Of a DNA stretch of 64,000 bases, positions 1 through 64,000 are shown piece by piece. Position numbers and translations under genes: made by a program. The stretch's first letter is position 1. Each line of letters starts with the position of its first letter. The notes beneath the pieces are model-generated. The model ran no database searches and had not been told where the DNA came from. It worked only from the letters and a program-made list of their open reading frames with translations. Source of the stretch: Methanomassiliicoccales archaeon (GTDB lineage: Archaea; Thermoplasmatota; Thermoplasmata; Methanomassiliicoccales; UBA472). The stretch spans positions 1 to 64,000 of the forward strand of contig DASXVU010000047.1 in assembly GCA_036504055.1 (NCBI GenBank), written 5' to 3'.

Positions 1-506
1 GTGGGAGGGCGACCAGGCAATCAGAGAGGGCTTGGCCACACCAGATGTGTTTGGTCGTCCGGATGTTGAGCTGGTTTCCATGCAGCGCAACGATCGATGC
101 CCTCGAACCGCTAACTCTACTCGAAGGTGGAACGATCTCGATCTCTGATCTCGAGCTGTTCACTGCTATCTTCTGCCGATCCGCGCATATCTTAACCAAC
201 TTTTTGAACTCCATGAGCCCCCGCAAGGGTTCCAGATCATCATCGCCTAGATGGTCAGGAGAGTACCAAAACCCATTATCGATGACCGCCTCGCGCAGGA
301 GGCCCATAGCCAGATCATTCATCCCCGCCCTGCAGGCGAAAGAATATCGAAGATAGTAGACCAATGCCGGAATCGAATCTGGTGATGATGCTTCCTGTGT
401 GATCAGGTCATATGCCTCTTTGTATCTGGCCTGCTGATACAATGCAAGTGAGGCTTCCAGAGACGAAGAATATGACATCAAGAAATGAACACGTTCCATC
501 GGCATT
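1..506 (-). CDS. Predicted esterase/hydrolase with helical N-terminal region, partial
   Basis: An open frame runs from an ATG at 504-506 off the left edge, so about 168 N-terminal residues are visible. Residues 10-115 are Ala/Leu/Tyr-rich and helical, resembling a TPR-like leader. From residue 137 the frame reads SIVALHGNQLNI, the beta-strand plus HGN oxyanion segment that opens alpha/beta-hydrolase domains of the predicted esterase type; the catalytic Ser and His would lie outside the window. A second in-frame ATG at 498-500 is an alternative start. It is divergent from the hydrolase gene at 656, with about 150 bp between them. Family assignment is tentative because only the domain edge is visible. 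Confidence 0.6.
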
Positions 507-578
507 TTATTTTCGTCGAGATGAGAACCAAAACGAGTTCTTTATCTACGGACGGGCCACCAAATGATGATCGGCCCT

Positions 579-590
579 ACCAACGTTGGT
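579..590. promoter_or_regulatory. 12-bp perfect palindrome between divergent hydrolase genes
   Basis: ACCAACGTTGGT is self-complementary and lies in the 150-bp space between the genes starting at 506 (minus) and 656 (plus). It could be an operator for either or both. No regulator gene adjoins it, so the role is a guess. Confidence 0.3.
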
Positions 591-655
591 CTGGCGACCA
601 AAGGTCGGACAAAGGATAAGTATCCGGGAATGGGAGCCTTCCGTAAGGGAAAAAT

Positions 656-1297
656 ATGGACCAACTCGAATCCGGCGGATGGAACTACACGATCTTCCAG
701 GGACGCCTGCCTTTGGGGATCATCCTGATACACGAGATAAAGGGTATCGATGAATACGCGCTCTCGGTGGGAAAGAAGCTCTCCAATGAAGGTTACTGGA
801 CAATACTGCCGGATCTGTTCAGGGGCAAGACCGCCTCAACTCTCGAGGAGGGCAGGAAGATCCGTGATGCTCTGACCAAAGAGCAGGTGCTCGAAGCCAT
901 GTCCGGCGGCAGGGAATTACTGAAGAAAAGGATAGGAGACCGCAGGATCGGCACAATGGGATTTTGCATGGGCGGGGGATTCGCGTTACTGGGTGCGTGT
1001 AATATGGAGATCGACTTCTGCGTGGACTACTACGGGATGTTAGAAGATGCAAAAGATCTAGTGGGGCTCGTTGGGCCGGTCCAGCTTATGCTTGGTTCAG
1101 AAGACAAGCATGTGACCCCTTGGGCCTTGGCGAACATGTTGCCTGCCATGGTGGAGCACCGAAAGCGATTGGACGTCCATCTCTATCCGAACGCAGGTCA
1201 TGCCTTCCATAGACCGGATTGGCCAGGCCACGAACCGATCGCCGCCAAGGACGCCTGGAGGAAAACGCTTCTGTTCATCCGGGAGCGGCTTGAATGA
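656..1297 (+). CDS. Dienelactone hydrolase family protein
   Basis: 213-residue alpha/beta hydrolase of the dienelactone hydrolase family, cytoplasmic, with no signal peptide. Catalytic features are visible: the nucleophile elbow GFCMGGG with Cys104 as nucleophile, Asp150 in GSEDKHVTP, His182 in GHAFHRP, and the HEIKG segment with Glu27 that controls the cysteine in the archetype. Length matches the family. A purine-rich AAGGGA precedes the ATG. The physiological ester is unknown; members act on lactones and small esters, and the neighbours do not point to an aromatic degradation pathway. Confidence 0.85.
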   Translation: MDQLESGGWNYTIFQGRLPLGIILIHEIKGIDEYALSVGKKLSNEGYWTILPDLFRGKTASTLEEGRKIRDALTKEQVLEAMSGGRELLKKRIGDRRIGTMGFCMGGGFALLGACNMEIDFCVDYYGMLEDAKDLVGLVGPVQLMLGSEDKHVTPWALANMLPAMVEHRKRLDVHLYPNAGHAFHRPDWPGHEPIAAKDAWRKTLLFIRERLE

Positions 1298-1534
1298 TCC
1301 GAATTAGCCTTCGTCAATGTTCTCGGGAATGACCGAGTTGCGGGGACGTCCTCATCGATCCGGAGAAAAGGTACTCGATACCGAAGCTAGGTTACGGATC
1401 CGATGTCGACGCGGATGAGTCCTGGATGTGCGGTGATACTGCGTCGCCAACGCAGAGCCCGGAAAAGGAACCGCTGATGGCCAGTTTTTTATAATTCCTG
1501 CTCCCAATCGAATCGTCAGTGAAGGTGATAAACA

Positions 1535-1708
1535 ATGCCCGAAACTGACATCAAGGACGTAATAACGGAAAAGAGCTTGGAGATCAAGAAGATGTTCAAG
1601 GACATGTCCGCGACGCTGGAGCAGTGGAAGTTCTCCATCGAGGACACGAAGGAGGGCACCAGGGTAGAGATCCACGCCACCGCCCTGATCAAGCGTAAGA
1701 AGGAGTGA
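1535..1708 (+). CDS. Small conserved-looking protein, paralogue of the gene at 3416-3613
   Basis: 57 codons from ATG to TGA with strong archaeal codon character (helical N-terminus, then LEQWKFSIEDTKEGTRVEIHA and a Lys/Arg tail). Its C-terminal half matches the 65-residue product encoded at 3416-3613 on the other strand: L-E-x-W-K-x-S-(I/M)-E-(D/E)...(E/D)GTR(V/I)...(A/V)L(I/V)K. GAAGGTGATAAACA before the ATG provides a Shine-Dalgarno-like AAGGTGA. No known family recognised. It converges on the kinase-like gene ending at 1713, four bases away. Function unknown. Confidence 0.7.
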   Translation: MPETDIKDVITEKSLEIKKMFKDMSATLEQWKFSIEDTKEGTRVEIHATALIKRKKE

Positions 1709-1712
1709 GCTC

Positions 1713-2588
1713 TCAGACCTTCCTGTACCTACCAAACAATCTGCGCCTTATTTTCAAGTTCATGAGGCGCGATAACTCTTCCTTATTCTCGTTCGTTAGG
1801 ACTATGTCCGGACGCCTCTGGATCATGTCCAGGTATTTGGCCGCAGCCACCATCTCCTCGCAGGGATAATACTTCCTGGCGATTTCCACTATCTTCGACG
1901 CAGCTCTGTACTCCAGGAATGATGTGATCTGTGAAGCGAGATCATAGGCCAGCTTCTGCGAGGGGGGCGCTTCGTTCATGAAGTTCCCGACATCGACGAT
2001 ATAGACCTCGTCACCGAACATCAGATTGTCCGGCTTGATGTCCCCGTGGTAGATCCCGTTGTCGTGCATCCTTCTCAGGTAGCTGAACACCGTGTCAAGG
2101 TGCTCGTCGGTCAGTTCGGGCACGTCACCGATGGGCTTGGCGTCGAGGAAGTCGGCCACCAACAGCCACAATTTTGCTCTCAAAGGGTATATCCCCCTGG
2201 GCGTGGCGGTCGGGATGCCAAGCTGGCTGATCGCATTCATCATCTCATACTGATGTCTTGCCAGTTCCTCCGGCGACTCGGTGATCCGGAACATCGGAGC
2301 CATGGAGTTCATGTGCAGGTAAAGGTTCTTGACCAGCTGGATGGCCCTTGCGGTCATGTTGTCGGTCCCGCCAAGGATCTTGCCGAAATAGCGGACCCGC
2401 CTACCATCCTTGTCCGTACCCTCTATCTTGATGGGGATGGAAAGTCTGGCAACCTCAGCCCCGACCGGCTTGACCGAGACGTTGGTCAAGTGGAACTCGG
2501 TCATCATGATCCTATGGATGTCCTGAAGAACGTCCCGGAAGAATTCCCGGTGGGTTTGATGCCGCTCGACCTCGGAAACCTCATTCAT
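1713..2588 (-). CDS. Protein kinase-like (RIO/Kdo-kinase type) protein
   Basis: 291 residues from the ATG at 2586-2588, which overlaps the TGA of the upstream gene (ATGA), so the two are translationally coupled. A longer frame exists upstream but its residues are unlike protein. Kinase signatures are present: Lys70 in YFGKIL as a candidate ATP-binding lysine, the catalytic loop HGDIKPDN (His181-Asn188, Asp183 catalytic) and the metal-binding DVG at 199-201. The short catalytic loop and DxG rather than DFG resemble RIO and lipopolysaccharide Kdo/WaaP-type kinases more than classical Hanks kinases. Substrate unknown; the partner genes at 2585-3613 are probably functionally linked. Confidence 0.75.
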   Translation of the reverse strand: MNEVSEVERHQTHREFFRDVLQDIHRIMMTEFHLTNVSVKPVGAEVARLSIPIKIEGTDKDGRRVRYFGKILGGTDNMTARAIQLVKNLYLHMNSMAPMFRITESPEELARHQYEMMNAISQLGIPTATPRGIYPLRAKLWLLVADFLDAKPIGDVPELTDEHLDTVFSYLRRMHDNGIYHGDIKPDNLMFGDEVYIVDVGNFMNEAPPSQKLAYDLASQITSFLEYRAASKIVEIARKYYPCEEMVAAAKYLDMIQRRPDIVLTNENKEELSRLMNLKIRRRLFGRYRKV

Positions 2589-3415
2589 TTTGCGGCCTCG
2601 ATGTGCGCCTTCTTGTCTGCTTCCTTCATCTGTTTGAGCTTCAGCTTGTTCATCTTCCTCGATCCGTTCCACATCTCCAGAGCGAGCTTCAATGCCTGAA
2701 CGCGATGAATGGACATCCCGTTCTTGACGCCACGCCCAAGTTCTACTACTGGCTTCCCTTTGTGCTGGTACACCACATGCCACACGTTCAATTCTGGAAC
2801 GGAGAAGAAGAGCTGGTTGGTATTGATGGTGATCTCCTTTCCTTTGACCGTGACGTCCATGTCGACCGTCCCGTCACGCTTTATCGGGATGCTCAATCCC
2901 TTGCTGAACACGACCCGGAACAGGGTGTAGCTGACCATCTCGATAAGCCCCAGGTCGATCGGCCGCTGGATCTTGTTCTGTGTAGATTGTTCCTGCGGGG
3001 GCGATGTGCCGGCGGCGCCTTCCATCCGCGGGGATTCCTCGGGCTCTCCTTCCGCCGATGGCATTTCACTCTCTACTTCCACCGATTTGGCCTCGGTGAC
3101 CCCTGCTTGTTCTACCGATCCGATGGCGATGTTACTTCCCTTTTCCCGATCGAGGAATGGGGCCCCGTTCTTGTGGTACTCCCCCTTGACCTTGACCGTG
3201 CCACCCTTTTTCTTCCAGTATTGCTCGAAAGTCTCAAGGTCTGCATCGACTCCCACGAGGTTCTTGGGCAGCCCTTCCTTATGGAACTCAGTGATGACCT
3301 TCCGACTCTGAGGATCCTTCCAATCCTCCGGGCATATCAGATCGCGGCAGACCTCTCCATCGGGACCGAAGCTCACCTCTCGTTTTTTCTCCTTTTGATC
3401 GGTCACGGAAAGCAC
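2585..3415 (-). CDS. Uncharacterised protein cotranscribed with kinase-like gene
   Basis: 276 residues in two parts: an N-terminal ~90 residues with charged, mixed alpha/beta character, a low-complexity Glu/Ser/Pro linker (about 95-150), then a ~100-residue C-terminal domain (DLGLIEMVSYTLFRVVF... to ELGRGVKNGMSIHRVQALKLALEMW) followed by a Lys-rich helix. The frame opens with GTG at 3413-3415, immediately after the TAG of the upstream gene and in the same frame. A second GTG at 3404-3406 has the better spacing from AGGTG. No family recognised. It overlaps the downstream kinase-like gene by 4 bp. Confidence 0.65.
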   Translation of the reverse strand: MLSVTDQKEKKREVSFGPDGEVCRDLICPEDWKDPQSRKVITEFHKEGLPKNLVGVDADLETFEQYWKKKGGTVKVKGEYHKNGAPFLDREKGSNIAIGSVEQAGVTEAKSVEVESEMPSAEGEPEESPRMEGAAGTSPPQEQSTQNKIQRPIDLGLIEMVSYTLFRVVFSKGLSIPIKRDGTVDMDVTVKGKEITINTNQLFFSVPELNVWHVVYQHKGKPVVELGRGVKNGMSIHRVQALKLALEMWNGSRKMNKLKLKQMKEADKKAHIEAAK

Positions 3416-3613
3416 CTACTTCTTTACCAGAACCTGGAACCTGGCGAAGATCCTGGTCCCGTCCTGGAATTCCTCCATGGACACTTTCCAATCCTCAAGT
3501 TCCGCGTTCAATGTGTTCATGAACTGATCGATCTCATCCACTATCTTCTCGACATTCTCTGGTTTCCCGCCGACCAGGTGCAGGACCGATGCCATCTTGT
3601 CTCTCTTGTCCAT
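3416..3613 (-). CDS. Small conserved-looking protein heading the kinase-like operon
   Basis: 65 residues ending in a TAG codon. The C-terminal half (LEDWKVSMEEFQDGTRIFAR) is similar to the 57-residue product at 1535-1708, so these are paralogous small proteins flanking one operon. The next gene starts with GTG directly after this TAG and in frame, so UAG readthrough would give a 342-residue fusion. The paralogue ends at the same place with TGA, favouring a real stop here. Function unknown. Confidence 0.65.
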   Translation of the reverse strand: MDKRDKMASVLHLVGGKPENVEKIVDEIDQFMNTLNAELEDWKVSMEEFQDGTRIFARFQVLVKK

Positions 3614-3961
3614 CAGTTATGACCGGCTTACCATTCGAGCCCCGGTGTTATTATGTTTTTGCATTTCTACCACTGGATTGAGCTAATGTTGTGATGAGCA
3701 CCTTCGATCTTTGGTGTGAATGACGGAACTAGTCGCTTTTTTTTGTGATCCAGAAGGAAAGGTCAGTTCGACGGCCATATGATCACACAACGCCTTTCTA
3801 CGCTGATTTAGCCGCAAACAGCGCGTCAAACCATCGAGGAAACATCCTATTCGTCATTTTGCCGCCGAAGGACCGCAGTCTGTTCGATTTTCCGATGACT
3901 ATAACCGAAACCCTTAGAATACTTGAAGCTCCCATAGCAACCAACACGGGGTCTCTAAAAA
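3614..3961. other. Intergenic region, no gene seen
   Basis: About 350 bp between divergent operons. The open frame through it on the plus strand has no plausible start site and no protein-like composition. A T8 run at 3738-3745 and TATA-like stretches are the only features noticed. Confidence 0.5.
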
Positions 3962-5068
3962 ATGAGGATGTGCGGTGACACGGCGAACTTCGGGGAAGGA
4001 GTGGCCGCATTCCGTCAGGAGGTCGCGGCGGAGGTGGCCTGCGAGGAGGAGATGCTCCAAAAACTGCAGGAGCCCCGTACCAACGAGAAGTATGGCCATC
4101 TAGCCTCATTCTTTCTCACATCCCTAGTCATAGTCCTCATCTTCTTCCAGAACTCCGTCTTCATCCTCTGGCTTATCATCGCGATCCTGCTCTATTCGTA
4201 CAACTTCGTGATCATGCTGATACCGACCACCACGGAGCGGATACGTCCGGACGACAAGGAGCTGGCCCCGGTCATCGACAGGGAACGGAAATGGCTGGCC
4301 CTGCGCCTGTTGTTGAAGAAGAAGAAGCTGGCCATCGAGATAGGGCTTACCGTTCTACTTGGAGGACTGGTCCCGCTCTCGCTTGGATTCTCCATAATAT
4401 TTGGTCTAGCGATGTTCTTCGCCATATACCTCGGATTCTTGGCCCATGTGATCGCCGGCCAGGCAGTGCTTCTGATCGTGGTTCAGATCGCCTTCATCAT
4501 CCTCTTCTATGTCCTGATGCTGCTCATCGAGCCGCAGGCTCAGGGCATCACCAAGATAGCGATCTCATTCAAGAGGCATTTCGACGATGCCCGTTCAAAG
4601 GGCAGGAAGGCGTACTTCGTCATAGTGCTGGCGATGATCGGGGTGATTACCGTGGCGGGCGTCCTGGTCATCGGGGCGATGCTACTTCCGGGACTCATAT
4701 TGCCCTCGTTCTTCGCGGACCTGAACATGTTCCCTAACGTCGATCTCCCCCTTATCGCGATCGTTTTCGTGAGTCAGCTCGTTATCATGAGGCATTTCCA
4801 GGGCATCATGAGCAGATGGATGGCGGTCAACCTGCTCAACACCCGGTTGGAAGACTTGCACACGGACGTACTTGACAAACTGGATGTCCTGGAAGATATG
4901 CCCGAGAACGAGGACAAGGGGGCGAGACTGAAGGATCTGAAGAAGAAGTACTACTCCATCGCGATATATGACGTCATCCGGCAGGACCTGTTCGGATACT
5001 CCCCTGTCTATCTGGTGGGCCCCCGACTCCGGTATGTTTTGGATGAGGGCGTGATCGAGCACTTCTGA
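3962..5068 (+). CDS. Polytopic membrane protein, unknown function
   Basis: 368 residues. An N-terminal ~45-residue cytoplasmic helix is followed by about eight hydrophobic segments: two near 47-90, three near 125-190, two near 218-252 and one near 262-278. The last ~90 residues are soluble and charged, with a probable coiled coil (LEDLHTDVLDKLDVLEDM). No transporter or enzyme signature is visible. The first ATG is taken; an ATG two codons later is equally possible, and no clear ribosome-binding site separates them. It stands alone, converging on the phosphatase gene at 5081. Confidence 0.7.
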   Translation: MRMCGDTANFGEGVAAFRQEVAAEVACEEEMLQKLQEPRTNEKYGHLASFFLTSLVIVLIFFQNSVFILWLIIAILLYSYNFVIMLIPTTTERIRPDDKELAPVIDRERKWLALRLLLKKKKLAIEIGLTVLLGGLVPLSLGFSIIFGLAMFFAIYLGFLAHVIAGQAVLLIVVQIAFIILFYVLMLLIEPQAQGITKIAISFKRHFDDARSKGRKAYFVIVLAMIGVITVAGVLVIGAMLLPGLILPSFFADLNMFPNVDLPLIAIVFVSQLVIMRHFQGIMSRWMAVNLLNTRLEDLHTDVLDKLDVLEDMPENEDKGARLKDLKKKYYSIAIYDVIRQDLFGYSPVYLVGPRLRYVLDEGVIEHF

Positions 5069-5080
5069 TGGAGGAAAACG

Positions 5081-5461
5081 TCAATCTAAGCGCAGGCCGA
5101 CCGCTTGTTCCCAATCCCGGTGAAATGCTGCCTGCTTGCGCTTGGATCTGACCATTTCGTAGGCTTCTCGGTAGCCTACCCCATACCTTGTCATCATGTA
5201 CATAATCGCCACGAACACGGACCTGTCCATTCCCCTGTTGCAGTATATGAGAACCTTAGGATCGAGCGGGAGCAATGCGATTATCTGGTCCCTGGCCTTC
5301 AGCACCTCCTCCATCAGCGGAGACCTCCTGGAAGGGAGTATGCTCTTTGTGAACATGACCCTGGAATCGATGATCAGCTCGATGCCTTCATGGCGACGGC
5401 GCTGAGCAAAGAAACCGTCGAACCAATCGCCCACGGCCACGGTGTCATCGATCCAATCCAT
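5081..5461 (-). CDS. Dual-specificity/tyrosine phosphatase-like protein
   Basis: 126 residues from the ATG at 5459-5461, preceded by GGAAG; an upstream extension in frame looks non-coding. The P-loop reads YCNRGMDRS, giving Cys74-x5-Arg80 as in cysteine-dependent phosphatases, with Asp32 as a possible general acid in IIDSRV. The segment FVAIMYMMTRYGVGYREAYEMVRSKR is the helix after the P-loop typical of DSP proteins. His before the Cys is replaced by Tyr. Small archaeal DSPs dephosphorylate proteins or nucleotides; the target here is unknown. Confidence 0.75.
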   Translation of the reverse strand: MDWIDDTVAVGDWFDGFFAQRRRHEGIELIIDSRVMFTKSILPSRRSPLMEEVLKARDQIIALLPLDPKVLIYCNRGMDRSVFVAIMYMMTRYGVGYREAYEMVRSKRKQAAFHRDWEQAVGLRLD

Positions 5462-5708
5462 TTGTTCGCTTCCAAGGTTCGTTAGCCTGAGCAATCGTTC
5501 TGTACGAGGCTTGCGATTTCTATTCCATTGGGGATTATGTAATGATTCCGCTGTCCCTTCAAGGTCAGACCAAAGTGATGTGGTCCTGGGAGCGGAAATA
5601 ACAATCAAGAATTGTGAAGAGAAAATGAGCCAGGAAAATATGCTCGGATCGGGGCGAATACCTCGGTCCCCGATCAGGCTGGCTCAAAAGATCAATGTTT
5701 GAAGAGAT

Positions 5709-6131
5709 TTAGGTCCTGAATGACACGGAGTACTGCACGTCCTTGGCGCCGAAATACTTCTTGCAGTACTCTGCTACATGCTCCGGTGGATATTCCTTAC
5801 AGCTGAAAACGTCGATGAACGCTCTGTTGGTGTTCTCGGCAAAGTGTCCCGAGATCAACGAGGTTTCAATCAATTGAGCCAATGAATACCCCTGAACACG
5901 AGGATCTGCACCGAAGCGGACCACAATCGGCTCTCCAAAGCGCTTCATGTGAATATGCTCACACAGGTCGATAGAGAACTGTTTGATGCACTCCCCGCTG
6001 CAGATCTTTTTAGGGTCGCAGTCTTTCAGATCGATGGATGTAAGAAGGCCCCATTCTTCGCCTTTCTTGAATCTTTCCTCAATCTCTTCGTCGCTCATCA
6101 TTTTTCCAGACCACGGACCCATGCTATACAT
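5709..6131 (-). CDS. speH: S-adenosylmethionine decarboxylase proenzyme (SpeH type)
   Basis: 140 residues. AdoMet decarboxylase supplies decarboxylated AdoMet for spermidine-type polyamine synthesis and self-cleaves to form a pyruvoyl group. The family triad is conserved with the expected spacing: Ser91 (pyruvoyl precursor), His96 five residues on, and Cys111 fifteen further, within TSLISGHFAEN and IDVFSCKEY. The residue before the cleavage Ser is Thr, not the usual Glu, and the usual His after it is Leu, so this belongs to a divergent archaeal subgroup. GGTGAT lies 8 nt before the ATG. Decarboxylation of AdoMet is inferred; arginine decarboxylase activity occurs in related archaeal proteins. 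Confidence 0.8.
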   Translation of the reverse strand: MYSMGPWSGKMMSDEEIEERFKKGEEWGLLTSIDLKDCDPKKICSGECIKQFSIDLCEHIHMKRFGEPIVVRFGADPRVQGYSLAQLIETSLISGHFAENTNRAFIDVFSCKEYPPEHVAEYCKKYFGAKDVQYSVSFRT

Positions 6132-6392
6132 CTCTTGCTATCACCATCTGGGCATACTATAGCCCGTAATTATTAGGGAAGGTCAAAAACATTCTAGGAT
6201 TTAAGCATGGGCATGAAAAAGGCCAGAAATGTACCTGCATATTGGAATTGACCCCCCGTGCCATGTCTCACCATGACTAGGAATCTAACGCATTTTGATG
6301 ACGCTGTGACCCTCTAGGTCGAAATAATGATAGTGTAAAAGCACTGATGAAGGGACGAATACGATACAAGAATCGAGAAGGGATGAACGATA

Positions 6393-7166
6393 ATGAAACG
6401 GATAGGTTGGTTCACAACGGCGCGAGGTCCAGGCTCTTTCAATCTCTTCAAGACAATGATGGACAGCATCATGAATGGGTCCATCGATGCAAAGATATCC
6501 TTTGTTTTCATCAACCGCGAGATCAAGGGGAATCAATTCCGGATGAAGCTTGTCGGCATGGCCGAGGAGGCGGACATTCCTGTGATCATTCTCCCTTCCG
6601 ATTCCTTTGAACCGGAATTGAAGGAGAAGGACCTGACCCTCTGGAGAGACGCCTATGGAAAGGCGATGCGGGAGAGGATATCCGAATACCCCATGGACTT
6701 CGGCGCCTTGGCCGGATACATGCTCATACTCGATCCAGAGACATGCCGCCGATACACCATAATCAATCTTCATCCGGCCTTACCGGACACATACAAAGGG
6801 ACATGGGAGGAGATAGTCGCCCAGGTGGTGGAAAACGGCGACCTGAGATATGGAGCCACGATCCATGTGTGCACGCCAGAACTGGACCGGGGAGGGACCA
6901 TCTGCTACGATTCTTTCTTCCTGGACAATATCAGGGCGGCCTACTCGAGCAAAGATGAACAGATAAAGCAGGTGAGGGCGGAAGAATTGAAGAGGGAGGC
7001 CCATCTGCTAATGGGAGCCATCAAGATGATGGTCGACGGAGACATCGTCATCAAAGATGGCAAGGTCTTCGACCGGGAAGGAAAAAGCATCGGTGCGAAC
7101 GCTTGTCTGGCGGATCGGATCGATGAAGAGATCCATGGCAAGGACGGGAATTCGATCGGGGCATGA
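6393..7166 (+). CDS. PurN-like formyltransferase family protein
   Basis: 257 residues. The family transfers a formyl group from 10-formyltetrahydrofolate (or pterin analogue) to an amine. The hallmark is NLHPALPDTYKG with Asn125 and His127, followed by Asp165 in PELDRGGTI, matching the PurN Asn-His-Asp arrangement. An N-terminal Rossmann-like segment (IGWFTTARGPGSFNLFK) matches the phosphate-binding loop. The enzyme is longer than bacterial PurN, with an extra C-terminal ~50 residues. AAGGGATG precedes the ATG. Archaea often use PurN-like proteins of uncertain substrate, so glycinamide ribonucleotide is possible but not shown. Confidence 0.75.
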   Translation: MKRIGWFTTARGPGSFNLFKTMMDSIMNGSIDAKISFVFINREIKGNQFRMKLVGMAEEADIPVIILPSDSFEPELKEKDLTLWRDAYGKAMRERISEYPMDFGALAGYMLILDPETCRRYTIINLHPALPDTYKGTWEEIVAQVVENGDLRYGATIHVCTPELDRGGTICYDSFFLDNIRAAYSSKDEQIKQVRAEELKREAHLLMGAIKMMVDGDIVIKDGKVFDREGKSIGANACLADRIDEEIHGKDGNSIGA

Positions 7167-7177
7167 TTTGGCCCTTC

Positions 7178-7558
7178 CTAGTCTCCATGAGGATGGACAG
7201 GCCGTCCCTTCATTTCGATGGCTTTGAGCAATCCATCCATCTCGAAGCGGTATCGCCTCAGCTGGTTCTTGCCTTCGTCCGTTATGGACACCAGGGTATG
7301 CGGTTTCTTTCCAACGAACTCCTTATCGATCCTGACATATCCTGCGGTCTCCAACTTGCTGAGATGGGAGGAGATGTTGCCCCAGGTCATTCCGGTCTGG
7401 TTCATGAGGAATGCATAGTCCGCAGTATCGACCTCTGAAAGAACCACCATTATATGCATCCTGGAAGGCTCATGAATGACGCGGTCGATGCCACTGAACG
7501 ACGAATAGAGGTCGTCCTCTTTCCTTTCGCTGTCTGACTTCGTCGGGTCCCCTTTCAT
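7178..7558 (-). CDS. Winged-helix transcriptional regulator (HTH_34 type)
   Basis: 126 residues from the ATG at 7556-7558, which overlaps the TGA of the upstream membrane gene by 4 bp. Residues 28-100 form a winged helix: IHEPSRMHIMVVLSEVD, then TGMTWGNISSHLSKLETAGYV as recognition helix and wing, ending in a charged helix. This type of small regulator is usually paired with a membrane protein of unknown function, as here, and is commonly autoregulatory. A palindrome upstream of the pair is the candidate operator. It ends in TAG. Confidence 0.85.
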   Translation of the reverse strand: MKGDPTKSDSERKEDDLYSSFSGIDRVIHEPSRMHIMVVLSEVDTADYAFLMNQTGMTWGNISSHLSKLETAGYVRIDKEFVGKKPHTLVSITDEGKNQLRRYRFEMDGLLKAIEMKGRPVHPHGD

Positions 7559-8154
7559 GCCATTACCTCCGCGATCGGTGGATATACTTTGAGAAAGCGT
7601 TCCAACAAGATGCCTCCCGAGATTGTGAGCGCTAAGCCGATGAGAGCAAGATCGACCCAAACCTCTCCACCAAAGAACTGGGCGATCCCAAAGATCGAGA
7701 ACATTAGAACGGCGTACAGATAGAACCGGACAAGACCGTACATGTAGCCTATTGCAGCGAACGAGGCCATCAGGACCGATCCCACTATCAATTCGCCTAT
7801 TGACTGAAAGGACGATCTGACCACGGTCGGGAATTCGGGATAGATAAATGATAGAGTGAGCCCCAGGACGACGATCATCACCGTGATCAGTACGAAGAGC
7901 AGGGCGCCCCTGGTCAGATTGTGGAATTTGACATATCCGACCCTCGGCGATATGACGGCATTTTTTGAAAACATATATCCGAATATCACCATGCCAGAAA
8001 GGCCGGAAAAAAGAAAGGAATCTGTTAGGATCGTAAGCGCCAGCAGTAGGAAGATCACCCCGAATGCGATATCTATCAGACCGTCCCGATGGTACACGGT
8101 GTAGACGTTCCGCCGGTATGCAGCCAGGCTTTTATTCCCCGTTGTCATCGTCAT
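7555..8154 (-). CDS. Membrane protein paired with winged-helix regulator
   Basis: 199 residues with an N-terminal soluble ~25 residues (YRRNVYTVYHRDGLIDIAFG) and about five to six hydrophobic segments. It precedes and overlaps the regulator gene, so both are made from one transcript. No enzymatic motif is visible. Proteins with this layout are frequent partners of small winged-helix regulators; a sensory or stress role is an inference. The ATG at 8152-8154 is retained; a second in-frame ATG lies two codons later. Confidence 0.7.
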   Translation of the reverse strand: MTMTTGNKSLAAYRRNVYTVYHRDGLIDIAFGVIFLLLALTILTDSFLFSGLSGMVIFGYMFSKNAVISPRVGYVKFHNLTRGALLFVLITVMIVVLGLTLSFIYPEFPTVVRSSFQSIGELIVGSVLMASFAAIGYMYGLVRFYLYAVLMFSIFGIAQFFGGEVWVDLALIGLALTISGGILLERFLKVYPPIAEVMA

Positions 8155-8189
8155 TTGTAGGAATGTCTCCGAATATTTACTTTTCGATG

Positions 8190-8201
8190 CAAAGTACTTT
8201 G
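8190..8201. promoter_or_regulatory. Palindromic operator candidate CAAAGTACTTTG
   Basis: A perfect 12-bp palindrome about 36 bp upstream of the membrane-protein start on the minus strand, with an AT-rich TATA-like element (GAATAATTA) just upstream of it. This places it around the expected transcription start, where the winged-helix protein of the same operon could bind and repress. Confidence 0.5.
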
Positions 8202-8252
8202 TGTAATTATTCGAAACGGACAGCCGCCTCGAGCGGGAGGCGGAACCGATAT

Positions 8253-9050
8253 CTAGCTCTCCCCACTGACCAGATCGGCATGTTCGATGATCTGGTCCAC
8301 CATCAACCTGAAGAAGTAGCTGATTACGGTGCCGCTGCAGATGATCGCCCGGTATCCATCACCCTCTCTCGTCAATATCATCGAATCTGCGTGATCGCTG
8401 ACCACCGACAGCTCAAGATTGTACTTTCCATCCTTGGTGGTGAATCCCCTTTCGCTCATCTCCCCGCCCGTCGGGGCCTTGCCCTTGTCCCAGAACTCGT
8501 TCAACTTCATGATCTTGGCATTACCCAGCGATCCCACGAAGCTCTCCGGGTGATGCGAGATCACCACGGTCACCGACTTGGTCTTTGACGCCTCGGCGAT
8601 GCATTTTGCATAACGGACGATGTGCTTGTTGTTGGCGCAGACCACATCGACATGGTCCTTGGCTGACTCGATCATCTCGCACACCTTGTGGTTGATCGCC
8701 CAGTCCCCCTTCAGGGTCCAGATCGGATTGTCACGCTTCTCCGCCTTCCGGCCGATCTCGTTAAGATACCTTGTCGCCTCATCGCTGGCGAACTTGATCT
8801 CCTCCATCAGATGGTTCGATGCCTTGGTCGGCTCGTTCGCCCGGTAATAGAGCGGCGTCGAGTTCCCCACCTCGACCAGCCCCTTCTCGGCCAATCGCTG
8901 CATGACGTCATAGGCCCGCGAGCGCGGAACCCCGCTCTCATCGCTGATCTCCTTGATCGTGCCTTCTCCCAGAGCCACGGCCGCAATGTACGCCTTGGCC
9001 TCGTACTCGTTCAGACCGAGCCGGAGAAGATGGTCGACGACGTCTGTCAT
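8253..9050 (-). CDS. TrmB-family transcriptional regulator
   Basis: 265 residues. Residues 8-70 are a TrmB-type winged helix (LGLNEYEAKAYIAAVALGEG, then ISDESGVPRSRAYDVMQRL). Residues 110-255 form a TrmB effector domain with phospholipase-D-like fold, including WTLKG and the VDVVCANNKHIVRYAK segment. TrmB regulators sense sugars or other ligands and bind palindromes. The gene is divergent from the MMPL transporter, and a perfect 9-1-9 palindrome overlaps its start codon, so autoregulation and control of the transporter are likely. Ends in TAG. Confidence 0.9.
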   Translation of the reverse strand: MTDVVDHLLRLGLNEYEAKAYIAAVALGEGTIKEISDESGVPRSRAYDVMQRLAEKGLVEVGNSTPLYYRANEPTKASNHLMEEIKFASDEATRYLNEIGRKAEKRDNPIWTLKGDWAINHKVCEMIESAKDHVDVVCANNKHIVRYAKCIAEASKTKSVTVVISHHPESFVGSLGNAKIMKLNEFWDKGKAPTGGEMSERGFTTKDGKYNLELSVVSDHADSMILTREGDGYRAIICSGTVISYFFRLMVDQIIEHADLVSGES

Positions 9051-9068
9051 GTCACTACTGTAGTGACA
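9050..9068. promoter_or_regulatory. Perfect palindromic operator for the TrmB regulator/MMPL transporter pair
   Basis: TGTCACTAC-T-GTAGTGACA is a perfect 9-bp inverted repeat with a single central base. Its left end touches the regulator's start codon (9048-9050). On its right, CTATAAAT near 9075-9082 is a good TATA box for the transporter gene beginning at 9136. Bound protein would block both promoters. Confidence 0.75.
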
Positions 9069-9135
9069 AAATGGCTATAAATGTTGTCTTCATGCCCAGT
9101 GAGACCTCCAACGTTTCATAGGAGCATGACATAGA

Positions 9136-12063
9136 ATGATATTCGATAAGCTAGCAAACGTCGTTACCAGGCGTTACAAATTGATCATCGCGATCTGGAT
9201 CGTGGCGCTCCTGGTCGCCATACCTGCGATGTTGAACGTCAGCAATGCGGTCTCATACAATACCGACATGACGGCAGGTCAGGACAATGAGTCCCTCCGG
9301 GTCGCTCAGATCGTCGAAAAGGACTTTCAGAACTCGGTAGCGAACAGCACCTTGATCATCGTGCTGCAGTCGAACAACATGACCGATGCCCAATCCAGGG
9401 ACTTCGTCCTGGAACTGCAGAAAAGGCTGGAGACATCACCGAACATCCTGTATCTAGAGGGCACCTCGTCCATCTACACCTATTCTGAAACGGTGCTCCA
9501 GACATACATCACCCAGCTTGGGGCACAGATGAGGCCGGTCGAATCACAGATCAATCAGAGCGCGTTCATGATCTGGGGCATCCCAGCACTGCACGCTTCC
9601 AACTGGGCCGCCACTGGATCCGATTCAGAAGCGTACAACATCACCATCGCGCAACTGCGGGTCATGCTGAGCAACTACGATGCCAACATCTCGGCCATGG
9701 CGCTCGGCTATTATGGGATGTTCGCGGCGACCTGGAACAGCACCGCCTCAGATTCGTCCCTGGCGAACCCGATGGTCCGGGCCACGTTCTGCGTGAACAA
9801 CACGGCGCCGATGTTCATCAAGGAACTGCCGGTCGAGGCTGCCCAGAAGAAGATCATGTTCGGCGTGGTGTCCAAGATCGACCTGACCACCTTCTCCAAC
9901 CCGACCGTCATCCGTGCCTTTACGCTGAACGCGATTGGCACTGCGGCCGGCATCACCGACATGGCCTTCCTGCAGCAAGTGTATGACCTGGGCCCCATCT
10001 ATGACCCGCAAAAGGTCGCGGAAAAGGCGAGCTCGATCGTCAGCAACGGAACGCTGGCCACCTATCCGGTAGCCATGCCTCAGAAGCTCCTGACCAGTTT
10101 TGTCTCTCCCAGCAACCAGACCATGCTGGTGATGATGAGCTTCAGCAAGGCGGATAACTATACCGACGAGAAGGGCAACAAGCCCATATTGGAGGATGTG
10201 GACAAGGTAAGGGGCATCATCAGCGACCTTAAGTCCAGTTCCGGTTCCAAGATAACGACCTACGTCACCGGCACCGGAGCTATCTCCCAGGACATGTCGA
10301 TCAGCTCCAAAAACGACATGGCGCTGATCGAGCCGATCACCATCATAATAATCATCGTGCTCATGGGTTATCTGTTCCGTACGGTCCTGGGGCAGTTCCT
10401 GCCTTTGGGTGCCGTGGGAGTGGCCATCGGTCTGAGCCAGGCACTGATCTATGTGCTCGGCACGACGCTATTGGACATCAACTACATGATCTCCACGATA
10501 TTGTTCGCCATACTGATGGGCGTGGGGACGGACTATTCGATATTCATCATCACCCGTTATCGTGAAGAACGCATCAAGGGGGCCACCCGGGAACAGGCAG
10601 TGCACACCTCGGTCGTCTGGGCCGGAGAGTCCATCGTCACCAGCGCGGCAACGGTCGTCATCGCCCTGCTGGCCATGGCCACCGCGAACTTCTCGTTCGT
10701 CCAATCCATGGGCATCGTCCTTTGCGGGGCCATCGTCATCGCCCTGTTGATCGCGCTGACCCTTGTCCCCTCGATACTGATGCTCGTCGGCAACCGGATA
10801 TTCTGGCCGACGACCGGCGAACGGTGGAAGAGGTTCGCGACCAACCTGATGGAGAGGAAGAAGGCGGGAAACCATGGGTATTTCCACCGGGCGGCGACAT
10901 TCTCGGTGCGCCATGCCAAGGTCATCGTGATCGCTGCGGTGCTGGTCACGCTCCCCACCACCTACCTGTTCATCACGGCGGACACCAGCTTCGATTTCAT
11001 CGGGGCCATGGGGGATTCCGAGAGCATCAACGGAATGAAGGCGATGAGCAATGATTTCGGCGCCGGCAGCATCCAGCCTACCCAGGTCGTGATCTCCGGA
11101 ACCACTGTCATCTATGACGGCACCAATTTCAACCTGACCTATCTGGATGCGGTGGACAATATCACCGCGAGCATAGCCAGCGAATCGATGGTGCAAAAGG
11201 TGACCAGTATAACCCGGCCCTATGGCGACAAGATCGACTATTATCACCTGTCGGCGTTGCCCGAGGAAGAGCGCGCCCAGATCGTATCGGGCATGCTGCA
11301 AGGCCTGGGCAAGGACAATTCCAGCGTGATGCTGACGATCGTCCTCAAGGAGCAGCCGCAGAGCGCTGATTCGGTCGGGTTCATACCGACATTGAGGAAT
11401 GACATAAACAACGCCAAATTATCCCAGGTGGCCCTGTCGAGCTCGACCATCCAGGTCGGCGGTTCGACGGCCTCTCTCTATGATATGAGCCAGAGCACTT
11501 CGAAGGAGTTCACGAACATCGAGATCATGGTGGTCGTGGGAATATTCATAGTGCTCATGGTCGTGCTGGGATCGCTGCTGCTGCCGGCCTTTGCGGTCAT
11601 ATCGATCGCGATGAGCATTACCTGGTCTTTCACACTGACCTCGTTCCTGTTCGGATCGGTATTGGACAAGCCAGTACTTTGGCTCGTCCCCCTGATCCTC
11701 TTCGTCCTGCTGATGGGCATCGGGATGGACTATAACGTGTTCATCCTGACCCGTATCAGGGAAGAGATCCACAAGGGAAAGGACACCGAGCAGGCCGTGG
11801 TGGACGCGGTGGACTGGACCGGCGGCATAATCACCGCCCTGGCCCTGATCATGGCCGGCGCGTTCGGTGCCATGATGATCTCCAGCAACTCGATGCTTCA
11901 GGAGTTCGGGTTCGCGTTGACCGTGGCTGTGCTGCTCGATGCGATGGTGGTCAGGACGTATATCGTCCCGGCAGCCCTGACCCTGATGGGCAAGAAGGCC
12001 TGGTGGGCACCGGGGTGGCTGCAACGCGAAGGGCGGAAGGAGAAGGCGGCAAAGAAACAGTGA
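9136..12063 (+). CDS. RND superfamily MMPL-type transporter
   Basis: 975 residues, the usual size for an archaeal MMPL/hydrophobe exporter. It has two internal repeats. Each repeat has one transmembrane helix, a large extracytoplasmic domain (about 40-395 and 620-795, both rich in N-glycosylation-like N-x-S/T sites) and a five-helix bundle. The repeated signature is GVGTDYSIFIITRYREE near 463 and GIGMDYNVFILTRIREE near 861, whose Asp-Tyr sits in the proton-relay helix. These pumps use the proton or sodium gradient to move lipids, drugs or hydrophobic molecules. Control by the divergent TrmB regulator is indicated by the palindrome between them. Confidence 0.9.
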   Translation: MIFDKLANVVTRRYKLIIAIWIVALLVAIPAMLNVSNAVSYNTDMTAGQDNESLRVAQIVEKDFQNSVANSTLIIVLQSNNMTDAQSRDFVLELQKRLETSPNILYLEGTSSIYTYSETVLQTYITQLGAQMRPVESQINQSAFMIWGIPALHASNWAATGSDSEAYNITIAQLRVMLSNYDANISAMALGYYGMFAATWNSTASDSSLANPMVRATFCVNNTAPMFIKELPVEAAQKKIMFGVVSKIDLTTFSNPTVIRAFTLNAIGTAAGITDMAFLQQVYDLGPIYDPQKVAEKASSIVSNGTLATYPVAMPQKLLTSFVSPSNQTMLVMMSFSKADNYTDEKGNKPILEDVDKVRGIISDLKSSSGSKITTYVTGTGAISQDMSISSKNDMALIEPITIIIIIVLMGYLFRTVLGQFLPLGAVGVAIGLSQALIYVLGTTLLDINYMISTILFAILMGVGTDYSIFIITRYREERIKGATREQAVHTSVVWAGESIVTSAATVVIALLAMATANFSFVQSMGIVLCGAIVIALLIALTLVPSILMLVGNRIFWPTTGERWKRFATNLMERKKAGNHGYFHRAATFSVRHAKVIVIAAVLVTLPTTYLFITADTSFDFIGAMGDSESINGMKAMSNDFGAGSIQPTQVVISGTTVIYDGTNFNLTYLDAVDNITASIASESMVQKVTSITRPYGDKIDYYHLSALPEEERAQIVSGMLQGLGKDNSSVMLTIVLKEQPQSADSVGFIPTLRNDINNAKLSQVALSSSTIQVGGSTASLYDMSQSTSKEFTNIEIMVVVGIFIVLMVVLGSLLLPAFAVISIAMSITWSFTLTSFLFGSVLDKPVLWLVPLILFVLLMGIGMDYNVFILTRIREEIHKGKDTEQAVVDAVDWTGGIITALALIMAGAFGAMMISSNSMLQEFGFALTVAVLLDAMVVRTYIVPAALTLMGKKAWWAPGWLQREGRKEKAAKKQ

Positions 12064-12188
12064 CCCCCGAAGCGATGCGCCCATTTTGGGCGCGGTCGAA
12101 GCTGAAACGTCTTCCAAACCCTTTCTCATTTCTCGTTCTGTGATCCAAAGCTCAACCTTGAATATCGATGACATGGTTCGAGGCACCC

Positions 12189-13049
12189 ATGTCGATCCGG
12201 TCCAGAGCGTTATTTGTCATGATGGCGGCAGCGCTCCTAGTAATCTCTTCGATCTCGATCGCATTGATCGATTCGAACTCAAAGTTGACCAAAGACAACT
12301 CCGCTTCAAACATGAAAATACAGATGAGCTCCATATTGGAGAAAGGGCAGACGGTGGTGGCAAAGGAGATCGAAAAGGTCAGGAACCAGACATATGACCT
12401 TGCGCTTCGCCTTGGGTCGGCCGGACTGAACGGCTCGATCGTCAGGGACGAGATCAACCGTACCCTTACAATGAATCCCTATGCTGTCGACATCCTCACG
12501 TTCAACAAGAAGGGTATCGTCCAGGCGATCGAACCGGAACGTTTCCGTTATCTGGAAGGAGTGGACCTGAGCGGAGGCAACAAGACCTCCGAGCTTTTGA
12601 AGTACAAAGTATCGACCATGAGCAACACCTTCTCCTCCCGAGGAATCACTCGCGGTTCCGGATATGCCTGTCCGGTATTCGGTGCCAATGGAACGTTCAT
12701 CGGGGCGGTGAGCATGTTGTACGACGTGGGGGCGCTTATGAATGCCACTCTGCCCTCCTTGACCGCGGGAACTGAGTTCACATGGTTCGCGATTCAGCTC
12801 GACGGGACGGAGATCTATGACACGGACGTGTCGCAGATCGGCATGAATACCCTCACGGATCCAAACTACGTTAACTTTACCCAGTTGGTTGCCCTGGGAT
12901 GGAGATCGGTGAACGAGACGAACGGCTATGGCACATACTCCTTCGTCACGGATCTGGGCACAAAGCAGGTCGTGAGCAAGGAATGCTTCTGGACCACGGT
13001 GGGGGCTGAGACCATCCAATGGAGGCTGTTCCTGGTCCATCCTATGTGA
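12189..13049 (+). CDS. Membrane-anchored Cache-type sensor domain protein, first of tandem pair
   Basis: 286 residues from MSIRSRALF; an upstream in-frame ATG at 12168 is less likely. One N-terminal membrane anchor (about 8-28) is followed by an extracytoplasmic domain with dCache-like features: a long helix (about 35-75), then VDILTFNKKGIVQAIEPERFRYLEG and, later, GANGTFIGAVSMLYDV, and a C-terminal CFWTTVGAETIQWRLFLVHPM. It has no cytoplasmic output domain. The next gene encodes a close paralogue. It may bind a small ligand and pass it to a separate partner, but no kinase or chemoreceptor adjoins it. Confidence 0.65.
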   Translation: MSIRSRALFVMMAAALLVISSISIALIDSNSKLTKDNSASNMKIQMSSILEKGQTVVAKEIEKVRNQTYDLALRLGSAGLNGSIVRDEINRTLTMNPYAVDILTFNKKGIVQAIEPERFRYLEGVDLSGGNKTSELLKYKVSTMSNTFSSRGITRGSGYACPVFGANGTFIGAVSMLYDVGALMNATLPSLTAGTEFTWFAIQLDGTEIYDTDVSQIGMNTLTDPNYVNFTQLVALGWRSVNETNGYGTYSFVTDLGTKQVVSKECFWTTVGAETIQWRLFLVHPM

Positions 13050-13126
13050 TCGATCCCGACCCAGATGAGTTCGAAGAATGATATCGGAAACATCAAGACT
13101 GTATACCCCCAGGTCATTGGCCGTGC

Positions 13127-13987
13127 ATGCTGAAGCGGGCAAATTGGCTCATCGCTGTTTTGATGGTGGCCCTCCTCATCTCGGTCACTGCGGTAGGAAC
13201 GTTGGTTTCCGACAACTCAGAGATAGACCGACAGGGTTCGGCAACTTCCACCCGTTTGCAGATGAACAGCGTCCTAAGCAAAGCCCACATGTCCGCTCAA
13301 GGGGAGATCGGCAGGCTCGACGGTCTGATGAAGAACACCAGCGCGAGCCTGGGACCTCTAGGCTTGAACGGTACATTGGTCCGGTCGGAGCTCATCCTCG
13401 CATTGGCATCTGATCCATACATCCTGGACATAATCACCTATGACAGGCATGGCGTGGTAGTGGCCGCTGAGCCGGCGAGCTATGATTACTTGGAAGGGAT
13501 GAACCTCAGCACCGCGGACAATGTCGCACAGATGCTGGGCACCAAGATGCCGGTGATGAGCAATGTCATACCGCCGATCGAGGGCCTTCCCGGAGCGGTG
13601 ATCGCGGCCCCGGTCTTCGACAGCGTGGGAATGTTCATCGGAGCGGTCAGCGCCCTGTTCTCCGTCTCGGCCATGATGAACAATACCCTCCCGCAACTAG
13701 CGACCGGGATGGACTTCACCTTCTGGTGCATCCAATTGGATGGCCAGGAGATATACGATACCGATCCGGCGCAGATAGGTATGAACCTCATCAACGGCTC
13801 CGACTATCAGGACTATCCGGGAGCACAAGCGATGGGCAGCAAAGTGGTCAACGAGACGTCCGGCTACATCACCTATTCCTACTTCGTCAGCCTGAGCACA
13901 CAAAAGATGGTTGAGAAAGAGTGCTTCTGGACGACCGTCGGAGCATATGGCATCGAATGGCGGTTGGCGATCGCTCACCACCTATAG
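13127..13987 (+). CDS. Membrane-anchored Cache-type sensor domain protein, second of tandem pair
   Basis: 286 residues. Organised as its neighbour: an N-terminal anchor (about 6-26), a helical stretch, then LDIITYDRHGVVVAAEPASYDYLEG, later DSVGMFIGAVSALFSVSAMMN, and the shared ending CFWTTVGAYGIEWRL. Gene duplication is evident from colinear conserved blocks along the whole length. It also lacks any output domain. Ends in TAG. Function unknown. Confidence 0.65.
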   Translation: MLKRANWLIAVLMVALLISVTAVGTLVSDNSEIDRQGSATSTRLQMNSVLSKAHMSAQGEIGRLDGLMKNTSASLGPLGLNGTLVRSELILALASDPYILDIITYDRHGVVVAAEPASYDYLEGMNLSTADNVAQMLGTKMPVMSNVIPPIEGLPGAVIAAPVFDSVGMFIGAVSALFSVSAMMNNTLPQLATGMDFTFWCIQLDGQEIYDTDPAQIGMNLINGSDYQDYPGAQAMGSKVVNETSGYITYSYFVSLSTQKMVEKECFWTTVGAYGIEWRLAIAHHL

Positions 13988-14256
13988 AGAATTGGATATC
14001 TACCTGGCAGAACGAATCGGCTCTGAATCAGGTTGGCAATCATACCAAGATATTGATGGAAGAAAAATATCGCGGCAATATTGCATCGTGTATCCTTTGA
14101 GTCATCCACTTGCATACGCGGGGTAGAGAATAGATTTCACTAGCAAGAAAAGCATCATTTGTGAATTAAATTTTCAATTCGTAAGTTAATTATGGGATTA
14201 TTCTTAGCAATAGAAAATATATACTCGCCAACAAAGTGTTTTCTTAGGGGAATAAT

Positions 14257-15090
14257 TTGGCTGACGTAAATGCAATGTTGGACAATCTAGTGCAAAGCAT
14301 ATTGGATGAAATACCATTGATCTTGGCCGCAATCGTCGTGCTGATCATCGGCTACATCATAGCCATATTGGTCGGCAATGCGGTAAATAAGATCGTGGAG
14401 AAGGTAGGGATCGAAAAGACCTTCGATCAGAGCGTGACCGGAAAGGCCTTCAGGGCTTCAGGCTTGGATCTGTCAGATTTCATAGGAGGAGTGGTCAAAG
14501 CGTTCATACTCATCCTAGCCATAATATTAGCGATCCAGATCCTCAATTTCGGGGGGACGATTGGCAACTACCTGACTACCATCGCCAATTACCTGCCGAG
14601 ACTGCTCGGTGGGATCTTGATCCTGATCTTTGGGGCGGTCTTCGTGGATTTCCTGGCAACGTTCATCGGAAAGGTGATCCGCCCGATGTTCCCAGCGACG
14701 AAGTCTGAGATCGCTGACATGCTCAAGAACCTGTTGTTCATAGGCCTGATCGCGTTCGTGATCCTACTTTCTCTTGACACGATGCTTCTCTCTGGGCAGA
14801 CCGTCTATCCGCTCATACTCGGATTCGTGATAATTGGCGCGGGCATCACCTTGACGGACGCCCTCATCAAATCCATCACCGACGATCATGCCGAATTCAA
14901 GGACGTCGCGGGATTTGCCAAGTTCGTGCTCTATGCGATATTCCTGGTAATCGGTGCAGGTGCGATCTTTGCCACGTTCTCCAATGTCACCACCATCGTG
15001 GCGAACATCTCATGGGCCTTCGCCATAGCGCTGGCGATAATGCTGATACCGGTGACGTATGCGATGATCAAGAAGATGTCGATGGCCTGA
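14257..15090 (+). CDS. TM-helix-repeat membrane protein related to small mechanosensitive channels
   Basis: 277 residues with repeated amphipathic transmembrane helices (LVQSILDEIPLILAAIVVLI, then NYLPRLLGGILILIFGAVF), as in the conserved TM-helix repeats found next to or within MscS-like channels. The MscS beta-domain is absent. The start is TTG at 14257-14259, supported by AGGGG 8 nt upstream and by the lack of a nearby ATG in frame. Upstream 270 bp are AT-rich with several TATA-like elements. An osmotic role is an inference from family context. Confidence 0.75.
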   Translation: MADVNAMLDNLVQSILDEIPLILAAIVVLIIGYIIAILVGNAVNKIVEKVGIEKTFDQSVTGKAFRASGLDLSDFIGGVVKAFILILAIILAIQILNFGGTIGNYLTTIANYLPRLLGGILILIFGAVFVDFLATFIGKVIRPMFPATKSEIADMLKNLLFIGLIAFVILLSLDTMLLSGQTVYPLILGFVIIGAGITLTDALIKSITDDHAEFKDVAGFAKFVLYAIFLVIGAGAIFATFSNVTTIVANISWAFAIALAIMLIPVTYAMIKKMSMA

Positions 15091-15453
15091 CCCAGACCAA
15101 TAAACCCTTTTCCTTTCTTTTTATGCCGAATTCGATTGCGTTCTCCATGGATCATTAGAACTGAATGCGAACTATTTCTTCCGCGTTCTTCCGAAGAAAT
15201 GAATTCATCGCATCCACTATCCATTTCCAAACAATTCCTGTTTCCGAAGGGGCGGACCATCGAGACTACACCGCATGGAGGAGCGAGGGCAATCTACGGC
15301 GAGGAAGCAGGATGCCTCCGGTCCTTTAGCGTAGGAGGGAATGAGGTCCAGGATAATGGAATGGTTAAGATCTGCATACAGTCGTACCAAAAACGGTGAA
15401 ATTGAAAGATATCCCCTTGTCCATCACCGTCATGATCCTAATGCCTGATACTT
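15091..15453. other. Intergenic region between convergent genes; T-rich termination tract
   Basis: No convincing gene. Immediately after the channel-like gene lies a pyrimidine-rich tract (CCCTTTTCCTTTCTTTTTA near 15104-15123) of the kind that ends archaeal transcripts. Confidence 0.5.
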
Positions 15454-16518
15454 TTATTTGTAGCGCAATATCCCACCGATCTTGACCGTTGAGGTAAACG
15501 TCTTGCCAAAATCCTCGTCCTCACCGATCATGAGCACATCCGTATCGTATTGGTCCGAGATATTTTTCAGGCCCTCGATCGTTTCGATATCCAGGGAATC
15601 GCTCAAGATCAGGGTCTGCATCTGCCCAACCTTCAGTCTTTTCAAGGTTTCGTCCATTCCGGACACCTGCAGACCGTCGCTTCCGGCCTCCGACCAGAAG
15701 CGGTCCAGTATTCTCTTCTCCTGAACATAATGGCAAGTGGTCAGTTGTCCTTCTGCCGCGGCCACGGCTTCCTTCAGGCCATTTTCGTTTGTGTGTTCAA
15801 CATCAAAGACCCCTGTCACCATCTTCCTGAGCTCATGATGAAGATAGTCCCCGGCCATGAAATCGTTCTTCGTCATCGCCGGTCCGCCAATGATCACTCC
15901 CCTGAGTCCTTTTCCCAGGAATGCCTCGGTGCATCTTTCAGAGGTCTTCTTGAAGTATTCATTGATAGCGTCATCCCTCAAACGTTCGAATCTCAGGCTG
16001 GACATGCCGCCGTGATGGTGCTTGTTCGACACCTGAGATTTGATTTCCTTGTAGACCCGGACATTCGATCCCTTGAGATAACCGATGGTCGCATCTGCCA
16101 GGTCCAATACCAGGATGCCATATGTCTCTTCGACAGCTATCATTTGGTAAAGTGGATCAAGGTAGAATCCCCGCTCGCATTTGTAGATGAAAGACAGTAC
16201 AGGATAGGGCGGTTCCAGCGCCTGGCGATGCAGCCTGCCATTGACCTCCCCGAACAAAAGAACGATTCCATTTCTTTTCGCAACCGGGTCCATGGTGCCC
16301 ATTTGATTCAGGATCGCGGAGACGGTGAGCCTTGTCGATCTAGCTATTTGGTCAGACGATTCATCGTGGCTCCGTTCATTGATACCTTGGAGCTATTCGA
16401 TGACCTCACCGATCGGCTTCCCTGGGGGAACATACAGGGAGATCAATACTGCGTGCGGTGCAATGATATTGCTGACATGGTCCAGTTGTTTCCGGAAAAG
16501 GCAAAGATTGAACTCCAT
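15454..16518 (-). CDS. aRF1-like release factor paralogue with in-frame UAG at codon 42
   Basis: Reading from the ATG at 16516-16518 gives MEFNLCLFRKQLDHV then SLYVPPGKPIGEVIE, which matches the start of aRF1 domain 1. Codon 42 is TAG (16393-16395). The same frame then continues without a stop to 15454 through all three aRF1 domains (about 353 residues in total). The region after 16302 alone, from an internal ATG, gives 282 residues lacking most of domain 1. Functional motifs are degenerate: the stop-codon-reading NIKS region is replaced by DQIARSTR, and the peptidyl-hydrolysis GGQ reads GGM in KHHHGGMSSLRFERLR. Domain 3 is shorter than usual, without the minidomain, but ends with the family's GGILRYK. 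It is therefore not a normal termination factor. UAG-decoding methanogens are known to carry a second, inactive aRF1 homologue; this resembles it. Pyrrolysine insertion, readthrough, internal start, or pseudogene are all possible. Confidence 0.75.
16393..16395 (-). other. In-frame TAG (UAG) codon within aRF1-like gene
   Basis: CTA on the plus strand is TAG at codon 42 of the aRF1-like frame. Homology to aRF1 domain 1 is continuous on both sides in one frame, so it is not explained by a frameshift or by joined unrelated genes. Confidence 0.8.
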
Positions 16519-17108
16519 GTCCTTGCAATCGAAACACCTTATTGAAATAGATAGCGATTTTCATACCCACACTAGAACAGATATGAAGTAGGTCGCCAGC
16601 GTCAGACACGGAGAAAATGAAAACAGTTATAGAAGAAGATACTCCAGACGTTCCAGCAGCTCCACACCAATAAGAGGACCCGGCACTGGAATTGGTCTGC
16701 CGGTCACCAAGAAGATCGTGGAACGCCATAGTAGACGGATTGGGCCGAGTCTGAGGAGGGAAATATCGACATTTACTTCACCGTTCCGAAGTAACAACGC
16801 ACACCGGATCATGTGATGTTGAGGGTTCGTTTTTCAAGGATTTGCCATCTCACTGTCATGTGGGGGGAAGGAAGCCGAATTAAATCTGGCTGGTGGTCTT
16901 CTTTTACAGTCCATATACTACCCCATCAAATAAGTCGGAATGACTAATCTATGTCTTCTTACAACCCACAAAGAGTCCTCAAGCCTGTAATTGAAAAGAA
17001 CGACCAATCTTGATTGTTCTAAATCTCAAGGAAAAAAGACAACAAAAGGTTTACCAATCCAGATCCTTGACTCCACTCTCAACTGGTGCAGGTCTATCTC
17101 CACTATGA
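16519..17108. other. Intergenic region, no gene seen
   Basis: About 590 bp upstream of the aRF1-like gene and downstream of ramA-1. Short frames on the minus strand lack start sites and protein-like composition. AT-rich stretches near 16545-16560 could serve as the promoter of the aRF1-like gene. Nothing else identified. Confidence 0.45.
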
Positions 17109-18751
17109 TCATTTCTTTGCTTTCCTCGTGCTCTGCAGGCCCTTGAACTTGAATACCTTTTCAGGGCATCCGCGTTCGCAGCGCAGACAGGCCGTACCAT
17201 TGCACAGATCGGAAGCCACCGTTATCTCCGGTTCTCCGCTCGCATTCTTTTCGACCGTCAATGCTTTCTCCGGGCAATTCTCAGCGCACTTCATGCACGA
17301 TATGCATCCGTCGAAAGTTCCCACAAGCTTGGTCCCGATGTCAGTGAGGATCTTCAATCCCTTGTCGCCCAGGACCGGTATGTCTCGCTGCACGATCTTG
17401 TACACATTCGCCTCACGGAACTTCTCTGGTAAAGGCTGGATGCCCATGCTCTGTATGAAGAAGTTGTATGACGAGAGCGGCATTCCTTCCTGCCAAAGCG
17501 CCAGCTCCTGGATGTATAGGGTCTCGAACACCTTATCGGTGGCGAACATGATGTGGTTGGACCGGATGCCGTGCGCCATGTCCTGCAGCTCCTCCATCAG
17601 ATTAGGGTCCATGACTATGTCAGTAGCCATCGCCAGCGAAGTGTTGCCGACCTGGTAGATGTTCTTCGGCGTGGGCGGGATCAGTCCGACCCTTTGCGCC
17701 TTTAACGCGTCAACATACGTTCCGGACGCGCCGCTCATGTACATGCTGTCCAAATCGTCGAATGTGATCCCTGCCTTCTCCAGCAGGGTGAAGTGACCTG
17801 CCCTCATGGCGCCGAACGCCTTTGCCGCCTCTTGGAAGTCATGGTCGTCAATGTAAACGCCATCCTGAAGGTGCAGCTTGCCGTCCGCTGTCAATATGTG
17901 CGGTGCCTTAATCAGACCGGTGTCCATGGCAGTGGCGATGGCAGCGATGACGCCAGTGCCGGTCACTCCCCTGGATCTGCCGTGCATGTTCCCCTCTTCG
18001 ACTATGTCCCCCGATGTCGGGTCGACCTTGTCCCCATCGACCGGCATCAGTTGGTCATCCAGCACCCTGCAGCGCCAGTGGCCCTCAAAGTCTATGTCAG
18101 ATATGGCACCTGGCGAGGCCAGCATGCCAAAGCGGATGGCCTGTCCTTCCATGGCCGGACCGGCAGCAGCGGAACCAGTGTATATCTCGTCGCCTACTTT
18201 GAGCGCCATCTCGGCGTTGGTTCCGTAGTCGGTGACCAAGCACGGCTCCTTTCGGTCGAGCAGTCCGGTCTTGAACATCATGGCCAATGCGTCGGCACCA
18301 ATCTCGTGCGCAATCGATGGTGGTACGTACACCTCGGCGTTCGGTCCGCCCAGATCGATTCCTAGCGCCTCGGAGGACATGACCTTAGCGTCCCGCTTCT
18401 GTGGCGTTACTCCCTTCGATTTCAGAGATTTCTCTCCCACATACGCAAGGTCCCTCAATTCCATGTTCTGGAATATCGAGAGCTGGATCGGGTTTCCACA
18501 TACGGCCATCCTCTCAACTTTGGTAAGATCGATCTCCAAGAGCCGGACGAGGCGATTGACCGTCTCGATCATCAGCTCATTGGCCAAGTTCTGGTCCACT
18601 TCTATGCAGTAGGTCAGGTGGTCCATCACGTTCGCTCCGGGGACCGGATGCCTTACGGTCATGGCCGTCGAGATGATCTTTTTGGTGCTCAGATCTATTG
18701 CATGCACTCTTGTTCCGCTCGTGCCACATCGATTGATATTCCATATCCCAT
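17109..18751 (-). CDS. ramA: RamA-type corrinoid protein reductive activase, frameshifted near the start
   Basis: RamA uses ATP to drive reduction of inactive Co(II) corrinoid proteins to Co(I) in methylamine and related methyltransferase systems. The uninterrupted frame (17109-18707, GTG start) gives 532 residues: an ASKHA-like body with VTDYGTNAEMAL and GSAAAGPAMEGQAI, and a C-terminal pair of 4Fe-4S motifs, CISCMKCAENCP and CNGTACLRCERGCP. The missing N-terminus is present one frame over: ATG at 18749-18751 (with GAGGT upstream) encodes MGYGISIDV. The continuation GTSGTRVHAIDL resumes in the main frame only if one G is added near 18724. The paralogue at 27898 reads DLGTSGYRTHLVDL unbroken. 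So a single base is missing, by mutation, assembly error or programmed slippage. It follows the flavodoxin gene with a 104-bp gap. Confidence 0.88.
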
Positions 18752-18855
18752 TGTAACAACCTCATTTTTCAATTCTTATAGCAGAATCAATCCTTAGATC
18801 AGGCTGATTTCAGTGCCATTGGGTTTGATAATCACCTGAAGTTTCTCACTCTTAC

Positions 18856-19434
18856 TCATTCACGCGCCTTTGGGCAAAGATCAATGAAGAAAAACTGGGA
18901 AGGGAGCCAGAAAGCCCCCGTTCCCCTCATCTCAGAGATCTCTGCTTTATGCGTTATTTCCCGTGCGAAGTTCCGTGCCTTGGTCCGATCATGTGCATTA
19001 GAATGCCCTACGCTCAGAATACGCGTTTCACCGAAGCCCCTCATTTTAGTATCTGGAGATTTCATAAGGGCCTCTGCTAGATCTCTGTCGGGTTCTCCCT
19101 GACAACTAAACATACCAATTACCCTCGTTCCATTTGCCGCCTCTTTGCAATTCTCAAATACCGCTCCGAGTGGCGGAGAATTGGGGACCATTGCGTGGGC
19201 AATAAACGGCGTAAATGTTTTGCCTCGACCATTATATTCGAGGAAGTTCTTTATCTCCTTCGGAGCTCCCACCATATTCACAGGGAAGCCCGGGAATATC
19301 AAATCATTTCCATCCAGACTTTCAATTTCAGCTATTGGTCGGATGTCTTTCTTCCCTTTGACTTCCTCAAAGATGGATTCTGAGATCATCTTCGTGTTCC
19401 CTGTTACTGACAAATTAGCCACCGAAGTGCTCAT
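18856..19434 (-). CDS. Flavodoxin-family protein
   Basis: 192 residues. The N-terminal SVTGNTKMISESIFEEV is the FMN phosphate-binding loop and first helix of flavodoxins, followed by DLIFPGFPVNMVGAPKEIKNFLEY (flavin-ring contact region) and VIGMFSCQGEPDRDL. It is probably an electron carrier. Its position immediately upstream of ramA-1, on the same strand, suggests it may supply electrons for corrinoid reactivation; this is inference. The promoter carries the 27-bp motif shared with the DUF1638 gene. GGAGGGTATTAAATG gives a strong ribosome-binding site. Confidence 0.75.
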   Translation of the reverse strand: MSTSVANLSVTGNTKMISESIFEEVKGKKDIRPIAEIESLDGNDLIFPGFPVNMVGAPKEIKNFLEYNGRGKTFTPFIAHAMVPNSPPLGAVFENCKEAANGTRVIGMFSCQGEPDRDLAEALMKSPDTKMRGFGETRILSVGHSNAHDRTKARNFAREITHKAEISEMRGTGAFWLPSQFFFIDLCPKARE

Positions 19435-19979
19435 TTAATACCCTCCGTGAGGTCAAAAAACGTAAACAGTAAAGATTATAAATATATTATGAAGTCATAT
19501 TATTCTATTACTGTAAAAAACATCCGCACTAGCAGCGTTTATTGGATGGCCTAATTCATTATCTCCACCCATACCTATTCCTTTATTGTTGGACTTGATT
19601 AATATTGCTAACCCAAACACACTCTTAATCTAGGAACCAAACGGACAATGAATAACTCTTGAATTGAGCGGTCTCACAGTCTTCGGCCACACCTTCAAAC
19701 TCGCCCTTGCAAGTCGTCTGGTTATTTGTCTATCTTCATTAGTGTTAAAACAGAAGTATTGGGCATCACCGCGGCTACCAATCAAGACCTTACATCAATA
19801 TTGACTAAAATCCTATTACATCGCCAGAATTTGTCTTTTTTTTCTGGCTAACAACAAATTACGAGGCAGTAAGGGAAAACGGCGCAGTGGGCGATCAATC
19901 AGCTCATATCGACCCAAGAATCTGATACGGTGTTTTGTGGATTGGTCTTTAAACCATTCCCATGGGGAATCCTGCGATC
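19435..19979. other. AT-rich intergenic region carrying a promoter, no gene seen
   Basis: About 545 bp. The first 80 bp hold the flavodoxin promoter and shared motif. The rest contains no frame with a plausible start. A T9 run near 19839-19847 might end transcription of the regulator gene from the right only if read on the other strand, so no terminator is claimed. Confidence 0.45.
19485..19511 (-). promoter_or_regulatory. 27-bp shared promoter motif upstream of flavodoxin/ramA-1
   Basis: Read on the minus strand it begins GTAATAGAATAATAT and ends TCATAATA. It matches the element at 20744-20770 at 25 of 27 positions. It ends 50 nt before the flavodoxin ATG, with a TATA-like ATTTATAATC right after it. 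Confidence 0.7.
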
Positions 19980-20732
19980 CTACTCCACCAAGTTACTGCT
20001 AATGTCTTCCAATAGCATCGTAATGCCGTCTAGAACTCGCAACCCTCGGGACGTAACAGAATAGAGGTGGCTCTTCCGGTCGTAGTGTATGTATTCCACC
20101 TCGAGAAGCGCCTTTAGATGAAATTGGAGATGTCCTTTCTTCAGGCCTAGTTCCTTGCATAATTCGGCTAGACTGTTGCTTTCCCTAGTCAGTATCAGCA
20201 TGACCTGGACCCTTTTTGCGTTGGATAAAGGAGCCAGCAATCTCTCCGCCGTCTCCGGCGACAGCTTTCCCTTTTCCCGTTTCGTTATGATTGGAGGGAT
20301 AACGGGGATGCCTGGGGCGGTCTGGTTGAAGATATGGTCGGAGCCATTGAGATACTCCTTGATCTGGTCGACAAGCTGTAGCTCGAAGCTGTTAATCCGG
20401 TCGGAGCTACTCATTCCGTTGGTGACGATGCCAGTTTCGAAAGCATTCAAGAAAGTTAGTGCCCTTTGTTTCCCGTCGCTCTGGAATATGGTGACCGTCC
20501 GGTCTACAATGTCCTGAAGTGTTTCCTTCGAAATCTCTTCCTGCCGTTCCTTAACCGATCCATCCGGAACCCGGGAATAGTGCCGTGCGATCCGGTCCTT
20601 TAGCACTGTCTCTATCTGATCGCCGAACACCTTGCGCATGTCGTCCTGCCTGAGGTTGAGGATCGATGTGCTCAATCCGCGCACCTCCTGCCGTAACGCC
20701 TTGATCTGCTCTCGAATATCATCGTTCTGCAT
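19980..20732 (-). CDS. Winged-helix (ArsR-like) transcriptional regulator with long N-terminal domain
   Basis: 250 residues. The N-terminal ~150 residues are helical with a coiled-coil start (REQIKALRQEVRGLSTSILNL). Residues 165-240 are a winged helix: LSNAKRVQVMLILTRESNSL, LCKELGLKKGHLQFHLKALL as recognition helix, then a beta wing. It is divergent from DUF1638 and its ATG is only 11 nt from the shared 27-bp motif, so it is the best candidate for the protein binding that motif and controlling ramA-1, flavodoxin and DUF1638. Methylotrophic archaea use similar regulators for methyltransferase genes. Ends in TAG. Confidence 0.75.
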   Translation of the reverse strand: MQNDDIREQIKALRQEVRGLSTSILNLRQDDMRKVFGDQIETVLKDRIARHYSRVPDGSVKERQEEISKETLQDIVDRTVTIFQSDGKQRALTFLNAFETGIVTNGMSSSDRINSFELQLVDQIKEYLNGSDHIFNQTAPGIPVIPPIITKREKGKLSPETAERLLAPLSNAKRVQVMLILTRESNSLAELCKELGLKKGHLQFHLKALLEVEYIHYDRKSHLYSVTSRGLRVLDGITMLLEDISSNLVE

Positions 20733-20743
20733 TGCGAACTACC

Positions 20744-20770
20744 GTAATAGAATAATATTACATCATAATA
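20744..20770 (+). promoter_or_regulatory. 27-bp shared promoter motif between regulator and DUF1638 gene
   Basis: Begins GTAATAGAATAATAT and ends TCATAATA. It is the partner of 19485-19511 in the same orientation relative to its downstream gene, 54 nt before the DUF1638 ATG. A TATA-like TTTAATATTTTG follows it. Confidence 0.7.
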
Positions 20771-20824
20771 CTTTAATATTTTGGAAGTCTATCATATGCT
20801 AAGAAATCAAGAGGAGTAATTGAT

Positions 20825-21658
20825 ATGAATTCTAAGGGCAGGAATGGATCGGGGAGGCTTATGATGATGGCCTGCCCCATGCTGGAGGATGAGATGATTC
20901 ATAATCTGACCACCGACCCAGATGAGAAAAGGATATTCCTCGTTACGAACAAGAATATTGAGACGCTGCTCCCCAAGCTTAAGTCAAATAATGTCGAGTT
21001 CGAGCAAATCTCTGAGGATGATTTTTTCAACGAGAATGCGAATGTGCCTAGGGAAGGGTACAACATCATCATCTGGATGATGAGTCTCGGACTCCACTCG
21101 GAGCCCAAGACCCTCGCAGCGGAAATCCGCAGGCTGATGCTTACAGTCCCAGGTCATGCCGATGGTATAGCGCTTTACTATGGGCTATGTGGAAACGGGC
21201 TCGAAGGGATCCGGGAATGGGGCAGGGAGAACCTGCCGATACCGATGACGCTCTTCACCGATAGGGAAGGTAAGCTGTGCGACGACTGCATATGTGTGCC
21301 ACTCGGTAGCAGCGAAAGATACTTGAATCTCATGAAGAAGCATTGCGGGGTGATGTACCTCACGCCCGCCGTCGCATGCAACTGGAAGGAGTTCCTCTAC
21401 CATACCGAGCTGTTCAAAGGCCTCGATACCATAGATATGAGCCGTAAGGAGTTCATGAAGCTCATGCTCGATATGGCGCACTACAAGCAGTGCCTGAAGA
21501 TCCAGACCAATCTCGGGGACCAGGCAATCTTCCAGGAAAAGTGCGAAGAGTATGCCAAAGAGCTGGAGTTGGAACTGATCGAGCTCGAAGGCGGGTGGGT
21601 GTCCACAGAAGTCGCGGACCGCATGTATGCCGAGGCAAAATCTTTCCTCGGGGAATGA
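20825..21658 (+). CDS. DUF1638 family protein
   Basis: 277 residues. The opening LMMMACPMLEDEMIHNL, the middle GLCGNGL, CDDCICVPLGSSERYL and CGVMYLTPAVACNW are the conserved cysteine-containing blocks of DUF1638, a family common in methylamine-using methanogens and in bacteria with corrinoid methyltransferases. The biochemical role is not established. Several cysteines could bind metal or cobalamin intermediates, but that is a guess. GAGGAG precedes the ATG. Its promoter shares the 27-bp element with the flavodoxin/ramA-1 operon, supporting a role in corrinoid methyl transfer. Confidence 0.8.
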   Translation: MNSKGRNGSGRLMMMACPMLEDEMIHNLTTDPDEKRIFLVTNKNIETLLPKLKSNNVEFEQISEDDFFNENANVPREGYNIIIWMMSLGLHSEPKTLAAEIRRLMLTVPGHADGIALYYGLCGNGLEGIREWGRENLPIPMTLFTDREGKLCDDCICVPLGSSERYLNLMKKHCGVMYLTPAVACNWKEFLYHTELFKGLDTIDMSRKEFMKLMLDMAHYKQCLKIQTNLGDQAIFQEKCEEYAKELELELIELEGGWVSTEVADRMYAEAKSFLGE

Positions 21659-21698
21659 TACGTATATATAATTGTATTATTATATATTTTGGCAAACT

Positions 21699-22090
21699 AT
21701 GGTCAGCCTCCCCTATGACCTGGACACAAAGAAGTGGACCTTGAAGGTCCGCGATCCGAAAGGAAAGAACAAATTCGGGGCTGGGAGAATCGTAACGGTC
21801 ATGCTATCGTTCCGGGAAGCGATTTATATTACGTCGCAGAACGCGGGCATTCCTTAGGCCGAAGGGATGAACTCAGTATATCTCGAGCCTCGATGGAAAG
21901 GATGTCCCCTCAGCAGTTCTATGCCGCCATCGACGCGAACGATGCCGGGCAGAGGCTCACTGAGGATTGGGGGCAGAAACCGGACGATCTTGTTCGTCAT
22001 TCAAACGATGAGCCGAAAAAGGCACTGGATGCCGAAAAAGAGAAAAACGTTTTGATAAAGCCTAGAGAATATATCACTGGATATTGTTGA
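21699..22090 (+). pseudogene. Short gene apparently split between two frames at island border
   Basis: Two adjacent reading frames both look protein-like over different stretches. From ATG 21699 one frame gives MVSLPYDLDTKKWTLKVRDP and continues to a TAG at 21855-21857. The frame shifted by one, from about 21800 to the TGA ending at 22090, gives DLYYVAERGH... and MERMSPQQFYAAIDANDAGQ. A frameshift near 21780-21830 would join them into a ~130-residue protein. It lies directly after DUF1638 and directly before the 17-bp tRNA-end repeat. No family recognised; it may instead be one 52-residue gene plus a chance frame. Confidence 0.4.
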
Positions 22091-22092
22091 TG

Positions 22093-22109
22093 GTGCTCCC
22101 GCCGGGATT
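22093..22109 (-). repeat. Probable attachment-site copy: 17 bp of the tRNA-Glu 3' end
   Basis: GTGCTCCCGCCGGGATT is identical to 35718-35734, the 3' terminus of the tRNA-Glu gene plus one flanking base, in the same orientation. It marks the far end of a segment inserted at the tRNA 3' end. Confidence 0.65.
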
Positions 22110-22540
22110 CACCCCTATTGATTACCGGTTTTTTTACCGGTATTATTTCTTAGCCAGCCACATTATTTAACGCCGTTATTAATTTTTAATAAATATATGA
22201 ACTTTGCGTAAAAATATCGAGTAATTAGTATTTAATATTTTAGCTCAACCTTTGTGTCAAGCAGAAATTATTTGAAAATATTCTTTCTTATGATGAGAGT
22301 GAAGATTAAAAGAAAAGAAGATGACAGTTATCTTACCCAAAGACAAGAAATGATTAAATCCGGATTAAATAATATTTAAAATCCCTCATAACCGTTTTAT
22401 CTTCGCTTATCCACCTCGAATCACCAAAATATTGTTTGGATTGACGTGATTTCGTATGATAGGACAGAACCGGATTTCTTGGCATCGATTTGTTGTGGAA
22501 TTTATGAAAATGCCCATCCCGACATTGGGGGATATCTAAA
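22110..22540. other. AT-rich non-coding left end of the island
   Basis: About 430 bp, clearly richer in A and T than the region before it, with no gene seen. It contains an interrupted palindrome GGATTAAATAATATTTAAAATCC-like element at 22362-22384. A similar GGATTAAA...TTTTAAT element occurs at 27824-27843 before ramA-2, so both may be promoter elements. Confidence 0.5.
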
Positions 22541-23482
22541 ATGACTCAAATGAAGCAACCAATAAGAGGATTTGTACCTGCCATAATGGTCATCCTGGGA
22601 TCCGTTATTTTCATATATGTAGGAGAAAATATATTTAGTCTGGATCCGGGAGCACTGGCGGTTTATGCATTATTTTTTGTTTGGGTTGCCTTCGTGATAT
22701 CCTTGTGCGAGAAATGGCCAGTATGCAAATGGAAACAACCTGCTATAGGGCTTTTCTTCTTGACCGCAGCCCTGATTATCGGCGCCTTGCACCCCTTGAT
22801 AATGGGTTTGTTGGGCTTCGGGAGCGAATGGTATTGGCCCATGATCTCTAACTTATTCCTTGGAGTAGGCATCGTAATAGCTTTCGGCAATGGTCTCGTG
22901 GGAGGATTCAAACAACCGAAATCGGTCTTTAGCAATGCCCTTTTCATGTATGTGTTCGCGATTGTGTGTTTATTATGGTTCGGTTTTGTACCAGCAATTT
23001 GGTTTGCCATTTTCGTTCTTTATATCTTCTGGTTCGAAACGTGGCCGTTCGCCAGTACCAAGCAGCCAGCAAAAGGAATTCTCCTTTTCACCGTCATGGG
23101 ATTCTTAGCCTTGCTTTTTGAATTCGCATTTGAGAAAGCAGGAACAACTTTCTTTAATCCCGATGCCGGGCTTTGGTTCGTTCTTTGGACCTGGTGGTTG
23201 GTGCTCACGTCATGGGAACTAGAGACCTGGCCTTTGAAGAATATAAGGCAACCCCTGAAAGGACTTGGCGGATTCTTGATTACCGTTCCTCTCACCTTTG
23301 CCTCGTACTTTGTCATAGTCAATATCTTGAATCTCCCTCTTGGAAATGCCGGGATGTATGTCTGGATATTCGTCGCTTGGGTCTATTCTTGGGACCTCAT
23401 TTTTGGCAAATGGCCTGCAGAACGGACATCACACCTCGATACGGTAAAGGATCCAAAGGAGGTTGCCGTACCAGGTAAATAA
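22541..23482 (+). CDS. Multi-pass membrane protein with repeated WP...QP motifs (paralogue of 26756-27718)
   Basis: 313 residues, about ten hydrophobic segments arranged as repeats. Each repeat boundary carries a KQP-type motif: MKQPIRG at the start, EKWPVCKWKQPAIG near 60-75, GGFKQPKS near 125, ETWPFASTKQPAKG near 168-182, ETWPLKNIRQPLKG near 228-242, and a final GKWPAER. It is rich in Trp and Phe. The paralogue at 26756-27718 lies in the same operon as the corrinoid methyltransferase genes, which suggests a membrane role in methyl-compound uptake or sensing. No known transporter family is recognised with confidence. Start ATG 22541 follows GGGGGATATCTAAA. Confidence 0.7.
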   Translation: MTQMKQPIRGFVPAIMVILGSVIFIYVGENIFSLDPGALAVYALFFVWVAFVISLCEKWPVCKWKQPAIGLFFLTAALIIGALHPLIMGLLGFGSEWYWPMISNLFLGVGIVIAFGNGLVGGFKQPKSVFSNALFMYVFAIVCLLWFGFVPAIWFAIFVLYIFWFETWPFASTKQPAKGILLFTVMGFLALLFEFAFEKAGTTFFNPDAGLWFVLWTWWLVLTSWELETWPLKNIRQPLKGLGGFLITVPLTFASYFVIVNILNLPLGNAGMYVWIFVAWVYSWDLIFGKWPAERTSHLDTVKDPKEVAVPGK

Positions 23483-23674
23483 TTCGAAGAGCTTCTCCAA
23501 TAACGACGGTGAGCATTGTTCGGCTGTGACCCGTTCAATTCTAAAAATAATGAGCCATTCTACTATCTTTTGCAAAGAAAGATTTCTGTCTAGCAATCAT
23601 TGGCGTCTTAGGCTTTATGTTTTTTTGAATAAGTTTGAATAGATTCAAGAACTAAAATATGTGATTTCCTCGAC

Positions 23675-23977
23675 ATGAGTCTTGCCAGTCTTGAAAAGAT
23701 CGGACAGCAACAACCTGATGTTGTACAGGCCCTAGTACAGTTCAAAGACCGTGTGTTCGTGGATGGAGCCCTAAGTGTCAAAGATAAAGCGCTTATTGCC
23801 CTAGCCCTTGGTTGCGCGTTAAAATGCAATACTTGTATCGAAGTGAATTCGCGGCTTGCTATAGATTCAGGGGCTACCAGAGACGAACTGAGGGAAGCTA
23901 TGATAGTCGCCATGTACATGGCAGGGCCTAGCGCAGTTGTATGGACGCCTAAGGTAGCGGAGATATTATCGCAATAA
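23675..23977 (+). CDS. AhpD-like/carboxymuconolactone decarboxylase family protein
   Basis: 100 residues with the CMD-fold core LSVKDKALIALALGCALKCNTCIEVNSRLA, including the CxxC pair (CNTC) and the downstream ATRDELREAMIVAMYMAG helix. AhpD-like proteins use the CxxC in thiol-disulfide exchange or peroxide detoxification. Small CMD proteins are frequent near corrinoid methyltransferase genes in methanogens. The start is ATG with a weak upstream site. Confidence 0.8.
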   Translation: MSLASLEKIGQQQPDVVQALVQFKDRVFVDGALSVKDKALIALALGCALKCNTCIEVNSRLAIDSGATRDELREAMIVAMYMAGPSAVVWTPKVAEILSQ

Positions 23978-24221
23978 GATGATAATCGTTGAGACCCCCC
24001 AATGCGTGGTGACCGAAATGCAATGTTTTTCACCACGCATTACTTTTGCTTTGATAGCTGCTAACAAAATCGTTTTGCCCCAAATGATACAATAAGGCAA
24101 TCATTTCGAATCAACCCTGTATCTGCTTGAGAGAACCCGCCATTTTTAGTGCCTTTGAATTTCACATCAAGATTATTTATCAAGCATGAGGAAATTGTTT
24201 AGTTATTGTTATTTTCAAGCC

Positions 24222-24695
24222 TTACACCATAACGTTCGGATTTGAAGCAATCCAAATGGTACATCCTTTTGTATGCTTTTCCATATTTTCAGGGCGATAT
24301 TCATCAATAATATTTTTCGCAAAACACTCTCTGCCTTCTTTGGAATTACACCGAATTTCAAGACAGCCATCTCTAAGCTCTATGCTTCCAGATTTTACCG
24401 TTGATGTATACCCGATCGGTCTGCCATGTGTAGAAGTCCTAAGTTTTTCGGTTGGCACGAGGAGACCAATTTCTGTTAGCCTTTGAACAATACTGTAGCT
24501 TGTGACGATTGAGACCCCAAGGTGATCAGTGATTTCCTTGACTGATAGACTTCTACCGATCGTCATCGCAACCACTTTTAATGAGTATGGATCTAAAATG
24601 ATATCTGCCAATTCTGATTCCTTAGATTCCGCGACCCTTATCGCATTATGAATGCAACAATCTGTATCGATTTTCCTTGCGGCATCATAAAGCAT
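24222..24695 (-). CDS. Winged-helix transcriptional regulator
   Basis: 157 residues. Residues 30-95 form a winged helix (ILDPYSLKVVAMTIGRSLSV, ITDHLGVSIVTSYSIVQRL), followed by a short C-terminal region with four cysteines (CLEIRCNSKEGRECF and KGC) that could bind metal or sense redox state. It is divergent from the corrinoid protein/methyltransferase operon across a 250-bp AT-rich space and is the obvious candidate to control it. Confidence 0.75.
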   Translation of the reverse strand: MLYDAARKIDTDCCIHNAIRVAESKESELADIILDPYSLKVVAMTIGRSLSVKEITDHLGVSIVTSYSIVQRLTEIGLLVPTEKLRTSTHGRPIGYTSTVKSGSIELRDGCLEIRCNSKEGRECFAKNIIDEYRPENMEKHTKGCTIWIASNPNVMV

Positions 24696-24780
24696 GTGGA
24701 CAACCTCTCTGAAAACCTGATTCCTATACGCCCATTATATTCACTACAGAATCATATACTATATTAATTACTTTCCTATT

Positions 24781-24806
24781 TATATTATAACATAATAATT
24801 TATATT
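24781..24806 (+). promoter_or_regulatory. AT-rich promoter element upstream of the corrinoid protein gene
   Basis: TATTATAACATAATAATTTA contains the inverted repeat TATTAT-AAC-ATAATA and a TATA-like element. It resembles the CATAATA end of the 27-bp motif near ramA-1. It lies about 140-165 nt upstream of the TTG start, implying a long leader. AT-richness weakens the argument. Confidence 0.35.
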
Positions 24807-24945
24807 GCTCACCAGCAGTTGTTTATCTTATTCAATAATCGATGGCTGGCTATTCTATTTTATTATAAATAAAATATATTATAAACCTCTCATTATGTAT
24901 TTAACCGCCAAATCGCGATGTTCAAAATATCAAGGAGGTGGCCCT

Positions 24946-25617
24946 TTGGGGGATACACAACTGAATCTAGAAGGACTCAAAAAAAGCATAGTGGAGGGAA
25001 AAGCCGAGGATGCATTTTCTTTCGCAAATAAGTGCCTGGAGAATGGCGCATCAGTACCAGAGACTCTGACCGTTGCGACGGATGCCATGATGATTGTTGG
25101 AGACTACTACGCAGCACAGAAGTACTACTTGCCTCAGGTGTTAACTTCAGCCAATGCCTTCGAAAAAGCATTCCAGCTGATTCAACCCCTATTATTGAAG
25201 AATGCTGAAGGGAAGAGCACCAAGGGTAGGGTCATTATCGGTGTGTGTGAGGGAGACATCCATGACATTGGCAAAAAGATCGTCGTTGCCATGCTCAGAG
25301 GTGGAGGCTTCGAGGTTCATGATCTTGGACGAGATGTTCCCAATGAGGATTTCATCAAATCGGCTAAAGAAAAATCAGCTGATGTTGTCGCTTTGTCAGC
25401 CCTTATGTCGACGTCGATAACTGAAATGAAGAATTTCATGGACATGGCCAAAGAAGATGGGATCAAGTCTAAAATCATGGTCATGATCGGGGGTGGCTCG
25501 GCCACACCTCAATTCGCAGATACCATTGGTGCAGAAGGCTACGGGAAGACCTCGGCCGATGCGGTGCGGGTTGCCGAGGAGCTTTCAGTCAGGATACAGA
25601 CAAGAAAGGTCGTTTGA
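24946..25617 (+). CDS. Methyltransferase corrinoid-binding protein (MtbC/MtsB/MttC-like)
   Basis: 223 residues. It has the two-domain layout of methanogen corrinoid proteins: a helical cap (residues 1-90) and a cobalamin-binding Rossmann domain with Asp104-x-His106-x2-Gly109 in EGDIHDIGKK, whose His is the lower cobalt ligand, then SALMSTSITEM and VMIGGGSATPQFADTIGAEGYG. The start is TTG at 24946-24948, 7 nt after a strong AGGAGG; an upstream ATG in frame has no such site. It carries the methyl group between the substrate methyltransferase and the acceptor methyltransferase. It is followed after 21 bp by the MtaA-like gene. Confidence 0.9.
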   Translation: MGDTQLNLEGLKKSIVEGKAEDAFSFANKCLENGASVPETLTVATDAMMIVGDYYAAQKYYLPQVLTSANAFEKAFQLIQPLLLKNAEGKSTKGRVIIGVCEGDIHDIGKKIVVAMLRGGGFEVHDLGRDVPNEDFIKSAKEKSADVVALSALMSTSITEMKNFMDMAKEDGIKSKIMVMIGGGSATPQFADTIGAEGYGKTSADAVRVAEELSVRIQTRKVV

Positions 25618-25638
25618 AATAACTGAGGAGGAGAGAAT

Positions 25639-26769
25639 ATGACAGAAGAAATGACAAAATTCGAAAGAGTAAATGCCGTTATGGAGGTCAGGGAGCCGGA
25701 CCGAGTGCCAGTGTATCCATATATTCTGACCCACGGTGTCTATGCTGAAGGGTGGAAATTATCGGACATAACCACTGAGACAACCCTTGATGCCAAGAAA
25801 TGTGCTCAATGCACACTGAAGACCCTGGAGCTCTACGACTATGATATGGTCATCGGTTCCTATCAAGACTTGTACATGGGGGTCACAGAACTTGGCGGAA
25901 AGATCAAGATCCCCAACAAGTTCGGATCGGCAGTGTCGATGAAAGAACCACCAGTTACAGATGCAACCGCATGGGATCGAGTGAAAAAGCTTCTCCCATA
26001 CGACCCTAGGAAGGAGGGGAGGGCCAAATCAGTCTTGGAATCATATAAGATCGTCTCTGACAAAGTTGGGAAGACGACACCAGTCATACCATGCTGGTGG
26101 CCAGGGCCAACTGCAGCAATGTGCATGTTCCGAGGTCCAGAGATGCTTTCAATGGACATGGCTTTGGACCCGAGCTTTGCCCACGAGATGATAAAGGCGG
26201 CTAACGAATTTGCCATCGATTTCTTGGAGGGCATGTACGAGAATGGGGCTAACTCCGTCTCTCATACGGGAGAAATATATGGTGTAGAGCTGCTAAGTGC
26301 AGACCAGTGTCATGAGTTTGTCGTCCCATACGTCAAGGAACTCTCCCGGAGGATCTATAAGGATTGGGGGCAGAAAACCTGGCTGCACACGCATGGCGAT
26401 TACAAGAAACCAGACACGGCTCCCATCATCGGTGAATATGTGAATGACGCGAAGATCGCCGGTTTCCACCCTGACGAGAAGCACCCTCCAGAGTGGCTAC
26501 AGGAGAACGTTAAAGAAAAGTACCATATATCGGTGGCCGGGATCATTCATGGGCCTGGACCGCTCCTGAATGGGCCTGCTGAAGAGATCGAGAGGGTGAC
26601 CAAAAATATCATTGATAAGGCCGGCGTCGGAGGAGGTCTCATGCTAGCGCCTTCCTGCGAGGTCCCGCCGGACACACCGATTGAGAATTTCAAGAAATGG
26701 GTTCAGGTCACCCACACGTATGGAAAATATCCCTTGCAAAACCAGGTGATAAAGCATGCCAACGCTTAA
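25639..26769 (+). CDS. MtaA/MtbA/UroD-superfamily corrinoid methyltransferase
   Basis: 376 residues of the uroporphyrinogen decarboxylase/MtaA fold, which transfers methyl from a corrinoid protein to coenzyme M or another thiol using zinc. Ligand positions in canonical members are H-x-C plus a distant C. Here they read LHTHGDYKK (His250, His252) and LAPSCEVPP (Cys340), so the second ligand is His, not Cys. No separate substrate methyltransferase (MtaB, MtmB, MtbB, MttB) lies in the cluster. This recalls MtsA-MtsB of methylthiol metabolism, where one UroD-type protein does both half-reactions. GAGGAGAGAAT precedes the ATG. The substrate is unknown. Confidence 0.85.
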   Translation: MTEEMTKFERVNAVMEVREPDRVPVYPYILTHGVYAEGWKLSDITTETTLDAKKCAQCTLKTLELYDYDMVIGSYQDLYMGVTELGGKIKIPNKFGSAVSMKEPPVTDATAWDRVKKLLPYDPRKEGRAKSVLESYKIVSDKVGKTTPVIPCWWPGPTAAMCMFRGPEMLSMDMALDPSFAHEMIKAANEFAIDFLEGMYENGANSVSHTGEIYGVELLSADQCHEFVVPYVKELSRRIYKDWGQKTWLHTHGDYKKPDTAPIIGEYVNDAKIAGFHPDEKHPPEWLQENVKEKYHISVAGIIHGPGPLLNGPAEEIERVTKNIIDKAGVGGGLMLAPSCEVPPDTPIENFKKWVQVTHTYGKYPLQNQVIKHANA

Positions 26770-27718
26770 ACAGCCCCTTCGGGGGCTTATTCCCGCCCTT
26801 TTTGTAATAATTGCCTCCTTTATTTTCATTTTTTTAGGAGAGCAAATATTCAAGATGGCTTCGGGAGACATAGCTGTATATGCCCTCTTCTTTGTTTGGG
26901 TGGCATTCGTTATATCTTTGGCTGAGAAGTGGCCGATGGGCAAATGGAAGCAACCTGCCGTTGGATTGGGTTTCGTGACCATTGCTTTAGTATTAGGTAT
27001 CCTGCACCCCCTGATCATGGAATGGCTTGGATTTGGCCCTGAGTGGTCCTGGCCGCTGATCTCGAATCTATTCCTGGCTGTAGGTCTGGTCATCGCATTC
27101 AGTAACGGCCTGGTGGCTGGGTTCAAGCAACCCAAATCAGTGTTTAGCAATGCGCTCTTCATGTACGTCTTCGCAGTAGTCGGGTTGCTATGGTTCGGTT
27201 TTGTACCAGCCATTTGGTTTGCGATGTTCGTATTCGTATTCTTCTGGATGGAGACATGGCCATTTGCAGCAACGAAACAGCCGGCGAAGGGTATCTCTTT
27301 GTTCGTAGTGATGGGCTTCTTCGCCTTATTGCTTGAGTACGCATTCGAGCAGGCTGGGACGACCTTCTTCAATCCAGATGCCGGGCTATGGTTTGTCCTC
27401 TTTGTTTGGTGGCTAGTGCTAACATCATGGCAGCTAGAAACTTGGCCATTGAAGAATGTGAAACAGCCTGGAAAGGCTCTCGGCGGCCTAATTATCTCAG
27501 CGACTTTGACCTTTGTTTCCTACTATGTCATCGTGGACGTGATAGGGATTGGCCTCGGCGCAGCTGGCATGTATGTTTGGGTGTTTGTTTCCTGGCTATA
27601 TACCTGGGATATTGTCTTTGGGAAGTGGCCAGCGGAGCGTGCCGAAAAAATTTCCGTCAAGCAAGGCGAGACAATTGCAACCGAGAAAACAACTGGTTCT
27701 GTCGGAGGTGGAAAATAA
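26756..27718 (+). CDS. Multi-pass membrane protein with repeated WP...QP motifs in methyltransferase operon
   Basis: 320 residues, clearly paralogous along its full length to the product of 22541-23482: LKQPLRG, EKWPMGKWKQPAVG, GFKQPKS, ETWPFAATKQPAKG, ETWPLKNVKQPGKA, GKWPAER. Its ATG lies inside the end of the methyltransferase gene (14-bp overlap), so translation is coupled. A hairpin terminator follows. The operon context makes it a candidate permease for the methylated substrate; the family is not recognised. Confidence 0.75.
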   Translation: MPTLKQPLRGLIPALFVIIASFIFIFLGEQIFKMASGDIAVYALFFVWVAFVISLAEKWPMGKWKQPAVGLGFVTIALVLGILHPLIMEWLGFGPEWSWPLISNLFLAVGLVIAFSNGLVAGFKQPKSVFSNALFMYVFAVVGLLWFGFVPAIWFAMFVFVFFWMETWPFAATKQPAKGISLFVVMGFFALLLEYAFEQAGTTFFNPDAGLWFVLFVWWLVLTSWQLETWPLKNVKQPGKALGGLIISATLTFVSYYVIVDVIGIGLGAAGMYVWVFVSWLYTWDIVFGKWPAERAEKISVKQGETIATEKTTGSVGGGK

Positions 27719-27754
27719 GTTACTAAGCTCATGCATTTCCCCCTAATCCATTAC

Positions 27755-27779
27755 GCGGGAGTCTCCTCCCGCTTTTTTT
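27755..27779 (+). terminator. Hairpin plus T-run terminator after the methyltransferase operon
   Basis: GCGGGAG-TCTC-CTCCCGC forms a 7-bp GC-rich stem with a 4-base loop, followed at once by seven T. This bacterial-style intrinsic terminator ends the corrinoid protein/methyltransferase/membrane-protein operon, 36 bp after its last stop codon. Confidence 0.8.
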
Positions 27780-27897
27780 AATATCAATCCTTGGCTCACA
27801 GGCTCGATATGATTCCAAAATCTGGATTAAAAAAAATTTTAATGCTGAGTCAAATGGTAAATATCCAGAATTTTTCTAAGGTGATTTGGAGACTCTA

Positions 27898-29535
27898 ATG
27901 AGATTTGGAATAGCTCTTGATTTGGGAACTAGTGGCTATAGAACGCATCTTGTGGATTTGTCTAGAAATGGCAAGATCGTCTCCACGGCAATCACGATGC
28001 GCCATCCTTTACCTGGGGCGAACATAATGGATCATCTGCACTTCTGGATCGAAAATGGAAGTGAGATTGGTCATAAGATAATAACCGATAGTGTGGATGA
28101 ACTGATCGAAATGCATTCTGCCGAGCCGAATGAAATCGAACGTATCGCAGTTTGTGGTAACCCCGCGCAAGTGTCAATGTTCCAGAATATTGAAATTAGA
28201 GATCTTGCTCGAGCCGGTCAGAATGCCCTCAAGCGTCTCAATGTCGAACCTCCTGACCGAAGGGGAAATGTTACTTCGGCAGGGGAAATCGGATTAACGA
28301 GCGTATGCTCGGAAGCAGAAGTAGTTATCCCTCCTTCAATTCGTCACGAGATCGGTGCAGACGCCCTGGCCATGATAATAAAAACAGGAATTCTTGAGAA
28401 AAATGAAACCTGCATGGTCACTGACTATGGTACTAACGCCGAAATGGGTCTATTCCACGAAGGAGAGCTGTACACTGGCTCGGCTGCAGCTGGCCCCGCC
28501 ATGGAGGGGCAGGCCATATCTTTCGGCATGCTGGCGGCACCTAACGCGATATGTGATTTTTCCCGTTGTTATGGTAGATACTGGAGCAATATGGTATTGA
28601 ATGCTGGGCTAGAATCAGAGTTGGGTTCCCTCATTGATCCAACTAGTGGATATTCGAAACGAGGAAATGGAATAAGGGCTAGAGGCATCACAGGAACTGG
28701 TGTTGTTGGGGCAGTTGCCCTCGGTCTTCAGTCAGGAATAATTAAATTGCCCAATATTCAGACGATGGATGGAGTTTTGCATTTCCAAGATGGGATTACC
28801 TTCAATCGAGAGGATCTCATGGAGGCAGGAAAAGCAATGGGAGCAATCAGGGCAGGACATAGAACGTTAATCGAAGAAGTTGGGACACCAGATCAGGAAA
28901 TAGGGACGATGTATCTCGCTGGTGCATCCGGAACGTACGTCGATCCGATAAAGGCGCAAATTGTTGGCATGATACCGCAGGTGATCGAGGAGACCGTTCA
29001 GGTTGGTAACACCTCGCTGATGATGGCTTATGATCTGGTTACTAACCCCGATACCTTGGACATGATGCAATCTGTGGCTGACTCCATTGCCTCCAAACAC
29101 ATCATGTTTGCGTCGTCTAAGACCTTCGAATCCTACTTTGCCAATGAACTAGCATTTTGGACCGAGGGAATGCCAATCGAATTGTACAATCGCTTGATCA
29201 AAAAAGAAGGCCTAAGACCATTGCCGGAAATTACGCCTCCTAAGAGAACTCTGAGATTAGTAAATGGAGATATTCCAGTCATTGGGGATAAGGGGCTTAA
29301 GATCCTTGAACACATTGGAGTGTACTTAGTTGGCAACTTCATCGACTGCCGTGGTTGCGGGAAATGCGAAAGGGGATGCCCGGAACAAGCGTTGAAGTTA
29401 GTTCCTCAGGGAAGACTGGAATTCGATATTGAGGTAGAGACCGACCTCTGCCTGGGAACCGCTTGCAGGAGATGCGAACAGATATGCCCTCAAAAAGCAT
29501 TTCGTTTTAGTGATCTTAGAATCGTTAAAACCTGA
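27898..29535 (+). CDS. ramA: RamA-type corrinoid protein reductive activase, second copy
   Basis: 545 residues from ATG 27898, which follows GGAG by 6 nt; a TTG four codons earlier is less likely. The N-terminal GIALDLGTSGYRTHLVDL is the ATP-binding strand-loop. The body has VTDYGTNAEMGL and GSAAAGPAMEGQAI. The C-terminus carries two 4Fe-4S motifs, CRGCGKCERGCP and CLGTACRRCEQICP. It is a full-length paralogue of the interrupted copy at 17109-18751. It probably reactivates the corrinoid protein encoded just upstream. Its TGA (29533-29535) lies inside the left terminal repeat of the adjacent insertion sequence, so the native C-terminus has been replaced by the IS boundary, ending shorter and less basic than the other copy. 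Confidence 0.9.
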   Translation: MRFGIALDLGTSGYRTHLVDLSRNGKIVSTAITMRHPLPGANIMDHLHFWIENGSEIGHKIITDSVDELIEMHSAEPNEIERIAVCGNPAQVSMFQNIEIRDLARAGQNALKRLNVEPPDRRGNVTSAGEIGLTSVCSEAEVVIPPSIRHEIGADALAMIIKTGILEKNETCMVTDYGTNAEMGLFHEGELYTGSAAAGPAMEGQAISFGMLAAPNAICDFSRCYGRYWSNMVLNAGLESELGSLIDPTSGYSKRGNGIRARGITGTGVVGAVALGLQSGIIKLPNIQTMDGVLHFQDGITFNREDLMEAGKAMGAIRAGHRTLIEEVGTPDQEIGTMYLAGASGTYVDPIKAQIVGMIPQVIEETVQVGNTSLMMAYDLVTNPDTLDMMQSVADSIASKHIMFASSKTFESYFANELAFWTEGMPIELYNRLIKKEGLRPLPEITPPKRTLRLVNGDIPVIGDKGLKILEHIGVYLVGNFIDCRGCGKCERGCPEQALKLVPQGRLEFDIEVETDLCLGTACRRCEQICPQKAFRFSDLRIVKT

Positions 29536-29605
29536 CCTCCCGACTTTTAGGCACTGAACTCCATTGATATTCACGTAGCCAGTATGCATCAAAATCCTTT
29601 AATAA

Positions 29606-29629
29606 TACTATGCCTATATAGGCATAGTA
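29606..29629. promoter_or_regulatory. 24-bp perfect palindrome over the transposase promoter and start
   Basis: TACTATGCCTAT followed by its exact reverse complement. It ends one base before the transposase ATG (29631) and includes a TATATA core. In RNA it would fold into a hairpin next to the start codon, which would limit translation from read-through transcripts. Confidence 0.6.
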
Positions 29630-29630
29630 A

Positions 29631-31181
29631 ATGAAGCCATTCACCCGTGTCAAGAACATCAACGGCATCGACTACGTTTACGAGATCACGCCATACTACG
29701 ATCCAGACACGAAAATGACCAAGCAGAAATCAAAGTATCTGGGTAAGCTGGTCGACGGCGAGACGAAGCGGATGAGAAAGGCGTTGCCCCGCAACGCCTA
29801 CGACTTCGGCGACCTGCTGCCCGCCTTCAAGATCATCCAGGAACTTGAACTCGACTCGATGCTTGATAAGTTGCTGCCGGATGACAAGGCCAGGACTGTC
29901 CTGGCCTTGGCGGTGAACCGGGTGGTCGATCCCTGTTCCGTCAGCAATGCCCGGACCTGGTATGAACGCACCATCCTTTCCTCGCTCTGGGGAGAGCTGC
30001 CGCTCTCCTCCCAGACGCTCAGCGACTTCCTGGCTGCTCTGGGCGGAAGCTCGATACCGGAGCAGTTCACCGAACTGCTCCTGGACAGGATCGGCAGGAC
30101 CGGACCGCTGATCTACGACATCACCTCGTTCAGCAGCTCGTCGAAGCTGCTGGAACTGCTCGAATACGGTCACAACCGGGATAGCGATGGCCTCCCGCAG
30201 ATGAATCTCTCTCTGATCGCCCACAAAACGCTCGGGATACCGCTCGGATTCCAGACCTATCCAGGCTCCATCTCGGACGTCAGCACCATCAAGAACACCG
30301 TGGCCAGGCTCAGGTCACTTGGCCTGGAGGCCCCGGTACTGGTCATGGACCGGGGATTCTACTCCCTAGCCAATTTGACCGACATCGTCTTGGCCGGGTA
30401 TGATTTCATCATACCCACGCCGATGAGGCTGGACGAGGCCAAGTCGATCATCTCCAAAAGTCATACCGAGATCGAGGACCCAGCTTACCTGAGGAAGCTG
30501 GAGGGCGAGACGTTCTTTGTGAAGGACGTAACTCTCCAGCTCGGTGAGCTGGAGGTAGCTGGCTACCTTTACTATGACCTGCGCCGGGAGCAGGAGGAAA
30601 AGACCTCTTTCTACGAATGGCTGGATCGCGTGAAAGTAAAGCTGGAGGCAAGAGAGGTCAAGTCCTGGCAGAACCCTGCCAGGGTCTTCGAGGAGGAGGC
30701 CGGTGCACTGGTCCAGTACTTCGGCTGGAAGTTGGATGGACGAAAGTTCATCATCGAGGTCAAGAAGAAGGCCGTCGCCGCCCGGCTGAACCGGGCCGGG
30801 AAGATGATCATACTGCACTCTGGCCAGCACAGCTGGCAGGAGTGTCTGTCGTGGTCTCGGGAGCGGGACGTCATCGAGAAGATGTTCTACTCGCTGAAGA
30901 ACGATCTGGCAGGTCTGCCGTTGAGGGCTCAGAAGGTCGATGTGGTCAAGGGCATGATCTTCGTGAACTTCGTGGCGCTGATCATACGATCCAGGCTGCT
31001 GGCTTTGATGCGGTCGACCAAGCTCTGCCGGGACCATTCGCTTCCCTCGGTCATGCTGGAGCTTTCGAAGATCCGTAGAATGGAGCTGCCAGATGGCAGC
31101 TTCGTCACCAGCGAGGTGACGAAGAAACAAAGGAAGATCATCGAGGCGTTGGAGCTCGATCTTGACCGACTATGTGCCTAA
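29631..31181 (+). CDS. IS1634-family (IS4-like DDE) transposase
   Basis: 516 residues. N-terminal region VKNINGIDYVYEITPYYDPD is typical of IS1634-type archaeal transposases. DDE features: LIYDITSFSSSS (first Asp), VLVMDRGFYSLANL (second Asp with the D-R-G-F/Y motif), and SRERDVIEKMFYSLKNDLAG (Y-(2)-R-(3)-E-(6)-K-like signature with catalytic Glu). The frame is intact, so the element may be active. It ends inside the right inverted repeat. Confidence 0.9.
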   Translation: MKPFTRVKNINGIDYVYEITPYYDPDTKMTKQKSKYLGKLVDGETKRMRKALPRNAYDFGDLLPAFKIIQELELDSMLDKLLPDDKARTVLALAVNRVVDPCSVSNARTWYERTILSSLWGELPLSSQTLSDFLAALGGSSIPEQFTELLLDRIGRTGPLIYDITSFSSSSKLLELLEYGHNRDSDGLPQMNLSLIAHKTLGIPLGFQTYPGSISDVSTIKNTVARLRSLGLEAPVLVMDRGFYSLANLTDIVLAGYDFIIPTPMRLDEAKSIISKSHTEIEDPAYLRKLEGETFFVKDVTLQLGELEVAGYLYYDLRREQEEKTSFYEWLDRVKVKLEAREVKSWQNPARVFEEEAGALVQYFGWKLDGRKFIIEVKKKAVAARLNRAGKMIILHSGQHSWQECLSWSRERDVIEKMFYSLKNDLAGLPLRAQKVDVVKGMIFVNFVALIIRSRLLALMRSTKLCRDHSLPSVMLELSKIRRMELPDGSFVTSEVTKKQRKIIEALELDLDRLCA

Positions 31182-31310
31182 AACCCGGGAAGTCAGGTTA
31201 AAAGTGATCGAACTAGTAATGACAACCTGTTTTAACGAATGCCGTTCCTTCTGGTAATGCAAAGGGTCACACCATTGGAGGAAATTATTAATATCGAAGG
31301 ACTCGTTGCT

Positions 31311-31330
31311 ATTTCAACAGTAATTGAAAT
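31311..31330. promoter_or_regulatory. Inverted-repeat operator candidate of the metal ATPase gene
   Basis: ATTTCAA-CAGTAA-TTGAAAT, a perfect 7-bp inverted repeat with a 6-bp spacer, 16 bp before the ATPase ATG and about 20 bp after a TATA-like ATTATTAATA. ArsR/SmtB-type repressors bind such sites; an ArsR gene ends the cassette. Confidence 0.6.
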
Positions 31331-31346
31331 AGAAATGAGGCATTAG

Positions 31347-33563
31347 ATGAACAATCAGAAGGATGGCAAAGAACTCGAAACGGTCGTTCTGAACATCGAA
31401 GGATTGGATTGTTCCTGTGACGTCCAAATAATTGAAAAGAAATTGAGATCGTTAGCCGGTGTGGAGAACTTTGATATCGATCTGGTTTCCAAAAAAGTCC
31501 TTGCCTATTACGACCCATCGGTGGCATCCGTAAAGGATATTGTCCAGTCCATATCGGAGACGGGGATGAGCTGTTCTCAGATCAAAGACCGAAAACTCCG
31601 AAGCAGCTGGTGGAGGGACAAACAGCAACTAGCGCTTTACTGCAGCGGAATGATAACGCTGTTCACGTTCGTCCTTATGTTCTTGGGGGTCCAAGAAATC
31701 GTAACAAACGCATTTTTTGGAGTGGCGGTGCTTGTGGGTGTATACCATCCAGCCCGAAAAGCAATAATCGCTCTACTCAACCTCGTGGCTACGATTCATC
31801 TGCTAATGCTGATAGGCGCCACCGGCGCCGTCTTGCTCGGAATGTGGTATGAAGCCGCAATACTCATCTTCGTCTATTCACTCGGCGATGTGCTGGAATC
31901 CTACGCCGTGGACAAAGCGAGGGGCGCGATCAGATCACTGATAGAGCTGGTCCCGAAAAAAGCGCTGGTACGAAAGGATGGCAACGAGGTTGTAATGTCC
32001 ACCGAGGATATTGTGGTCGGTGACATCGTTATCGTCAGACCGGGTGAAAGGATCCCTGTGGATGGTGTAGTTTCCAATGGTGTCTCCCATGTCGACCAGG
32101 CCGCCGTGACCGGCGAGCCAATTCCCGTGGGAAAAAAGATCGGCGACGAGGTTTTTGCTGGAACCATCAATCAAAATGGATCATTAGAGGTCAATGTGAA
32201 TAAGCTGGCATCCGAGACCATGCTTTCCAAGATAATCTGTTCTGTCGAGGAGGCGCAGGCCAATAGGACATCGTACCAGAGGTTCTCCGACAGCTTCGCC
32301 CAGTACTATACCCCCGCAATGTTCGTGCTGGGTATACTCGTAGCCATCGTGCCACCCCTATTCATTGGTTCTGACTGGCATACATTTATCCTCCGAGGAT
32401 TGGTCGTGTTCGTTGTATCATGCTCTTGCGGCCTTGCTCTTTCCGTCCCGGTTGCGGTCGTAGGGGCAATGGCGAATGCGGCCCGCAATGGTACGGTCTA
32501 CAAGGGTGGGGCGTATCTTGAGGCCGTCGACAAATTAAAGGTCATTGCGTTTGACAAGACTGGCACCCTTACTATAGGCAGACCGGAAGTAACAGATATC
32601 ATAGTCTACAACGGGCTTTCAGAAAATGACCTTCTTGACCTAGCAGGAAGCATCGAATCGAGGTCTGGACATCCGCTCGCAGCCGCTATAGTCAGAAAGG
32701 CGAAGGAAAACAATGCCTACTCCAATATTCCCCCAGGTGACTTCCAAGAGATCGCGGGGCTTGGGATTTCTGCAATTGTAAACGGTAAGAGGTTCCTCAT
32801 CGGAAACCAAAGACTGCAGAACAGTAACGGCGTCTCAATGGAACAGTCCCATAAGACCCTGGAGGAGTTAGAGAGCTCGGGGAAGACGGTCGTATCAATC
32901 AGCTCGGAAGGAAACCTGTTGGGTCTGATTGCTATCGCTGATAACGTCAGGCCTGGAGCGAAAGAGACGCTTCAGAGAATTAAGCAGTCCGGCATCAGGA
33001 CGGTCATGCTAACCGGTGATAACGAACGCAGCGCAAAATCCATCGCCCTCCAGGTTGGGGTCGACGAATACTATTGTCAACTGCTGCCAGTGGACAAGGT
33101 TGAAGTGATCAAGAAATTGAAGGAAAGATATGGCACAGTAGCAATGGTCGGAGATGGTATCAACGATGCTCCAGCCATGGCAGCATCAGATGTCGGCATT
33201 GCGATGGGCGCTGCCGGGACGGACATTGCCATCGAGGCTGGGGATGTGGTTCTCATGTCTGATGACCTCTCTAAACTAGTCTACCTTCGCGAATTGAGCA
33301 GCAGGTCGGTGACCACTATCAAGCAGAACATTTGGTTCTCGTTGATCAACATCGGATTCATGATTGGGGCGGCATTGATAGGCTGGCTGGGATTGGTCAG
33401 CGGCCTGTTGCTGAATGAAGCAAGCGCAGTCCTGGTGATCTTAAACGCATTGAGATTGTTAAAATGGAAGAGCAAGACAGAAAGTAGAGCGGTGATTAAC
33501 GATGAGCCTCCTGCATTAACCATCAGCGGAATAGAAGGAATTTCAGTTAAAGGAAGGAATTAG
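31347..33563 (+). CDS. P1B-type heavy-metal transporting ATPase with CSC metal sites
   Basis: 738 residues. An N-terminal HMA domain (13-80) carries GLDCSCD (Cys22, Cys24) in place of the usual CxxC. About eight membrane helices follow. P-type motifs are intact: TGEPIPVGKK, the phosphorylation site DKTGTLT (Asp403), SGHPLA of the nucleotide domain, TGDN and GDGINDAPAM. The intramembrane metal site that is normally CPC reads SCSCGLAL (Cys359-Ser-Cys361), so the hallmark proline is lost. It should export a soft metal such as Zn, Cd, Cu or Ag; the altered sites prevent naming one. GAGGCATTAG precedes the ATG. Ends in TAG. Confidence 0.88.
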   Translation: MNNQKDGKELETVVLNIEGLDCSCDVQIIEKKLRSLAGVENFDIDLVSKKVLAYYDPSVASVKDIVQSISETGMSCSQIKDRKLRSSWWRDKQQLALYCSGMITLFTFVLMFLGVQEIVTNAFFGVAVLVGVYHPARKAIIALLNLVATIHLLMLIGATGAVLLGMWYEAAILIFVYSLGDVLESYAVDKARGAIRSLIELVPKKALVRKDGNEVVMSTEDIVVGDIVIVRPGERIPVDGVVSNGVSHVDQAAVTGEPIPVGKKIGDEVFAGTINQNGSLEVNVNKLASETMLSKIICSVEEAQANRTSYQRFSDSFAQYYTPAMFVLGILVAIVPPLFIGSDWHTFILRGLVVFVVSCSCGLALSVPVAVVGAMANAARNGTVYKGGAYLEAVDKLKVIAFDKTGTLTIGRPEVTDIIVYNGLSENDLLDLAGSIESRSGHPLAAAIVRKAKENNAYSNIPPGDFQEIAGLGISAIVNGKRFLIGNQRLQNSNGVSMEQSHKTLEELESSGKTVVSISSEGNLLGLIAIADNVRPGAKETLQRIKQSGIRTVMLTGDNERSAKSIALQVGVDEYYCQLLPVDKVEVIKKLKERYGTVAMVGDGINDAPAMAASDVGIAMGAAGTDIAIEAGDVVLMSDDLSKLVYLRELSSRSVTTIKQNIWFSLINIGFMIGAALIGWLGLVSGLLLNEASAVLVILNALRLLKWKSKTESRAVINDEPPALTISGIEGISVKGRN

Positions 33564-33615
33564 AGACATTGCAGATGAATGAAAAACGATGCGTGGAATT
33601 TGAAGGTGGAATAGA

Positions 33616-33873
33616 ATGCAAAACGACAGAAAGGCGGTAGAAGGGTTAGAGACGGCCATTTTCAAGATAACTGGACTATGTTCTTGCGAATTCAAGATTA
33701 TCGAGAAGAAATTGAAGAACCTTGATGGGGTCGATAACTATAGTTTAAACCCGATCACCAACCAATTGAAGGTCACTTACAATAAGTCCTTGATGACCAT
33801 CGAAGGGATCCAAAAGGCTGTTTCAAAGGCTGGCGGGAAGGCCACCCAGATGAAGTCAGACCAGATATTCTGA
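33616..33873 (+). CDS. Small HMA-domain metal-binding protein
   Basis: 85 residues forming one ferredoxin-like HMA fold: FKITGLCSCEFKIIEKKLKN, then VDNYSLNPITNQLKVTYN. It is most similar to the N-terminal domain of the adjacent ATPase, including the same CSC arrangement (LCSCE). It is likely the metallochaperone delivering metal to that ATPase. It starts at ATG 33616 after AAGGTGGAATAGA. Confidence 0.8.
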   Translation: MQNDRKAVEGLETAIFKITGLCSCEFKIIEKKLKNLDGVDNYSLNPITNQLKVTYNKSLMTIEGIQKAVSKAGGKATQMKSDQIF

Positions 33874-33902
33874 TATCTTAACCTTATCATTTGATTCATC
33901 TT

Positions 33903-34280
33903 TCAATGATCATGACCCAAGGTGTCCCTTCCAAGCTTGGTTATCGAAAATATCTTCCAATTCTTTTTCTGATATGATTTAACCAGGCCAGCTTCCTCGA
34001 GGGAATTTAGATGATAGGAAAGCTTGGAATCGGAGACCTTTAAGAATTCTTTTAGGACGCAGGGGCAGAGGTCACAACTCCTCAAGGCCCAGAGAATCTT
34101 GAGGCGTGTTTTATCTGACAGTGAATGATGAATATTTATCTGGCGTTCCAGATCGGCTTCTGATGGCATACTGTAGGATAGTTTTTCCAACCCGCCAATT
34201 TCAAGGATAGCCTCCGAGACCTCATCTGGTAAGTCCCTGTCCTTTTTCCTTTTCCCATTGGCACCAGGAGCTCTGACCAT
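33903..34280 (-). CDS. ArsR/SmtB-family metalloregulator
   Basis: 125 residues. A winged helix occupies residues 48-115 (HSLSDKTRLKILWALRSCDL, VLKEFLKVSDSKLSYHLNSL). The CDLCPC sequence in helix alpha-3 is a Cys cluster of the type that binds Cd, Pb, As or Zn and releases DNA, and a C-terminal GHDH may add ligands. It converges on the HMA gene and is the likely repressor of the ATPase cassette through the inverted repeat at 31311. A GATTGATATCAATC palindrome lies about 58 bp upstream of its own start. Confidence 0.85.
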   Translation of the reverse strand: MVRAPGANGKRKKDRDLPDEVSEAILEIGGLEKLSYSMPSEADLERQINIHHSLSDKTRLKILWALRSCDLCPCVLKEFLKVSDSKLSYHLNSLEEAGLVKSYQKKNWKIFSITKLGRDTLGHDH

Positions 34281-34337
34281 GTCAAAGCATTATACCTTTA
34301 GCTATTTTAAATTGATATTTTGGATTGTTTGGTGTCA

Positions 34338-34351
34338 GATTGATATCAATC
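34338..34351. promoter_or_regulatory. 14-bp palindrome upstream of the ArsR gene
   Basis: GATTGATATCAATC is perfectly self-complementary and located in the promoter region of the ArsR-type gene (start 34280). It shares TCAA/TTGA half-elements with the ATPase operator but in the opposite arrangement. Confidence 0.4.
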
Positions 34352-34520
34352 ACTGTCTGCACATAGTACTATTATTCTAAACAACCGTCCATAATCCATA
34401 GACGCAGAAAAGATCTTATGGGAAATGGAAAAGAACAGCGGCGAGGTTTGTAACCCTTTGATACTCATTTCCAAAATAATGCCAGAATGAATCCCTCGTC
34501 AAGCGGAAGAGGGAAAATTC

Positions 34521-34730
34521 GTGATGAGCTTGCCGGATATTCCTGTGAAGTACAAGCAACTAATCATGATCTCGGTTGCCGCCGCCTTACAGAATAGGCA
34601 ATGTGCGGAATACTTCATCAAAGTTGGGAAACACATGGGATTGACCGATAAGGAGATCGGCGAGGCAGTTCTTGCTGCCCGCTTCGCTATGGCGTCGACA
34701 ATCTTCTCCAATGTTGAGCCGGGATTTTAG
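34521..34730 (+). CDS. Short CMD/AhpD-like protein
   Basis: 69 residues, starting with GTG-ATG after GAGGG. The core KYKQLIMISVAAALQNRQCAEYFIKVGKHMGLTDKEIGEAVLAARF resembles the carboxymuconolactone decarboxylase/AhpD core, but the CxxC is reduced to one Cys and the protein is shorter than the copy at 23675. It could be a decayed or specialised copy. Ends in TAG. Function unknown. Confidence 0.6.
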   Translation: MMSLPDIPVKYKQLIMISVAAALQNRQCAEYFIKVGKHMGLTDKEIGEAVLAARFAMASTIFSNVEPGF

Positions 34731-34942
34731 TCACTGATCAAAGATGAGAAGATGTGAGACAATTGAGGGCCCGGGGCGAAACCCAATAACCTTAACACCT
34801 ATCGAGAAAGGCGGTTGTATGACGCTAAGCCTATTAACATACTATGCGACCCAGGCTCTCAATTATAGTATTACAAAATTATTTAAAATAGCAAAAATGC
34901 ATATCTACCTGAATTATCGTTTTGAGAATATTAGGCGACATC

Positions 34943-35275
34943 ATGACATCTAAAGTTCGGGTTAACATGTTTCCTTGCGAGAACAAATCGGAAATCGAGG
35001 TACAATCTACGGATGATGGGAACTATGTCGTCAAGGTTACCAGTACCTGCAAGAAAGCAGAGAGGTTCATTGAAGGGTTGGGATTTATTTCTCTGACCGA
35101 TCTCACAGACAAAAAGGAAAGCAAAATCTTCCGTGACTTCATCGAATCGGATATGAGCGCTAATTGCCTGATACTCCCTGGAGTGCTCACTGCTGCATGG
35201 GTAGAGGCTGGGATGATCGCCCGGTCCATGGCGAAGAAAAGAGTCCCGTTAAGTATTGAGTTCATCGATGGCTGA
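34943..35275 (+). CDS. Small conserved protein (DUF6951-like)
   Basis: 110 residues from ATG 34943; an earlier in-frame start lacks support. Sequence layout: beta-rich N-terminus with a Cys, VVKVTSTCKKAERFIEGL, a charged centre, then NCLILPGVLTAAWVEAGMIA and a final basic strand. It resembles small cysteine-containing proteins often encoded next to methyltransferase genes in methylotrophic methanogens (DUF6951 type), in which CPVP is replaced here by CLILP. Assignment is by recollection of the pattern and is tentative. Confidence 0.5.
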   Translation: MTSKVRVNMFPCENKSEIEVQSTDDGNYVVKVTSTCKKAERFIEGLGFISLTDLTDKKESKIFRDFIESDMSANCLILPGVLTAAWVEAGMIARSMAKKRVPLSIEFIDG

Positions 35276-35717
35276 CACAACATGATCTGGTCGGAAATCG
35301 GAAATGTCAAACCTTCTTGCTTTGTGCAATGAGGTTATCTCCTGAATAATTTCTGAAATCATGTTCGATGGCTTTCTCGATGCCTGTTCATCGACACAGG
35401 AATCGGATGTTCTGAGCAATGTCGGAAAAACTCGGAACAATTAGGTCGGATTCTCAACCTAAAACATAAGTCAATCCAAGGGTCACTCCATTTTGACAAG
35501 GGAGGCGTGGCTCAAGACCAAGCATTGGCTGGTAGAATCAGAATGCATGCTTGATGGTCGAGCTGCAAAAATAATGAATGGCATCAGGCTACACCAAAGT
35601 CGATTAACATGAAGATCGGCATAGGAGAATGAAGAAGGTTTTTATCGGCCAGATGACTCAATGTACAATAACCCCCCATATTAACCTTTCATAATCGGTG
35701 GAATGGATAAAAGTAAA
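35276..35717. other. Intergenic region at the right end of the island, no complete gene
   Basis: A 40-codon frame from about 35504 (LTREAWLKTKHWLVESECML...) to 35612 has some protein character but no good start and may be a remnant. No integrase was found here or elsewhere in the island. Confidence 0.4.
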
Positions 35718-35734
35718 GTGCTCCCGCCGGGATT
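35718..35734 (-). repeat. tRNA-proximal copy of the 17-bp attachment repeat
   Basis: Identical to 22093-22109 and contained, apart from its first base, in the 3' end of the tRNA-Glu gene. Orientation fits insertion of a 13.6-kb segment at the tRNA 3' end. Confidence 0.65.
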
Positions 35735-35819
35735 TGAACCCGAGTCGTTGACTTGCTTCCGCGAAGCAACTCTCCGCGCCGAAAGGCCAACATGATTGAC
35801 CGGACTACACTACGGGAGC
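35719..35819 (-). tRNA. tRNA-Glu (anticodon TTC) with a ~26-nt intron
   Basis: On the minus strand the acceptor GCTCCCG pairs with CGGGAGC, followed by discriminator A. The T-arm reads TCGGG-TTCAAAT-CCCGG. The anticodon stem TTGGC/GTCAA encloses CTTTCGG with anticodon TTC. Between loop and 3' stem strand lies an extra ~26 nt containing the hairpin TTGCTTC-GCG-GAAGCAA. The intron GAGAG can pair with CTTTC of the anticodon loop, giving a bulge-helix-bulge at the canonical 37/38 position. CCA is not encoded. A TATA-like TTTAAGTA lies about 28 bp upstream. Confidence 0.9.
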
Positions 35820-36192
35820 GAATTTATGCGTTCATATTGGAAACCATACTTAAACCTTAGGTAGGGGTGCGGGAAAACCAATGATGATTTGGCAGCCTTA
35901 CCGCTCCATTTTCTTCACGAAAAGACCGAGAGACCTACAATTTCATGTCGAACAACACACTTAACCGAAACGAAATCATGAACCTTGCCCGACAAGCGAC
36001 TTGAGCTAGTCCATCATTTGTATTGCACTCGTAAAAAGTTAGAATGGTCTTCGAAAAATCATTCATTCGAAGAACATATAGGACTATATACGTTATATAT
36101 CAGGACCAACTAAACTATTAATATCTTACTATTTGATTATCCTAAACTATTGCTAAGGGTGTGGTGGGAAGTAAGCATGAGGAGGAGCTAGT
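35820..36192. other. Intergenic region with divergent promoters, no gene seen
   Basis: About 370 bp between tRNA-Glu and the PP-loop gene. The right half is AT-rich (ATACGTTATATATC near 36085-36100), suitable as promoter for the gene at 36193. Confidence 0.45.
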
Positions 36193-37338
36193 ATGCTACA
36201 AGAAATCCAAGAAATCAGTTCCATAAGGGCTGTGGCACCTAATAGAATTTTAGAAGACCGGATGTGTAAGAAATGTGTGATGAAAGAATGTGAACCTTTC
36301 CTCACGATAGAAGATGACGGCATATGCAACCAGTGTCATACATACAAGACGTTCAAATATAAAGGCGAGGAAGAGTTCCTTAGGATCCTGGACGCGGCCA
36401 GGACAAGCGATAGCAAGTACGATTGTGCTGTCATGTATAGTGGAGGAAGGGATAGCACCTATGCTCTTCTGAAGCTCGCAAAGGACTATGACAAGAAGGT
36501 TTTGGCGATCAACTATGACAATCCTTTCACACACCCCCAAGCAAGGGCCAATATCAAGAATGCCGTGAAAGCCCTCGGTGTCGATCTGATATCGTTCAAG
36601 CTGAAGAACAACATCCATGAACGGACGTTCAAAAGCAATTTGCAGTCCTGGAACAAACATCCTGACCTGGCAATGTTACCGATGATATGCGTAGGATGTA
36701 AACAGTTCATTTATCATGGTCTCAAGATCGCGAGCGAGAACAAGGTCCCCATTCTGGTTTCCGGCGGTAATGTTCTTGAGGAAACGACATTCAAGAAGGA
36801 ATTGCTCGGACTGGACGGAGATACTGAGATCCAAGAGACCTATTCCAAAGCCTGGACCGGAATTGCCAAAGGAGTGCTGAAGAATCCCTCCTACCTCCGG
36901 CCCTGGTACATGCCTACCATGGTAAGAGGATACCTGTATGGCGATCCGCATGCTCTGGGTGCGCGCATGTATGCACGAAAGATCCCGAGCTTGTGCATAT
37001 TCCAATACATACCCTGGATCGAGAAGGAATGTCTGTCCCGGATCCAGTCGGAGGTAGGTTGGGACTATCCCAAAGAATTGGGCACATGGCGTTTCGATTG
37101 TTCGGTGGGATCCTTGAAAGAGGTATTGTACGCATCGATGATCAAGCAGAATGAGAAAGAGGAGTTCTATTCCAAAGAGATCCGAGAAGGGCTGATTACA
37201 AGAGCTGAGGCAATGGAGAAACTGGAAAAAAATGTGGTCGACCCAAGCACGCATCGCCGATATATCGAGGAAGTGTTCGATATAGCAGGTATCTCTGACA
37301 GATCTATGATAGAAAATATCTTCAAGGATAAGGGCTGA
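36193..37338 (+). CDS. PP-loop N-acetyl sugar amidotransferase-like protein
   Basis: 381 residues. The N-terminus has a zinc-type pair of motifs (CKKC at 25-28, CNQC at 45-48). An ATP-pyrophosphatase PP-loop SGGRDSTYAL follows (83-92), then NYDNPFTHPQA and LPMICVGCKQF. This matches the WbpG/LegG family of amidotransferase-like enzymes that add nitrogen to surface sugars, although related PP-loop proteins modify tRNA. A strong GGAGGAG precedes the ATG. No partner glutaminase or sugar-nucleotide gene adjoins it, so the product is uncertain. Confidence 0.8.
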   Translation: MLQEIQEISSIRAVAPNRILEDRMCKKCVMKECEPFLTIEDDGICNQCHTYKTFKYKGEEEFLRILDAARTSDSKYDCAVMYSGGRDSTYALLKLAKDYDKKVLAINYDNPFTHPQARANIKNAVKALGVDLISFKLKNNIHERTFKSNLQSWNKHPDLAMLPMICVGCKQFIYHGLKIASENKVPILVSGGNVLEETTFKKELLGLDGDTEIQETYSKAWTGIAKGVLKNPSYLRPWYMPTMVRGYLYGDPHALGARMYARKIPSLCIFQYIPWIEKECLSRIQSEVGWDYPKELGTWRFDCSVGSLKEVLYASMIKQNEKEEFYSKEIREGLITRAEAMEKLEKNVVDPSTHRRYIEEVFDIAGISDRSMIENIFKDKG

Positions 37339-37468
37339 GAACGGCCTCATTACCTTTCGCACCTTGAGTCAGCCAGAGGGCTTTCAGCTGACGGTTGGGA
37401 GCCGTTTGCATGAAAATTGCGCCAGAGTTGGTCACTATCAATATATATCTGTTCCTCATAATGTAAAA

Positions 37469-38314
37469 ATGATATCTATGAGCCAGTCATCCAGCATCAA
37501 GATGATAGGGAGTACTGACCCCCGATTTGCTTATGATCCGAACGAAAATCTTGACATTGAAGAGGTCGGCGAGGAGGTCTTCGACGGTAAAGTTGTGCAC
37601 GACGTTAGCTTCCGGGGCGCCACAGGAAAGAGGATCAATGCTTACCTGGTGACACCGATCGTCGGCCATGGTTTCCCAGGCATTGTGTTCGTCCATCCTT
37701 TGCCCGGTTCCAGAAAGACGTTCTTGGATGAGGCCCTTAGGCTGGCTGACCGGAGAATCTGCTCAATTGTGGTGGATGCGGTCTGGTCGTCAGGTTTGGA
37801 ATGGGCCAAGTTGATGGGGGAACCGAACCATGATCGGAAGGAGTTCATCGATGCCGTCAGGGACATCAGGAGGACCTTCGATGTGCTGACCTCGGAGTCG
37901 ATGGTGAACGACCAGCGGATCGGATATGTCGGTCACAGCCTGGGAGCCCTGTGCGGAGCGGTCCTATCCGGCATCGACCGGAGGGCCGTTGCGTATGTCC
38001 TCATGTCAGGGACCACCAGCTTCGCGGACTTTGCGGCGGCGAATATGCCGAACATGACCCGGGAGGAGATGACAACATACCGTGACACCATGGAGGACAT
38101 TGACCCGGTCCGATTTGTGCGCAACGCAGCGCCGGCCAGCATAATGTTCCAAACGGGCAACAAAGAGGAATACTTCGATCACCGAAGGATGCAGGCCTTG
38201 GCGGACGCGGCGAGCGAACCGAAGGCAGTGAGATGGTACGACGCCGGTCACGCGCTCAATGAACAGGCCCGCCAGGACCGCGATGACTGGCTCGTGGACG
38301 AGCTCTTCCGATGA
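37469..38314 (+). CDS. Alpha/beta hydrolase
   Basis: 281 residues from ATG 37469; residues encoded upstream in frame look non-coding and include a promoter-like ATATATATC. The serine hydrolase core is visible: FPGIVFVHPLPGSR (oxyanion strand), IGYVGHSLGALCG with the nucleophile Ser in GHSLG, and a C-terminal DAGHAL with the catalytic His. The fold resembles the acetyl-xylan esterase/dienelactone type. Substrate unknown. It is followed by the translation gene block. Confidence 0.75.
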   Translation: MISMSQSSSIKMIGSTDPRFAYDPNENLDIEEVGEEVFDGKVVHDVSFRGATGKRINAYLVTPIVGHGFPGIVFVHPLPGSRKTFLDEALRLADRRICSIVVDAVWSSGLEWAKLMGEPNHDRKEFIDAVRDIRRTFDVLTSESMVNDQRIGYVGHSLGALCGAVLSGIDRRAVAYVLMSGTTSFADFAAANMPNMTREEMTTYRDTMEDIDPVRFVRNAAPASIMFQTGNKEEYFDHRRMQALADAASEPKAVRWYDAGHALNEQARQDRDDWLVDELFR

Positions 38315-38442
38315 GGGCCAAGGCGGCTGCCCTATCTTTCTTGATTGATCGATGTTGGCAATGGCTGGTGAAGCCGTCGTTCCCTGAAACAACGTTATAT
38401 ACTAGTTTAGTTTATGAGAGACGCACTAATCGGAGGCTTTGA

Positions 38443-38769
38443 TTGAATAATCAGGTTGATGTGGAGCAGAGCGACGAAATCCTGCGCTGCCCCTATCCAA
38501 ACAGGAAGGAGGGAGAAATGTTCGGCATAGCCGACCAGCTTCTCGGAGCCTCCAGGATCAAGATCATGTGCGCGGACGGCAAGTCCCGCATGGGCCGTAT
38601 ACCAGGCAAGATCCGCAAGCGCATGTGGATCCGGGAGGGAGATCTGCTCATCCTCCGTCCCTGGGAATTCCAGGACGACAAAGCAGACATCCTTTACCGT
38701 TACACCAAGACCCAGGCTACCTACATGAGCCGCAAGAAGGTATTGCCGAAGAATTTGGACGTCTTTTAG
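38443..38769 (+). CDS. eif1A: Translation initiation factor aIF1A
   Basis: 108 residues with the S1-like OB fold: MFGIADQLLGASRIKIMCADGKSRMGRIPGKIRKRMWI, then GDLLILRPWEFQDDKADILYRYT. aIF1A binds the A site of the 30S subunit and promotes initiator tRNA and mRNA binding. The start is TTG at 38443, 6 nt after GGAGG. It heads a run of closely spaced translation genes. Ends in TAG. Confidence 0.93.
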   Translation: MNNQVDVEQSDEILRCPYPNRKEGEMFGIADQLLGASRIKIMCADGKSRMGRIPGKIRKRMWIREGDLLILRPWEFQDDKADILYRYTKTQATYMSRKKVLPKNLDVF

Positions 38770-38783
38770 AGGAGGGCATCGCA

Positions 38784-39575
38784 ATGCCCAAAAACGACAA
38801 TACTTTTTCCGACCTCGATCGCAAGGTGGAGAGCCTCCGCCTGAGGCGGTCCGAGAATGCCGAGGATGATGCCCGCAAGACCCTGGACGAGGTCTTCGAC
38901 CGGCAGACAATGTACGCTCTGGACAAGCTCATGAACATGGGCGTGCTAGAGACCGTTGATTTTCCCATCTCCACTGGCAAAGAGGGCAACGTTTTTCGTG
39001 TCACCACGCCCGAGAACGAGATCCTGGCGATGAAGGTCTATCGCACCTCGAACTCGACCTTCCATAACATCGCAAAATACATAGAGGGCGATCCCAGGTT
39101 CAAGGGCCTGCAGGGGTCGCACCGCAAGATAATATTCGCCTGGGCAGCCAAGGAGTTCAAGAACCTCTGCCGGATGACCGAGGCGAAGATCCGGGTCCCG
39201 GAGCCGGTCAGGTTCCATAAGAACATCCTGTTCATGGAGTATATCGGCACAGAGGAACAACCTGCCCCGAGCCTGAAGAACTCGCAGCTGGAAGACCCAG
39301 ATGAGATCTACAGGAAGATCCTGAAGTACATGAAGCTGATGTACCAGAAAGCGGAACTGGTCCATGGGGACCTGAGCGAGTACAACATACTGATGGAGAA
39401 CGGCGAACCGGTCATCATCGACGTCGGTCAGGCGATGCTGGTGGATCACGTCAACTCTCTCGAGTTCCTGAAGCGGGACATCGCCAACATCAACCATTAC
39501 TTCAGGTCTCTGGACATCAAGATCAAGACAGACGCGGAAGTTCTCAAGTCAATACAGGGGGCCAAGACAAAATGA
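38784..39575 (+). CDS. rio1: RIO1-type serine/threonine kinase
   Basis: 263 residues. Features: STGKEGNVFRV as the nucleotide loop, ILAMKVYRTS with the ATP-binding Lys, the catalytic loop HGDLSEYNIL and metal-binding IIDVGQAM (DxG). RIO1 kinases act in late 30S/40S subunit maturation. The ATG at 38784 follows GGAGGG; longer upstream frames overlap aIF1A and are not used. It overlaps the next gene by 4 bp (ATGA). Confidence 0.93.
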   Translation: MPKNDNTFSDLDRKVESLRLRRSENAEDDARKTLDEVFDRQTMYALDKLMNMGVLETVDFPISTGKEGNVFRVTTPENEILAMKVYRTSNSTFHNIAKYIEGDPRFKGLQGSHRKIIFAWAAKEFKNLCRMTEAKIRVPEPVRFHKNILFMEYIGTEEQPAPSLKNSQLEDPDEIYRKILKYMKLMYQKAELVHGDLSEYNILMENGEPVIIDVGQAMLVDHVNSLEFLKRDIANINHYFRSLDIKIKTDAEVLKSIQGAKTK

Positions 39576-40111
39576 AGGCAGTACGCATCCCGAAGGAAAG
39601 AGTAGGGGCCCTTATCGGCAAGGACGGAGCGAGCAAGAGGATGCTCCAGGAAAGGATGCAGATGACCATCAGGGTCGACACCGAGGGAGAGGTGATGATC
39701 GAGGACGAGAGCGTCACAGATCCGATCATGCCCCTGAAGGCCGTTGACATCATCAAGGCCATCGGCCGGGGCTTCTCCCCGGAACGGGCGCTCAGACTGA
39801 TGGGCGAGGATGAGTACCTGGAGATCATGGACATCGACGATTACGTCGGCAAAGGCCATGACCAGCTGCAGCGTATGCGGGCCCGGGTCATCGGCACCGG
39901 CGGCAAGACGCGCCGCATCATAGAGGACATGAGCGGGGTTGACCTGTCGGTGTATGGCGACACCGTAGCCATCATCGGCAATTCCATCCAGCTGCCCATC
40001 GGCCGCACGGCGGTGGACATGGTCCTGTCGGGCAGCGAGCACTCCACGGTGTATCGCTTCCTGGAACGCAAGCGGGCCACGCTGAAGATCATGGAGATGG
40101 GTTTCCAGTAA
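39572..40111 (+). CDS. KH-domain RNA-binding protein, Dim2/Pno1-like
   Basis: 179 residues with two KH domains: RVGALIGKDGASKRMLQERM and ARVIGTGGKTRRIIEDMSGV carry the GxxG loops. It is the archaeal homologue of Pno1/Dim2, which binds the 3' end of small-subunit rRNA precursor. Neighbours Rio1 and KsgA (Dim1) act in the same maturation step, so the cluster is functionally coherent. Confidence 0.9.
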   Translation: MKAVRIPKERVGALIGKDGASKRMLQERMQMTIRVDTEGEVMIEDESVTDPIMPLKAVDIIKAIGRGFSPERALRLMGEDEYLEIMDIDDYVGKGHDQLQRMRARVIGTGGKTRRIIEDMSGVDLSVYGDTVAIIGNSIQLPIGRTAVDMVLSGSEHSTVYRFLERKRATLKIMEMGFQ

Positions 40112-40125
40112 CGGAGTTGAAACAA

Positions 40126-41361
40126 GTGCCTCAAATACTAGAGCAGGCCGAGAAGGCACTGGAGCATGACCTTTGCGATCATTGCCTGGGAAGGATATTC
40201 GCGCATGTCGACACCGGCCTGAGCAATCATGAACGGGGTCGGTCGGTGCGAATGACCCTGAACTTCCAGCGCATACTGGACGGCAAGCCCAAACTGGAGC
40301 ACCAGAAATGCTGGGTGTGCGAGGACATATTCGAAAACGTGGAACGATATGCGGACGCCGCCATCGATGCCATGTCGCGTGTCGAGTACCACAACTTCCT
40401 CATCGGGTGCCGGGTGGACCCGACCATACAGGAACGTGAGGAGAGGGTCTGGTCGGAGGTCGGACAGGACAAGGCCGAGCCGATCAAGGCTGAGCTGAAC
40501 CAGGAGATCGGGAAGCTTATCCAGGCCAAGACCAACAAGGAGGTCTGCTTTGAGACCCCGGAGGTGGTGGCCCTGATCGACACCCGGTTCTGCCATGTGG
40601 AGCTGAGCGTCGCCCCGCTGTTCATCTATGGTCGTTATCACAAGTATTCACGGGAGATACCTCAGACCAAGTGGCCCTGTCGTGAGTGCCGGGGCAAGGG
40701 TTGCCCCCGCTGCAAGGGCACCGGCAAGATGTACCAGGTATCCGTGCAGGAGGTCATCGGCGACCCGATCCTGAAGGAGGCCGAAGGGCGGGAACATTTC
40801 TTCCATGGCATGGGCCGGGAGGACATCGACGCGCGGATGCTCGGCACCGGACGACCGTTCGTACTGGAGATCGCCGAACCCAGGATCAGGGACATAGACC
40901 TGGCCAAGATGCAGAGAATCATCGCGGAGAACGGGGCCGGTCTGGCCGATGCCGTGGACCTGCGTTTCTCCAGCCGGGAGGAGGTACGCCGGGTCAAGAT
41001 GGACGACCCGGAGAAGGTGTATCTCGCCCATGTCGCCCTGCACGGCAAAGTTAATAAGGAAAAAGTAAATGAGGTTGTTCACACGTTCAAACACAGGCGC
41101 ATTAGCCAGCAGACTCCCGTTCGGGTGGTCCACAGAAGGGCGGACCTCGACCGGGAAAAGGAGATCATCGATGCCTCCGTCGAATCCTTCGACGACGACG
41201 TCCTGGTGCTCCGTCTGCGCACCCAATCCGGGACCTACGTGAAAGAACTGGTCTCAGGGGACGGGGGCAGGACCAAGCCGAACCTCGCGGAGGAACTCGG
41301 AGTACCCTGCCAGGTCACCGCGCTCGATGTGGTTGAAATAATCGATATCACTGAGGTGTAA
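40126..41361 (+). CDS. pus10: tRNA pseudouridine synthase Pus10
   Basis: 411 residues. The N-terminal half has zinc-type cysteines (CDHC at the start, CWVC near 63) and a THUMP-like region. A CRECRGKGCPRCKGTG insertion follows. The catalytic half has HGMGREDIDARMLGTGRPF with Asp235 as the expected nucleophile. Pus10 makes pseudouridines 54 and 55 in archaeal tRNA T-loops. The start is set at GTG 40126, which has GGAG 9 nt upstream; the TTG at 40117 would abut the Shine-Dalgarno sequence. Confidence 0.92.
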   Translation: MPQILEQAEKALEHDLCDHCLGRIFAHVDTGLSNHERGRSVRMTLNFQRILDGKPKLEHQKCWVCEDIFENVERYADAAIDAMSRVEYHNFLIGCRVDPTIQEREERVWSEVGQDKAEPIKAELNQEIGKLIQAKTNKEVCFETPEVVALIDTRFCHVELSVAPLFIYGRYHKYSREIPQTKWPCRECRGKGCPRCKGTGKMYQVSVQEVIGDPILKEAEGREHFFHGMGREDIDARMLGTGRPFVLEIAEPRIRDIDLAKMQRIIAENGAGLADAVDLRFSSREEVRRVKMDDPEKVYLAHVALHGKVNKEKVNEVVHTFKHRRISQQTPVRVVHRRADLDREKEIIDASVESFDDDVLVLRLRTQSGTYVKELVSGDGGRTKPNLAEELGVPCQVTALDVVEIIDITEV

Positions 41362-41364
41362 TAC

Positions 41365-41658
41365 ATGGTTAGACCGTCACACGGACTGAGGCGAAGGGGC
41401 AGGAACATCCTAAGGAAGACCCCGAGGAACAGGGGACTATCCCCGATCACCCACGAATTCCAGGTGTTCGAGAGCGGTGAGAAGGCCAACATCTTCATCG
41501 ACTCCAACATCCACAAGGGCGCACCCCATCTCCGTTTCCACGGAAAGACCGGCACCGTCGTCGGACCCCAGGGACATTCATTCGTGCTCCACGTAAAAGA
41601 TGGCGACAAGGTAAAGACCGTCATCTGCAGGCCAGAGCACCTGAGAAAGGTCAACTGA
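41365..41658 (+). CDS. rpl21e: Ribosomal protein L21e
   Basis: 97 residues, basic. MVRPSHGLRRRGRNILRKTP and GRTGTV-like HGKTGTVVGPQGHSFVLHVKDG are diagnostic of archaeal/eukaryotic L21e of the large subunit. It sits three bases after pus10 in the translation block. Confidence 0.96.
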   Translation: MVRPSHGLRRRGRNILRKTPRNRGLSPITHEFQVFESGEKANIFIDSNIHKGAPHLRFHGKTGTVVGPQGHSFVLHVKDGDKVKTVICRPEHLRKVN

Positions 41659-41671
41659 GGAAGTGACCTCG

Positions 41672-41992
41672 ATGCCAGAGGAGCGCTACATCGCTCTTGC
41701 CGAAGTAAAGGAATACTTGGAGCAAGAGAGCAAGGGCCGGGAATTCACGCCTGAGCAGAGGATATCGTACGATCACGCCTCGAAGATCGCCAAGCTGTCC
41801 GCGGACAAGGCAAGGGAGCTGATCGCCGAGCTCAAGGGCATCTCCTTCGTACCGGACACCGTCGCGGTCAAGATCGCCGACATCATCCCGACCCATCCAG
41901 AGGACGTCCGTGTTCTTTTCGCTAAGGAGAGGATCGTGCTCGAGAAGAAGCAGATAGAGCAGATTCTTAAATTAGTGGAAAAGTATCTATGA
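41672..41992 (+). CDS. rpo4: RNA polymerase subunit Rpo4 (RpoF)
   Basis: 106 residues. YIALAEVKEYLEQESKGREFTPEQ and the C-terminal helical HRDC-like region (VAVKIADIIPTHPEDVRVLFAKERI, then LKLVEKYL) identify Rpo4, which with Rpo7 forms the polymerase stalk. ATG 41672 is preferred over GTG 41663, since GAGG is only two bases before the latter. The L21e-Rpo4-DUF655-KsgA order is conserved in many archaea. Confidence 0.92.
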   Translation: MPEERYIALAEVKEYLEQESKGREFTPEQRISYDHASKIAKLSADKARELIAELKGISFVPDTVAVKIADIIPTHPEDVRVLFAKERIVLEKKQIEQILKLVEKYL

Positions 41993-42006
41993 TGTTGGTG
42001 TAACCT

Positions 42007-42555
42007 TTGGAAGACTACGCGCACATTCTCGACTATCTACCTCAGGGACTCCCCTCCGAAAAGGGATTCTCCCGGGAACCGCTCGCATACGCAATAGGTA
42101 GCCAGGAGTTTAAGCTCTTCGAGTTGGTGCCGAAGCCTAACGCCATCATAAACATGGGAGAGAGAGTCTACATCGGCAAGGAGGCCGAGAAAAGGGACAA
42201 GATCCTCCACGTCAAGAGGCGCGTTTCCTATGAGGAGCTCACCGGCGGCGCCCAGAGCGAACTTCCGTTCGTCGTCCTGGAGATCGTCAAGCTGGAGGAG
42301 ACCCGTTTCGTCAACTTCTTCAACGAGGCCCAGCCGATCACCACCCGCTATCACATGCTGGAACTCCTGCCCGGTCTGGGCAAGAAGACCATGTGGGCGG
42401 TCCTGGAGGAGCGGAAGAAGGGCAAGTTCAAGGACTTCACCGAACTCTCCGCAAGGGTACCGTCCCTGAAGCACCCGGAAAAGGTCGTGGCCAAGCGAAT
42501 CGAGATGGAGCTATCCAACCCGGCCGAGAAATACCATCTTTTCGTGTCGAAGTGA
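42007..42555 (+). CDS. DUF655 family RNA-binding protein
   Basis: 182 residues from a TTG start (family members begin MEDYA...LDYLPQG, which fits). An OB-like N-terminal half is followed by a helix-hairpin-helix region (LLPGLGKKTMWAVLEERKKG). It is nearly always encoded between rpo4 and ksgA in archaea. Nucleic-acid binding in RNA metabolism is inferred; no activity is established. Confidence 0.88.
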   Translation: MEDYAHILDYLPQGLPSEKGFSREPLAYAIGSQEFKLFELVPKPNAIINMGERVYIGKEAEKRDKILHVKRRVSYEELTGGAQSELPFVVLEIVKLEETRFVNFFNEAQPITTRYHMLELLPGLGKKTMWAVLEERKKGKFKDFTELSARVPSLKHPEKVVAKRIEMELSNPAEKYHLFVSK

Positions 42556-42559
42556 TGCG

Positions 42560-43366
42560 GTGCGCCCGACCGAGGTCAAGAGCGTCCTGGCCCAGATCGG
42601 GGTAAGCCCCTCGAAATCGAGGGGTCAGAACTTCTTGGTCGACGACACGGTCGCGGAACGTGAAGTGGATTACCTTCAGATCTCAAAGGAAGACACGGTG
42701 CTCGAGGTCGGTCCGGGACTGGGCGTTCTTACTTCTCGCCTCATCCCGGAAGCGGGTAAGGTCATCGCGGTTGAGCTGGACCATGGGATCGCTTCGTATG
42801 TCCGATCGACGTTCAGGACGGTGGAGCTCATCGAGGCAGATGCCCTGGATGCCAAATGGCCCCGTTTCGACAGGTTCATCTCCAACATCCCCTACAGCAT
42901 CTCGTCACCGCTGATATTCAAGCTCCTGGACCAGGATTTCAAGATGGCGGTCATCATGGTGCAGAAGGAGTTCGCCGACCGGATGGTGGCGAAAGCGGAC
43001 ACCGACGATTATTCCCGCCTCTCAGTGAGCGTCTACTACCGGGCCAAGGCCGAGATGATGGAAAAGGTGGGAAGGAACCGGTTCTGGCCCGAGCCGGAGG
43101 TGGATTCAGCGGTGGTCAGGCTTACGCCTCGGCCGCCTCCGTTCACCGTCAAGGACGAACGGCTTTTCCATAGGATGGTGGAATTGCTCTTCCAGCAGAG
43201 GCGCAAGAAGATATCCACCATACTGAAGGCCAAGAGGATGATCGCCCCGGTCGACGTCCCCCACCTGCCATATATGGACATGAGGGTGGAGGCCCTCACA
43301 CCGGAGCAGATCGGAGAACTGGTGGATGCCGTCCATGAGATTGGCCGACCTAAGAATTCCCGTTGA
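42560..43366 (+). CDS. ksgA: 16S rRNA dimethyladenosine transferase KsgA/Dim1
   Basis: 268 residues from a GTG start. SAM-binding motifs: GQNFLVDDTVAE, VLEVGPGLGVLTSRL, VIAVELDHG. The catalytic motif IV is SNIPYSIS (NIPY). The enzyme dimethylates two adjacent adenines near the 3' end of 16S rRNA during subunit assembly. It overlaps the convergent membrane gene at 43350 by 17 bp. Confidence 0.95.
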   Translation: MRPTEVKSVLAQIGVSPSKSRGQNFLVDDTVAEREVDYLQISKEDTVLEVGPGLGVLTSRLIPEAGKVIAVELDHGIASYVRSTFRTVELIEADALDAKWPRFDRFISNIPYSISSPLIFKLLDQDFKMAVIMVQKEFADRMVAKADTDDYSRLSVSVYYRAKAEMMEKVGRNRFWPEPEVDSAVVRLTPRPPPFTVKDERLFHRMVELLFQQRRKKISTILKAKRMIAPVDVPHLPYMDMRVEALTPEQIGELVDAVHEIGRPKNSR

Positions 43367-43796
43367 TGTTCACCCCGTATTCGTGATACACCTTGCGTAT
43401 CAGGAAGTACGCCACCGAAAGGGACGCTATCAGCACTCCCAGGCCAGCGATCAGGACTCCGTCGTTCGCTTCATAGTTGAACACTATCAGTTCCCTGGAA
43501 ACCGCGGTAAGGCCGACCAACAGCACGACCTCCACGTGGATCTTCTGTGTCTTCGAATACAGGTAAAGGATGTCCATCAGCTCGAAGGCGATGATGACCA
43601 GCAGGAACATGCCTATGAACGCCAGGACCTCTGCCTTGGTGGTGATGAGAAAGTCCGAGTCGAAGATCATGCGATAGATGTCATAAGAGAGCGTGCTCAG
43701 GAGGGCGATCACGACGACCGCGACCAGAAGCATGACGAAATAGATCGCCATCCTCTTGAATGTGAACATGTAATCTTCTTTCACTTGATCATTCAT
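43350..43796 (-). CDS. PsiE-like small membrane protein
   Basis: 148 residues with four membrane helices (about 17-40, 55-80, 90-108, 118-137). LDILYLYSKTQKIHVEVVLLVGLTAVSRELIVF matches the phosphate-starvation-inducible PsiE family. Function unknown. The start is uncertain: ATG 43794-43796 has AAGGAG directly adjacent with no spacer, so the ATG nine codons downstream or one at 43838 are alternatives. Confidence 0.75.
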   Translation of the reverse strand: MNDQVKEDYMFTFKRMAIYFVMLLVAVVVIALLSTLSYDIYRMIFDSDFLITTKAEVLAFIGMFLLVIIAFELMDILYLYSKTQKIHVEVVLLVGLTAVSRELIVFNYEANDGVLIAGLGVLIASLSVAYFLIRKVYHEYGVNINGNS

Positions 43797-43965
43797 CTCC
43801 TTCGGACTCGCCGAGGCGCCTAATAAATGGTTGGGCATGACTCTACTGTCTGATAATGTCCATATGGAGACAGCCATTCATAGGATGATGTAAGATCATC
43901 GTGACCTAATGCGAGAGAGATGACCTATTAAATAACAGAACCCCTGATATATTTGCTGAAGTGCC

Positions 43966-44724
43966 ATGGATAATAAGCTGATCGGATCGATCATCATGAC
44001 GGCCGGACGCCTGAAAAGACATCCCCTGATCGTCTATGGTTCGGATTCCATACCGCAGGATGCCGTTCACATTTCCAAGGTGGACCGGTGCGTAGCACAT
44101 GCCATATTCACGATCGCACGGGAGGACGGGCCGGCCGTGTACCTCGGAGAGGAGCATCTGGGAGGTTGCTGTCCTGGAGGCCAGTTCTGGCTCGGATACA
44201 TTCCCATGCCAAAGGGGATCGAGTTCTTCATTTCCACCGGCTCGCTCACCTATAGGAATGGGGCGGCGGAGCACTACAAACGAGACCCTGAGATCACGAT
44301 GGAGAGCATGGCCCGAGTGGGGAAGCTAACCCCTCCAGGGAAGTTCATCGTCATCGCCCCGTTCACCAGGACGGTTGAGGGAGGGAACGTCCTGAGCGTG
44401 CTGTGCTTTGGCCGGGCGGAGAACATCCGCAACCTGATCGGACTGGCCGAATTCGGGAGCAACGATACCTTTGCGACATGCATCGCTCCCTGGGGGCCAG
44501 CCTGCGCCTCCATGATCACCTATGCCGCGGGAATGGCGGAGAATGCACCGAGAGGGTCCTTGATAGCCGGTACCACAGATCCTACCGTGAACGAATGGCT
44601 ACCGCCGGACATGATGACACTATCGATACCGATCGCGGTGGCGGAAAGGATGGCCAAGGATGCGGATAACTCGTTCATCTTTAAGCGGCCTAAAGTGGCC
44701 TACCCGGAAAAAAGGATAGCCTGA
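43966..44724 (+). CDS. DUF169 family protein
   Basis: 252 residues. Blocks typical of DUF169: GPAVYLGEEHLGGCCPGG, PKGIEFFISTG, and TCIAPWGPACASMITY with conserved Cys. The family is common in methanogens and sulfate reducers and has no established reaction; several conserved cysteines suggest metal or cofactor binding. It is monocistronic by spacing. Confidence 0.8.
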   Translation: MDNKLIGSIIMTAGRLKRHPLIVYGSDSIPQDAVHISKVDRCVAHAIFTIAREDGPAVYLGEEHLGGCCPGGQFWLGYIPMPKGIEFFISTGSLTYRNGAAEHYKRDPEITMESMARVGKLTPPGKFIVIAPFTRTVEGGNVLSVLCFGRAENIRNLIGLAEFGSNDTFATCIAPWGPACASMITYAAGMAENAPRGSLIAGTTDPTVNEWLPPDMMTLSIPIAVAERMAKDADNSFIFKRPKVAYPEKRIA

Positions 44725-44765
44725 ACCGTTCAGGCAATCATTTTTCTACGGCCGACCACTTACCA

Positions 44766-45968
44766 ATGACGATCATCATGTTAATCGGTATAGTCGGCAA
44801 ACCGAACGTCGGTAAGTCCACCTTCTTCTCCGCCGCCACCATGGCCAGCGCAGAGATCGCCGCTTATCCTTTCACCACCATCAAGCCGAACAAGGGGGTC
44901 GGTTACCTGAGGGCGCCGTGCCCGGAGAAGCATTTCGGTGTGAAGTGCCAACCCAGGAACTCCGCCTGCGACAACGGTATCAGGCTGGTCCCGGTCGAGC
45001 TTCTGGACGTCGCCGGTTTGGTCCCCGATGCCTGGCAGGGCAAGGGACTGGGCAATCAGTTCCTCGATGACCTGAGGCAGGCGGACGCTTTCATACACAT
45101 CATCGACGCCTCAGGTTCCACCGATTCGGACGGAAACCCGGTACCGGCCGGTACCCATGACCCTATGGTCGACATCAAGTTCCTGGAGAACGAGATCGCC
45201 CACTGGATGAAGGGCATCATCGAGAAAGGCTTTGAGAAATCCGCGCGCATGGCACACCTGGAGGGTCAGAAGATGGAGGACGTCATCCATGACCGCCTGA
45301 CCGGACTGGGAGTGCCTATGCCGGCGATATGCACGGCCCTGAGGGAATCGAACCTGCCGACCAACCCGATGAACTGGAAGGACGGGGAGATGCTGCGCCT
45401 GGCGGACAACATCCGAAGGCTCTCGAAACCGATCCTCATAGCCTACAACAAGTCCGATGTGGCCAGCGACGAGAACCTGAAGCGCCTGGCGAACCTCCCT
45501 GACTACATCACCATATCCACCTGCGCCGAGACGGAATTGGCGTTGAAGAAAGCGGCGAAGGCCAAACTGGTGAACTACACCCCCGGCGAACCGACGTTCA
45601 CCATACCGGACCCGGCCAAACTGACCGCCGGCCAGATGAAGGCCATCGATGTCATAGGCCACACCATGAAGAAAATGGGCGGGACCGGGGTCCAGATGTG
45701 CCTGGAGAAGGCGGCCTTCCAGCTGCTCGACCTGATCGTGGTATACCCGGTGGAGGACGAGACCAGGCTCACGGACCACGGCGGCAACATACTGCCCGAC
45801 GCCCACCTCATCCGACGGGGCAGCACCGCCAAGGACCTGGCATACAAGATCCATACAGACCTGGGAGAGGGGTTCATCCGCGCCATAAACGCCAAGACGA
45901 AACGCATCGTCGGTCACGATTATGTCCTTCAGGACGGCGACGTGATCACCATCATATCGAGAAAGTGA
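44766..45968 (+). CDS. ychF: YchF/OBG-type GTPase with TGS domain
   Basis: 400 residues. The Walker A is GIVGKPNVGKSTFFSA, followed by ELLDVAGLVPDAWQGKGLGN (G3), IAYNKSD (NKxD-type G4), and a C-terminal TGS domain (ENGGNIL-like region to ...VLQDGDVITIISRK). YchF-type proteins bind ribosomes and may hydrolyse ATP rather than GTP. It is five bases upstream of the DNA polymerase gene and probably cotranscribed. Confidence 0.92.
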   Translation: MTIIMLIGIVGKPNVGKSTFFSAATMASAEIAAYPFTTIKPNKGVGYLRAPCPEKHFGVKCQPRNSACDNGIRLVPVELLDVAGLVPDAWQGKGLGNQFLDDLRQADAFIHIIDASGSTDSDGNPVPAGTHDPMVDIKFLENEIAHWMKGIIEKGFEKSARMAHLEGQKMEDVIHDRLTGLGVPMPAICTALRESNLPTNPMNWKDGEMLRLADNIRRLSKPILIAYNKSDVASDENLKRLANLPDYITISTCAETELALKKAAKAKLVNYTPGEPTFTIPDPAKLTAGQMKAIDVIGHTMKKMGGTGVQMCLEKAAFQLLDLIVVYPVEDETRLTDHGGNILPDAHLIRRGSTAKDLAYKIHTDLGEGFIRAINAKTKRIVGHDYVLQDGDVITIISRK

Positions 45969-45972
45969 GGCA

Positions 45973-48390
45973 ATGGAATCGTACGAGCTACGGCTGCTGA
46001 CCGCGTCCTACCGCAAAATGATGGACCGTGACGAGGTCATGGTCGAGATCTACGGCAAGACCCGGGATGGCCGTTCGATAGTGGTGCGCAACTTCGGATT
46101 CAGACCCTATTTTCATATCATGGAGCCCAGGCCAGATCTGCTGGCCCGCCTGAAGCAGAACTCGGACGTACTGGAGATCAAGGACCTGGAACTGTATTAC
46201 AAGGGTCGTGTCCGTCCCGCAGCCCAGGTCACGGTGAAGTACCCTTGGACGGTGCCCAGCTTCCGGCAGGACATCAAGCGCCAGAACTTCGAGGTGCTGG
46301 CGGCGGACATCCCGTTCCACCACCGCTTCATCTACGACAAGGACATGAGCTCCTGCATCCGGGTCTTTGGAACACCGGCGAAAGGGGACTACACCACCGA
46401 CCTGATCGTGGACATGGACCATTTCGAGGAGATCGAGCCGTTCACCCCCGACCTCCGCATCCTCTCGTTCGACCTGGAGAACTCCATCACGAACGGCAAC
46501 ATCCTCACCATCTGCTATGTCGTCAGGGACAAGGGCGAGATCCGTGACGGGGAGATGATCGAGGGCACCGAAAAGCACATCATACAACGATTCTCGGAGA
46601 TCATCCAGAAAGAGGATCCAGACGTCATCACCGGCTACAACATCGACGGATACGATATCCCAAAGATCCTGGAACGGGCACAGAAGGTGGGCGTGAAGAC
46701 CCTCAATTGGGGACGGGACCGCTCCGACCCGCGTTCGATACAGAAATTCTGGAGACTGACCGGCAGGCTGATCGTCGACGCCTGGTGGGCGGTACGCACG
46801 GAACTGCGGCCAAAACAGGAAACGCTGAACGCCGTCTCGAAGCTGTTGCTCAACGAAGAGAAGATGGACGTCTCGGCCAAGAACATGGACGAGGAGTGGA
46901 TGAAGGACAAGGACAAGGTGCTCCGCTACTGCCGTCAGGACGCCAGCCTGGCACTGAAGGTGCTGGAGAAGGTCGGCCGCATCCGCAAGAACCTGGACCT
47001 GGCGGCGGTTTCGCGGCTGCCGGTGGACGACGTCCTGAACTCTGGCAGTTCGATGCTGGTCGATTCCATCCTGATCCGGGCGGCGGACCGGGCGGTACCG
47101 CGCGTCGGCGTCCCGCTGACCGGGGATTTCGATACCGAGGACGAGGCCATCGAGGGGGGCTATGTGCACGAGATCGAACCTGGCCTGTATCACTGGGTGT
47201 GCGTGCTGGACTTCAAATCGATGTACCCTTCGCTGATCATAAGCAAGAACATATGCTTCACCACCAGGGAGGACACGGGCACCAATGTATCGCCGACCGG
47301 AGTCCATTTCCTCAGCAGGGAGCAGAAGCCCGGCATACTGCCCACCATGATGTCCAACCTGATGAAGGCCAGGGACGAGACCAAGGCCAAGATGAAGGCG
47401 GCCAAGACTCCGGAGGAGGTGCGTTATTATGACGGACTGCAGGCGGCCATCAAGGTCCTGATGAACTCCTTCTACGGGGTGTTCGCCTCCTCGTTCTATC
47501 GGTTCACCGACCGTTCCATAGGTTCATCGATCACCGCTTACGCCCGGGAAAGGACCAAGGGGATCATCCAGGAGCTCGAAAGCGAAGGCCGGCACGTCAT
47601 CTATTCCGATACCGACTCGGTGTTCGTGCAGTCACCCAATTCCAATCTCAAGGAGTCGATAGAGTTCGGCACAGAGCTGGCTGAGCGCTTCTCAAAAGAA
47701 GGGGGGTCGCTGGAGTTCGAGAAGATCATGGAGCCGCTCTTCTCCCACGGAAAAAAGAAACGTTATGTCGGCAGGATGGTCTGGCCCAAGGAGGAGCTGG
47801 TCATCCGCGGCTATGAGATCCGCCGCACCGATTCATTCGAGCTCCAGTCGGAAGCGCTGATGGCGGTCTTCGATAAGATCATGGACGAGAAGACGGACGA
47901 GGCGGTCAAGATCGCCAAACAGTACGTCCAGGACACTCTGTGCGGAAAGGTCCCGATCGAGAAACTGGTCATATCAAAAGGCTGCCGTCCCTTCAACCAG
48001 TACGCCAAGCCGGATTCCCAGCTGACGGTCCAGGTGGCCAGGAAGCTGATGGCCTCCGGGGAACAGTTCGTACCCGGAATGAAGGTCTCGTGGATCGTTA
48101 CCAATTCAAAGAGGTCGCCCCAGGAGGCGGAACCATACGTATCGGGACGCAAGTTCGTCGGCCAACCCGACAGCCGTTACTATGCCGAACGCATCGCCCA
48201 GTCGCTTGGCCGGGCCACTGAAGTGTTCGGCTGGGACGACAAATCGCTAATGGCAGGCAATCAGCAGATGAACCTTCTGAACTCAGCGTTCTGCGACACC
48301 GAGGAAAGGAAGCCGACCCCCATCGAGGCGGCAAAGAAGGCCGAGGTCAAGAAGACCGACAAGAAGCTCACCTTGGACGATTTCTTCTGA
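45973..48390 (+). CDS. polB: Family B DNA polymerase
   Basis: 805 residues. Exonuclease motifs: LSFDLENSITNG (I), ITGYNIDGYDIP (II), YCRQDASLAL (III). Polymerase motifs: DFKSMYPSLI (A), KVLMNSFYGV (B), YSDTDSVF (C). All catalytic carboxylates are present. The C-terminal LDDFF (KKLTLDDFF) is a PIP-box-like PCNA-binding tail. It is a replicative-type archaeal polymerase. No intein is present. Confidence 0.97.
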   Translation: MESYELRLLTASYRKMMDRDEVMVEIYGKTRDGRSIVVRNFGFRPYFHIMEPRPDLLARLKQNSDVLEIKDLELYYKGRVRPAAQVTVKYPWTVPSFRQDIKRQNFEVLAADIPFHHRFIYDKDMSSCIRVFGTPAKGDYTTDLIVDMDHFEEIEPFTPDLRILSFDLENSITNGNILTICYVVRDKGEIRDGEMIEGTEKHIIQRFSEIIQKEDPDVITGYNIDGYDIPKILERAQKVGVKTLNWGRDRSDPRSIQKFWRLTGRLIVDAWWAVRTELRPKQETLNAVSKLLLNEEKMDVSAKNMDEEWMKDKDKVLRYCRQDASLALKVLEKVGRIRKNLDLAAVSRLPVDDVLNSGSSMLVDSILIRAADRAVPRVGVPLTGDFDTEDEAIEGGYVHEIEPGLYHWVCVLDFKSMYPSLIISKNICFTTREDTGTNVSPTGVHFLSREQKPGILPTMMSNLMKARDETKAKMKAAKTPEEVRYYDGLQAAIKVLMNSFYGVFASSFYRFTDRSIGSSITAYARERTKGIIQELESEGRHVIYSDTDSVFVQSPNSNLKESIEFGTELAERFSKEGGSLEFEKIMEPLFSHGKKKRYVGRMVWPKEELVIRGYEIRRTDSFELQSEALMAVFDKIMDEKTDEAVKIAKQYVQDTLCGKVPIEKLVISKGCRPFNQYAKPDSQLTVQVARKLMASGEQFVPGMKVSWIVTNSKRSPQEAEPYVSGRKFVGQPDSRYYAERIAQSLGRATEVFGWDDKSLMAGNQQMNLLNSAFCDTEERKPTPIEAAKKAEVKKTDKKLTLDDFF

Positions 48391-48469
48391 AGCTATCCTG
48401 GCGGTCATGGAGCCGGATCATTCTGACAGAAAACGGTCTAGTGTTTCCGACTAGAAAACCCTTTTATAT

Positions 48470-48588
48470 CGTTACTCTTTTTGCTCCCTCAGTGACGGGA
48501 CCGATATGATCCCGTAGGAAATGTACCCTGACAAGGGCGAATCCCGAAACGCCGCTTCCACTAATTATCGCGGCGGAAGTGATACACT
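48470..48588 (+). promoter_or_regulatory. Promoter and structured leader of L15e
   Basis: TTTTATATC near 48470-48478 is a good TATA box. The leader holds an inverted repeat ACGGGA...TCCCGT (48495-48515) and a stem CGCCGC/GCGGCG (48550-48555 with 48570-48575) whose 3' arm adjoins the GGAAG ribosome-binding site. TTCC inside the loop side can pair with GGAA, so the site could be masked. Ribosomal-protein autoregulation is possible. Confidence 0.4.
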
Positions 48589-49239
48589 ATGGCAGAGAAC
48601 GAGAAGCCCGTAGAGGGCGCTGAACCCGAAGCCAAGAGAAACATCTCTGGCAAGAGCATGTACAAATACATCGCCGAGGCCTGGAACAGGCCGGACGCGA
48701 CTTACGTGAAGGACCTCATGTTCGACAGGATGATCCTGTGGCGCAGGGAGGACAACTTCACCCGCATAGACCACCCGACCAGGCTGGACCGTGCCCGTGC
48801 ATTGGGATTCAAGGCCAAGCAGGGATACGTCATGGTCCGTGGGCACGTCAGGAAGGGCTCGCTCCAGAGGCGCAAGATGCGCTGGAAGGGTCGCCGTGCA
48901 AAGAGGAAGGGTATCAACAAGCTCACCGCCGGCAAGAGCCTGAAGTGGATGGCCGAGGAAAGATGCTCCAAGCGCTACCCGAACCTGGAAGTCCTCAACT
49001 CCTACTGGGTCGGAGAGGACGGCAGGAACGTCTGGTTCGAGATCATACTGGTCGACAAGCACCACCCGGTCATCATGTCGGACCCGAAGATCAACTGGAT
49101 CTGCAGCCCGGTGCACAAGGGCAGGGCATACCGCGGTCTGACCTCCGCTGGTCACAAGGGACGTGGCCTCAGGTGGAAGGGCAAGGGCGCGGAAAAGATG
49201 CGCCCCAGCGGTGCCGCGCACGACCACCACAACAAGTAA
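48589..49239 (+). CDS. rpl15e: Ribosomal protein L15e
   Basis: 216 residues, strongly basic. The core [38 protein letters not shown] and [17 protein letters not shown] are typical of archaeal L15e. An acidic N-terminal extension of about 20 residues ([17 protein letters not shown]) is longer than in most members. Preceded by a leader with secondary structure. Confidence 0.95.
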
Positions 49240-49363
49240 GAAACCTCTTCGGACCATTTCTTTCGCCCGAAAGGGCGATCCATTTTTCCAATCCTTTGAC
49301 CTTGAGCTGGTGCTTCGGTCGAGTGCTATCAGAATAGTTGCGAAAAGGTTTTCACGCCCTCGG

Positions 49364-50230
49364 TCAGCAGCGGATCCGTTCCATCCTCTCAGCGATGGTC
49401 GGAGCATCCATACCGATGATGGGATAGAATGCCGGGACCGGAAGTCCGACGCTCTCCTTGATGCTCGCCTCGTCCTCCACCAGATATCCATAGACGATCG
49501 CTGACGCCTTGAGCTTCCGACAATAGGCCTGCAGGTCGCCCTTCGGGAGCACCTTCAGATCGGGGTCCCATCTCCTCACGATCCGCACCGCCTCGTTATC
49601 CTCATCGGCCATCGCCACCGCCCTGCAGCCGCGCTTCATGATGAGCCAGGCCGCCAAAGCATCGGTGTCCTTTTCGAGCACCACGAGGACCTTCCCCTGG
49701 CTGCCCATCGGCAGGCCCCCGGTCCCTTCGCAATACTCGGAAAAGATGAACGCCTGGTTGTCACGCACCTCGACATACACCTCCTTGGTCGGGTTGTGGA
49801 TGTCGACCTTGATGCCGCGGTCTTGGTTGGCGTTCAGGACCGCCTCGCCCACCTGCACGGCGATGTCCATGCTTGTGAATGGGTGCGACCCGACCCGCCG
49901 GGACTTGATCTTGAACGTTGAACCATCGGCGAGGATGTCCTTTGAGTACTCCACCGCCGTGGCCTTGAGGGACTCCATGTCGCTGGAGGTCTCGATCACA
50001 GGAGACACGGAGGCTATGCCGAAGACCCGCTGCAGGACCTTGATACCGTCATCGATCCGGACCTTGTCGGTGCGGACGTAGATCCGGCCCTGATCGCAGT
50101 TGACCAGTGCCTCGATCCCCTCCCTGGCCAAGGCCGAGATCATGTTGTCCATCAGCACCCTCTCGAACCGCGAGCGGACGGACCGGGACTTGAGCCCGAC
50201 CTCTGAGTACCTTACCAGGATTAGGTCCAT
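49364..50230 (-). CDS. ThiI-like THUMP-domain protein without a PP-loop
   Basis: 288 residues from ATG 50228-50230. The N-terminus LVRYSEVGLKSRSVRSRFER is the ferredoxin-like domain of ThiI, and residues 60-165 form a THUMP RNA-binding domain (FKIKSRRVGSHPFTSMDIAV, KVDIHNPTKEVYVEVRDNQA). The segment after it, where ThiI has SGGxDS, reads VLVVLEKDTDALAAWLIMKRG, so the ATP-pyrophosphatase signature is lost although the fold may persist. It probably binds tRNA but is unlikely to make 4-thiouridine alone. Confidence 0.8.
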   Translation of the reverse strand: MDLILVRYSEVGLKSRSVRSRFERVLMDNMISALAREGIEALVNCDQGRIYVRTDKVRIDDGIKVLQRVFGIASVSPVIETSSDMESLKATAVEYSKDILADGSTFKIKSRRVGSHPFTSMDIAVQVGEAVLNANQDRGIKVDIHNPTKEVYVEVRDNQAFIFSEYCEGTGGLPMGSQGKVLVVLEKDTDALAAWLIMKRGCRAVAMADEDNEAVRIVRRWDPDLKVLPKGDLQAYCRKLKASAIVYGYLVEDEASIKESVGLPVPAFYPIIGMDAPTIAERMERIRC

Positions 50231-50343
50231 ATGCTGACGCAAGCCTGCCGTGGTTAAAAGGATTTCCGATCGCCGAACGCCTTCGCCAATGTTGCCCGCC
50301 CTCATCGTTATATCCAACTAGCGACCATTGGAGCCCGAGCAAA

Positions 50344-51189
50344 ATGGACCCTTTGACCGCCCTCATTGTCATCGCCTTCGCCATCATCGCCGGCCTGATC
50401 GGGTCCCTGCTAGGCCTGGGCGGCGGAATCGTCATCATTCCGGCGTTGACACTGGCCCTTGGTTTCAACATGCAGGAGGCAGTGGGTGCTTCTCTCATCG
50501 GGGTCATCGCCTCATCCACGGGCTCTGCTTCACGATATGTGCAGCAAGGTTTCGTGAACGTCAAGCTGGGAATGCTGCTGGAGACGACCACGACCGTGGG
50601 ATCGATCGTTGGGGCGATCATAGCCATCTACACCGACCAAAAGATCCTGGCACTGGTCTTCGCCGTAATGCTGATGTACAGTGCGGTCTACATGCTCCGC
50701 AGGCCCGAACGTATCATATCCCCAGAGAGCGCCGAACTGGACGGCCAGATGTTGGACCTGTCCTGCGCATATACCGATACCAGAAGCGGCAAGGAGGTCT
50801 GCTACGGGGTCAAGGGCATCAAGACGGGCATGGGGGCGGGTTTGCTGGCCGGAGCCACCTCGGGCATGCTTGGGGTAGGCGGGGGCGTGATCAAGGTCCC
50901 GGTGATGAACGCCTGCATGTGCGTGCCCATGAAGGCTGCCACCGCCACCAGCAATTTCATGATCGGGGTCACTGCCCTGGCCGGTGCGGTCGTATACTAT
51001 TCCTATGGCCTTATATCACCGGTACTGGCCGCTACAGTGGCGGTCGGGGTGATCGTCGGGTCCTTTATTGGAACCCATCTTACCTTCACCAGCGAAGGTC
51101 ACCGGATCCGCACGTTCTTCTCTATGGTCCTGATCATCATCGCCGTGCTGATGGTCCTGAAGGCCGCCGGCATCCTGGAGGCGGTCTGA
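50344..51189 (+). CDS. TauE/SafE family permease
   Basis: 281 residues with about eight membrane helices in two repeats, each marked by a Gly-rich turn: GSLLGLGGGIVIIPAL and GMLGVGGGVIKVPVM. These export or import sulfite, sulfoacetate or organic anions. A ~50-residue soluble insert with cysteine (LSCAYTDTRSGKEVCYGVKG) separates the halves. It shares one base with the DUF1634 gene, its common partner. Confidence 0.87.
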   Translation: MDPLTALIVIAFAIIAGLIGSLLGLGGGIVIIPALTLALGFNMQEAVGASLIGVIASSTGSASRYVQQGFVNVKLGMLLETTTTVGSIVGAIIAIYTDQKILALVFAVMLMYSAVYMLRRPERIISPESAELDGQMLDLSCAYTDTRSGKEVCYGVKGIKTGMGAGLLAGATSGMLGVGGGVIKVPVMNACMCVPMKAATATSNFMIGVTALAGAVVYYSYGLISPVLAATVAVGVIVGSFIGTHLTFTSEGHRIRTFFSMVLIIIAVLMVLKAAGILEAV

Positions 51190-51518
51190 TGGCCAGTGAG
51201 CGCATGAACCGGACCATGCACCTGGTGCTGGTCAGCGGAATGATGCTGAGCTTCACCATCATGACCATTGGACTGGTGATGTATGCATTTGCCCCCGCCG
51301 AAGGAACGACCATGGCCCTGGATAGAATTCCGGGAGGCGTTATCGGCGGCGATCCGATCGCAGTCATCGACCTGGGGATCGTCATCCTCATAGCCACCCC
51401 TTTCGTCCGGATATTGGCGGCGGGGATCACCTTCGGCATGGAGAAGGACTACCGTTTCGTCGGCATTTCCCTGTTCGTGCTGGCGATGATCATCCTGGCG
51501 GTTTTCATCCGGCTCTGA
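51189..51518 (+). CDS. DUF1634 family membrane protein
   Basis: 109 residues with three membrane helices and the central GVIGGDPIAVIDLGIVILIATPFVRI motif typical of DUF1634. It starts on the last base of the TauE/SafE stop codon. The pair is widely conserved, and DUF1634 is presumed an accessory subunit of the permease. Confidence 0.85.
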   Translation: MASERMNRTMHLVLVSGMMLSFTIMTIGLVMYAFAPAEGTTMALDRIPGGVIGGDPIAVIDLGIVILIATPFVRILAAGITFGMEKDYRFVGISLFVLAMIILAVFIRL

Positions 51519-51578
51519 AGATGATGCAAGCAAACCGTTATTAGCCCCGTCCAGATTCACCTAATAAAGGGATGGGAA

Positions 51579-52910
51579 ATGTCCGACGACAAGAAGGATG
51601 AGAAGTGGTACTACACCTTCCTTCCATACAACATTGCCGGCGGAAGCACCAATCCGATCATCCCGCTTTTCGTCACCGAAGGACTGAAGGGCACGGTTGG
51701 GCAAGTGGGCATAGTTTCTGCGATAACGTCATTGGCAGCCGTCCCCGCCAATATCCTATGGGGAAATCTGTCCGATACCATGCAGAAGAGGAAGCCGTTC
51801 GTTATCATGGGCTTCCTGGGCATGGGTCTGGCGCTCATGCTCATGGGGCTGTCGACCAGCATTCCCCAGTATTACTTGGCGAACTTCATGCTCGGTCTTC
51901 TGGCGGCGGCGGTCGCTCCGGTGGGCACGGTCCTGGTCCTTGAATCGTTCGAGAAGAAGGACTGGGCAAAGCGGCTGGGCGACTTCAGCAAGGTGGGAGG
52001 ATTGGGCTGGGTCGTTGGATTGCTCATCGGTACAGTATGGCTCATGCTGCTCAACGGTTCGGACGGGGAGAACTCTACCCGGGCGTTGTTCCTGCTGGCG
52101 GCAGTGCTATGCCTGGTCTCCACCGTTCTGGCCTTCCGATGGGTGCCGGAACCGAAGGACAAGATCAGGCGTGAGTGCATCGACCCGGACGATCTGGAAC
52201 ACGCCCATGCGCATATCATAGAACGTGCCAGATACCTGCCGCAAAGAGTGACGTTCGTGGCAAAGGTCAGCGCGAAGAACCTCAAGTTGGCCAATTTTCC
52301 GGCGAACCTGAAACGCTATTACCTCGTCACGTTCCTGGCATTCTTCGGTTTCCTTTCCTTCTATGTCGCCTTCCCGATATTCCTCAGCCAGTATGTGGGC
52401 CTGAAGGACACGGACATATTCATCATCTACATCGCTTCGTCGGTCGCTTCGGTGTTGACCTATGCACTGGTCGGCAGGCTCATCGGAAGTATCGGAGGCA
52501 AAAAGATACAGGCGGTCGCTTTCGCTCTGCGCATCTTCATCTTCCCGGCGTTCTTCGCAGTCACGATGCTAAACCTTCCGTTCCCAGCCCTGTTCGCCGC
52601 CATGCTCGTATTGCATGCATTGGCAGGCCTGTGCTGGGCCGGGATCAGCGTTTCCGGCAACGCCCTGGTCTCGAAGATGTCCTACAGGGACTTCCGCACC
52701 CAGTCCCTGGGAATGTACAGTTCCATCCAGGGAGTGGCCTCCATATTCGGATCGTTGCTGGGAGGATTCATCGCCCAGTATTACGGCTATCAGACGGAAT
52801 TCCTGATGGCCTCGGGATTCGTCCTGGCCGGACTGGTCCTCCTCCTCTTGACCAATGTGGACAACGTCCCTGGGGACGATGAAGGCCCCCACATCATAAA
52901 ATGCGATTGA
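51579..52910 (+). CDS. Major facilitator superfamily transporter
   Basis: 443 residues, about twelve membrane helices. The A-like motif between helices 2 and 3 reads GNLSDTMQKRKPFV, and the equivalent in the second half is GRLIGSIGGKKIQ. A ~60-residue cytoplasmic loop separates the halves (EPKDKIRRECIDPDDLEHAH). Substrate unknown. Confidence 0.88.
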   Translation: MSDDKKDEKWYYTFLPYNIAGGSTNPIIPLFVTEGLKGTVGQVGIVSAITSLAAVPANILWGNLSDTMQKRKPFVIMGFLGMGLALMLMGLSTSIPQYYLANFMLGLLAAAVAPVGTVLVLESFEKKDWAKRLGDFSKVGGLGWVVGLLIGTVWLMLLNGSDGENSTRALFLLAAVLCLVSTVLAFRWVPEPKDKIRRECIDPDDLEHAHAHIIERARYLPQRVTFVAKVSAKNLKLANFPANLKRYYLVTFLAFFGFLSFYVAFPIFLSQYVGLKDTDIFIIYIASSVASVLTYALVGRLIGSIGGKKIQAVAFALRIFIFPAFFAVTMLNLPFPALFAAMLVLHALAGLCWAGISVSGNALVSKMSYRDFRTQSLGMYSSIQGVASIFGSLLGGFIAQYYGYQTEFLMASGFVLAGLVLLLLTNVDNVPGDDEGPHIIKCD

Positions 52911-52921
52911 ACGGGTCCTGC

Positions 52922-53374
52922 TCACTTGTTCTGCAACAGGTCGGCAATCTGCCTTCCGAAGAGCCTAGCCTTTTCCTCTTCCCCTTCCTCCAAAGGACCG
53001 CGCATCCCTGCGACGACGAACGAGGCGTCAGCGATCACTGGTTTCCCTTTTTTCTCCAGTATCTTCCTTAGCTTCGATTCGGCCCCTTTGGGAAAATCCT
53101 TCATTCGGGTGTCGAAAACGGCCGTTTGGACGCCGAGATGATCTTCTTTCAAGGCATTCTTCAGTAGGGCAGAAAAGCGGAACGGAACGCTGCCATAGTG
53201 GGTCGGCGTGCCCAGCACCCATAGGTCCTTGCCCCGGAAGTCCTCCTCCCCGGAAGCTGACAGGGCACGGCACTCGACCGGTTCTATACCTCCCTCTCTC
53301 AGTCCGGTTGCGATAGCTTGGGCGATCTTCTCGGTGTTCCCGTACTTCGAATCGAACAAGACCAGGGCCTTCAT
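52922..53374 (-). CDS. Flavodoxin
   Basis: 150 residues. The N-terminal ALVLFDSKYGNTEKIAQAI is the FMN phosphate loop, and LWVLGTPTHYGSVPFR with FVVAGMRGPLEEGEEEKA are the flavin-contacting regions. Length fits a short-chain flavodoxin of the FldA/protoporphyrinogen-oxidase-like type. It is a likely low-potential electron carrier. It is convergent with the MFS gene. Confidence 0.87.
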   Translation of the reverse strand: MKALVLFDSKYGNTEKIAQAIATGLREGGIEPVECRALSASGEEDFRGKDLWVLGTPTHYGSVPFRFSALLKNALKEDHLGVQTAVFDTRMKDFPKGAESKLRKILEKKGKPVIADASFVVAGMRGPLEEGEEEKARLFGRQIADLLQNK

Positions 53375-53445
53375 GCCCCCGCCACCGCTGAGGTCGACGA
53401 TAAGGATTGCGGAATTTGATGGACAAGACTTTAGAAAAATGATGG

Positions 53446-53529
53446 TGGAGGAGAAGGGATTTGAACCCTTGGACCGCTAGGGACTAGACCCTGAATCTAG
53501 CGCCGTTGGCCAAGCTTGGCTACCCCTCC
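53446..53529 (-). tRNA. tRNA-Leu (anticodon CAG)
   Basis: 84 nt on the minus strand. The acceptor GGAGGGG pairs with CTCCTCC (one G-T), with discriminator A. The anticodon stem CTAGA/TCTAG encloses TTCAGGG with anticodon CAG. A long variable arm follows, as expected for leucine. The T-arm is AAGGG-TTCAAAT-CCCTT. No intron and no encoded CCA. Confidence 0.93.
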
Positions 53530-53665
53530 AAAGCTGGAATTTACCGAACGAGGTCTTTGTACAAAAAGCTTATTGATGGGGCCGGACTGCGCAGAAGCCG
53601 TTCCACGATCGACCCAAAAACATGTGGACAAGATAAATACGGATTGCTCGCCTTTACCCGCCAAG

Positions 53666-55819
53666 ATGAAAGATAAGCCCAAGAAGTCCCAGAAAAAGAA
53701 AGTGGTCATCGACCTCAAAAGGCCCGTCAAGGAAGGGGCGGAACAGGTCCTAGATGACCCTCTCCTGTTCATCAACCGGGAGATCAGCTGGGTAAGGTTC
53801 GACACCCGTGTGCTTGAAGAGGCCAAGGATGAAACCCACCCGCTGCTGGAACGGGTGAAGTTCCTGGCCATTTGCGGCAGCAACCTGGACGAGTTCTTCA
53901 TGATACGGGTCTCCGGGCTCAAACGTCAACTTAACAAGGGTGCGCTGGAACCTCCCCCTGATGGAATGACCCCGCTGGAACAGCTCCTTGCCCTCCGCGA
54001 GGAGCTGAAGCCGCTGTTGGACGAACATCTTCGGTGCTGGCAGGACGACATCTTGCCCAAGCTGAAGAAGAACGGCATCCACATCCATCGGATGGAGGAG
54101 CTGACGATGGATGAAAGGGGCCAGCTGAGGGAGCACTTCGAGAAGGTCATCTTCCCTACCCTGACCCCGCTGGCGTTGGACCTGGTGCACCCTTTCCCGT
54201 TCATCTCCAACCTCTCCATCAACCTGGCCGTCGTGGTCCGGGACACGAACGGAAGGGAAAAGTACGCCCGGGTGAAGGTGCCGAACGGGCTGTTCCCGCG
54301 CCTGGTGGAGTTCGACGACGACACTGACAAAACCGGAAAGGGAACCCATTTCGTTTTCCTGGAGGACCTGGTGGCATCGAACCTGGACATGCTCTTCCCG
54401 GGGATGCAGGTGGAAACCTCCTACACATTCCGGATCACTCGGGACGCGGATATCGAGATCGAACTGGATGAGGCCGAGGACCTTTTAACGGCGGTGGAAG
54501 AGGGAGTCGAGAGCCGGAGGGTCGGCGCCCCCACCCGTCTGGAGGTCGACGGTTCTATGCCGGTGCACCTGCGCGACCTTTTCGCCAGCAAGCTCGGGCT
54601 CCCTCCCTACCTGGTATACCAGACCCCGCCACCGCTGGGGTTCGTTGACCTGTGGCAGCTGTGGAGCCTGCCCCGGCAGGACCTGAAGGACATTCCATTC
54701 CTGCCCTATGTGCCGCCCGCATTGCAGAACGAGAAGAACATATTCGCGGCCATCAAGGAACATGACTTCGTTTTGTACCATCCCTACGACTCGTTCGTCC
54801 CGGTGGTGAACCTGCTCAAACAGGCAGCGGTCGACCCGGAAGTGCTGGCGATCAAGATCACACTGTACCGGGTGGACCGGAACTCGCCCATCATCGAGGC
54901 GTTGATGGACGCCCGCGACAACGGCAAGGCGGTGGCGGCCACCGTGGAGCTCAAGGCCCGGTTCGACGAGGAGAACAACATCGAATGGGCCAGGGCGCTG
55001 GAGACCAAGGGGGTGCATGTCGTATACGGACTGGCGGACCTCAAGGTGCATGCCAAGCTATGCCTGATAGTCCGCAAGGAGAAGAGCGGCATCATCCGCT
55101 ATTCGCACATCAGCTCAGGCAACTACAATGCCAACACCGCCCGGGTGTATGGGGACATCGGCTACCTTACCGCCGATCATGAAATAGGATCGGACGTCTC
55201 CGACCTGTTCAACTCACTGACTGGATACTCCCAGAAGGTGGACTACCGGAAACTTCTGGTCTCGCCGGTCTCCATGCGAAGGGAGATCGTCCGCCGCATA
55301 GAGCGGGAGATCGAACGGCACAAAGAGAAGGGCAATGGATATATCGGCTGGAAGTTGAACGCCCTGGTGGACAAGGAGGTCATACAGGCCCTGTACCAGG
55401 CGTCGATGGCGGGGGTCAAGATAGACCTCAACGTTCGGGGGCATTGCTGCCTTCGTCCGGGCATCAAAGGTGTGAGCGACAATATCCGGGTCACCTCCAT
55501 CCTGGGTCGATTCCTGGAACACTCCAGGATCTATTACTTCCGGAACGGCGGGGACGAGGAGGTCCTGCTGGGCTCATCGGACATGATGCCCCGCAACCTG
55601 CAGAAACGCGTGGAGGTGTTGTTCCCCGTCGGCGACAAGAAATTGAGGAGCGCCATCGTCAAGGACATACTCGAAGTGCATCTGGCGGACAATGTAAAGT
55701 CATGGGTGCTCTTCTCCGACGGTTCCTATCACCGGGAGAAGCTGGAGCATGGGGAGAAGAAGATGAACTCGCAGCTGTGGATGATCAAGCACCGGGGGAA
55801 ATGGCATGGCGGATCCTAA
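53666..55819 (+). CDS. ppk1: Polyphosphate kinase Ppk1
   Basis: 717 residues. Family blocks: FINREISWVRFDTRVLEEA (N domain), NLDEFFMIRVSGLKRQ, YHPYDSFVPVVNLLKQAA, and LKVHAKLCLIVRKE with the autophosphorylated His. It makes polyphosphate from ATP, or the reverse. ATG 53666 is chosen: upstream in-frame codons run into the tRNA-Leu gene. It overlaps the next gene by 14 bp and heads a polyphosphate operon. Confidence 0.93.
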   Translation: MKDKPKKSQKKKVVIDLKRPVKEGAEQVLDDPLLFINREISWVRFDTRVLEEAKDETHPLLERVKFLAICGSNLDEFFMIRVSGLKRQLNKGALEPPPDGMTPLEQLLALREELKPLLDEHLRCWQDDILPKLKKNGIHIHRMEELTMDERGQLREHFEKVIFPTLTPLALDLVHPFPFISNLSINLAVVVRDTNGREKYARVKVPNGLFPRLVEFDDDTDKTGKGTHFVFLEDLVASNLDMLFPGMQVETSYTFRITRDADIEIELDEAEDLLTAVEEGVESRRVGAPTRLEVDGSMPVHLRDLFASKLGLPPYLVYQTPPPLGFVDLWQLWSLPRQDLKDIPFLPYVPPALQNEKNIFAAIKEHDFVLYHPYDSFVPVVNLLKQAAVDPEVLAIKITLYRVDRNSPIIEALMDARDNGKAVAATVELKARFDEENNIEWARALETKGVHVVYGLADLKVHAKLCLIVRKEKSGIIRYSHISSGNYNANTARVYGDIGYLTADHEIGSDVSDLFNSLTGYSQKVDYRKLLVSPVSMRREIVRRIEREIERHKEKGNGYIGWKLNALVDKEVIQALYQASMAGVKIDLNVRGHCCLRPGIKGVSDNIRVTSILGRFLEHSRIYYFRNGGDEEVLLGSSDMMPRNLQKRVEVLFPVGDKKLRSAIVKDILEVHLADNVKSWVLFSDGSYHREKLEHGEKKMNSQLWMIKHRGKWHGGS

Positions 55820-57317
55820 GACCGAACCGCCCATGTTGATATGCGACATGGAGCACTACCGGGCGTACGGGGCTGAACGCCTGCTCGCCTCACTGGATTC
55901 CTTGACCTCGGAGATCAAGGGCGTCAAGGGAGACGATGACATCGAGTTCGTTCACCGGATGCGCGTGGCCTCAAGAAGACTGAGGTCTGCCCTGGGGCTG
56001 TTCGGCGAATGCTTCGAAGAGGAGGACGTTCGGAGATGGAACCGGGCGGTACGATCGGTCACCCGGGACCTGGGAGAGGCCAGGGACCTCGATGTCCAGA
56101 TTGCGTTCCTGAAGGACTTTGTCGATTCCCATGAAGGCCGTCCATCGCTTACGGCCTTGATGGCGGGGTTGGAGGGGCGGCGGGCCACTGCACAGCCGCG
56201 CATCAATTCCGGCCTGGAAAGGCTGGAACGGAAAGGCGCCTTGGAACAGATGCGGCGGACCTTTGAGGAGGTCCAGAACACCCCGCGCTGCTCGGTTCCC
56301 TACGGAACGATGGAACGGGCCTTCCATCACATCTCCCTGCGGTTGGACGAACTGTTGTCGCTGCAGGATTGCGTCCACCAACCGGACGCGAAGGAACGGC
56401 AGCACCAGATGAGGATCGCAGCCAAACGACTGCGGTACACCATGGAGGCCTTCGTGACCCTGTACGGTGAGATGATGCAGGGCCAGATCGCCGTGGTCAA
56501 GGACCTGCAGGACCGGTTGGGCGAACTACATGATTGCGACGTGTGGATCGACCTGCTGGCCGCCATGGGGGTCGATGATCCCGGCCTCGACACCCTTCAG
56601 CACGACCGCATGGAAGCGCGCATCGTTGGATACAATGAGTTCGTAAAGATATGGGAATCGCTCATCGAGTCGGAGTTCTTCACAGAGCTGTTGAACTCCA
56701 TCGTTCCCGATGCCACTCTGGCCCTTCCCCAATTGGCCGGGATGAGCAAGCTGGAACAGGTGAAGGCAATAGCCAAGGGCTGCGGTGCGGACGAGGAGCA
56801 CTCGCTGCACGTGGCGGAATTGTCGCTGCAGCTCTTCGACCATCTCCGATCACTGCACCGGCTGGGGGATGCGGAAAGAGAGATGCTCGAGTACGCCGGC
56901 GTATTGCACGACATCGGCTGGAAGGAAGGGCAGAAGGGCCACCATAAGAACTCGCTCCAGATGATAATGGGGGAGGACCGACTACCCTTCGGAGACAGGG
57001 AGAGGGCGATAGTGGCCAGCGTGGCAAGATATCACCGGGGTGTCCTTCCCAAGGAGGGTCACAAGGCTTACAGGACGTTGAACTCCACGGACCGCAAGGT
57101 GGTGGACCGCCTAGCATCGATGATCCGGGTGGCCGACGCGCTTGACGTTTCACATTCATCGGTGGTCCGGTCGGTAGAGTGCATTGTGAAGAAGGGTAGT
57201 GTAACGGTCATTCTTTCAACGATCGGGTACCCTGACCGAGAACTGGAAAAGGTCCGGGTCAAGAAGGACCTTTTCGAGAAGATATTCAATAGGGCGCTAG
57301 CGTTTGAGTTGGACTGA
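55806..57317 (+). CDS. CHAD-domain protein fused to HD domain
   Basis: 503 residues. The CHAD domain (about 15-300) has two copies of the basic helix motif, VHRMRVASRRLRSAL and QHQMRIAAKRLRYTMEAF, which binds polyphosphate. The C-terminal ~170 residues have an HD-type phosphohydrolase pattern (HSLHVAELSLQLF, YAGVLHDIGW, GHHKNSLQMI), as in the C-terminal part of Ppx/GppA. It lies between ppk1 and ppx and likely binds polyphosphate or localises to granules; catalytic activity of the HD part is not proven. Confidence 0.88.
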   Translation: MADPKTEPPMLICDMEHYRAYGAERLLASLDSLTSEIKGVKGDDDIEFVHRMRVASRRLRSALGLFGECFEEEDVRRWNRAVRSVTRDLGEARDLDVQIAFLKDFVDSHEGRPSLTALMAGLEGRRATAQPRINSGLERLERKGALEQMRRTFEEVQNTPRCSVPYGTMERAFHHISLRLDELLSLQDCVHQPDAKERQHQMRIAAKRLRYTMEAFVTLYGEMMQGQIAVVKDLQDRLGELHDCDVWIDLLAAMGVDDPGLDTLQHDRMEARIVGYNEFVKIWESLIESEFFTELLNSIVPDATLALPQLAGMSKLEQVKAIAKGCGADEEHSLHVAELSLQLFDHLRSLHRLGDAEREMLEYAGVLHDIGWKEGQKGHHKNSLQMIMGEDRLPFGDRERAIVASVARYHRGVLPKEGHKAYRTLNSTDRKVVDRLASMIRVADALDVSHSSVVRSVECIVKKGSVTVILSTIGYPDRELEKVRVKKDLFEKIFNRALAFELD

Positions 57318-57318
57318 C

Positions 57319-58869
57319 ATGAACGGGCCAAAGGCAGTGGGTTTCATTGACATCGGCACCAATTCGGTCCGATTGCTGGTCGTCCGGATCAATCCCAACC
57401 GGTCGTACACCGTCCTGAGCCAGGAGAAGGAGGTCGTGCGCCTCGGCGAGGGCGAGTTCCGTGACCAGATGCTCACCCAGGACGCGATATTCCGAGGAGT
57501 GATGGTCGTCAAGAAGTTCGCCGAGCTCTCCCGCGCCTACGGGGCGGAAGAGGTTATAGCCGTCGCCACGTCGGCCGCCAGGGAGGCGAAGAACCAGATC
57601 GACCTGCTGAGACGGCTTAGCGAGGAAGCGCGGGTCGATGTGTCGGTCATCTCTGGCAAAGAAGAGGCCCGCCTCATCTACCTGGGCGTGGCCAGTGGGC
57701 TTCATATAGGGGGCCGCAAGGCCCTCTTCATCGATATCGGCGGGGGAAGCACCGAGATCATCATCGGGGACCAGGAGAACTACACCTACCTCGACAGCCT
57801 GAAGCTGGGAGCTATAAGGCTCACCAACCTGTTCCTTCCGGAAGGAGCCAAGACCCCGGTCTCTGCCGATGCCTACAGCAAGATGCGGAAATATGTCAGG
57901 AACGCCGTCATCAGGACCATGCACCGGGTCAAGGAGGAGAAGATCAGCATCTCGGTAGCCTCGTCCGGGACGGCAATCAACCTGGCCGAGATATCCAGCC
58001 GGATGACGGGAAACGCTGACAGCCGAAGCTTGACGCTCCGCCGTTCCCAGCTGAAAAAGACCATGATCATGCTGTGCTCCCTTCCGTTGGAGGAGAGGAG
58101 GAAGGTACCGGGAATGAACCCGGAAAGGGCGGACATCATCATCGGTGGCGGGGCCATCCTCGAGACCCTGATGGACGAGTTCGGACTGGAAGAGGTGATG
58201 ATCAGCGAGAGGGGGCTCCGGGACGGCCTGCTCGCAGAGTACCTGGCCCAAGGGGGCGACCAGGAATACCGGCAAATGTCGGTGAGGGAGAGGAGCGTGC
58301 TGCAGTTGGGCCGTTCCTGTAACCTCGACGAAATGCACGCTGACCGGGTCAAAGGCCTGGCCCTGTCGTTGTTCGACAGCGGGTTCAGACAGGGTCTGCA
58401 CAATTTCGGAGATTGGGAAAGAGAGCTTCTTGGCTACGCCGCCTTTCTTCATGACATAGGCGATTTCATTTCATTCAACAATCACCATCTGCACTCCCAT
58501 TACATCATACGGAATGCAGAGCTGCTCGGGTTCGATCAACGTGAGATATTGATCATGGCAGACCTGGCACGCTTCCACCGCAAGAAGATACCGAGGAAGA
58601 AGGATCCAGACCTGGACGATCTGGACGAACATTCCCAGAAGGTTGTCATCCTTCTGTCGGTCCTGCTGCGCCTGGCGGAAAGCCTGGACAGGAGCCACAC
58701 CGGCCTGGTCAAGCATGCCGAGTTCGTCATGGTGGAAAGGTCCACTACTGTCTTGGCCATCCAAAGCGATGAGGATGTCCAACTGGAAGTGTGGGGCATT
58801 GAGTCCGATTCGAAGGCCTTCGAGAAGGCCTTTGGACGCACCCTCAAATCCAACGTCGTAAGGACCTGA
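57319..58869 (+). CDS. ppx: Exopolyphosphatase Ppx/GppA family
   Basis: 516 residues from ATG 57319, two bases after the CHAD gene's stop. Actin-like phosphatase motifs: FIDIGTNSVRLLVV (phosphate 1), FIDIGGGSTEIII (phosphate 2), and a C-terminal HD domain (AAFLHDIGDFISFNNHHLHSH). It degrades polyphosphate or hydrolyses pppGpp. With ppk1 and the CHAD-HD gene it forms a compact polyphosphate synthesis, binding and degradation operon. Confidence 0.93.
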   Translation: MNGPKAVGFIDIGTNSVRLLVVRINPNRSYTVLSQEKEVVRLGEGEFRDQMLTQDAIFRGVMVVKKFAELSRAYGAEEVIAVATSAAREAKNQIDLLRRLSEEARVDVSVISGKEEARLIYLGVASGLHIGGRKALFIDIGGGSTEIIIGDQENYTYLDSLKLGAIRLTNLFLPEGAKTPVSADAYSKMRKYVRNAVIRTMHRVKEEKISISVASSGTAINLAEISSRMTGNADSRSLTLRRSQLKKTMIMLCSLPLEERRKVPGMNPERADIIIGGGAILETLMDEFGLEEVMISERGLRDGLLAEYLAQGGDQEYRQMSVRERSVLQLGRSCNLDEMHADRVKGLALSLFDSGFRQGLHNFGDWERELLGYAAFLHDIGDFISFNNHHLHSHYIIRNAELLGFDQREILIMADLARFHRKKIPRKKDPDLDDLDEHSQKVVILLSVLLRLAESLDRSHTGLVKHAEFVMVERSTTVLAIQSDEDVQLEVWGIESDSKAFEKAFGRTLKSNVVRT

Positions 58870-58982
58870 ACCTTCCGTTATCAGGATTGCGAAAACAGCC
58901 CCCCGTGGATATATACACTGAATGGCCCTCCTAGCCTCCACAAAACGGGCCCCAGCGCGTATGTGGCCCGCGAGGATGCAAG

Positions 58983-61900
58983 ATGAGACTCAGAAGCAAG
59001 ACGTTCCTCGTCACAGGAATGATCATGTTAGCCATGGTCATCGTCTTGGCCGGGTTCTCCTCCATTGTCTTGAGCCAAGGATACACTAGGATAGAGGAAA
59101 AGGACTGCACTGACAATGTCCAGCGCATCATTAGCTCGTTGAAGAACCAGGAAAACCAGCTTGAGAGGAATGTTTATGACTGGGCGGTCTGGGATGTCGC
59201 GTACCAATACGCAGAGGACCACAACGCGGACTTTGAGACCAATGATCTTGACAACAGCAGTTTCACGAACCTGAAGATCAACGCCTTTGTTGTCGTCGAC
59301 AGTGACGGTTCGATCGTCAACGTCACATTTTTCGATCTCGGATCTGACACCAAGATAGCTCCTCCACGATCGTTCATGGACCATCTGGTGCCGGATGATC
59401 CTATGCTTGTCCAAACTGGCGATATGTCCGGGGTATCGGGAATCGTGGAGATCGATGGGAGGCCTTTGATGGTCTCAAGCCACGCGATCCTGACCAGCCA
59501 AGCGGAGGGGCCGAGTCATGGGCAGCTAATCATGGGAAGATACCTGGACACGACAGAGATCGAAATCATCGAAGGTTTGACAGGCTCCAAATTCACCCTG
59601 CTTCCCATCAACGACCCGATCATCAACTCGGAATTGAGCGCACAGGATCAGAACCTTGTTATGACCGGCAATAACCATGTGGAGATCATCAACGAATCGT
59701 CGATTGCCGTGTTCTCATCGGTCAAGGATGTTTCGGGGCAATATTCCATGATCATACGTTCCGAAATGAACCGGGACGTATACCTCCAGGGCCAGACCAC
59801 GCTCGGATACTTGAATGCCGCCCTGATAGTGGTGGGATTGATGTTCACACTGGTCTCAGTGCTGTTCATTGAAAGGTTCATCACCTCACGGGTCCGCAGA
59901 CTGGATGGGGATGTGGCGATGGTCAGGGACGATCGGTCCTTCGACAAGAGGGTCAGGATCGACGGTCGAGACGAACTGTCCACACTTTCTGTATCCATCA
60001 ACCAGATGCTTGATAGCCTCCATAGCTCAGAATCCGAGGTCCATAAGAGCGAGGACCGATACCGGATGGTGGTCGAGGACCAGACCGACCTGATATTCCG
60101 CATCGACCAGGATCTGAAGATCACTTTTGCGAACGGACAGTACTGCATTTACTTCGGCAAGGAAGCAGGCAAGGTCATAGGAGACAGTTCTCTTACATAC
60201 CTGTGTTCCACGGACCGTGCCGGATTCCTAATGAAAGCGCAATCGCTGATCGGCACCAACGAAGTCTTGAGCAGCGAGTTCAACGTGATTGACAACCGGG
60301 GACGCGAACGCACACACCAGTGGACCTTGCGCGGAATACCGAACGATAGCGGACCTGGGGAGATCCAGGTCGTTGGGAACGATGTCACCGAGAAGAAGCA
60401 GATAGAGGAAGATCTTAGAAAACACCGCGAGAACCTCGAAGAGCTAGTCGAGAAGCGAACAGAAGAGCTCCTGGCAATGAACAGGGTGCTGGAATCTGAG
60501 ATCGATCGTAGGAATGACGCGGAAAGGGACCTGCTTGTCTCCGAGGAAAGATATCGTGACCTGGTGAACAACCAGGGAGAGGGCATAGTGTTGGTGGACG
60601 ACAAAGGCAGGGTGACATTCTCCAACCCAGCGGCGGATGATGTCTTTGGCATCCAAAAGGGCAAGCTGGTGGACCTAAAGATCATGGATTTCACCGACGA
60701 TGAAGGTAGGAAAAAGCTGTTGGACGAAGTCAACGGGAACAAGGTCCGATCAACGTACCGCTGGACATTGTTGAGGCCAGATGGTGCCCGCAAGACCCTC
60801 CTGGTGACCGCTACACCGAGGAAAAGCCCGGAAGGTCAATACCTGGGCATGTTCGCGATCTTCAGGGACATCACGGACAATGACCTGATGGAACAGGCCT
60901 TGAGAAAGAGAGAGGCGGAATACCGTTCGGTGGTAGAGGATCAGACCGACCTCATATCCAGAGTACTACTGGATGGAACCATCACCTTTGTCAATGGGGC
61001 TTTCTGCCGTTTCTTCGGCAAGAGGATGGAAGACCTGGTCGGAAGGGTTTTCGAACTGGGGATCCCAGAAGGTGAGGAGAACGACCTGACGACAATGATG
61101 TCGTCTTTGACCCCGGAGAATCCTACCAGCAGCTGGGAGTTCCGTCTGATCAGGGCTGACGGGAAGATGCGTTGGATGCAGACCACCTTCCGCGGCATTT
61201 TCGACACCGATGGGAACATCCTGGAGGTTCAGAGCGTAGGCAGGGATATAAGTGAGCGCATCCAGATGGAACAGGAGATGCTCCGTGGGCAGAGGCTGGA
61301 ATCGCTGGGTACCTTGGCTGGCGGCATCGCTCATGATTTCAACAATGTGCTCACATCCATTGTGGGCAATGTTACCCTGATCAAGATGAAGATAATGGAG
61401 AATGACCCGCTGATGGTCCGCCTGGCCGAAACGGAATCGGAGATCATAAGGGCCAAGAAGCTGGCGGACAAACTGCTGACCTTCTCCGAGGGAGGGGAGC
61501 CGGTCAAAGAGGTCCAGGACATTCATGATATTGTCCAGGAGGCGGTCGGCTCTGGCCTGGTGGGTTCGTTAAGCACCGTTCACATCGAATGCCCCCAGGA
61601 CATCGATCTGGTCCAGGTCGACAAAGGCCAGATGGTGCACGCAATAGGCAATCTTGTCAGAAATGCCAGCGAGGCGATGGATGGTCGCGGGGAGATCATC
61701 ATAAGGATCGCAAATTTCTCCATGGAACGAAACAAGAACGGACATCCGTCAGGAAAATATGTCACGTTGTCGGTGAGCGATCAGGGACCGGGCATCTCCA
61801 TTGACAACCTGGACAGGGTCTTCGATCCTTATTTCTCCACAAAAGGCCTGGGAAAAGGTTTGGGTTTGAGCACTGCTCTTTCCATCACCAACCGGCACGG

Positions 61901-62402
61901 TGGCTGGATCGATGTGGAGACCGCAGAAGGCCGTGGCACGACCTTCGTCATGAACCTTCCCTCGGCTTTGCTGGATGTGTCAAAGGAGACAGTCGCCAAG
62001 AAGAACGTGAACACGGGTTCGAGGGTTCTTCTCATGGATGACGAGGAATCGATCCTTGAGGTAGGAAAAGAGCTTCTGGAGGCTAGTGGTTTCATAGTCG
62101 ACACGGCCAAAGATGGACGGGAGGCCATCGACCTATATGTGGAAGCGATGCGGAAAGGGAAGGGTTACGATGCGGTCATCATGGACCTGACCATCCGCGG
62201 TGGTATGGGCGGAAAGGAGGCCATTGTCGAGCTCCTGAGGGTCGATCCTAAGGCCGTGGCCATAGTCTCGTCCGGCTACTCCAACGACCCAGTGATGGCC
62301 GAGTACCGTAAGTTCGGATTCTCAGGAGTGGTCCAGAAACCGTATCTGATCAAAGATATGGTGGAAATGATCAGATCGGTGACCAAGGACAGGAACAGCT
62401 AA
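58983..62402 (+). CDS. Hybrid sensor histidine kinase with CHASE4, PAS and receiver domains
   Basis: 1139 residues. Order: membrane helix (~10-32); extracellular CHASE4 domain (~45-240; NVYDWAVWDVAYQYAEDHN); membrane helix (~278-298); HAMP (~300-350); PAS 1 (~360-480); coiled coil (~480-515); PAS 2 (~515-635); PAS 3 (~640-765); HisKA with GGIAHDFNNVL (His784); HATPase (N box RNASEAMDG, G boxes DQGPGIS and GLGKGLGLS); and a C-terminal receiver (LLMDDEES, phosphoacceptor Asp1068 in VIMDLTIRGG, VQKPY). The attached receiver makes it a hybrid kinase; no cognate output gene adjoins it. Ligand unknown. Confidence 0.93.
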   Translation: MRLRSKTFLVTGMIMLAMVIVLAGFSSIVLSQGYTRIEEKDCTDNVQRIISSLKNQENQLERNVYDWAVWDVAYQYAEDHNADFETNDLDNSSFTNLKINAFVVVDSDGSIVNVTFFDLGSDTKIAPPRSFMDHLVPDDPMLVQTGDMSGVSGIVEIDGRPLMVSSHAILTSQAEGPSHGQLIMGRYLDTTEIEIIEGLTGSKFTLLPINDPIINSELSAQDQNLVMTGNNHVEIINESSIAVFSSVKDVSGQYSMIIRSEMNRDVYLQGQTTLGYLNAALIVVGLMFTLVSVLFIERFITSRVRRLDGDVAMVRDDRSFDKRVRIDGRDELSTLSVSINQMLDSLHSSESEVHKSEDRYRMVVEDQTDLIFRIDQDLKITFANGQYCIYFGKEAGKVIGDSSLTYLCSTDRAGFLMKAQSLIGTNEVLSSEFNVIDNRGRERTHQWTLRGIPNDSGPGEIQVVGNDVTEKKQIEEDLRKHRENLEELVEKRTEELLAMNRVLESEIDRRNDAERDLLVSEERYRDLVNNQGEGIVLVDDKGRVTFSNPAADDVFGIQKGKLVDLKIMDFTDDEGRKKLLDEVNGNKVRSTYRWTLLRPDGARKTLLVTATPRKSPEGQYLGMFAIFRDITDNDLMEQALRKREAEYRSVVEDQTDLISRVLLDGTITFVNGAFCRFFGKRMEDLVGRVFELGIPEGEENDLTTMMSSLTPENPTSSWEFRLIRADGKMRWMQTTFRGIFDTDGNILEVQSVGRDISERIQMEQEMLRGQRLESLGTLAGGIAHDFNNVLTSIVGNVTLIKMKIMENDPLMVRLAETESEIIRAKKLADKLLTFSEGGEPVKEVQDIHDIVQEAVGSGLVGSLSTVHIECPQDIDLVQVDKGQMVHAIGNLVRNASEAMDGRGEIIIRIANFSMERNKNGHPSGKYVTLSVSDQGPGISIDNLDRVFDPYFSTKGLGKGLGLSTALSITNRHGGWIDVETAEGRGTTFVMNLPSALLDVSKETVAKKNVNTGSRVLLMDDEESILEVGKELLEASGFIVDTAKDGREAIDLYVEAMRKGKGYDAVIMDLTIRGGMGGKEAIVELLRVDPKAVAIVSSGYSNDPVMAEYRKFGFSGVVQKPYLIKDMVEMIRSVTKDRNS

Positions 62403-62575
62403 CGCTCATCCACCATAATGGAGGACTGGCCGTCGGATCTTCTATCGATGCTCCGATCTCCCCGAGACCTCGATCGCATATTGGGCTGTTGGGACGAAGA
62501 AATGGCACGGAATTGAGAAATCCTGAGCGGGACGATGCGTATTTATACGCAGGAGTAAGGAATGTTAAGGTGATC

Positions 62576-63040
62576 ATGACACCAGACCGATCCCCGCTCC
62601 TGAACGAATACCATTCCAAAAGAGATTTTTCCAAGACCGAGGAACCTTCAGGAGGTGATGTTCCGGAACGGCCGATCTTCGTCGTCCAGGAACATCATGC
62701 GTCGCATCTCCATTATGACTTCAGGCTGTCCATGGACGGGGTTCTGAAGAGCTGGGCCGTGCCCAAAGGGGTGCCGGAGGAGAAGGGAACAAAGCACCTA
62801 GCGGTGGAGACCGAGGACCATCCGCTGGAGTATGCGGACTTCGCGGGCGAGATCCCCAAGGGCCAATACGGAGGCGGGAAGGTAATGATCTGGGACCGGG
62901 GCGAGTACGTTCTTGAGCATCGCGATCAGGATAAGGTGGTGGTTGAGCTGAAGGGCAACAGACTGAAGGGCAGATACTCCATAGTCCGGTTCAAGGGGAG
63001 GGAAAGCTCACCGAAGAACTGGCTGATAATGAAGCTGTGA
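62576..63040 (+). CDS. Stand-alone LigD-type 3'-phosphoesterase domain protein
   Basis: 154 residues from ATG 62576 after AAGGTG. The metal site motif HHASHLHYDFRLSMDGVLKSWAVPKG and DHPLEYADFAGEIPKGQYGGG match the phosphoesterase domain of LigD, which trims 3'-phosphate or 3'-ribonucleoside ends in non-homologous end joining. Archaeal members occur without ligase or polymerase domains, as here. No Ku or ligase gene is nearby. Confidence 0.88.
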   Translation: MTPDRSPLLNEYHSKRDFSKTEEPSGGDVPERPIFVVQEHHASHLHYDFRLSMDGVLKSWAVPKGVPEEKGTKHLAVETEDHPLEYADFAGEIPKGQYGGGKVMIWDRGEYVLEHRDQDKVVVELKGNRLKGRYSIVRFKGRESSPKNWLIMKL

Positions 63041-63095
63041 ATTAGAAAAACGTAAGAAAGGGGTTTATCGGGTTTGACCGAGTGAGGGAAGGCCC

Positions 63096-63320
63096 TTACT
63101 TGGCCTTCTTCATTATTTTCATCCAGCCGCCGGACTCGTATACTGAGAGTCCCCTCTTGCCGAGAGTCTTCTCAAAGTCTTCCCATGAGACGATCTCGAG
63201 GCGGGCGTTGGATCCCTTTGTGAACTGAATCCCGTTCGTTCCCTTTACACGGCCCGGCTTGAGACCCTTCTTCTTAGCGATCTCTTTGGCCTTGTCGAGG
63301 CTAATCTGTTCCATCACCAT
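63096..63320 (-). CDS. Small basic protein, unknown
   Basis: 74 residues from ATG 63318-63320, 8 nt after AAGGAGG; an upstream in-frame start has no such site. MVMEQISLDKAKEIAKKKGL followed by FTKGSNARLEIVSWEDFEKTL and an ending rich in Lys. Acidic/basic alternation and size recall small nucleic-acid-binding or DUF-type proteins, but no family is recognised. Confidence 0.7.
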   Translation of the reverse strand: MVMEQISLDKAKEIAKKKGLKPGRVKGTNGIQFTKGSNARLEIVSWEDFEKTLGKRGLSVYESGGWMKIMKKAK

Positions 63321-63341
63321 ATGATATCCCTCCTTTGACAC

Positions 63342-63360
63342 TTGGCCGGATACTGGCCAA
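63342..63360. promoter_or_regulatory. Inverted repeat upstream of the small basic protein gene
   Basis: TTGGCC-GGATACT-GGCCAA, a 6-bp inverted repeat with 7-bp spacer, 22 bp before the start codon of the gene at 63320, with a TATA-like TTTTATATATAGG (minus strand, near 63386-63398) further upstream. Confidence 0.4.
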
Positions 63361-63613
63361 CTATCCAGTAAGTAATGAACATGACCTATATATAAAATTT
63401 ATCTCATAATGTTACGCTCCCAGTATTCATTTCCCATATATATCCGGTTGTAGAAACCGTTCGGGAGCCAGCAAGAAAAGCATTTTCGCACTGTTGGAAA
63501 CCATCAGCCAGAAGGTCTGTCTGTGAGGTACTGGCAGGGACGGAGAGACATCTGGCAATAACCGGTCAGGTAATGATATATCAAGGTAGAGTGATTCCCT
63601 GAACGCTGAAATC

Positions 63614-64000
63614 ATGACACTGTTCGGTTCTTCAGGGATCCGTGGCCTGGTGGGCCAAGAGATCACATCAAGCCTGGCGCTCAAAATAGGAATGGCCGTA
63701 GGCAACGAATATGGCCAGATAATTATCGGAAAGGACACCAGGACCAGTGGGGGCATGATGGAGAGGGCGCTGGCCGCAGGTGCAATGTCCTCAGGAGCCG
63801 ATATCCACATGGCAGGCATGTTATCCACTCCAACGCTGGCCAGGGCTGCATTTGATTACGATTGCGGATTGATGATCACCGCGTCCCATAACCCCAAGGA
63901 GTACAATGGGGTGAAGATGTGGAATCCAGATGGAAGCGCGTTCGATACCGACCAGATGGAGCGAGTGGAACGGTTGATCATGAGCGGTGGATCGAGAAAA
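63614..64000 (+). CDS. Phosphoglucosamine/phosphomannomutase, partial
   Basis: 129 N-terminal residues are visible before the window ends. MTLFGSSGIRGLVGQEI opens domain 1, IIIGKDTRTSGGMMERAL follows, and the phosphoserine loop is LMITASHNPKEYNGVKMW (catalytic Ser in TASHNP). These alpha-D-phosphohexomutases interconvert 6- and 1-phosphates of glucosamine, mannose or glucose for cell-surface glycan synthesis. Which sugar cannot be told from this part. Confidence 0.93.
   Translation, partial: MTLFGSSGIRGLVGQEITSSLALKIGMAVGNEYGQIIIGKDTRTSGGMMERALAAGAMSSGADIHMAGMLSTPTLARAAFDYDCGLMITASHNPKEYNGVKMWNPDGSAFDTDQMERVERLIMSGGSRK

Follow-up and report, generated by a model that had tools for sequence, protein, structure and literature searches.

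The aRF1-like frame and its surroundings

The window (the whole stretch of 64,000 nucleotides analysed here, from the genome of a Methanomassiliicoccales archaeon that we call G000 or the host) carries on its minus strand a long frame related to the archaeal release factor aRF1. An earlier note on this DNA had claimed that the aRF1 homology runs in one frame across a TAG codon. This was borne out: inspection of the minus strand of the window revealed exactly one internal stop in the 354 codons, the TAG at codon 42. With that TAG read as sense, the protein scores 275.3 bits against the NCBIfam model aRF1_eRF1 (TIGR03676; curated cut-off 234.7 bits). The part downstream of the TAG matches the Pfam domains eRF1_2 (1e-33) and eRF1_3 (1e-7), and the aRF1 structure 4af1 from the PDB aligns to residues 8-326, spanning the TAG (4.6e-52). 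The features of the locus are listed below, together with their state in the orthologues from three further genomes, G126, G136 and G134.

15454..16518, minus strand: complete reading frame of the aRF1 paralogue, with the TAG read through (354 codons, from the ATG at 16518 to the TAA at 15454)
16393..16395, minus strand: in-frame TAG, codon 42, aligned with the Tyr of most canonical aRF1s (AYLR)
16385..16398, minus strand: GAATAGCTCCAAGG, the longest identical run in the three TAG-bearing orthologues, centred on the TAG
16354..16365, minus strand: NIKS position, here Asp-Glu-Ser-Ser (residues 52-55), by ungapped alignment with canonical aRF1s
16300..16302, minus strand: internal ATG, codon 73; ATT (Ile) in G126 and TTG (Leu) in G136
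16291..16293, minus strand: internal ATG, codon 76; shared by G000, G126 and G136 but not by G134
16165..16185, minus strand: YxCxxxF motif (YKCERGF); kept in G000 and G126, Cys lost in G136 and G134
16003..16011, minus strand: GGM replacing the catalytic GGQ, within the block NKHHHGGMSSLRFERLRDDAINEYFKK; GGM in all four orthologues
17109..18707, minus strand: RamA-type corrinoid protein reductive activase of methylamine methyltransferases (TIGR04270, 726 bits)

The activase gene is the next gene upstream of the paralogue in the host and lies on the same strand. It was not seen adjoining the paralogue in the three relatives, and by eye no neighbour genes are common to the four loci. Further genes of a methylamine-type neighbourhood in the window encode a flavodoxin (18856-19434, minus strand), an ArsR-type regulator (19980-20732, minus strand) and a DUF1638 protein (20825-21658, plus strand). 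Elsewhere in the window the tRNA searches differed: a tRNA at 35719-35819 (minus strand), possibly with an intron, was found by Rfam and missed by ARAGORN, and a tRNA-Leu at 53443-53529 (minus strand) was found by ARAGORN and missed at the Rfam gathering threshold.

The motifs were called from an alignment with 20 canonical aRF1s that is ungapped at NIKS. The earlier note had described the stop-reading motif as degenerate and QIAR-like; degenerate it is, although the aligned residues 52-55 are DESS and not QIAR. Across the four orthologues the counterparts read DESS, DESS, EDPS and DIDP. The GTS loop is gone as well (GTE has become HAV), and both GTS and NIKS are lost in every orthologue. The change from GGQ to GGM, which the note had also reported, was confirmed in all four copies, and the surrounding block NKHHHGGMSSLRFERLRDDAINEYFKK is invariant among them; domain 3 of the paralogue has lost its zinc-binding minidomain. 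In human eRF1 some substitutions of the GGQ glutamine stay active, so that this residue is not an absolute requirement. Judging by these motifs, the paralogue seems to have lost stop-codon reading and, since the release-factor motifs are lost, probably peptide release too. The predicted structure shows the aRF1 domains (pLDDT 78; pTM 0.56, so that the domain arrangement is uncertain). Archaeal and eukaryotic RF1 top its fold matches, among which structures of the bacterial factor Balon also appear. The model places codon 42 within the second N-domain helix (residues 36-52), and termination at the UAG would therefore leave an incomplete N domain, a fragment of 41 residues. A start at codon 73 or 76 would remove most of the N domain.

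Orthologues, selection and history of the gene

Our search covered 147 genomes of the order and 400 of the class, along with the GTDB r220 contig collection and viral contigs. Among all these the paralogue is present in four genomes only: the host, G126 (Stordalen MAG fen_33, Methanomassiliicoccaceae; 87% identity to the host protein), G136 (bin.505; 72%) and G134 (PtaU1.Bin124; 59-60%). It was not found in the viral contigs, and it is absent from G138 and G141, two other genomes with pyl genes. A profile built from the four paralogues gives its members 594-651 bits, while the next best proteins, canonical aRF1s, reach at most 250. All four share the ATG start, with MEFNLCLFRK as the N terminus (MQYNLCLFRK in G136). 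Three copies are complete, with 353-354 codons and a TAA end, and that of G136 meets the end of its contig at codon 336.

Alignment of the orthologues, which the earlier note had asked for, showed that the TAG is conserved in two other genera. The same codon is TAG in G000, G126 and G136, which belong to three genera, and GAG in G134. With four-fold sites as a proxy for neutral change, an unconstrained triplet would stay identical across the three TAG-bearing copies with p of about 0.014. When columns were shuffled with the TAG kept as given, a run as long as GAATAGCTCCAAGG around the TAG had p = 0.04, and by this run-length test the unusual nucleotide conservation around the TAG is no more than suggestive. 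In the paralogue the UAG is followed by C (+4); the same base follows 1 of 38 sampled TAG terminators in the host, but 9 of 32 in G126. Downstream of the UAG we found no known read-through element. A PYLIS-like RNA structure at that position was rejected as well (z = 0.11, with a weak consensus fold).

The dN/dS comparison that the note had proposed shows purifying selection both upstream and downstream of the TAG. Between G000 and G126 the ratio is 0.13 overall; codons 1-41 give 0.09, codons 43-73 give 0.28 (0.31 when extended to codon 76) and the rest 0.03-0.17. The fast-evolving stretch downstream of the TAG is the former stop-reading loop. With changes polarised on the tree, the nonsynonymous to synonymous count is 18:31 for the branch of G000 and 29:42 for that of G126 (p = 0.71); the latter is constrained as much as the former.

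The paralogues form one clade (100/100), distant from the canonical aRF1s of the order. G000 and G126 are 87% identical in the paralogue and only 72% in the canonical aRF1, whereas for G000 and G136 the values are 72% and 80%. These identities point to horizontal movement of the paralogue between genera, the TAG included.

UAG and pyl genes in the host and its relatives

The host genome (2.66 Mb, 99.9% complete) was placed among Methanomassiliicoccales genomes. Its normal aRF1, in which NIKS and GGQ are present, is encoded on a separate contig (G000:C7), and there is a weaker third member of the aRF1 family, probably Pelota. The search for pyl genes that the earlier note had suggested as a check was positive. 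One host contig carries pylT (L041:3820-3889; 94 bits), pylS (292 bits, without the N-terminal domain), pylB (463 bits), pylC (360 bits), a RamA gene and mtbB with an in-frame TAG. A further frame on that contig is consistent with pylD, as a candidate that the profile search did not confirm. Two mtmB genes, each with an in-frame TAG, lie on another contig than the pyl cluster. The mtbB gene (L041:600-2027, G000:C31) has, besides its in-frame TAG (DGI*IGVG), a second TAG that is apparently terminal, with a further stop six codons on. Its message would thus hold two UAGs of apparently different meaning, the end of the gene being suggested by the profile match.

UAG is not avoided as a terminator in the host and is an ordinary stop there. 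It ends 14-19% of sampled host genes, compared with 14-16% in G135, which lacks pyl. A global reassignment of UAG was rejected, as TAG ends 14-28% of genes in every genome sampled. For M. luminyensis 11% of genes have been reported to end in UAG, and for 'Ca. M. alvus' 1.6% (PMC3941956, PMC4153887). A survey of about 460 kb of host sequence (17% of the genome) turned up no convincing interior TAG beyond this one and those of the methylamine genes; almost all of its matches were antisense shadows.

The relatives present a less uniform picture. In the draft MAGs G126 and G136 (91% and 95% complete) we did not find pylS, pylB, pylT, mtmB or mtbB, and the best matches of the pylT model were tRNA-Gly. 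Contigs below 3 kb were masked in these two genomes (about 4% of bases sampled), so that with incomplete assemblies the absence of pyl is not proven. Where visible, in G134 and G141, mtmB lies near pylS, and one missing locus could therefore explain each genome. We estimate that a pyl locus missed in both G126 and G136 is unlikely (roughly 1%). Either pyl is absent from the assemblies, or it has recently been lost, or UAG is read without pyrrolysine in these organisms. Misbinning was considered and rejected, as by tetranucleotide profile each of the two contigs belongs with its own genome. In G134 pyl is present, yet codon 42 of the paralogue is GAG, hence a UAG gate would not be universal.

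Two side observations concern other members of the class. G138 (C28) and G141 (C16) have two pylT genes each, one near pylS and one beside mtmB; in G138 the mtmB-adjacent copy is on another contig, and one G141 copy is divergent (56 bits). In G236, an 85% complete MAG from another family of the class in which pylS was not found, a canonical-looking aRF1 gene (G236:C48, L167:7146-8381; NIKS, GGQ and zinc ligands present) has one in-frame TAG in the context EEEV*GLIVIDRNEAT, where other aRF1s have Tyr (F in one). This TAG could be an error, a mutation or a second recoded release-factor gene.

Possible roles of the UAG and comparison with known systems

We give about even odds (probability roughly 0.5) to the reading that the gene encodes a non-releasing aRF1 paralogue which is kept by selection and whose synthesis is gated by UAG decoding, most likely as pyrrolysine in the host. 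Lying at codon 42, the UAG would gate synthesis: unless it is decoded as an amino acid, most likely pyrrolysine in G000, no full-length protein would be made. Such a gate might couple the protein level to the balance of Pyl-tRNA and aRF1. The product, retaining an intact ribosome-facing middle domain, might sit in the ribosomal A site or bind aEF1A without releasing and so block aRF1; when Pyl-tRNA is plentiful this would bias UAG towards read-through and close a positive loop. We propose a role that favours read-through because UAG still ends about 14-19% of the host's genes. The frame, its conservation, the selection on it, the loss of the motifs and the pyl genes of the host are direct observations; the reading as pyrrolysine in G000, the gating and the molecular role are what we infer, the last of these from the motifs alone. 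Only tentatively, and as something short of probable, do we suggest an anti-termination switch in which UAG decoding yields a non-releasing aRF1 mimic that in turn lessens termination at UAG.

Other readings have to be weighed against the gated paralogue. It might be possible that a Tyr, Gln or Glu codon turned into TAG in a pyl-bearing ancestor, that pyrrolysine was accepted in the N domain and that the TAG has stayed for no reason other than being read as sense, with no regulation at all. The GAG codon of G134 is one step from TAG and implies that pyrrolysine is not needed for function, and the 16 additional predicted Pyl proteins of 'Ca. M. alvus' have been read as stable mutations (PMC4153887). 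Where UAG is an ordinary terminator, however, read-through is not free, and the lack of comparable interior TAGs in the 17% of the host genome surveyed and the unusual conservation around this one fit poorly with mere tolerance, which we regard as rather unlikely. The TAG kept in G126 and G136, where pyl genes were not found, and its conserved context with a +4 C would be accounted for if the weak UAG C context were read through without pyrrolysine, by a near-cognate tRNA and at a rate set by release-factor supply, as an in-frame counterpart of the prfB frameshift. Yet the host has Pyl-tRNA as a direct reader of UAG, the region downstream shows neither structure nor a known read-through element, and the masked contigs may conceal pyl in the two MAGs; we therefore find this explanation doubtful.

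Improbable to a similar degree is a hibernation role, in which the protein would be an archaeal counterpart of bacterial Balon and fill idle A sites, and the UAG gate would be tied to growth state and not to the meaning of the stop codon. Balon likewise lacks NIKS and GGQ (PMC10901736), its structures are among the fold-search matches, and the Rv2629 family model gives 34.9 bits to the paralogue and 23.5 to canonical aRF1, both far below the cut-off of 320. Sequence and fold are nevertheless far closer to aRF1 (275 versus 35 bits), and the region of the GGM loop is intact and invariant, unlike the lasso loop of Balon. That the locus makes two products, a 41-codon ORF ending at the UAG and a separate protein starting at the ATG of codon 73 or 76, seems very unlikely. 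The ATG of codon 76 is found in all three TAG-bearing orthologues and not in the TAG-less one, but we saw no Shine-Dalgarno-like sequence upstream of it. The ATG at 16302, an alternative start in the earlier note, is disfavoured by its lack of conservation. Moreover, codons 43-76 are free of indels and change in the manner of coding sequence (dN/dS 0.31; third-position excess p = 0.05), and the downstream protein would be without most of the N domain, the start of which is formed by the conserved 41 codons. A pseudogene, a sequencing error or a misbinned contig is barely credible: a lone stop in a gene is the usual mark of decay, which the note had also considered, and G126 and G136 are draft MAGs, but the identical TAG stands in three independent assemblies, other lesions are lacking, dN/dS is low and the tetranucleotide profiles argue against misbinning.

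If the switch were real, the sense meaning of UAG would be turned on with methylamine growth while UAG remains an ordinary stop, and the inactive second aRF1 of pyrrolysine archaea would gain a function. To our knowledge, the choice between stop and sense at UAG in pyrrolysine users is unsolved, and we know of no general cis element. A conserved UAG in an aRF1 paralogue that is unable to recognise stops would make this decision directly accessible to genetics. Annotation pipelines would split such a gene at the UAG, or by curated score call it an active release factor, in contradiction to its motifs.

An inactive second aRF1 is already known. In M. acetivorans and M. mazei a second homologue showed no release activity in the assay cited (PMC2933860, PMC2943090), the same two reviews disagree about that of M. 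barkeri, and the inactive second aRF1 of Methanosarcina has had no assigned function since 2009 (PMC2933860). The gene described here resembles it as an extra aRF1 homologue in a pyrrolysine-using methanogen; by the published descriptions it differs in belonging to another order and to four genomes only. What appears to be new is the conserved in-frame UAG. The literature that we found reports none in the Methanosarcina second aRF1, our search, mostly outside subscription literature, returned no report of one in any aRF1-paralogue gene, and the main texts of publications on predicted Pyl proteins make no mention of a release factor among them. With mtmB, mtbB and mttB the paralogue shares an in-frame UAG, the first two being present in the same host. 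In those genes, however, pyrrolysine is an invariant catalytic residue, while the codon of the paralogue lies near the N terminus, outside the catalytic sites, and is GAG in one orthologue. Like Balon, the product is an aeRF1-family protein without NIKS and GGQ (PMC10901736), but it scores 30-35 bits against the families of Balon-type factors and 275 against aRF1. A further parallel is prfB, the gene of RF2, in which an early in-frame UGA is followed by C and the active factor limits its own synthesis (PMC12421855). Here, too, a release-factor gene has an early in-frame stop followed by C, and full-length protein would depend on the balance of termination and decoding. In contrast to prfB, the frame is kept, UAG serves as the stop and stop reading has probably been lost from the product, which makes classical negative autoregulation by that product unlikely. 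The paralogue would thus be a gene of the release-factor family governed by decoding of an in-frame stop instead of by frameshifting.

Follow-up and report, generated by a model that had tools for sequence, protein, structure and literature searches.

The segment at positions 22110-35717 of the window, that is, of the whole stretch of 64,000 nucleotides from a Methanomassiliicoccales archaeon that was analysed, is very probably a genomic island inserted site-specifically at the 3′ end of a tRNA-Glu gene, where it forms the second layer of a tandem array. A tRNA gene of methyl-reducing methanogens would then serve as a landing site on which cargo stacks. The features that delimit the island are the following.

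21714..22090, + strand: decayed tyrosine-recombinase (integrase) gene in two frames, middle part missing (profile and tblastn)
22091..22109, + strand: displaced tRNA-Glu 3′ end, composed of the core 22093-22109 and two bases completing an encoded CCA (TGG on the + strand)
22110..35717, no strand: inserted segment of 13.6 kb, defined by the two cores, its composition and its absence at this tRNA in relatives
35718..35734, + strand: 17-bp core, 3′ end of the intact tRNA-Glu and right end of the segment
35719..35819, − strand: tRNA-Glu, the integration target, its anticodon region interrupted by an insert (intron) (Rfam RF00005, 47.3 bits)

The tRNA-Glu gene and its displaced 3′ end

The initial annotation had reported an exact 17-bp copy of the tRNA-Glu 3′ end lying in the same orientation as the original, and the search of both window and genome agrees with it. 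The sequence GTGCTCCCGCCGGGATT has two exact copies in the window (22093-22109 and 35718-35734, both read on the + strand), and in the organism's own genome of 2.66 Mb it is found exactly at those two sites only, three further places matching with two mismatches. In a shuffle control allowing up to three mismatches, the mean number of matches was 0.17 and three were never obtained. At its far end the island thus carries a piece of the tRNA 3′ end in the same orientation, as expected of a tRNA-targeted island. The orphan copy includes an encoded CCA, which is absent from the present tRNA-Glu. The latter was not called by ARAGORN at 35719-35819; its counterpart in the genome G004, which is free of the intron, is tRNA-Glu(ttc). 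The core is short, and its 17 bp were counted against the island model, a reservation tempered by the median core of 17 bp given for thaumarchaeal elements in the available part of that report (PMC6563490).

The integrase remnant and its family

A profile built from ten intact integrases and searched against the 64 kb in six frames matched at 21714-21821 (i-E 3.4e-7) and 21902-22084 (i-E 2.6e-5) only, the two matches being collinear and ending at the left repeat. Four intact relatives of the remnant score above the cut-off for PF00589 (Phage_integrase). The remnant itself is a pseudogene, frameshifted, with its middle part gone and with neither a complete catalytic set nor an open frame, and its stop codon (22088-22090) stands immediately before the CCA of the displaced tRNA end. 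The earlier statement that no integrase remains therefore holds for the inside of the segment, where the profile search found none, but not for its left end, which is abutted by this decayed gene outside the repeat. The case for tRNA-targeted integration as such is now stronger than could be seen at first: the left repeat runs directly into a decayed integrase whose family sits against tRNA 3′ ends.

That family, which is probably responsible for the stacking, is matched in 83 of the 147 Methanomassiliicoccales genomes. Thirty integrase loci were fetched and ARAGORN found a tRNA in 18 of them; in all 18, one of which (G053) also contributed to the profile, the tRNA 3′ end faces the integrase convergently. 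The gap between the two genes is at most 60 bp in 14 of these loci, at most 2 bp in nine and zero in seven. The organism's own genome holds an open integrase against a tRNA-Gly and a 236-aa integrase frame against a tRNA-Pro. Many genomes have weak matches to the 76-aa integrase end, and these were relied on only when backed by a long open frame or a tRNA. A query joining the 15 bp on the left side of the repeat to the beginning of the tRNA end (TGGATATWGTTGATR+GTGCTCCC, at most three mismatches) gave seven matches in five of the 147 genomes and none in the control: four are tRNA-Glu ends, two of them orphan ends (the present locus and one in G043), one is a tRNA-Gly end, and two lie away from any tRNA. 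Relatives of the integrase and of the methyltransferase described below were also sought in viral contigs, where there were pattern matches and none was confirmed.

An integrase end of another type was considered for the left border of the segment and rejected: against three references the likeness is weak, since 38, 150 and 182 of 3000 randomly drawn places reach the same score; for two references it is not significant, and for the one with 38 it is suggestive at best. At the right end of the segment, no likeness to integrase ends exceeds chance.

The anatomy points to an order of events in which tRNA-Glu would first have been entered by an element with its tyrosine-recombinase gene running right up to the tRNA 3′ end, leaving the remnant 21714-22090 as its trace. 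A second element would then have inserted by recombination at the tRNA core, with the older integrase on one side and the tRNA on the other, restoring the tRNA 3′ end on the right and leaving the old end with its encoded CCA as the orphan at 22091-22109. The same map could result from the alternative order, in which the integrase element came second and inserted into the orphan core of an island already present. The island, now lacking an integrase of its own, may have lost it or may have been moved by related integrases, of which the same genome has at least two open frames, and the IS1634 copy would have entered later. The initial annotation had instead pictured a single element bounded by the 17-bp repeats, its own integrase lost and with no older layer. 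This is quite unlikely: two cores in direct orientation do flank an AT-rich block that contains no integrase, but the integrase remnant is located beyond the edge of the block and runs up to an orphan core whose encoded CCA the present tRNA lacks. Moreover, because the integrase end touches the tRNA in this family, an earlier or separate element is needed at that very point.

The tRNA-Glu site in relatives and the extent of the block

In none of ten relatives of the same family but other genera, each with 2.8-10.4 kb of flank, is the methyltransferase cassette present at this tRNA; the whole segment is thus not shared by all relatives. This comparison of empty sites rests on other genera, the collection searched having no second genome of the same genus. 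The right flank (the RIO1-kinase gene and the next gene) is kept in 12 of 12 relatives. In G004, of the same family, an integrase remnant touches the intact tRNA-Glu, the block is absent and the right flank is conserved; since that remnant and the one in the window share 32% identity over 56 aa, it could have arisen by a separate insertion, and it illustrates the type of site rather than a direct ancestor. The survey of the ten flanks placed a DUF6951 gene at this tRNA in G007, together with arsenite efflux genes and without the cassette. In G010, the cassette adjoins a scrap of a tRNA-Glu 3′ end (15 of 17 letters) and is flanked on the opposite side by a short GY-like end, which the integrase profile does not detect; this is a hint only.

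The segment is AT-richer than its surroundings, as first described, its GC content being 0.467, while the left side (7.2-22.1 kb) has 0.519 and the right side 0.490 at 35.8-38.4 kb and 0.567 at 38.4-64 kb. Among the cargo genes GC3 ranges from 0.35 to 0.63, with the insertion sequence (0.79) as the exception. Low GC spreads beyond the block on both sides. A formyl-transferase-like gene (6393-7166) lies 28.6 kb from tRNA-Glu here and about 4.4 kb from it in G003 and G004, so that the segment makes up only the final portion of a longer variable stretch.

The low GC outside the block (7.2-22.1 kb and 35.8-38.4 kb), together with the fact that a left boundary core of an older, larger element was searched for and not found, could suggest an old low-GC chromosomal region in which the 17-bp copy is a chance match or a duplicated scrap of tRNA, with no site-specific integration at all. 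Such an origin is highly improbable given that the exact match is confined to two sites in the genome, that the repeat is contiguous with an integrase end of a family abutting tRNA 3′ ends, and that the cassette is missing at this tRNA in ten of ten relatives with enough flank.

Genes of the cargo

22541..23482, + strand: membrane protein, paralogue of 26756-27718 (71% identical)
23675..23977, + strand: carboxymuconolactone-decarboxylase (AhpD-like) family protein
24222..24695, − strand: small protein, probable regulator, no family match; a homologue (38-40%) lies beside the cassette in relatives
24895..25617, + strand: methyltransferase cognate corrinoid protein, MtbC/MttC-like, start codon uncertain (Pfam; PDB relatives)
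25639..26769, + strand: UroD-superfamily methyltransferase (Pfam URO-D, 135.9 bits), not MtaA/MtbA by cut-off
26756..27718, + strand: multi-helix membrane protein, family unassigned, also adjoining the methyltransferase in relatives
27886..29535, + strand: RamA, corrinoid-protein reductive activase (TIGR04270, 699.6 bits, cut-off 500), 3′ end overlapping the IS end
29531..31197, + strand: IS1634-family insertion sequence (NF033559, 253 bits) with terminal inverted repeats and a 6-bp duplication
31347..33563, + strand: heavy-metal P1B-type ATPase with N-terminal HMA domain (TIGR01525, 618 bits, cut-off 346; TIGR01512, 499 bits)
33616..33873, + strand: small HMA-domain protein
33903..34280, − strand: ArsR/SmtB-family metalloregulator (NF033788, 59.6, cut-off 55)
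34521..34730, + strand: carboxymuconolactone-decarboxylase family protein
34922..35275, + strand: DUF6951 protein, a recurrent neighbour of the ATPase in relatives

The corrinoid protein has both B12 domains (PF02310, B12-binding, and PF02607, B12-binding_2) and reaches 180.7 bits with TIGR02370, under the cut-off of 215.3. The zinc motif of MtaA and MtbA is HxC...C. The UroD methyltransferase matches MtaA (4ay7) with an E of 3e-11, and its HTH...C aligns to the HIC...C of 4ay7, so that one of the three expected zinc ligands is histidine instead of cysteine; H250, H252 and C340 are invariant in all four homologues. It remains under the curated cut-offs of NF040654 (78.7 vs 400), NF041608 (62.8 vs 600) and TIGR01463 (111.1 vs 235.4). 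Structure predictions had a mean pLDDT of 45.6 for the membrane protein and 48.7 for the methyltransferase.

The initial annotation had counted a complete corrinoid methyltransferase set, an IS and a metal-export cassette in the segment. Family models confirmed the latter two, with IS1634 transposase, metal P-type ATPase, HMA protein and ArsR all found; the IS1634 copy is a late arrival, its GC3 of 0.79 being host-like. As for the set, the corrinoid protein, RamA and one UroD methyltransferase are there, but completeness is unsupported since no cargo protein matches the MtaB, MtmB, MtbB or MttB families and no separate substrate methyltransferase is recognised. The proposed substrate-specific methylotrophy is likewise not shown, the cargo being devoid of a substrate methyltransferase of known specificity.

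The methyltransferase is patchily distributed, occurring in four of the 147 genomes. The nearest homologues are 80-83% identical and belong to other genera, and any transfer would therefore be old or its donor unsampled. A close relative of the metal-ATPase occurs in nine of the 147 genomes, including all four with the methyltransferase; the two genes are linked in three of these four, in differing orders. The ATPase is found without the cassette in G053, G049, G055 and G043, and the membrane-protein gene without a close ATPase in G031 and G021. Relatives of the metal cluster adjoin ArsM (UBA6/G045) or ACR3 (G053, and G007 at the same tRNA).

What the cargo may do

Because methyl-transfer genes recur beside metal-resistance genes in a few relatives, the corrinoid methyl-transfer cassette and the metal-efflux cluster may have entered the genome together as a mobile unit. 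Chances are about even that the cassette instead serves ordinary methylotrophy, for example as an MtsAB-like dimethylsulfide pair or an additional methylcobamide:CoM methyltransferase, the metal cluster being an unrelated passenger of the hot spot. A UroD methyltransferase with a corrinoid protein corresponds to the MtsA and MtsB kinds of protein; no MtsA model is among the family matches of the cargo. The metal genes also travel alone, as G007 has some at this site and G053, G049, G055 and G043 have the ATPase without the cassette, and the membrane-protein gene of G031 and G021 does without a close ATPase. Against this stand the presence of a close ATPase in every methyltransferase genome, linked in three, the scores far under the MtaA and MtbA cut-offs, and the histidine at one of the three zinc ligands.

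This reading competes with a metalloid function of the cargo, not with the integration model. It is possible but unlikely that the cassette is a mobile, corrinoid-dependent system handling methylated metalloids such as methylarsenicals, in which the methyltransferase and its corrinoid protein pass the methyl group to methanogenesis and the metal(loid) that remains is exported by the linked ATPase cluster; methylated metalloids as substrate are a speculative candidate. Methylotrophic methanogens, including Methanomassiliicoccus, are reported to demethylate dimethylarsenate, an activity to which no gene is assigned in the available parts of the reports (PMC10579292, PMC6776024). The association with metal-resistance genes offers a concrete candidate gene set for methylarsenic demethylation, and if the cargo uses an unusual methyl donor, the substrate range of a methanogen could be gained as a package.

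Comparison with known systems

Type I mlp gene clusters (PMC10418091) likewise hold UroD-family methyltransferase homologues clustered with corrinoid proteins, a likeness drawn from their description; the main text of that paper contains none of the words ATPase, heavy metal and arsen. With the soluble CoM methyltransferases MtaA, MtbA and MtsA, the system shares the UroD superfamily by sequence, an adjacent corrinoid partner and RamA, whereas the protein here falls under the curated cut-offs (MtaA, MtbA, MtaA/CmuA subfamily), has HxH in place of HxC, and is neighboured by a membrane protein and the metal cluster. Thaumarchaeal integrated elements (PMC6563490) resemble the island in their short cores (median 17 bp, as here) and in known tandem insertions, but belong to another host phylum, and methyl-transfer cargo is not mentioned in the available part of that report. 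Compared with the archaeal tRNA-targeted elements with a classical (non-split) tyrosine recombinase, as far as described in the available part of PMC8371274, the integrase stop codon here touches the tRNA CCA and the island is without an integrase, the remnant being that of the neighbouring layer; the recombinase type, the tRNA 3′-end target, the restored tRNA with its displaced fragment and the tandem insertion are shared.

The repeat and its tRNA-Glu target

The window covers the first 64,000 bases (1-64000) of a contig of 149,896 bp; the genome is assembled as 2.66 Mb on 49 contigs. The initial annotation described an island between the 3' end of a tRNA-Glu and its displaced copy downstream, and this geometry was borne out: the 17-bp repeat is exact and in direct orientation, and its exact matches in the genome are confined to these two places. 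The features concerned are:

6393-7166, formyl-transferase-like gene
21714-21821 and 21902-22084, broken tyrosine-recombinase gene, two stretches in different frames
22093-22109, left core, within the displaced tRNA copy
22110-35717, island
35718-35734, right core
35719-35819, minus strand, tRNA-Glu containing an insert
38443-38769, eIF-1A gene
38568-39575, RIO1-kinase gene
39572-40111, next gene

On the plus strand, AAA precedes the core of the present tRNA; the bases preceding the displaced copy give TGG, hence an encoded CCA. The ARAGORN settings used cannot deal with the insert; the counterpart in G004, a relative from the 147-genome collection of the order, lacks it and is called tRNA-Glu(ttc). 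The island is AT-rich as claimed (GC 0.467), and the codon-usage check agrees, with GC3 of 0.35–0.63 in the cargo against 0.64–0.84 in most outside genes; the exceptions outside are the genes at 18856 (0.48) and 36193 (0.57).

An integrase remnant at the left repeat

It had been stated that no integrase remains. This holds within the island, where no recognisable integrase end was found, but directly outside it the DNA ending at the displaced tRNA copy is a broken tyrosine-recombinase gene. A tblastn search with intact relatives gave a match at 21717-21893, and a profile of ten intact integrases, run in six frames over all 64 kb, found only the two listed stretches significant, corresponding to profile positions 209-241 and 334-378 of 379. 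Four intact relatives match PF00589 above its cut-off. The right end of the island resembles integrase ends no better than chance; the left end bears a weak likeness to a second type of integrase end.

Matches to this integrase family occur in 83 of the 147 genomes. Of the thirty loci fetched, 18 had a tRNA by ARAGORN and the other 12 did not. In all 18 the tRNA 3' end faces the integrase end, with a gap of 0 in seven, at most 2 bp in nine, and within 60 bp or overlapping in 14; the remaining four gaps span 101–672 bp. The targets called were Pro, Ala, Cys, Arg, Lys and Met; Glu was added by G004 and G059, and Gly by G059. In the genome under study, an open integrase frame adjoins tRNA-Gly (contig C22), a 236-aa frame adjoins tRNA-Pro (C27), and a second tRNA-Glu (ctc) is adjoined by the 15-bp integrase end that also stands left of the window's repeat (C41). 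A further remnant on contig C44 (locus L087, 9991-10356) has a tRNA-Glu-like scrap, with two mismatches, at a distance of a few hundred bp. At loci L129, L130 and L144 the integrase open frame enters the tRNA by 42–57 bp, which places the coding sequence of the protein's tail antisense to that tRNA. In G043, of another family, locus L080 (12156-13670) has an orphan tRNA-Glu 3' scrap flanked by a broken and an intact integrase, both with their ends facing it; its core, TCCCGnCGGGA, is nearly palindromic and may permit both directions.

Since the integrase gene of this family touches its tRNA, finding an integrase end on an orphan tRNA end at 13.6 kb from the tRNA itself indicates that something was inserted between. 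Two elements in tandem at tRNA-Glu would be the simplest account, and either layer could have arrived first to give the same map. The integration mechanism is better supported than first stated, because the remnant was found.

The site in related genomes

On the tRNA 5' side, homologues of the RIO1-kinase gene and the next gene were present at all 12 same-family tRNA-Glu loci, and eIF-1A, scored separately, at nine of the 12. Between the tRNA and eIF-1A the window carries two genes (36193-38314), a WbuX-like gene (149.8 bits, under the cut-off of 203), without close relatives among 60 other genomes (weak matches in three), and an alpha/beta hydrolase.

The 3' side has neighbours common to G015, G011, G014 and G010 and different ones in other relatives. 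None of the ten relatives with 2.8–10.4 kb of 3' flank carries the methyltransferase cassette at the orthologous tRNA-Glu; G001 and G017, with less than 2 kb, were left out of this count. This flank holds one DUF6951 gene in G007, a remote UroD protein (24%) in G006, and an integrase remnant directly against the tRNA in G004. The formyl-transferase-like gene lies 28.6 kb from the tRNA in the window versus about 4.4 kb in G003 and G004; in G043 it and the RIO1 gene share a neighbourhood. With the formyl-transferase-like gene taken as the marker of the old flank, the lineage under study would have gained about 24 kb, and the 13.6-kb island is the tRNA-proximal part of that addition.

Cargo and its distribution

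The island encodes a corrinoid protein, a UroD methyltransferase, RamA, a pair of paralogous membrane proteins, an IS1634 element, a metal P1B ATPase, an HMA protein, ArsR, two CMD proteins and DUF6951. The GC3 of IS1634 (0.79), its inverted arms and the 6-bp duplication visible in its flanks point to a later arrival from a host-like genome. Outside the island, 17109-21658 forms a second methyl-transfer-like neighbourhood (RACo/RamA-like protein, flavodoxin, ArsR-type regulator, DUF1638).

The methyltransferase fell under every cut-off of the curated models; its closest named relatives are from Methanomassiliicoccaceae fen_33 and Methanomassiliicoccus sp. UBA6. In an alignment to M. mazei MtaA (4ay7), whose motif binds zinc, HTH stands opposite HIC and the later Cys is kept; the two His and this Cys (H250, H252, C340) are invariant in four of four homologues. 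Acquisition of substrate-specific methylotrophy, as originally claimed, is a plausible proposal.

The methyltransferase occurs in four of the 147 genomes (the genome under study, G005, G010 and G045, the last being strain UBA6), and a close metal ATPase in nine, including all four; these are related genomes and not independent counts. Close here means at least 53% identical, a line set after the list was seen, the next matches being at most 42%. The two genes lie together, in differing orders, in three of the four; in G005 they fall on two short contigs, and their linkage there cannot be assessed. Against a link, the ATPase occurs without the methyltransferase in G055, G053, G049 and G043, and G031 and G021 have the membrane protein but no close ATPase. 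In G009 the ATPase cluster is adjoined, at the edge of a contig, by a fragment of the membrane protein, and the methyltransferase is absent from the assembly. In G010 the cassette and ATPase cluster adjoin a 15/17 tRNA-Glu 3' scrap (L113, 10750-10766). The membrane-protein match in G005 (L112, 1829-2764) contains one TAG; as this order uses pyrrolysine, the codon may be read as Pyl, act as a stop or reflect an error.

An ArsR-ArsM fusion lies beside the cassette in G045 (NF008823, 320 bits, cut-off 263), and ACR3 near the ATPase cluster in G053 (423 bits) and at the same tRNA in G007 (432 bits; cut-off 283); the window's island contains neither ArsM nor ACR3.

Comparison with known systems

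Among the matches listed from open-licence literature, none was a paper on a tRNA island in Methanomassiliicoccales or on a corrinoid methylarsenic methyltransferase. The accessible part of a study of Methanomassiliicoccales genomes mentions genomic islands once, does not use the word integrase, and reports one species without mtsAB (PMC4153887). Excerpts of two papers describe demethylation of dimethylarsenate by methylotrophic methanogens, the corrinoid route being called probable (PMC10579292, PMC6776024), and an excerpt of another describes type I mlp gene clusters (PMC10418091). The island is real and ordinary in kind, and its cargo holds the greater interest. Archaeal tyrosine recombinases have been described (PMC8371274, in part), and the portion available on thaumarchaeal elements gives a median core of 17 bp (PMC6563490).
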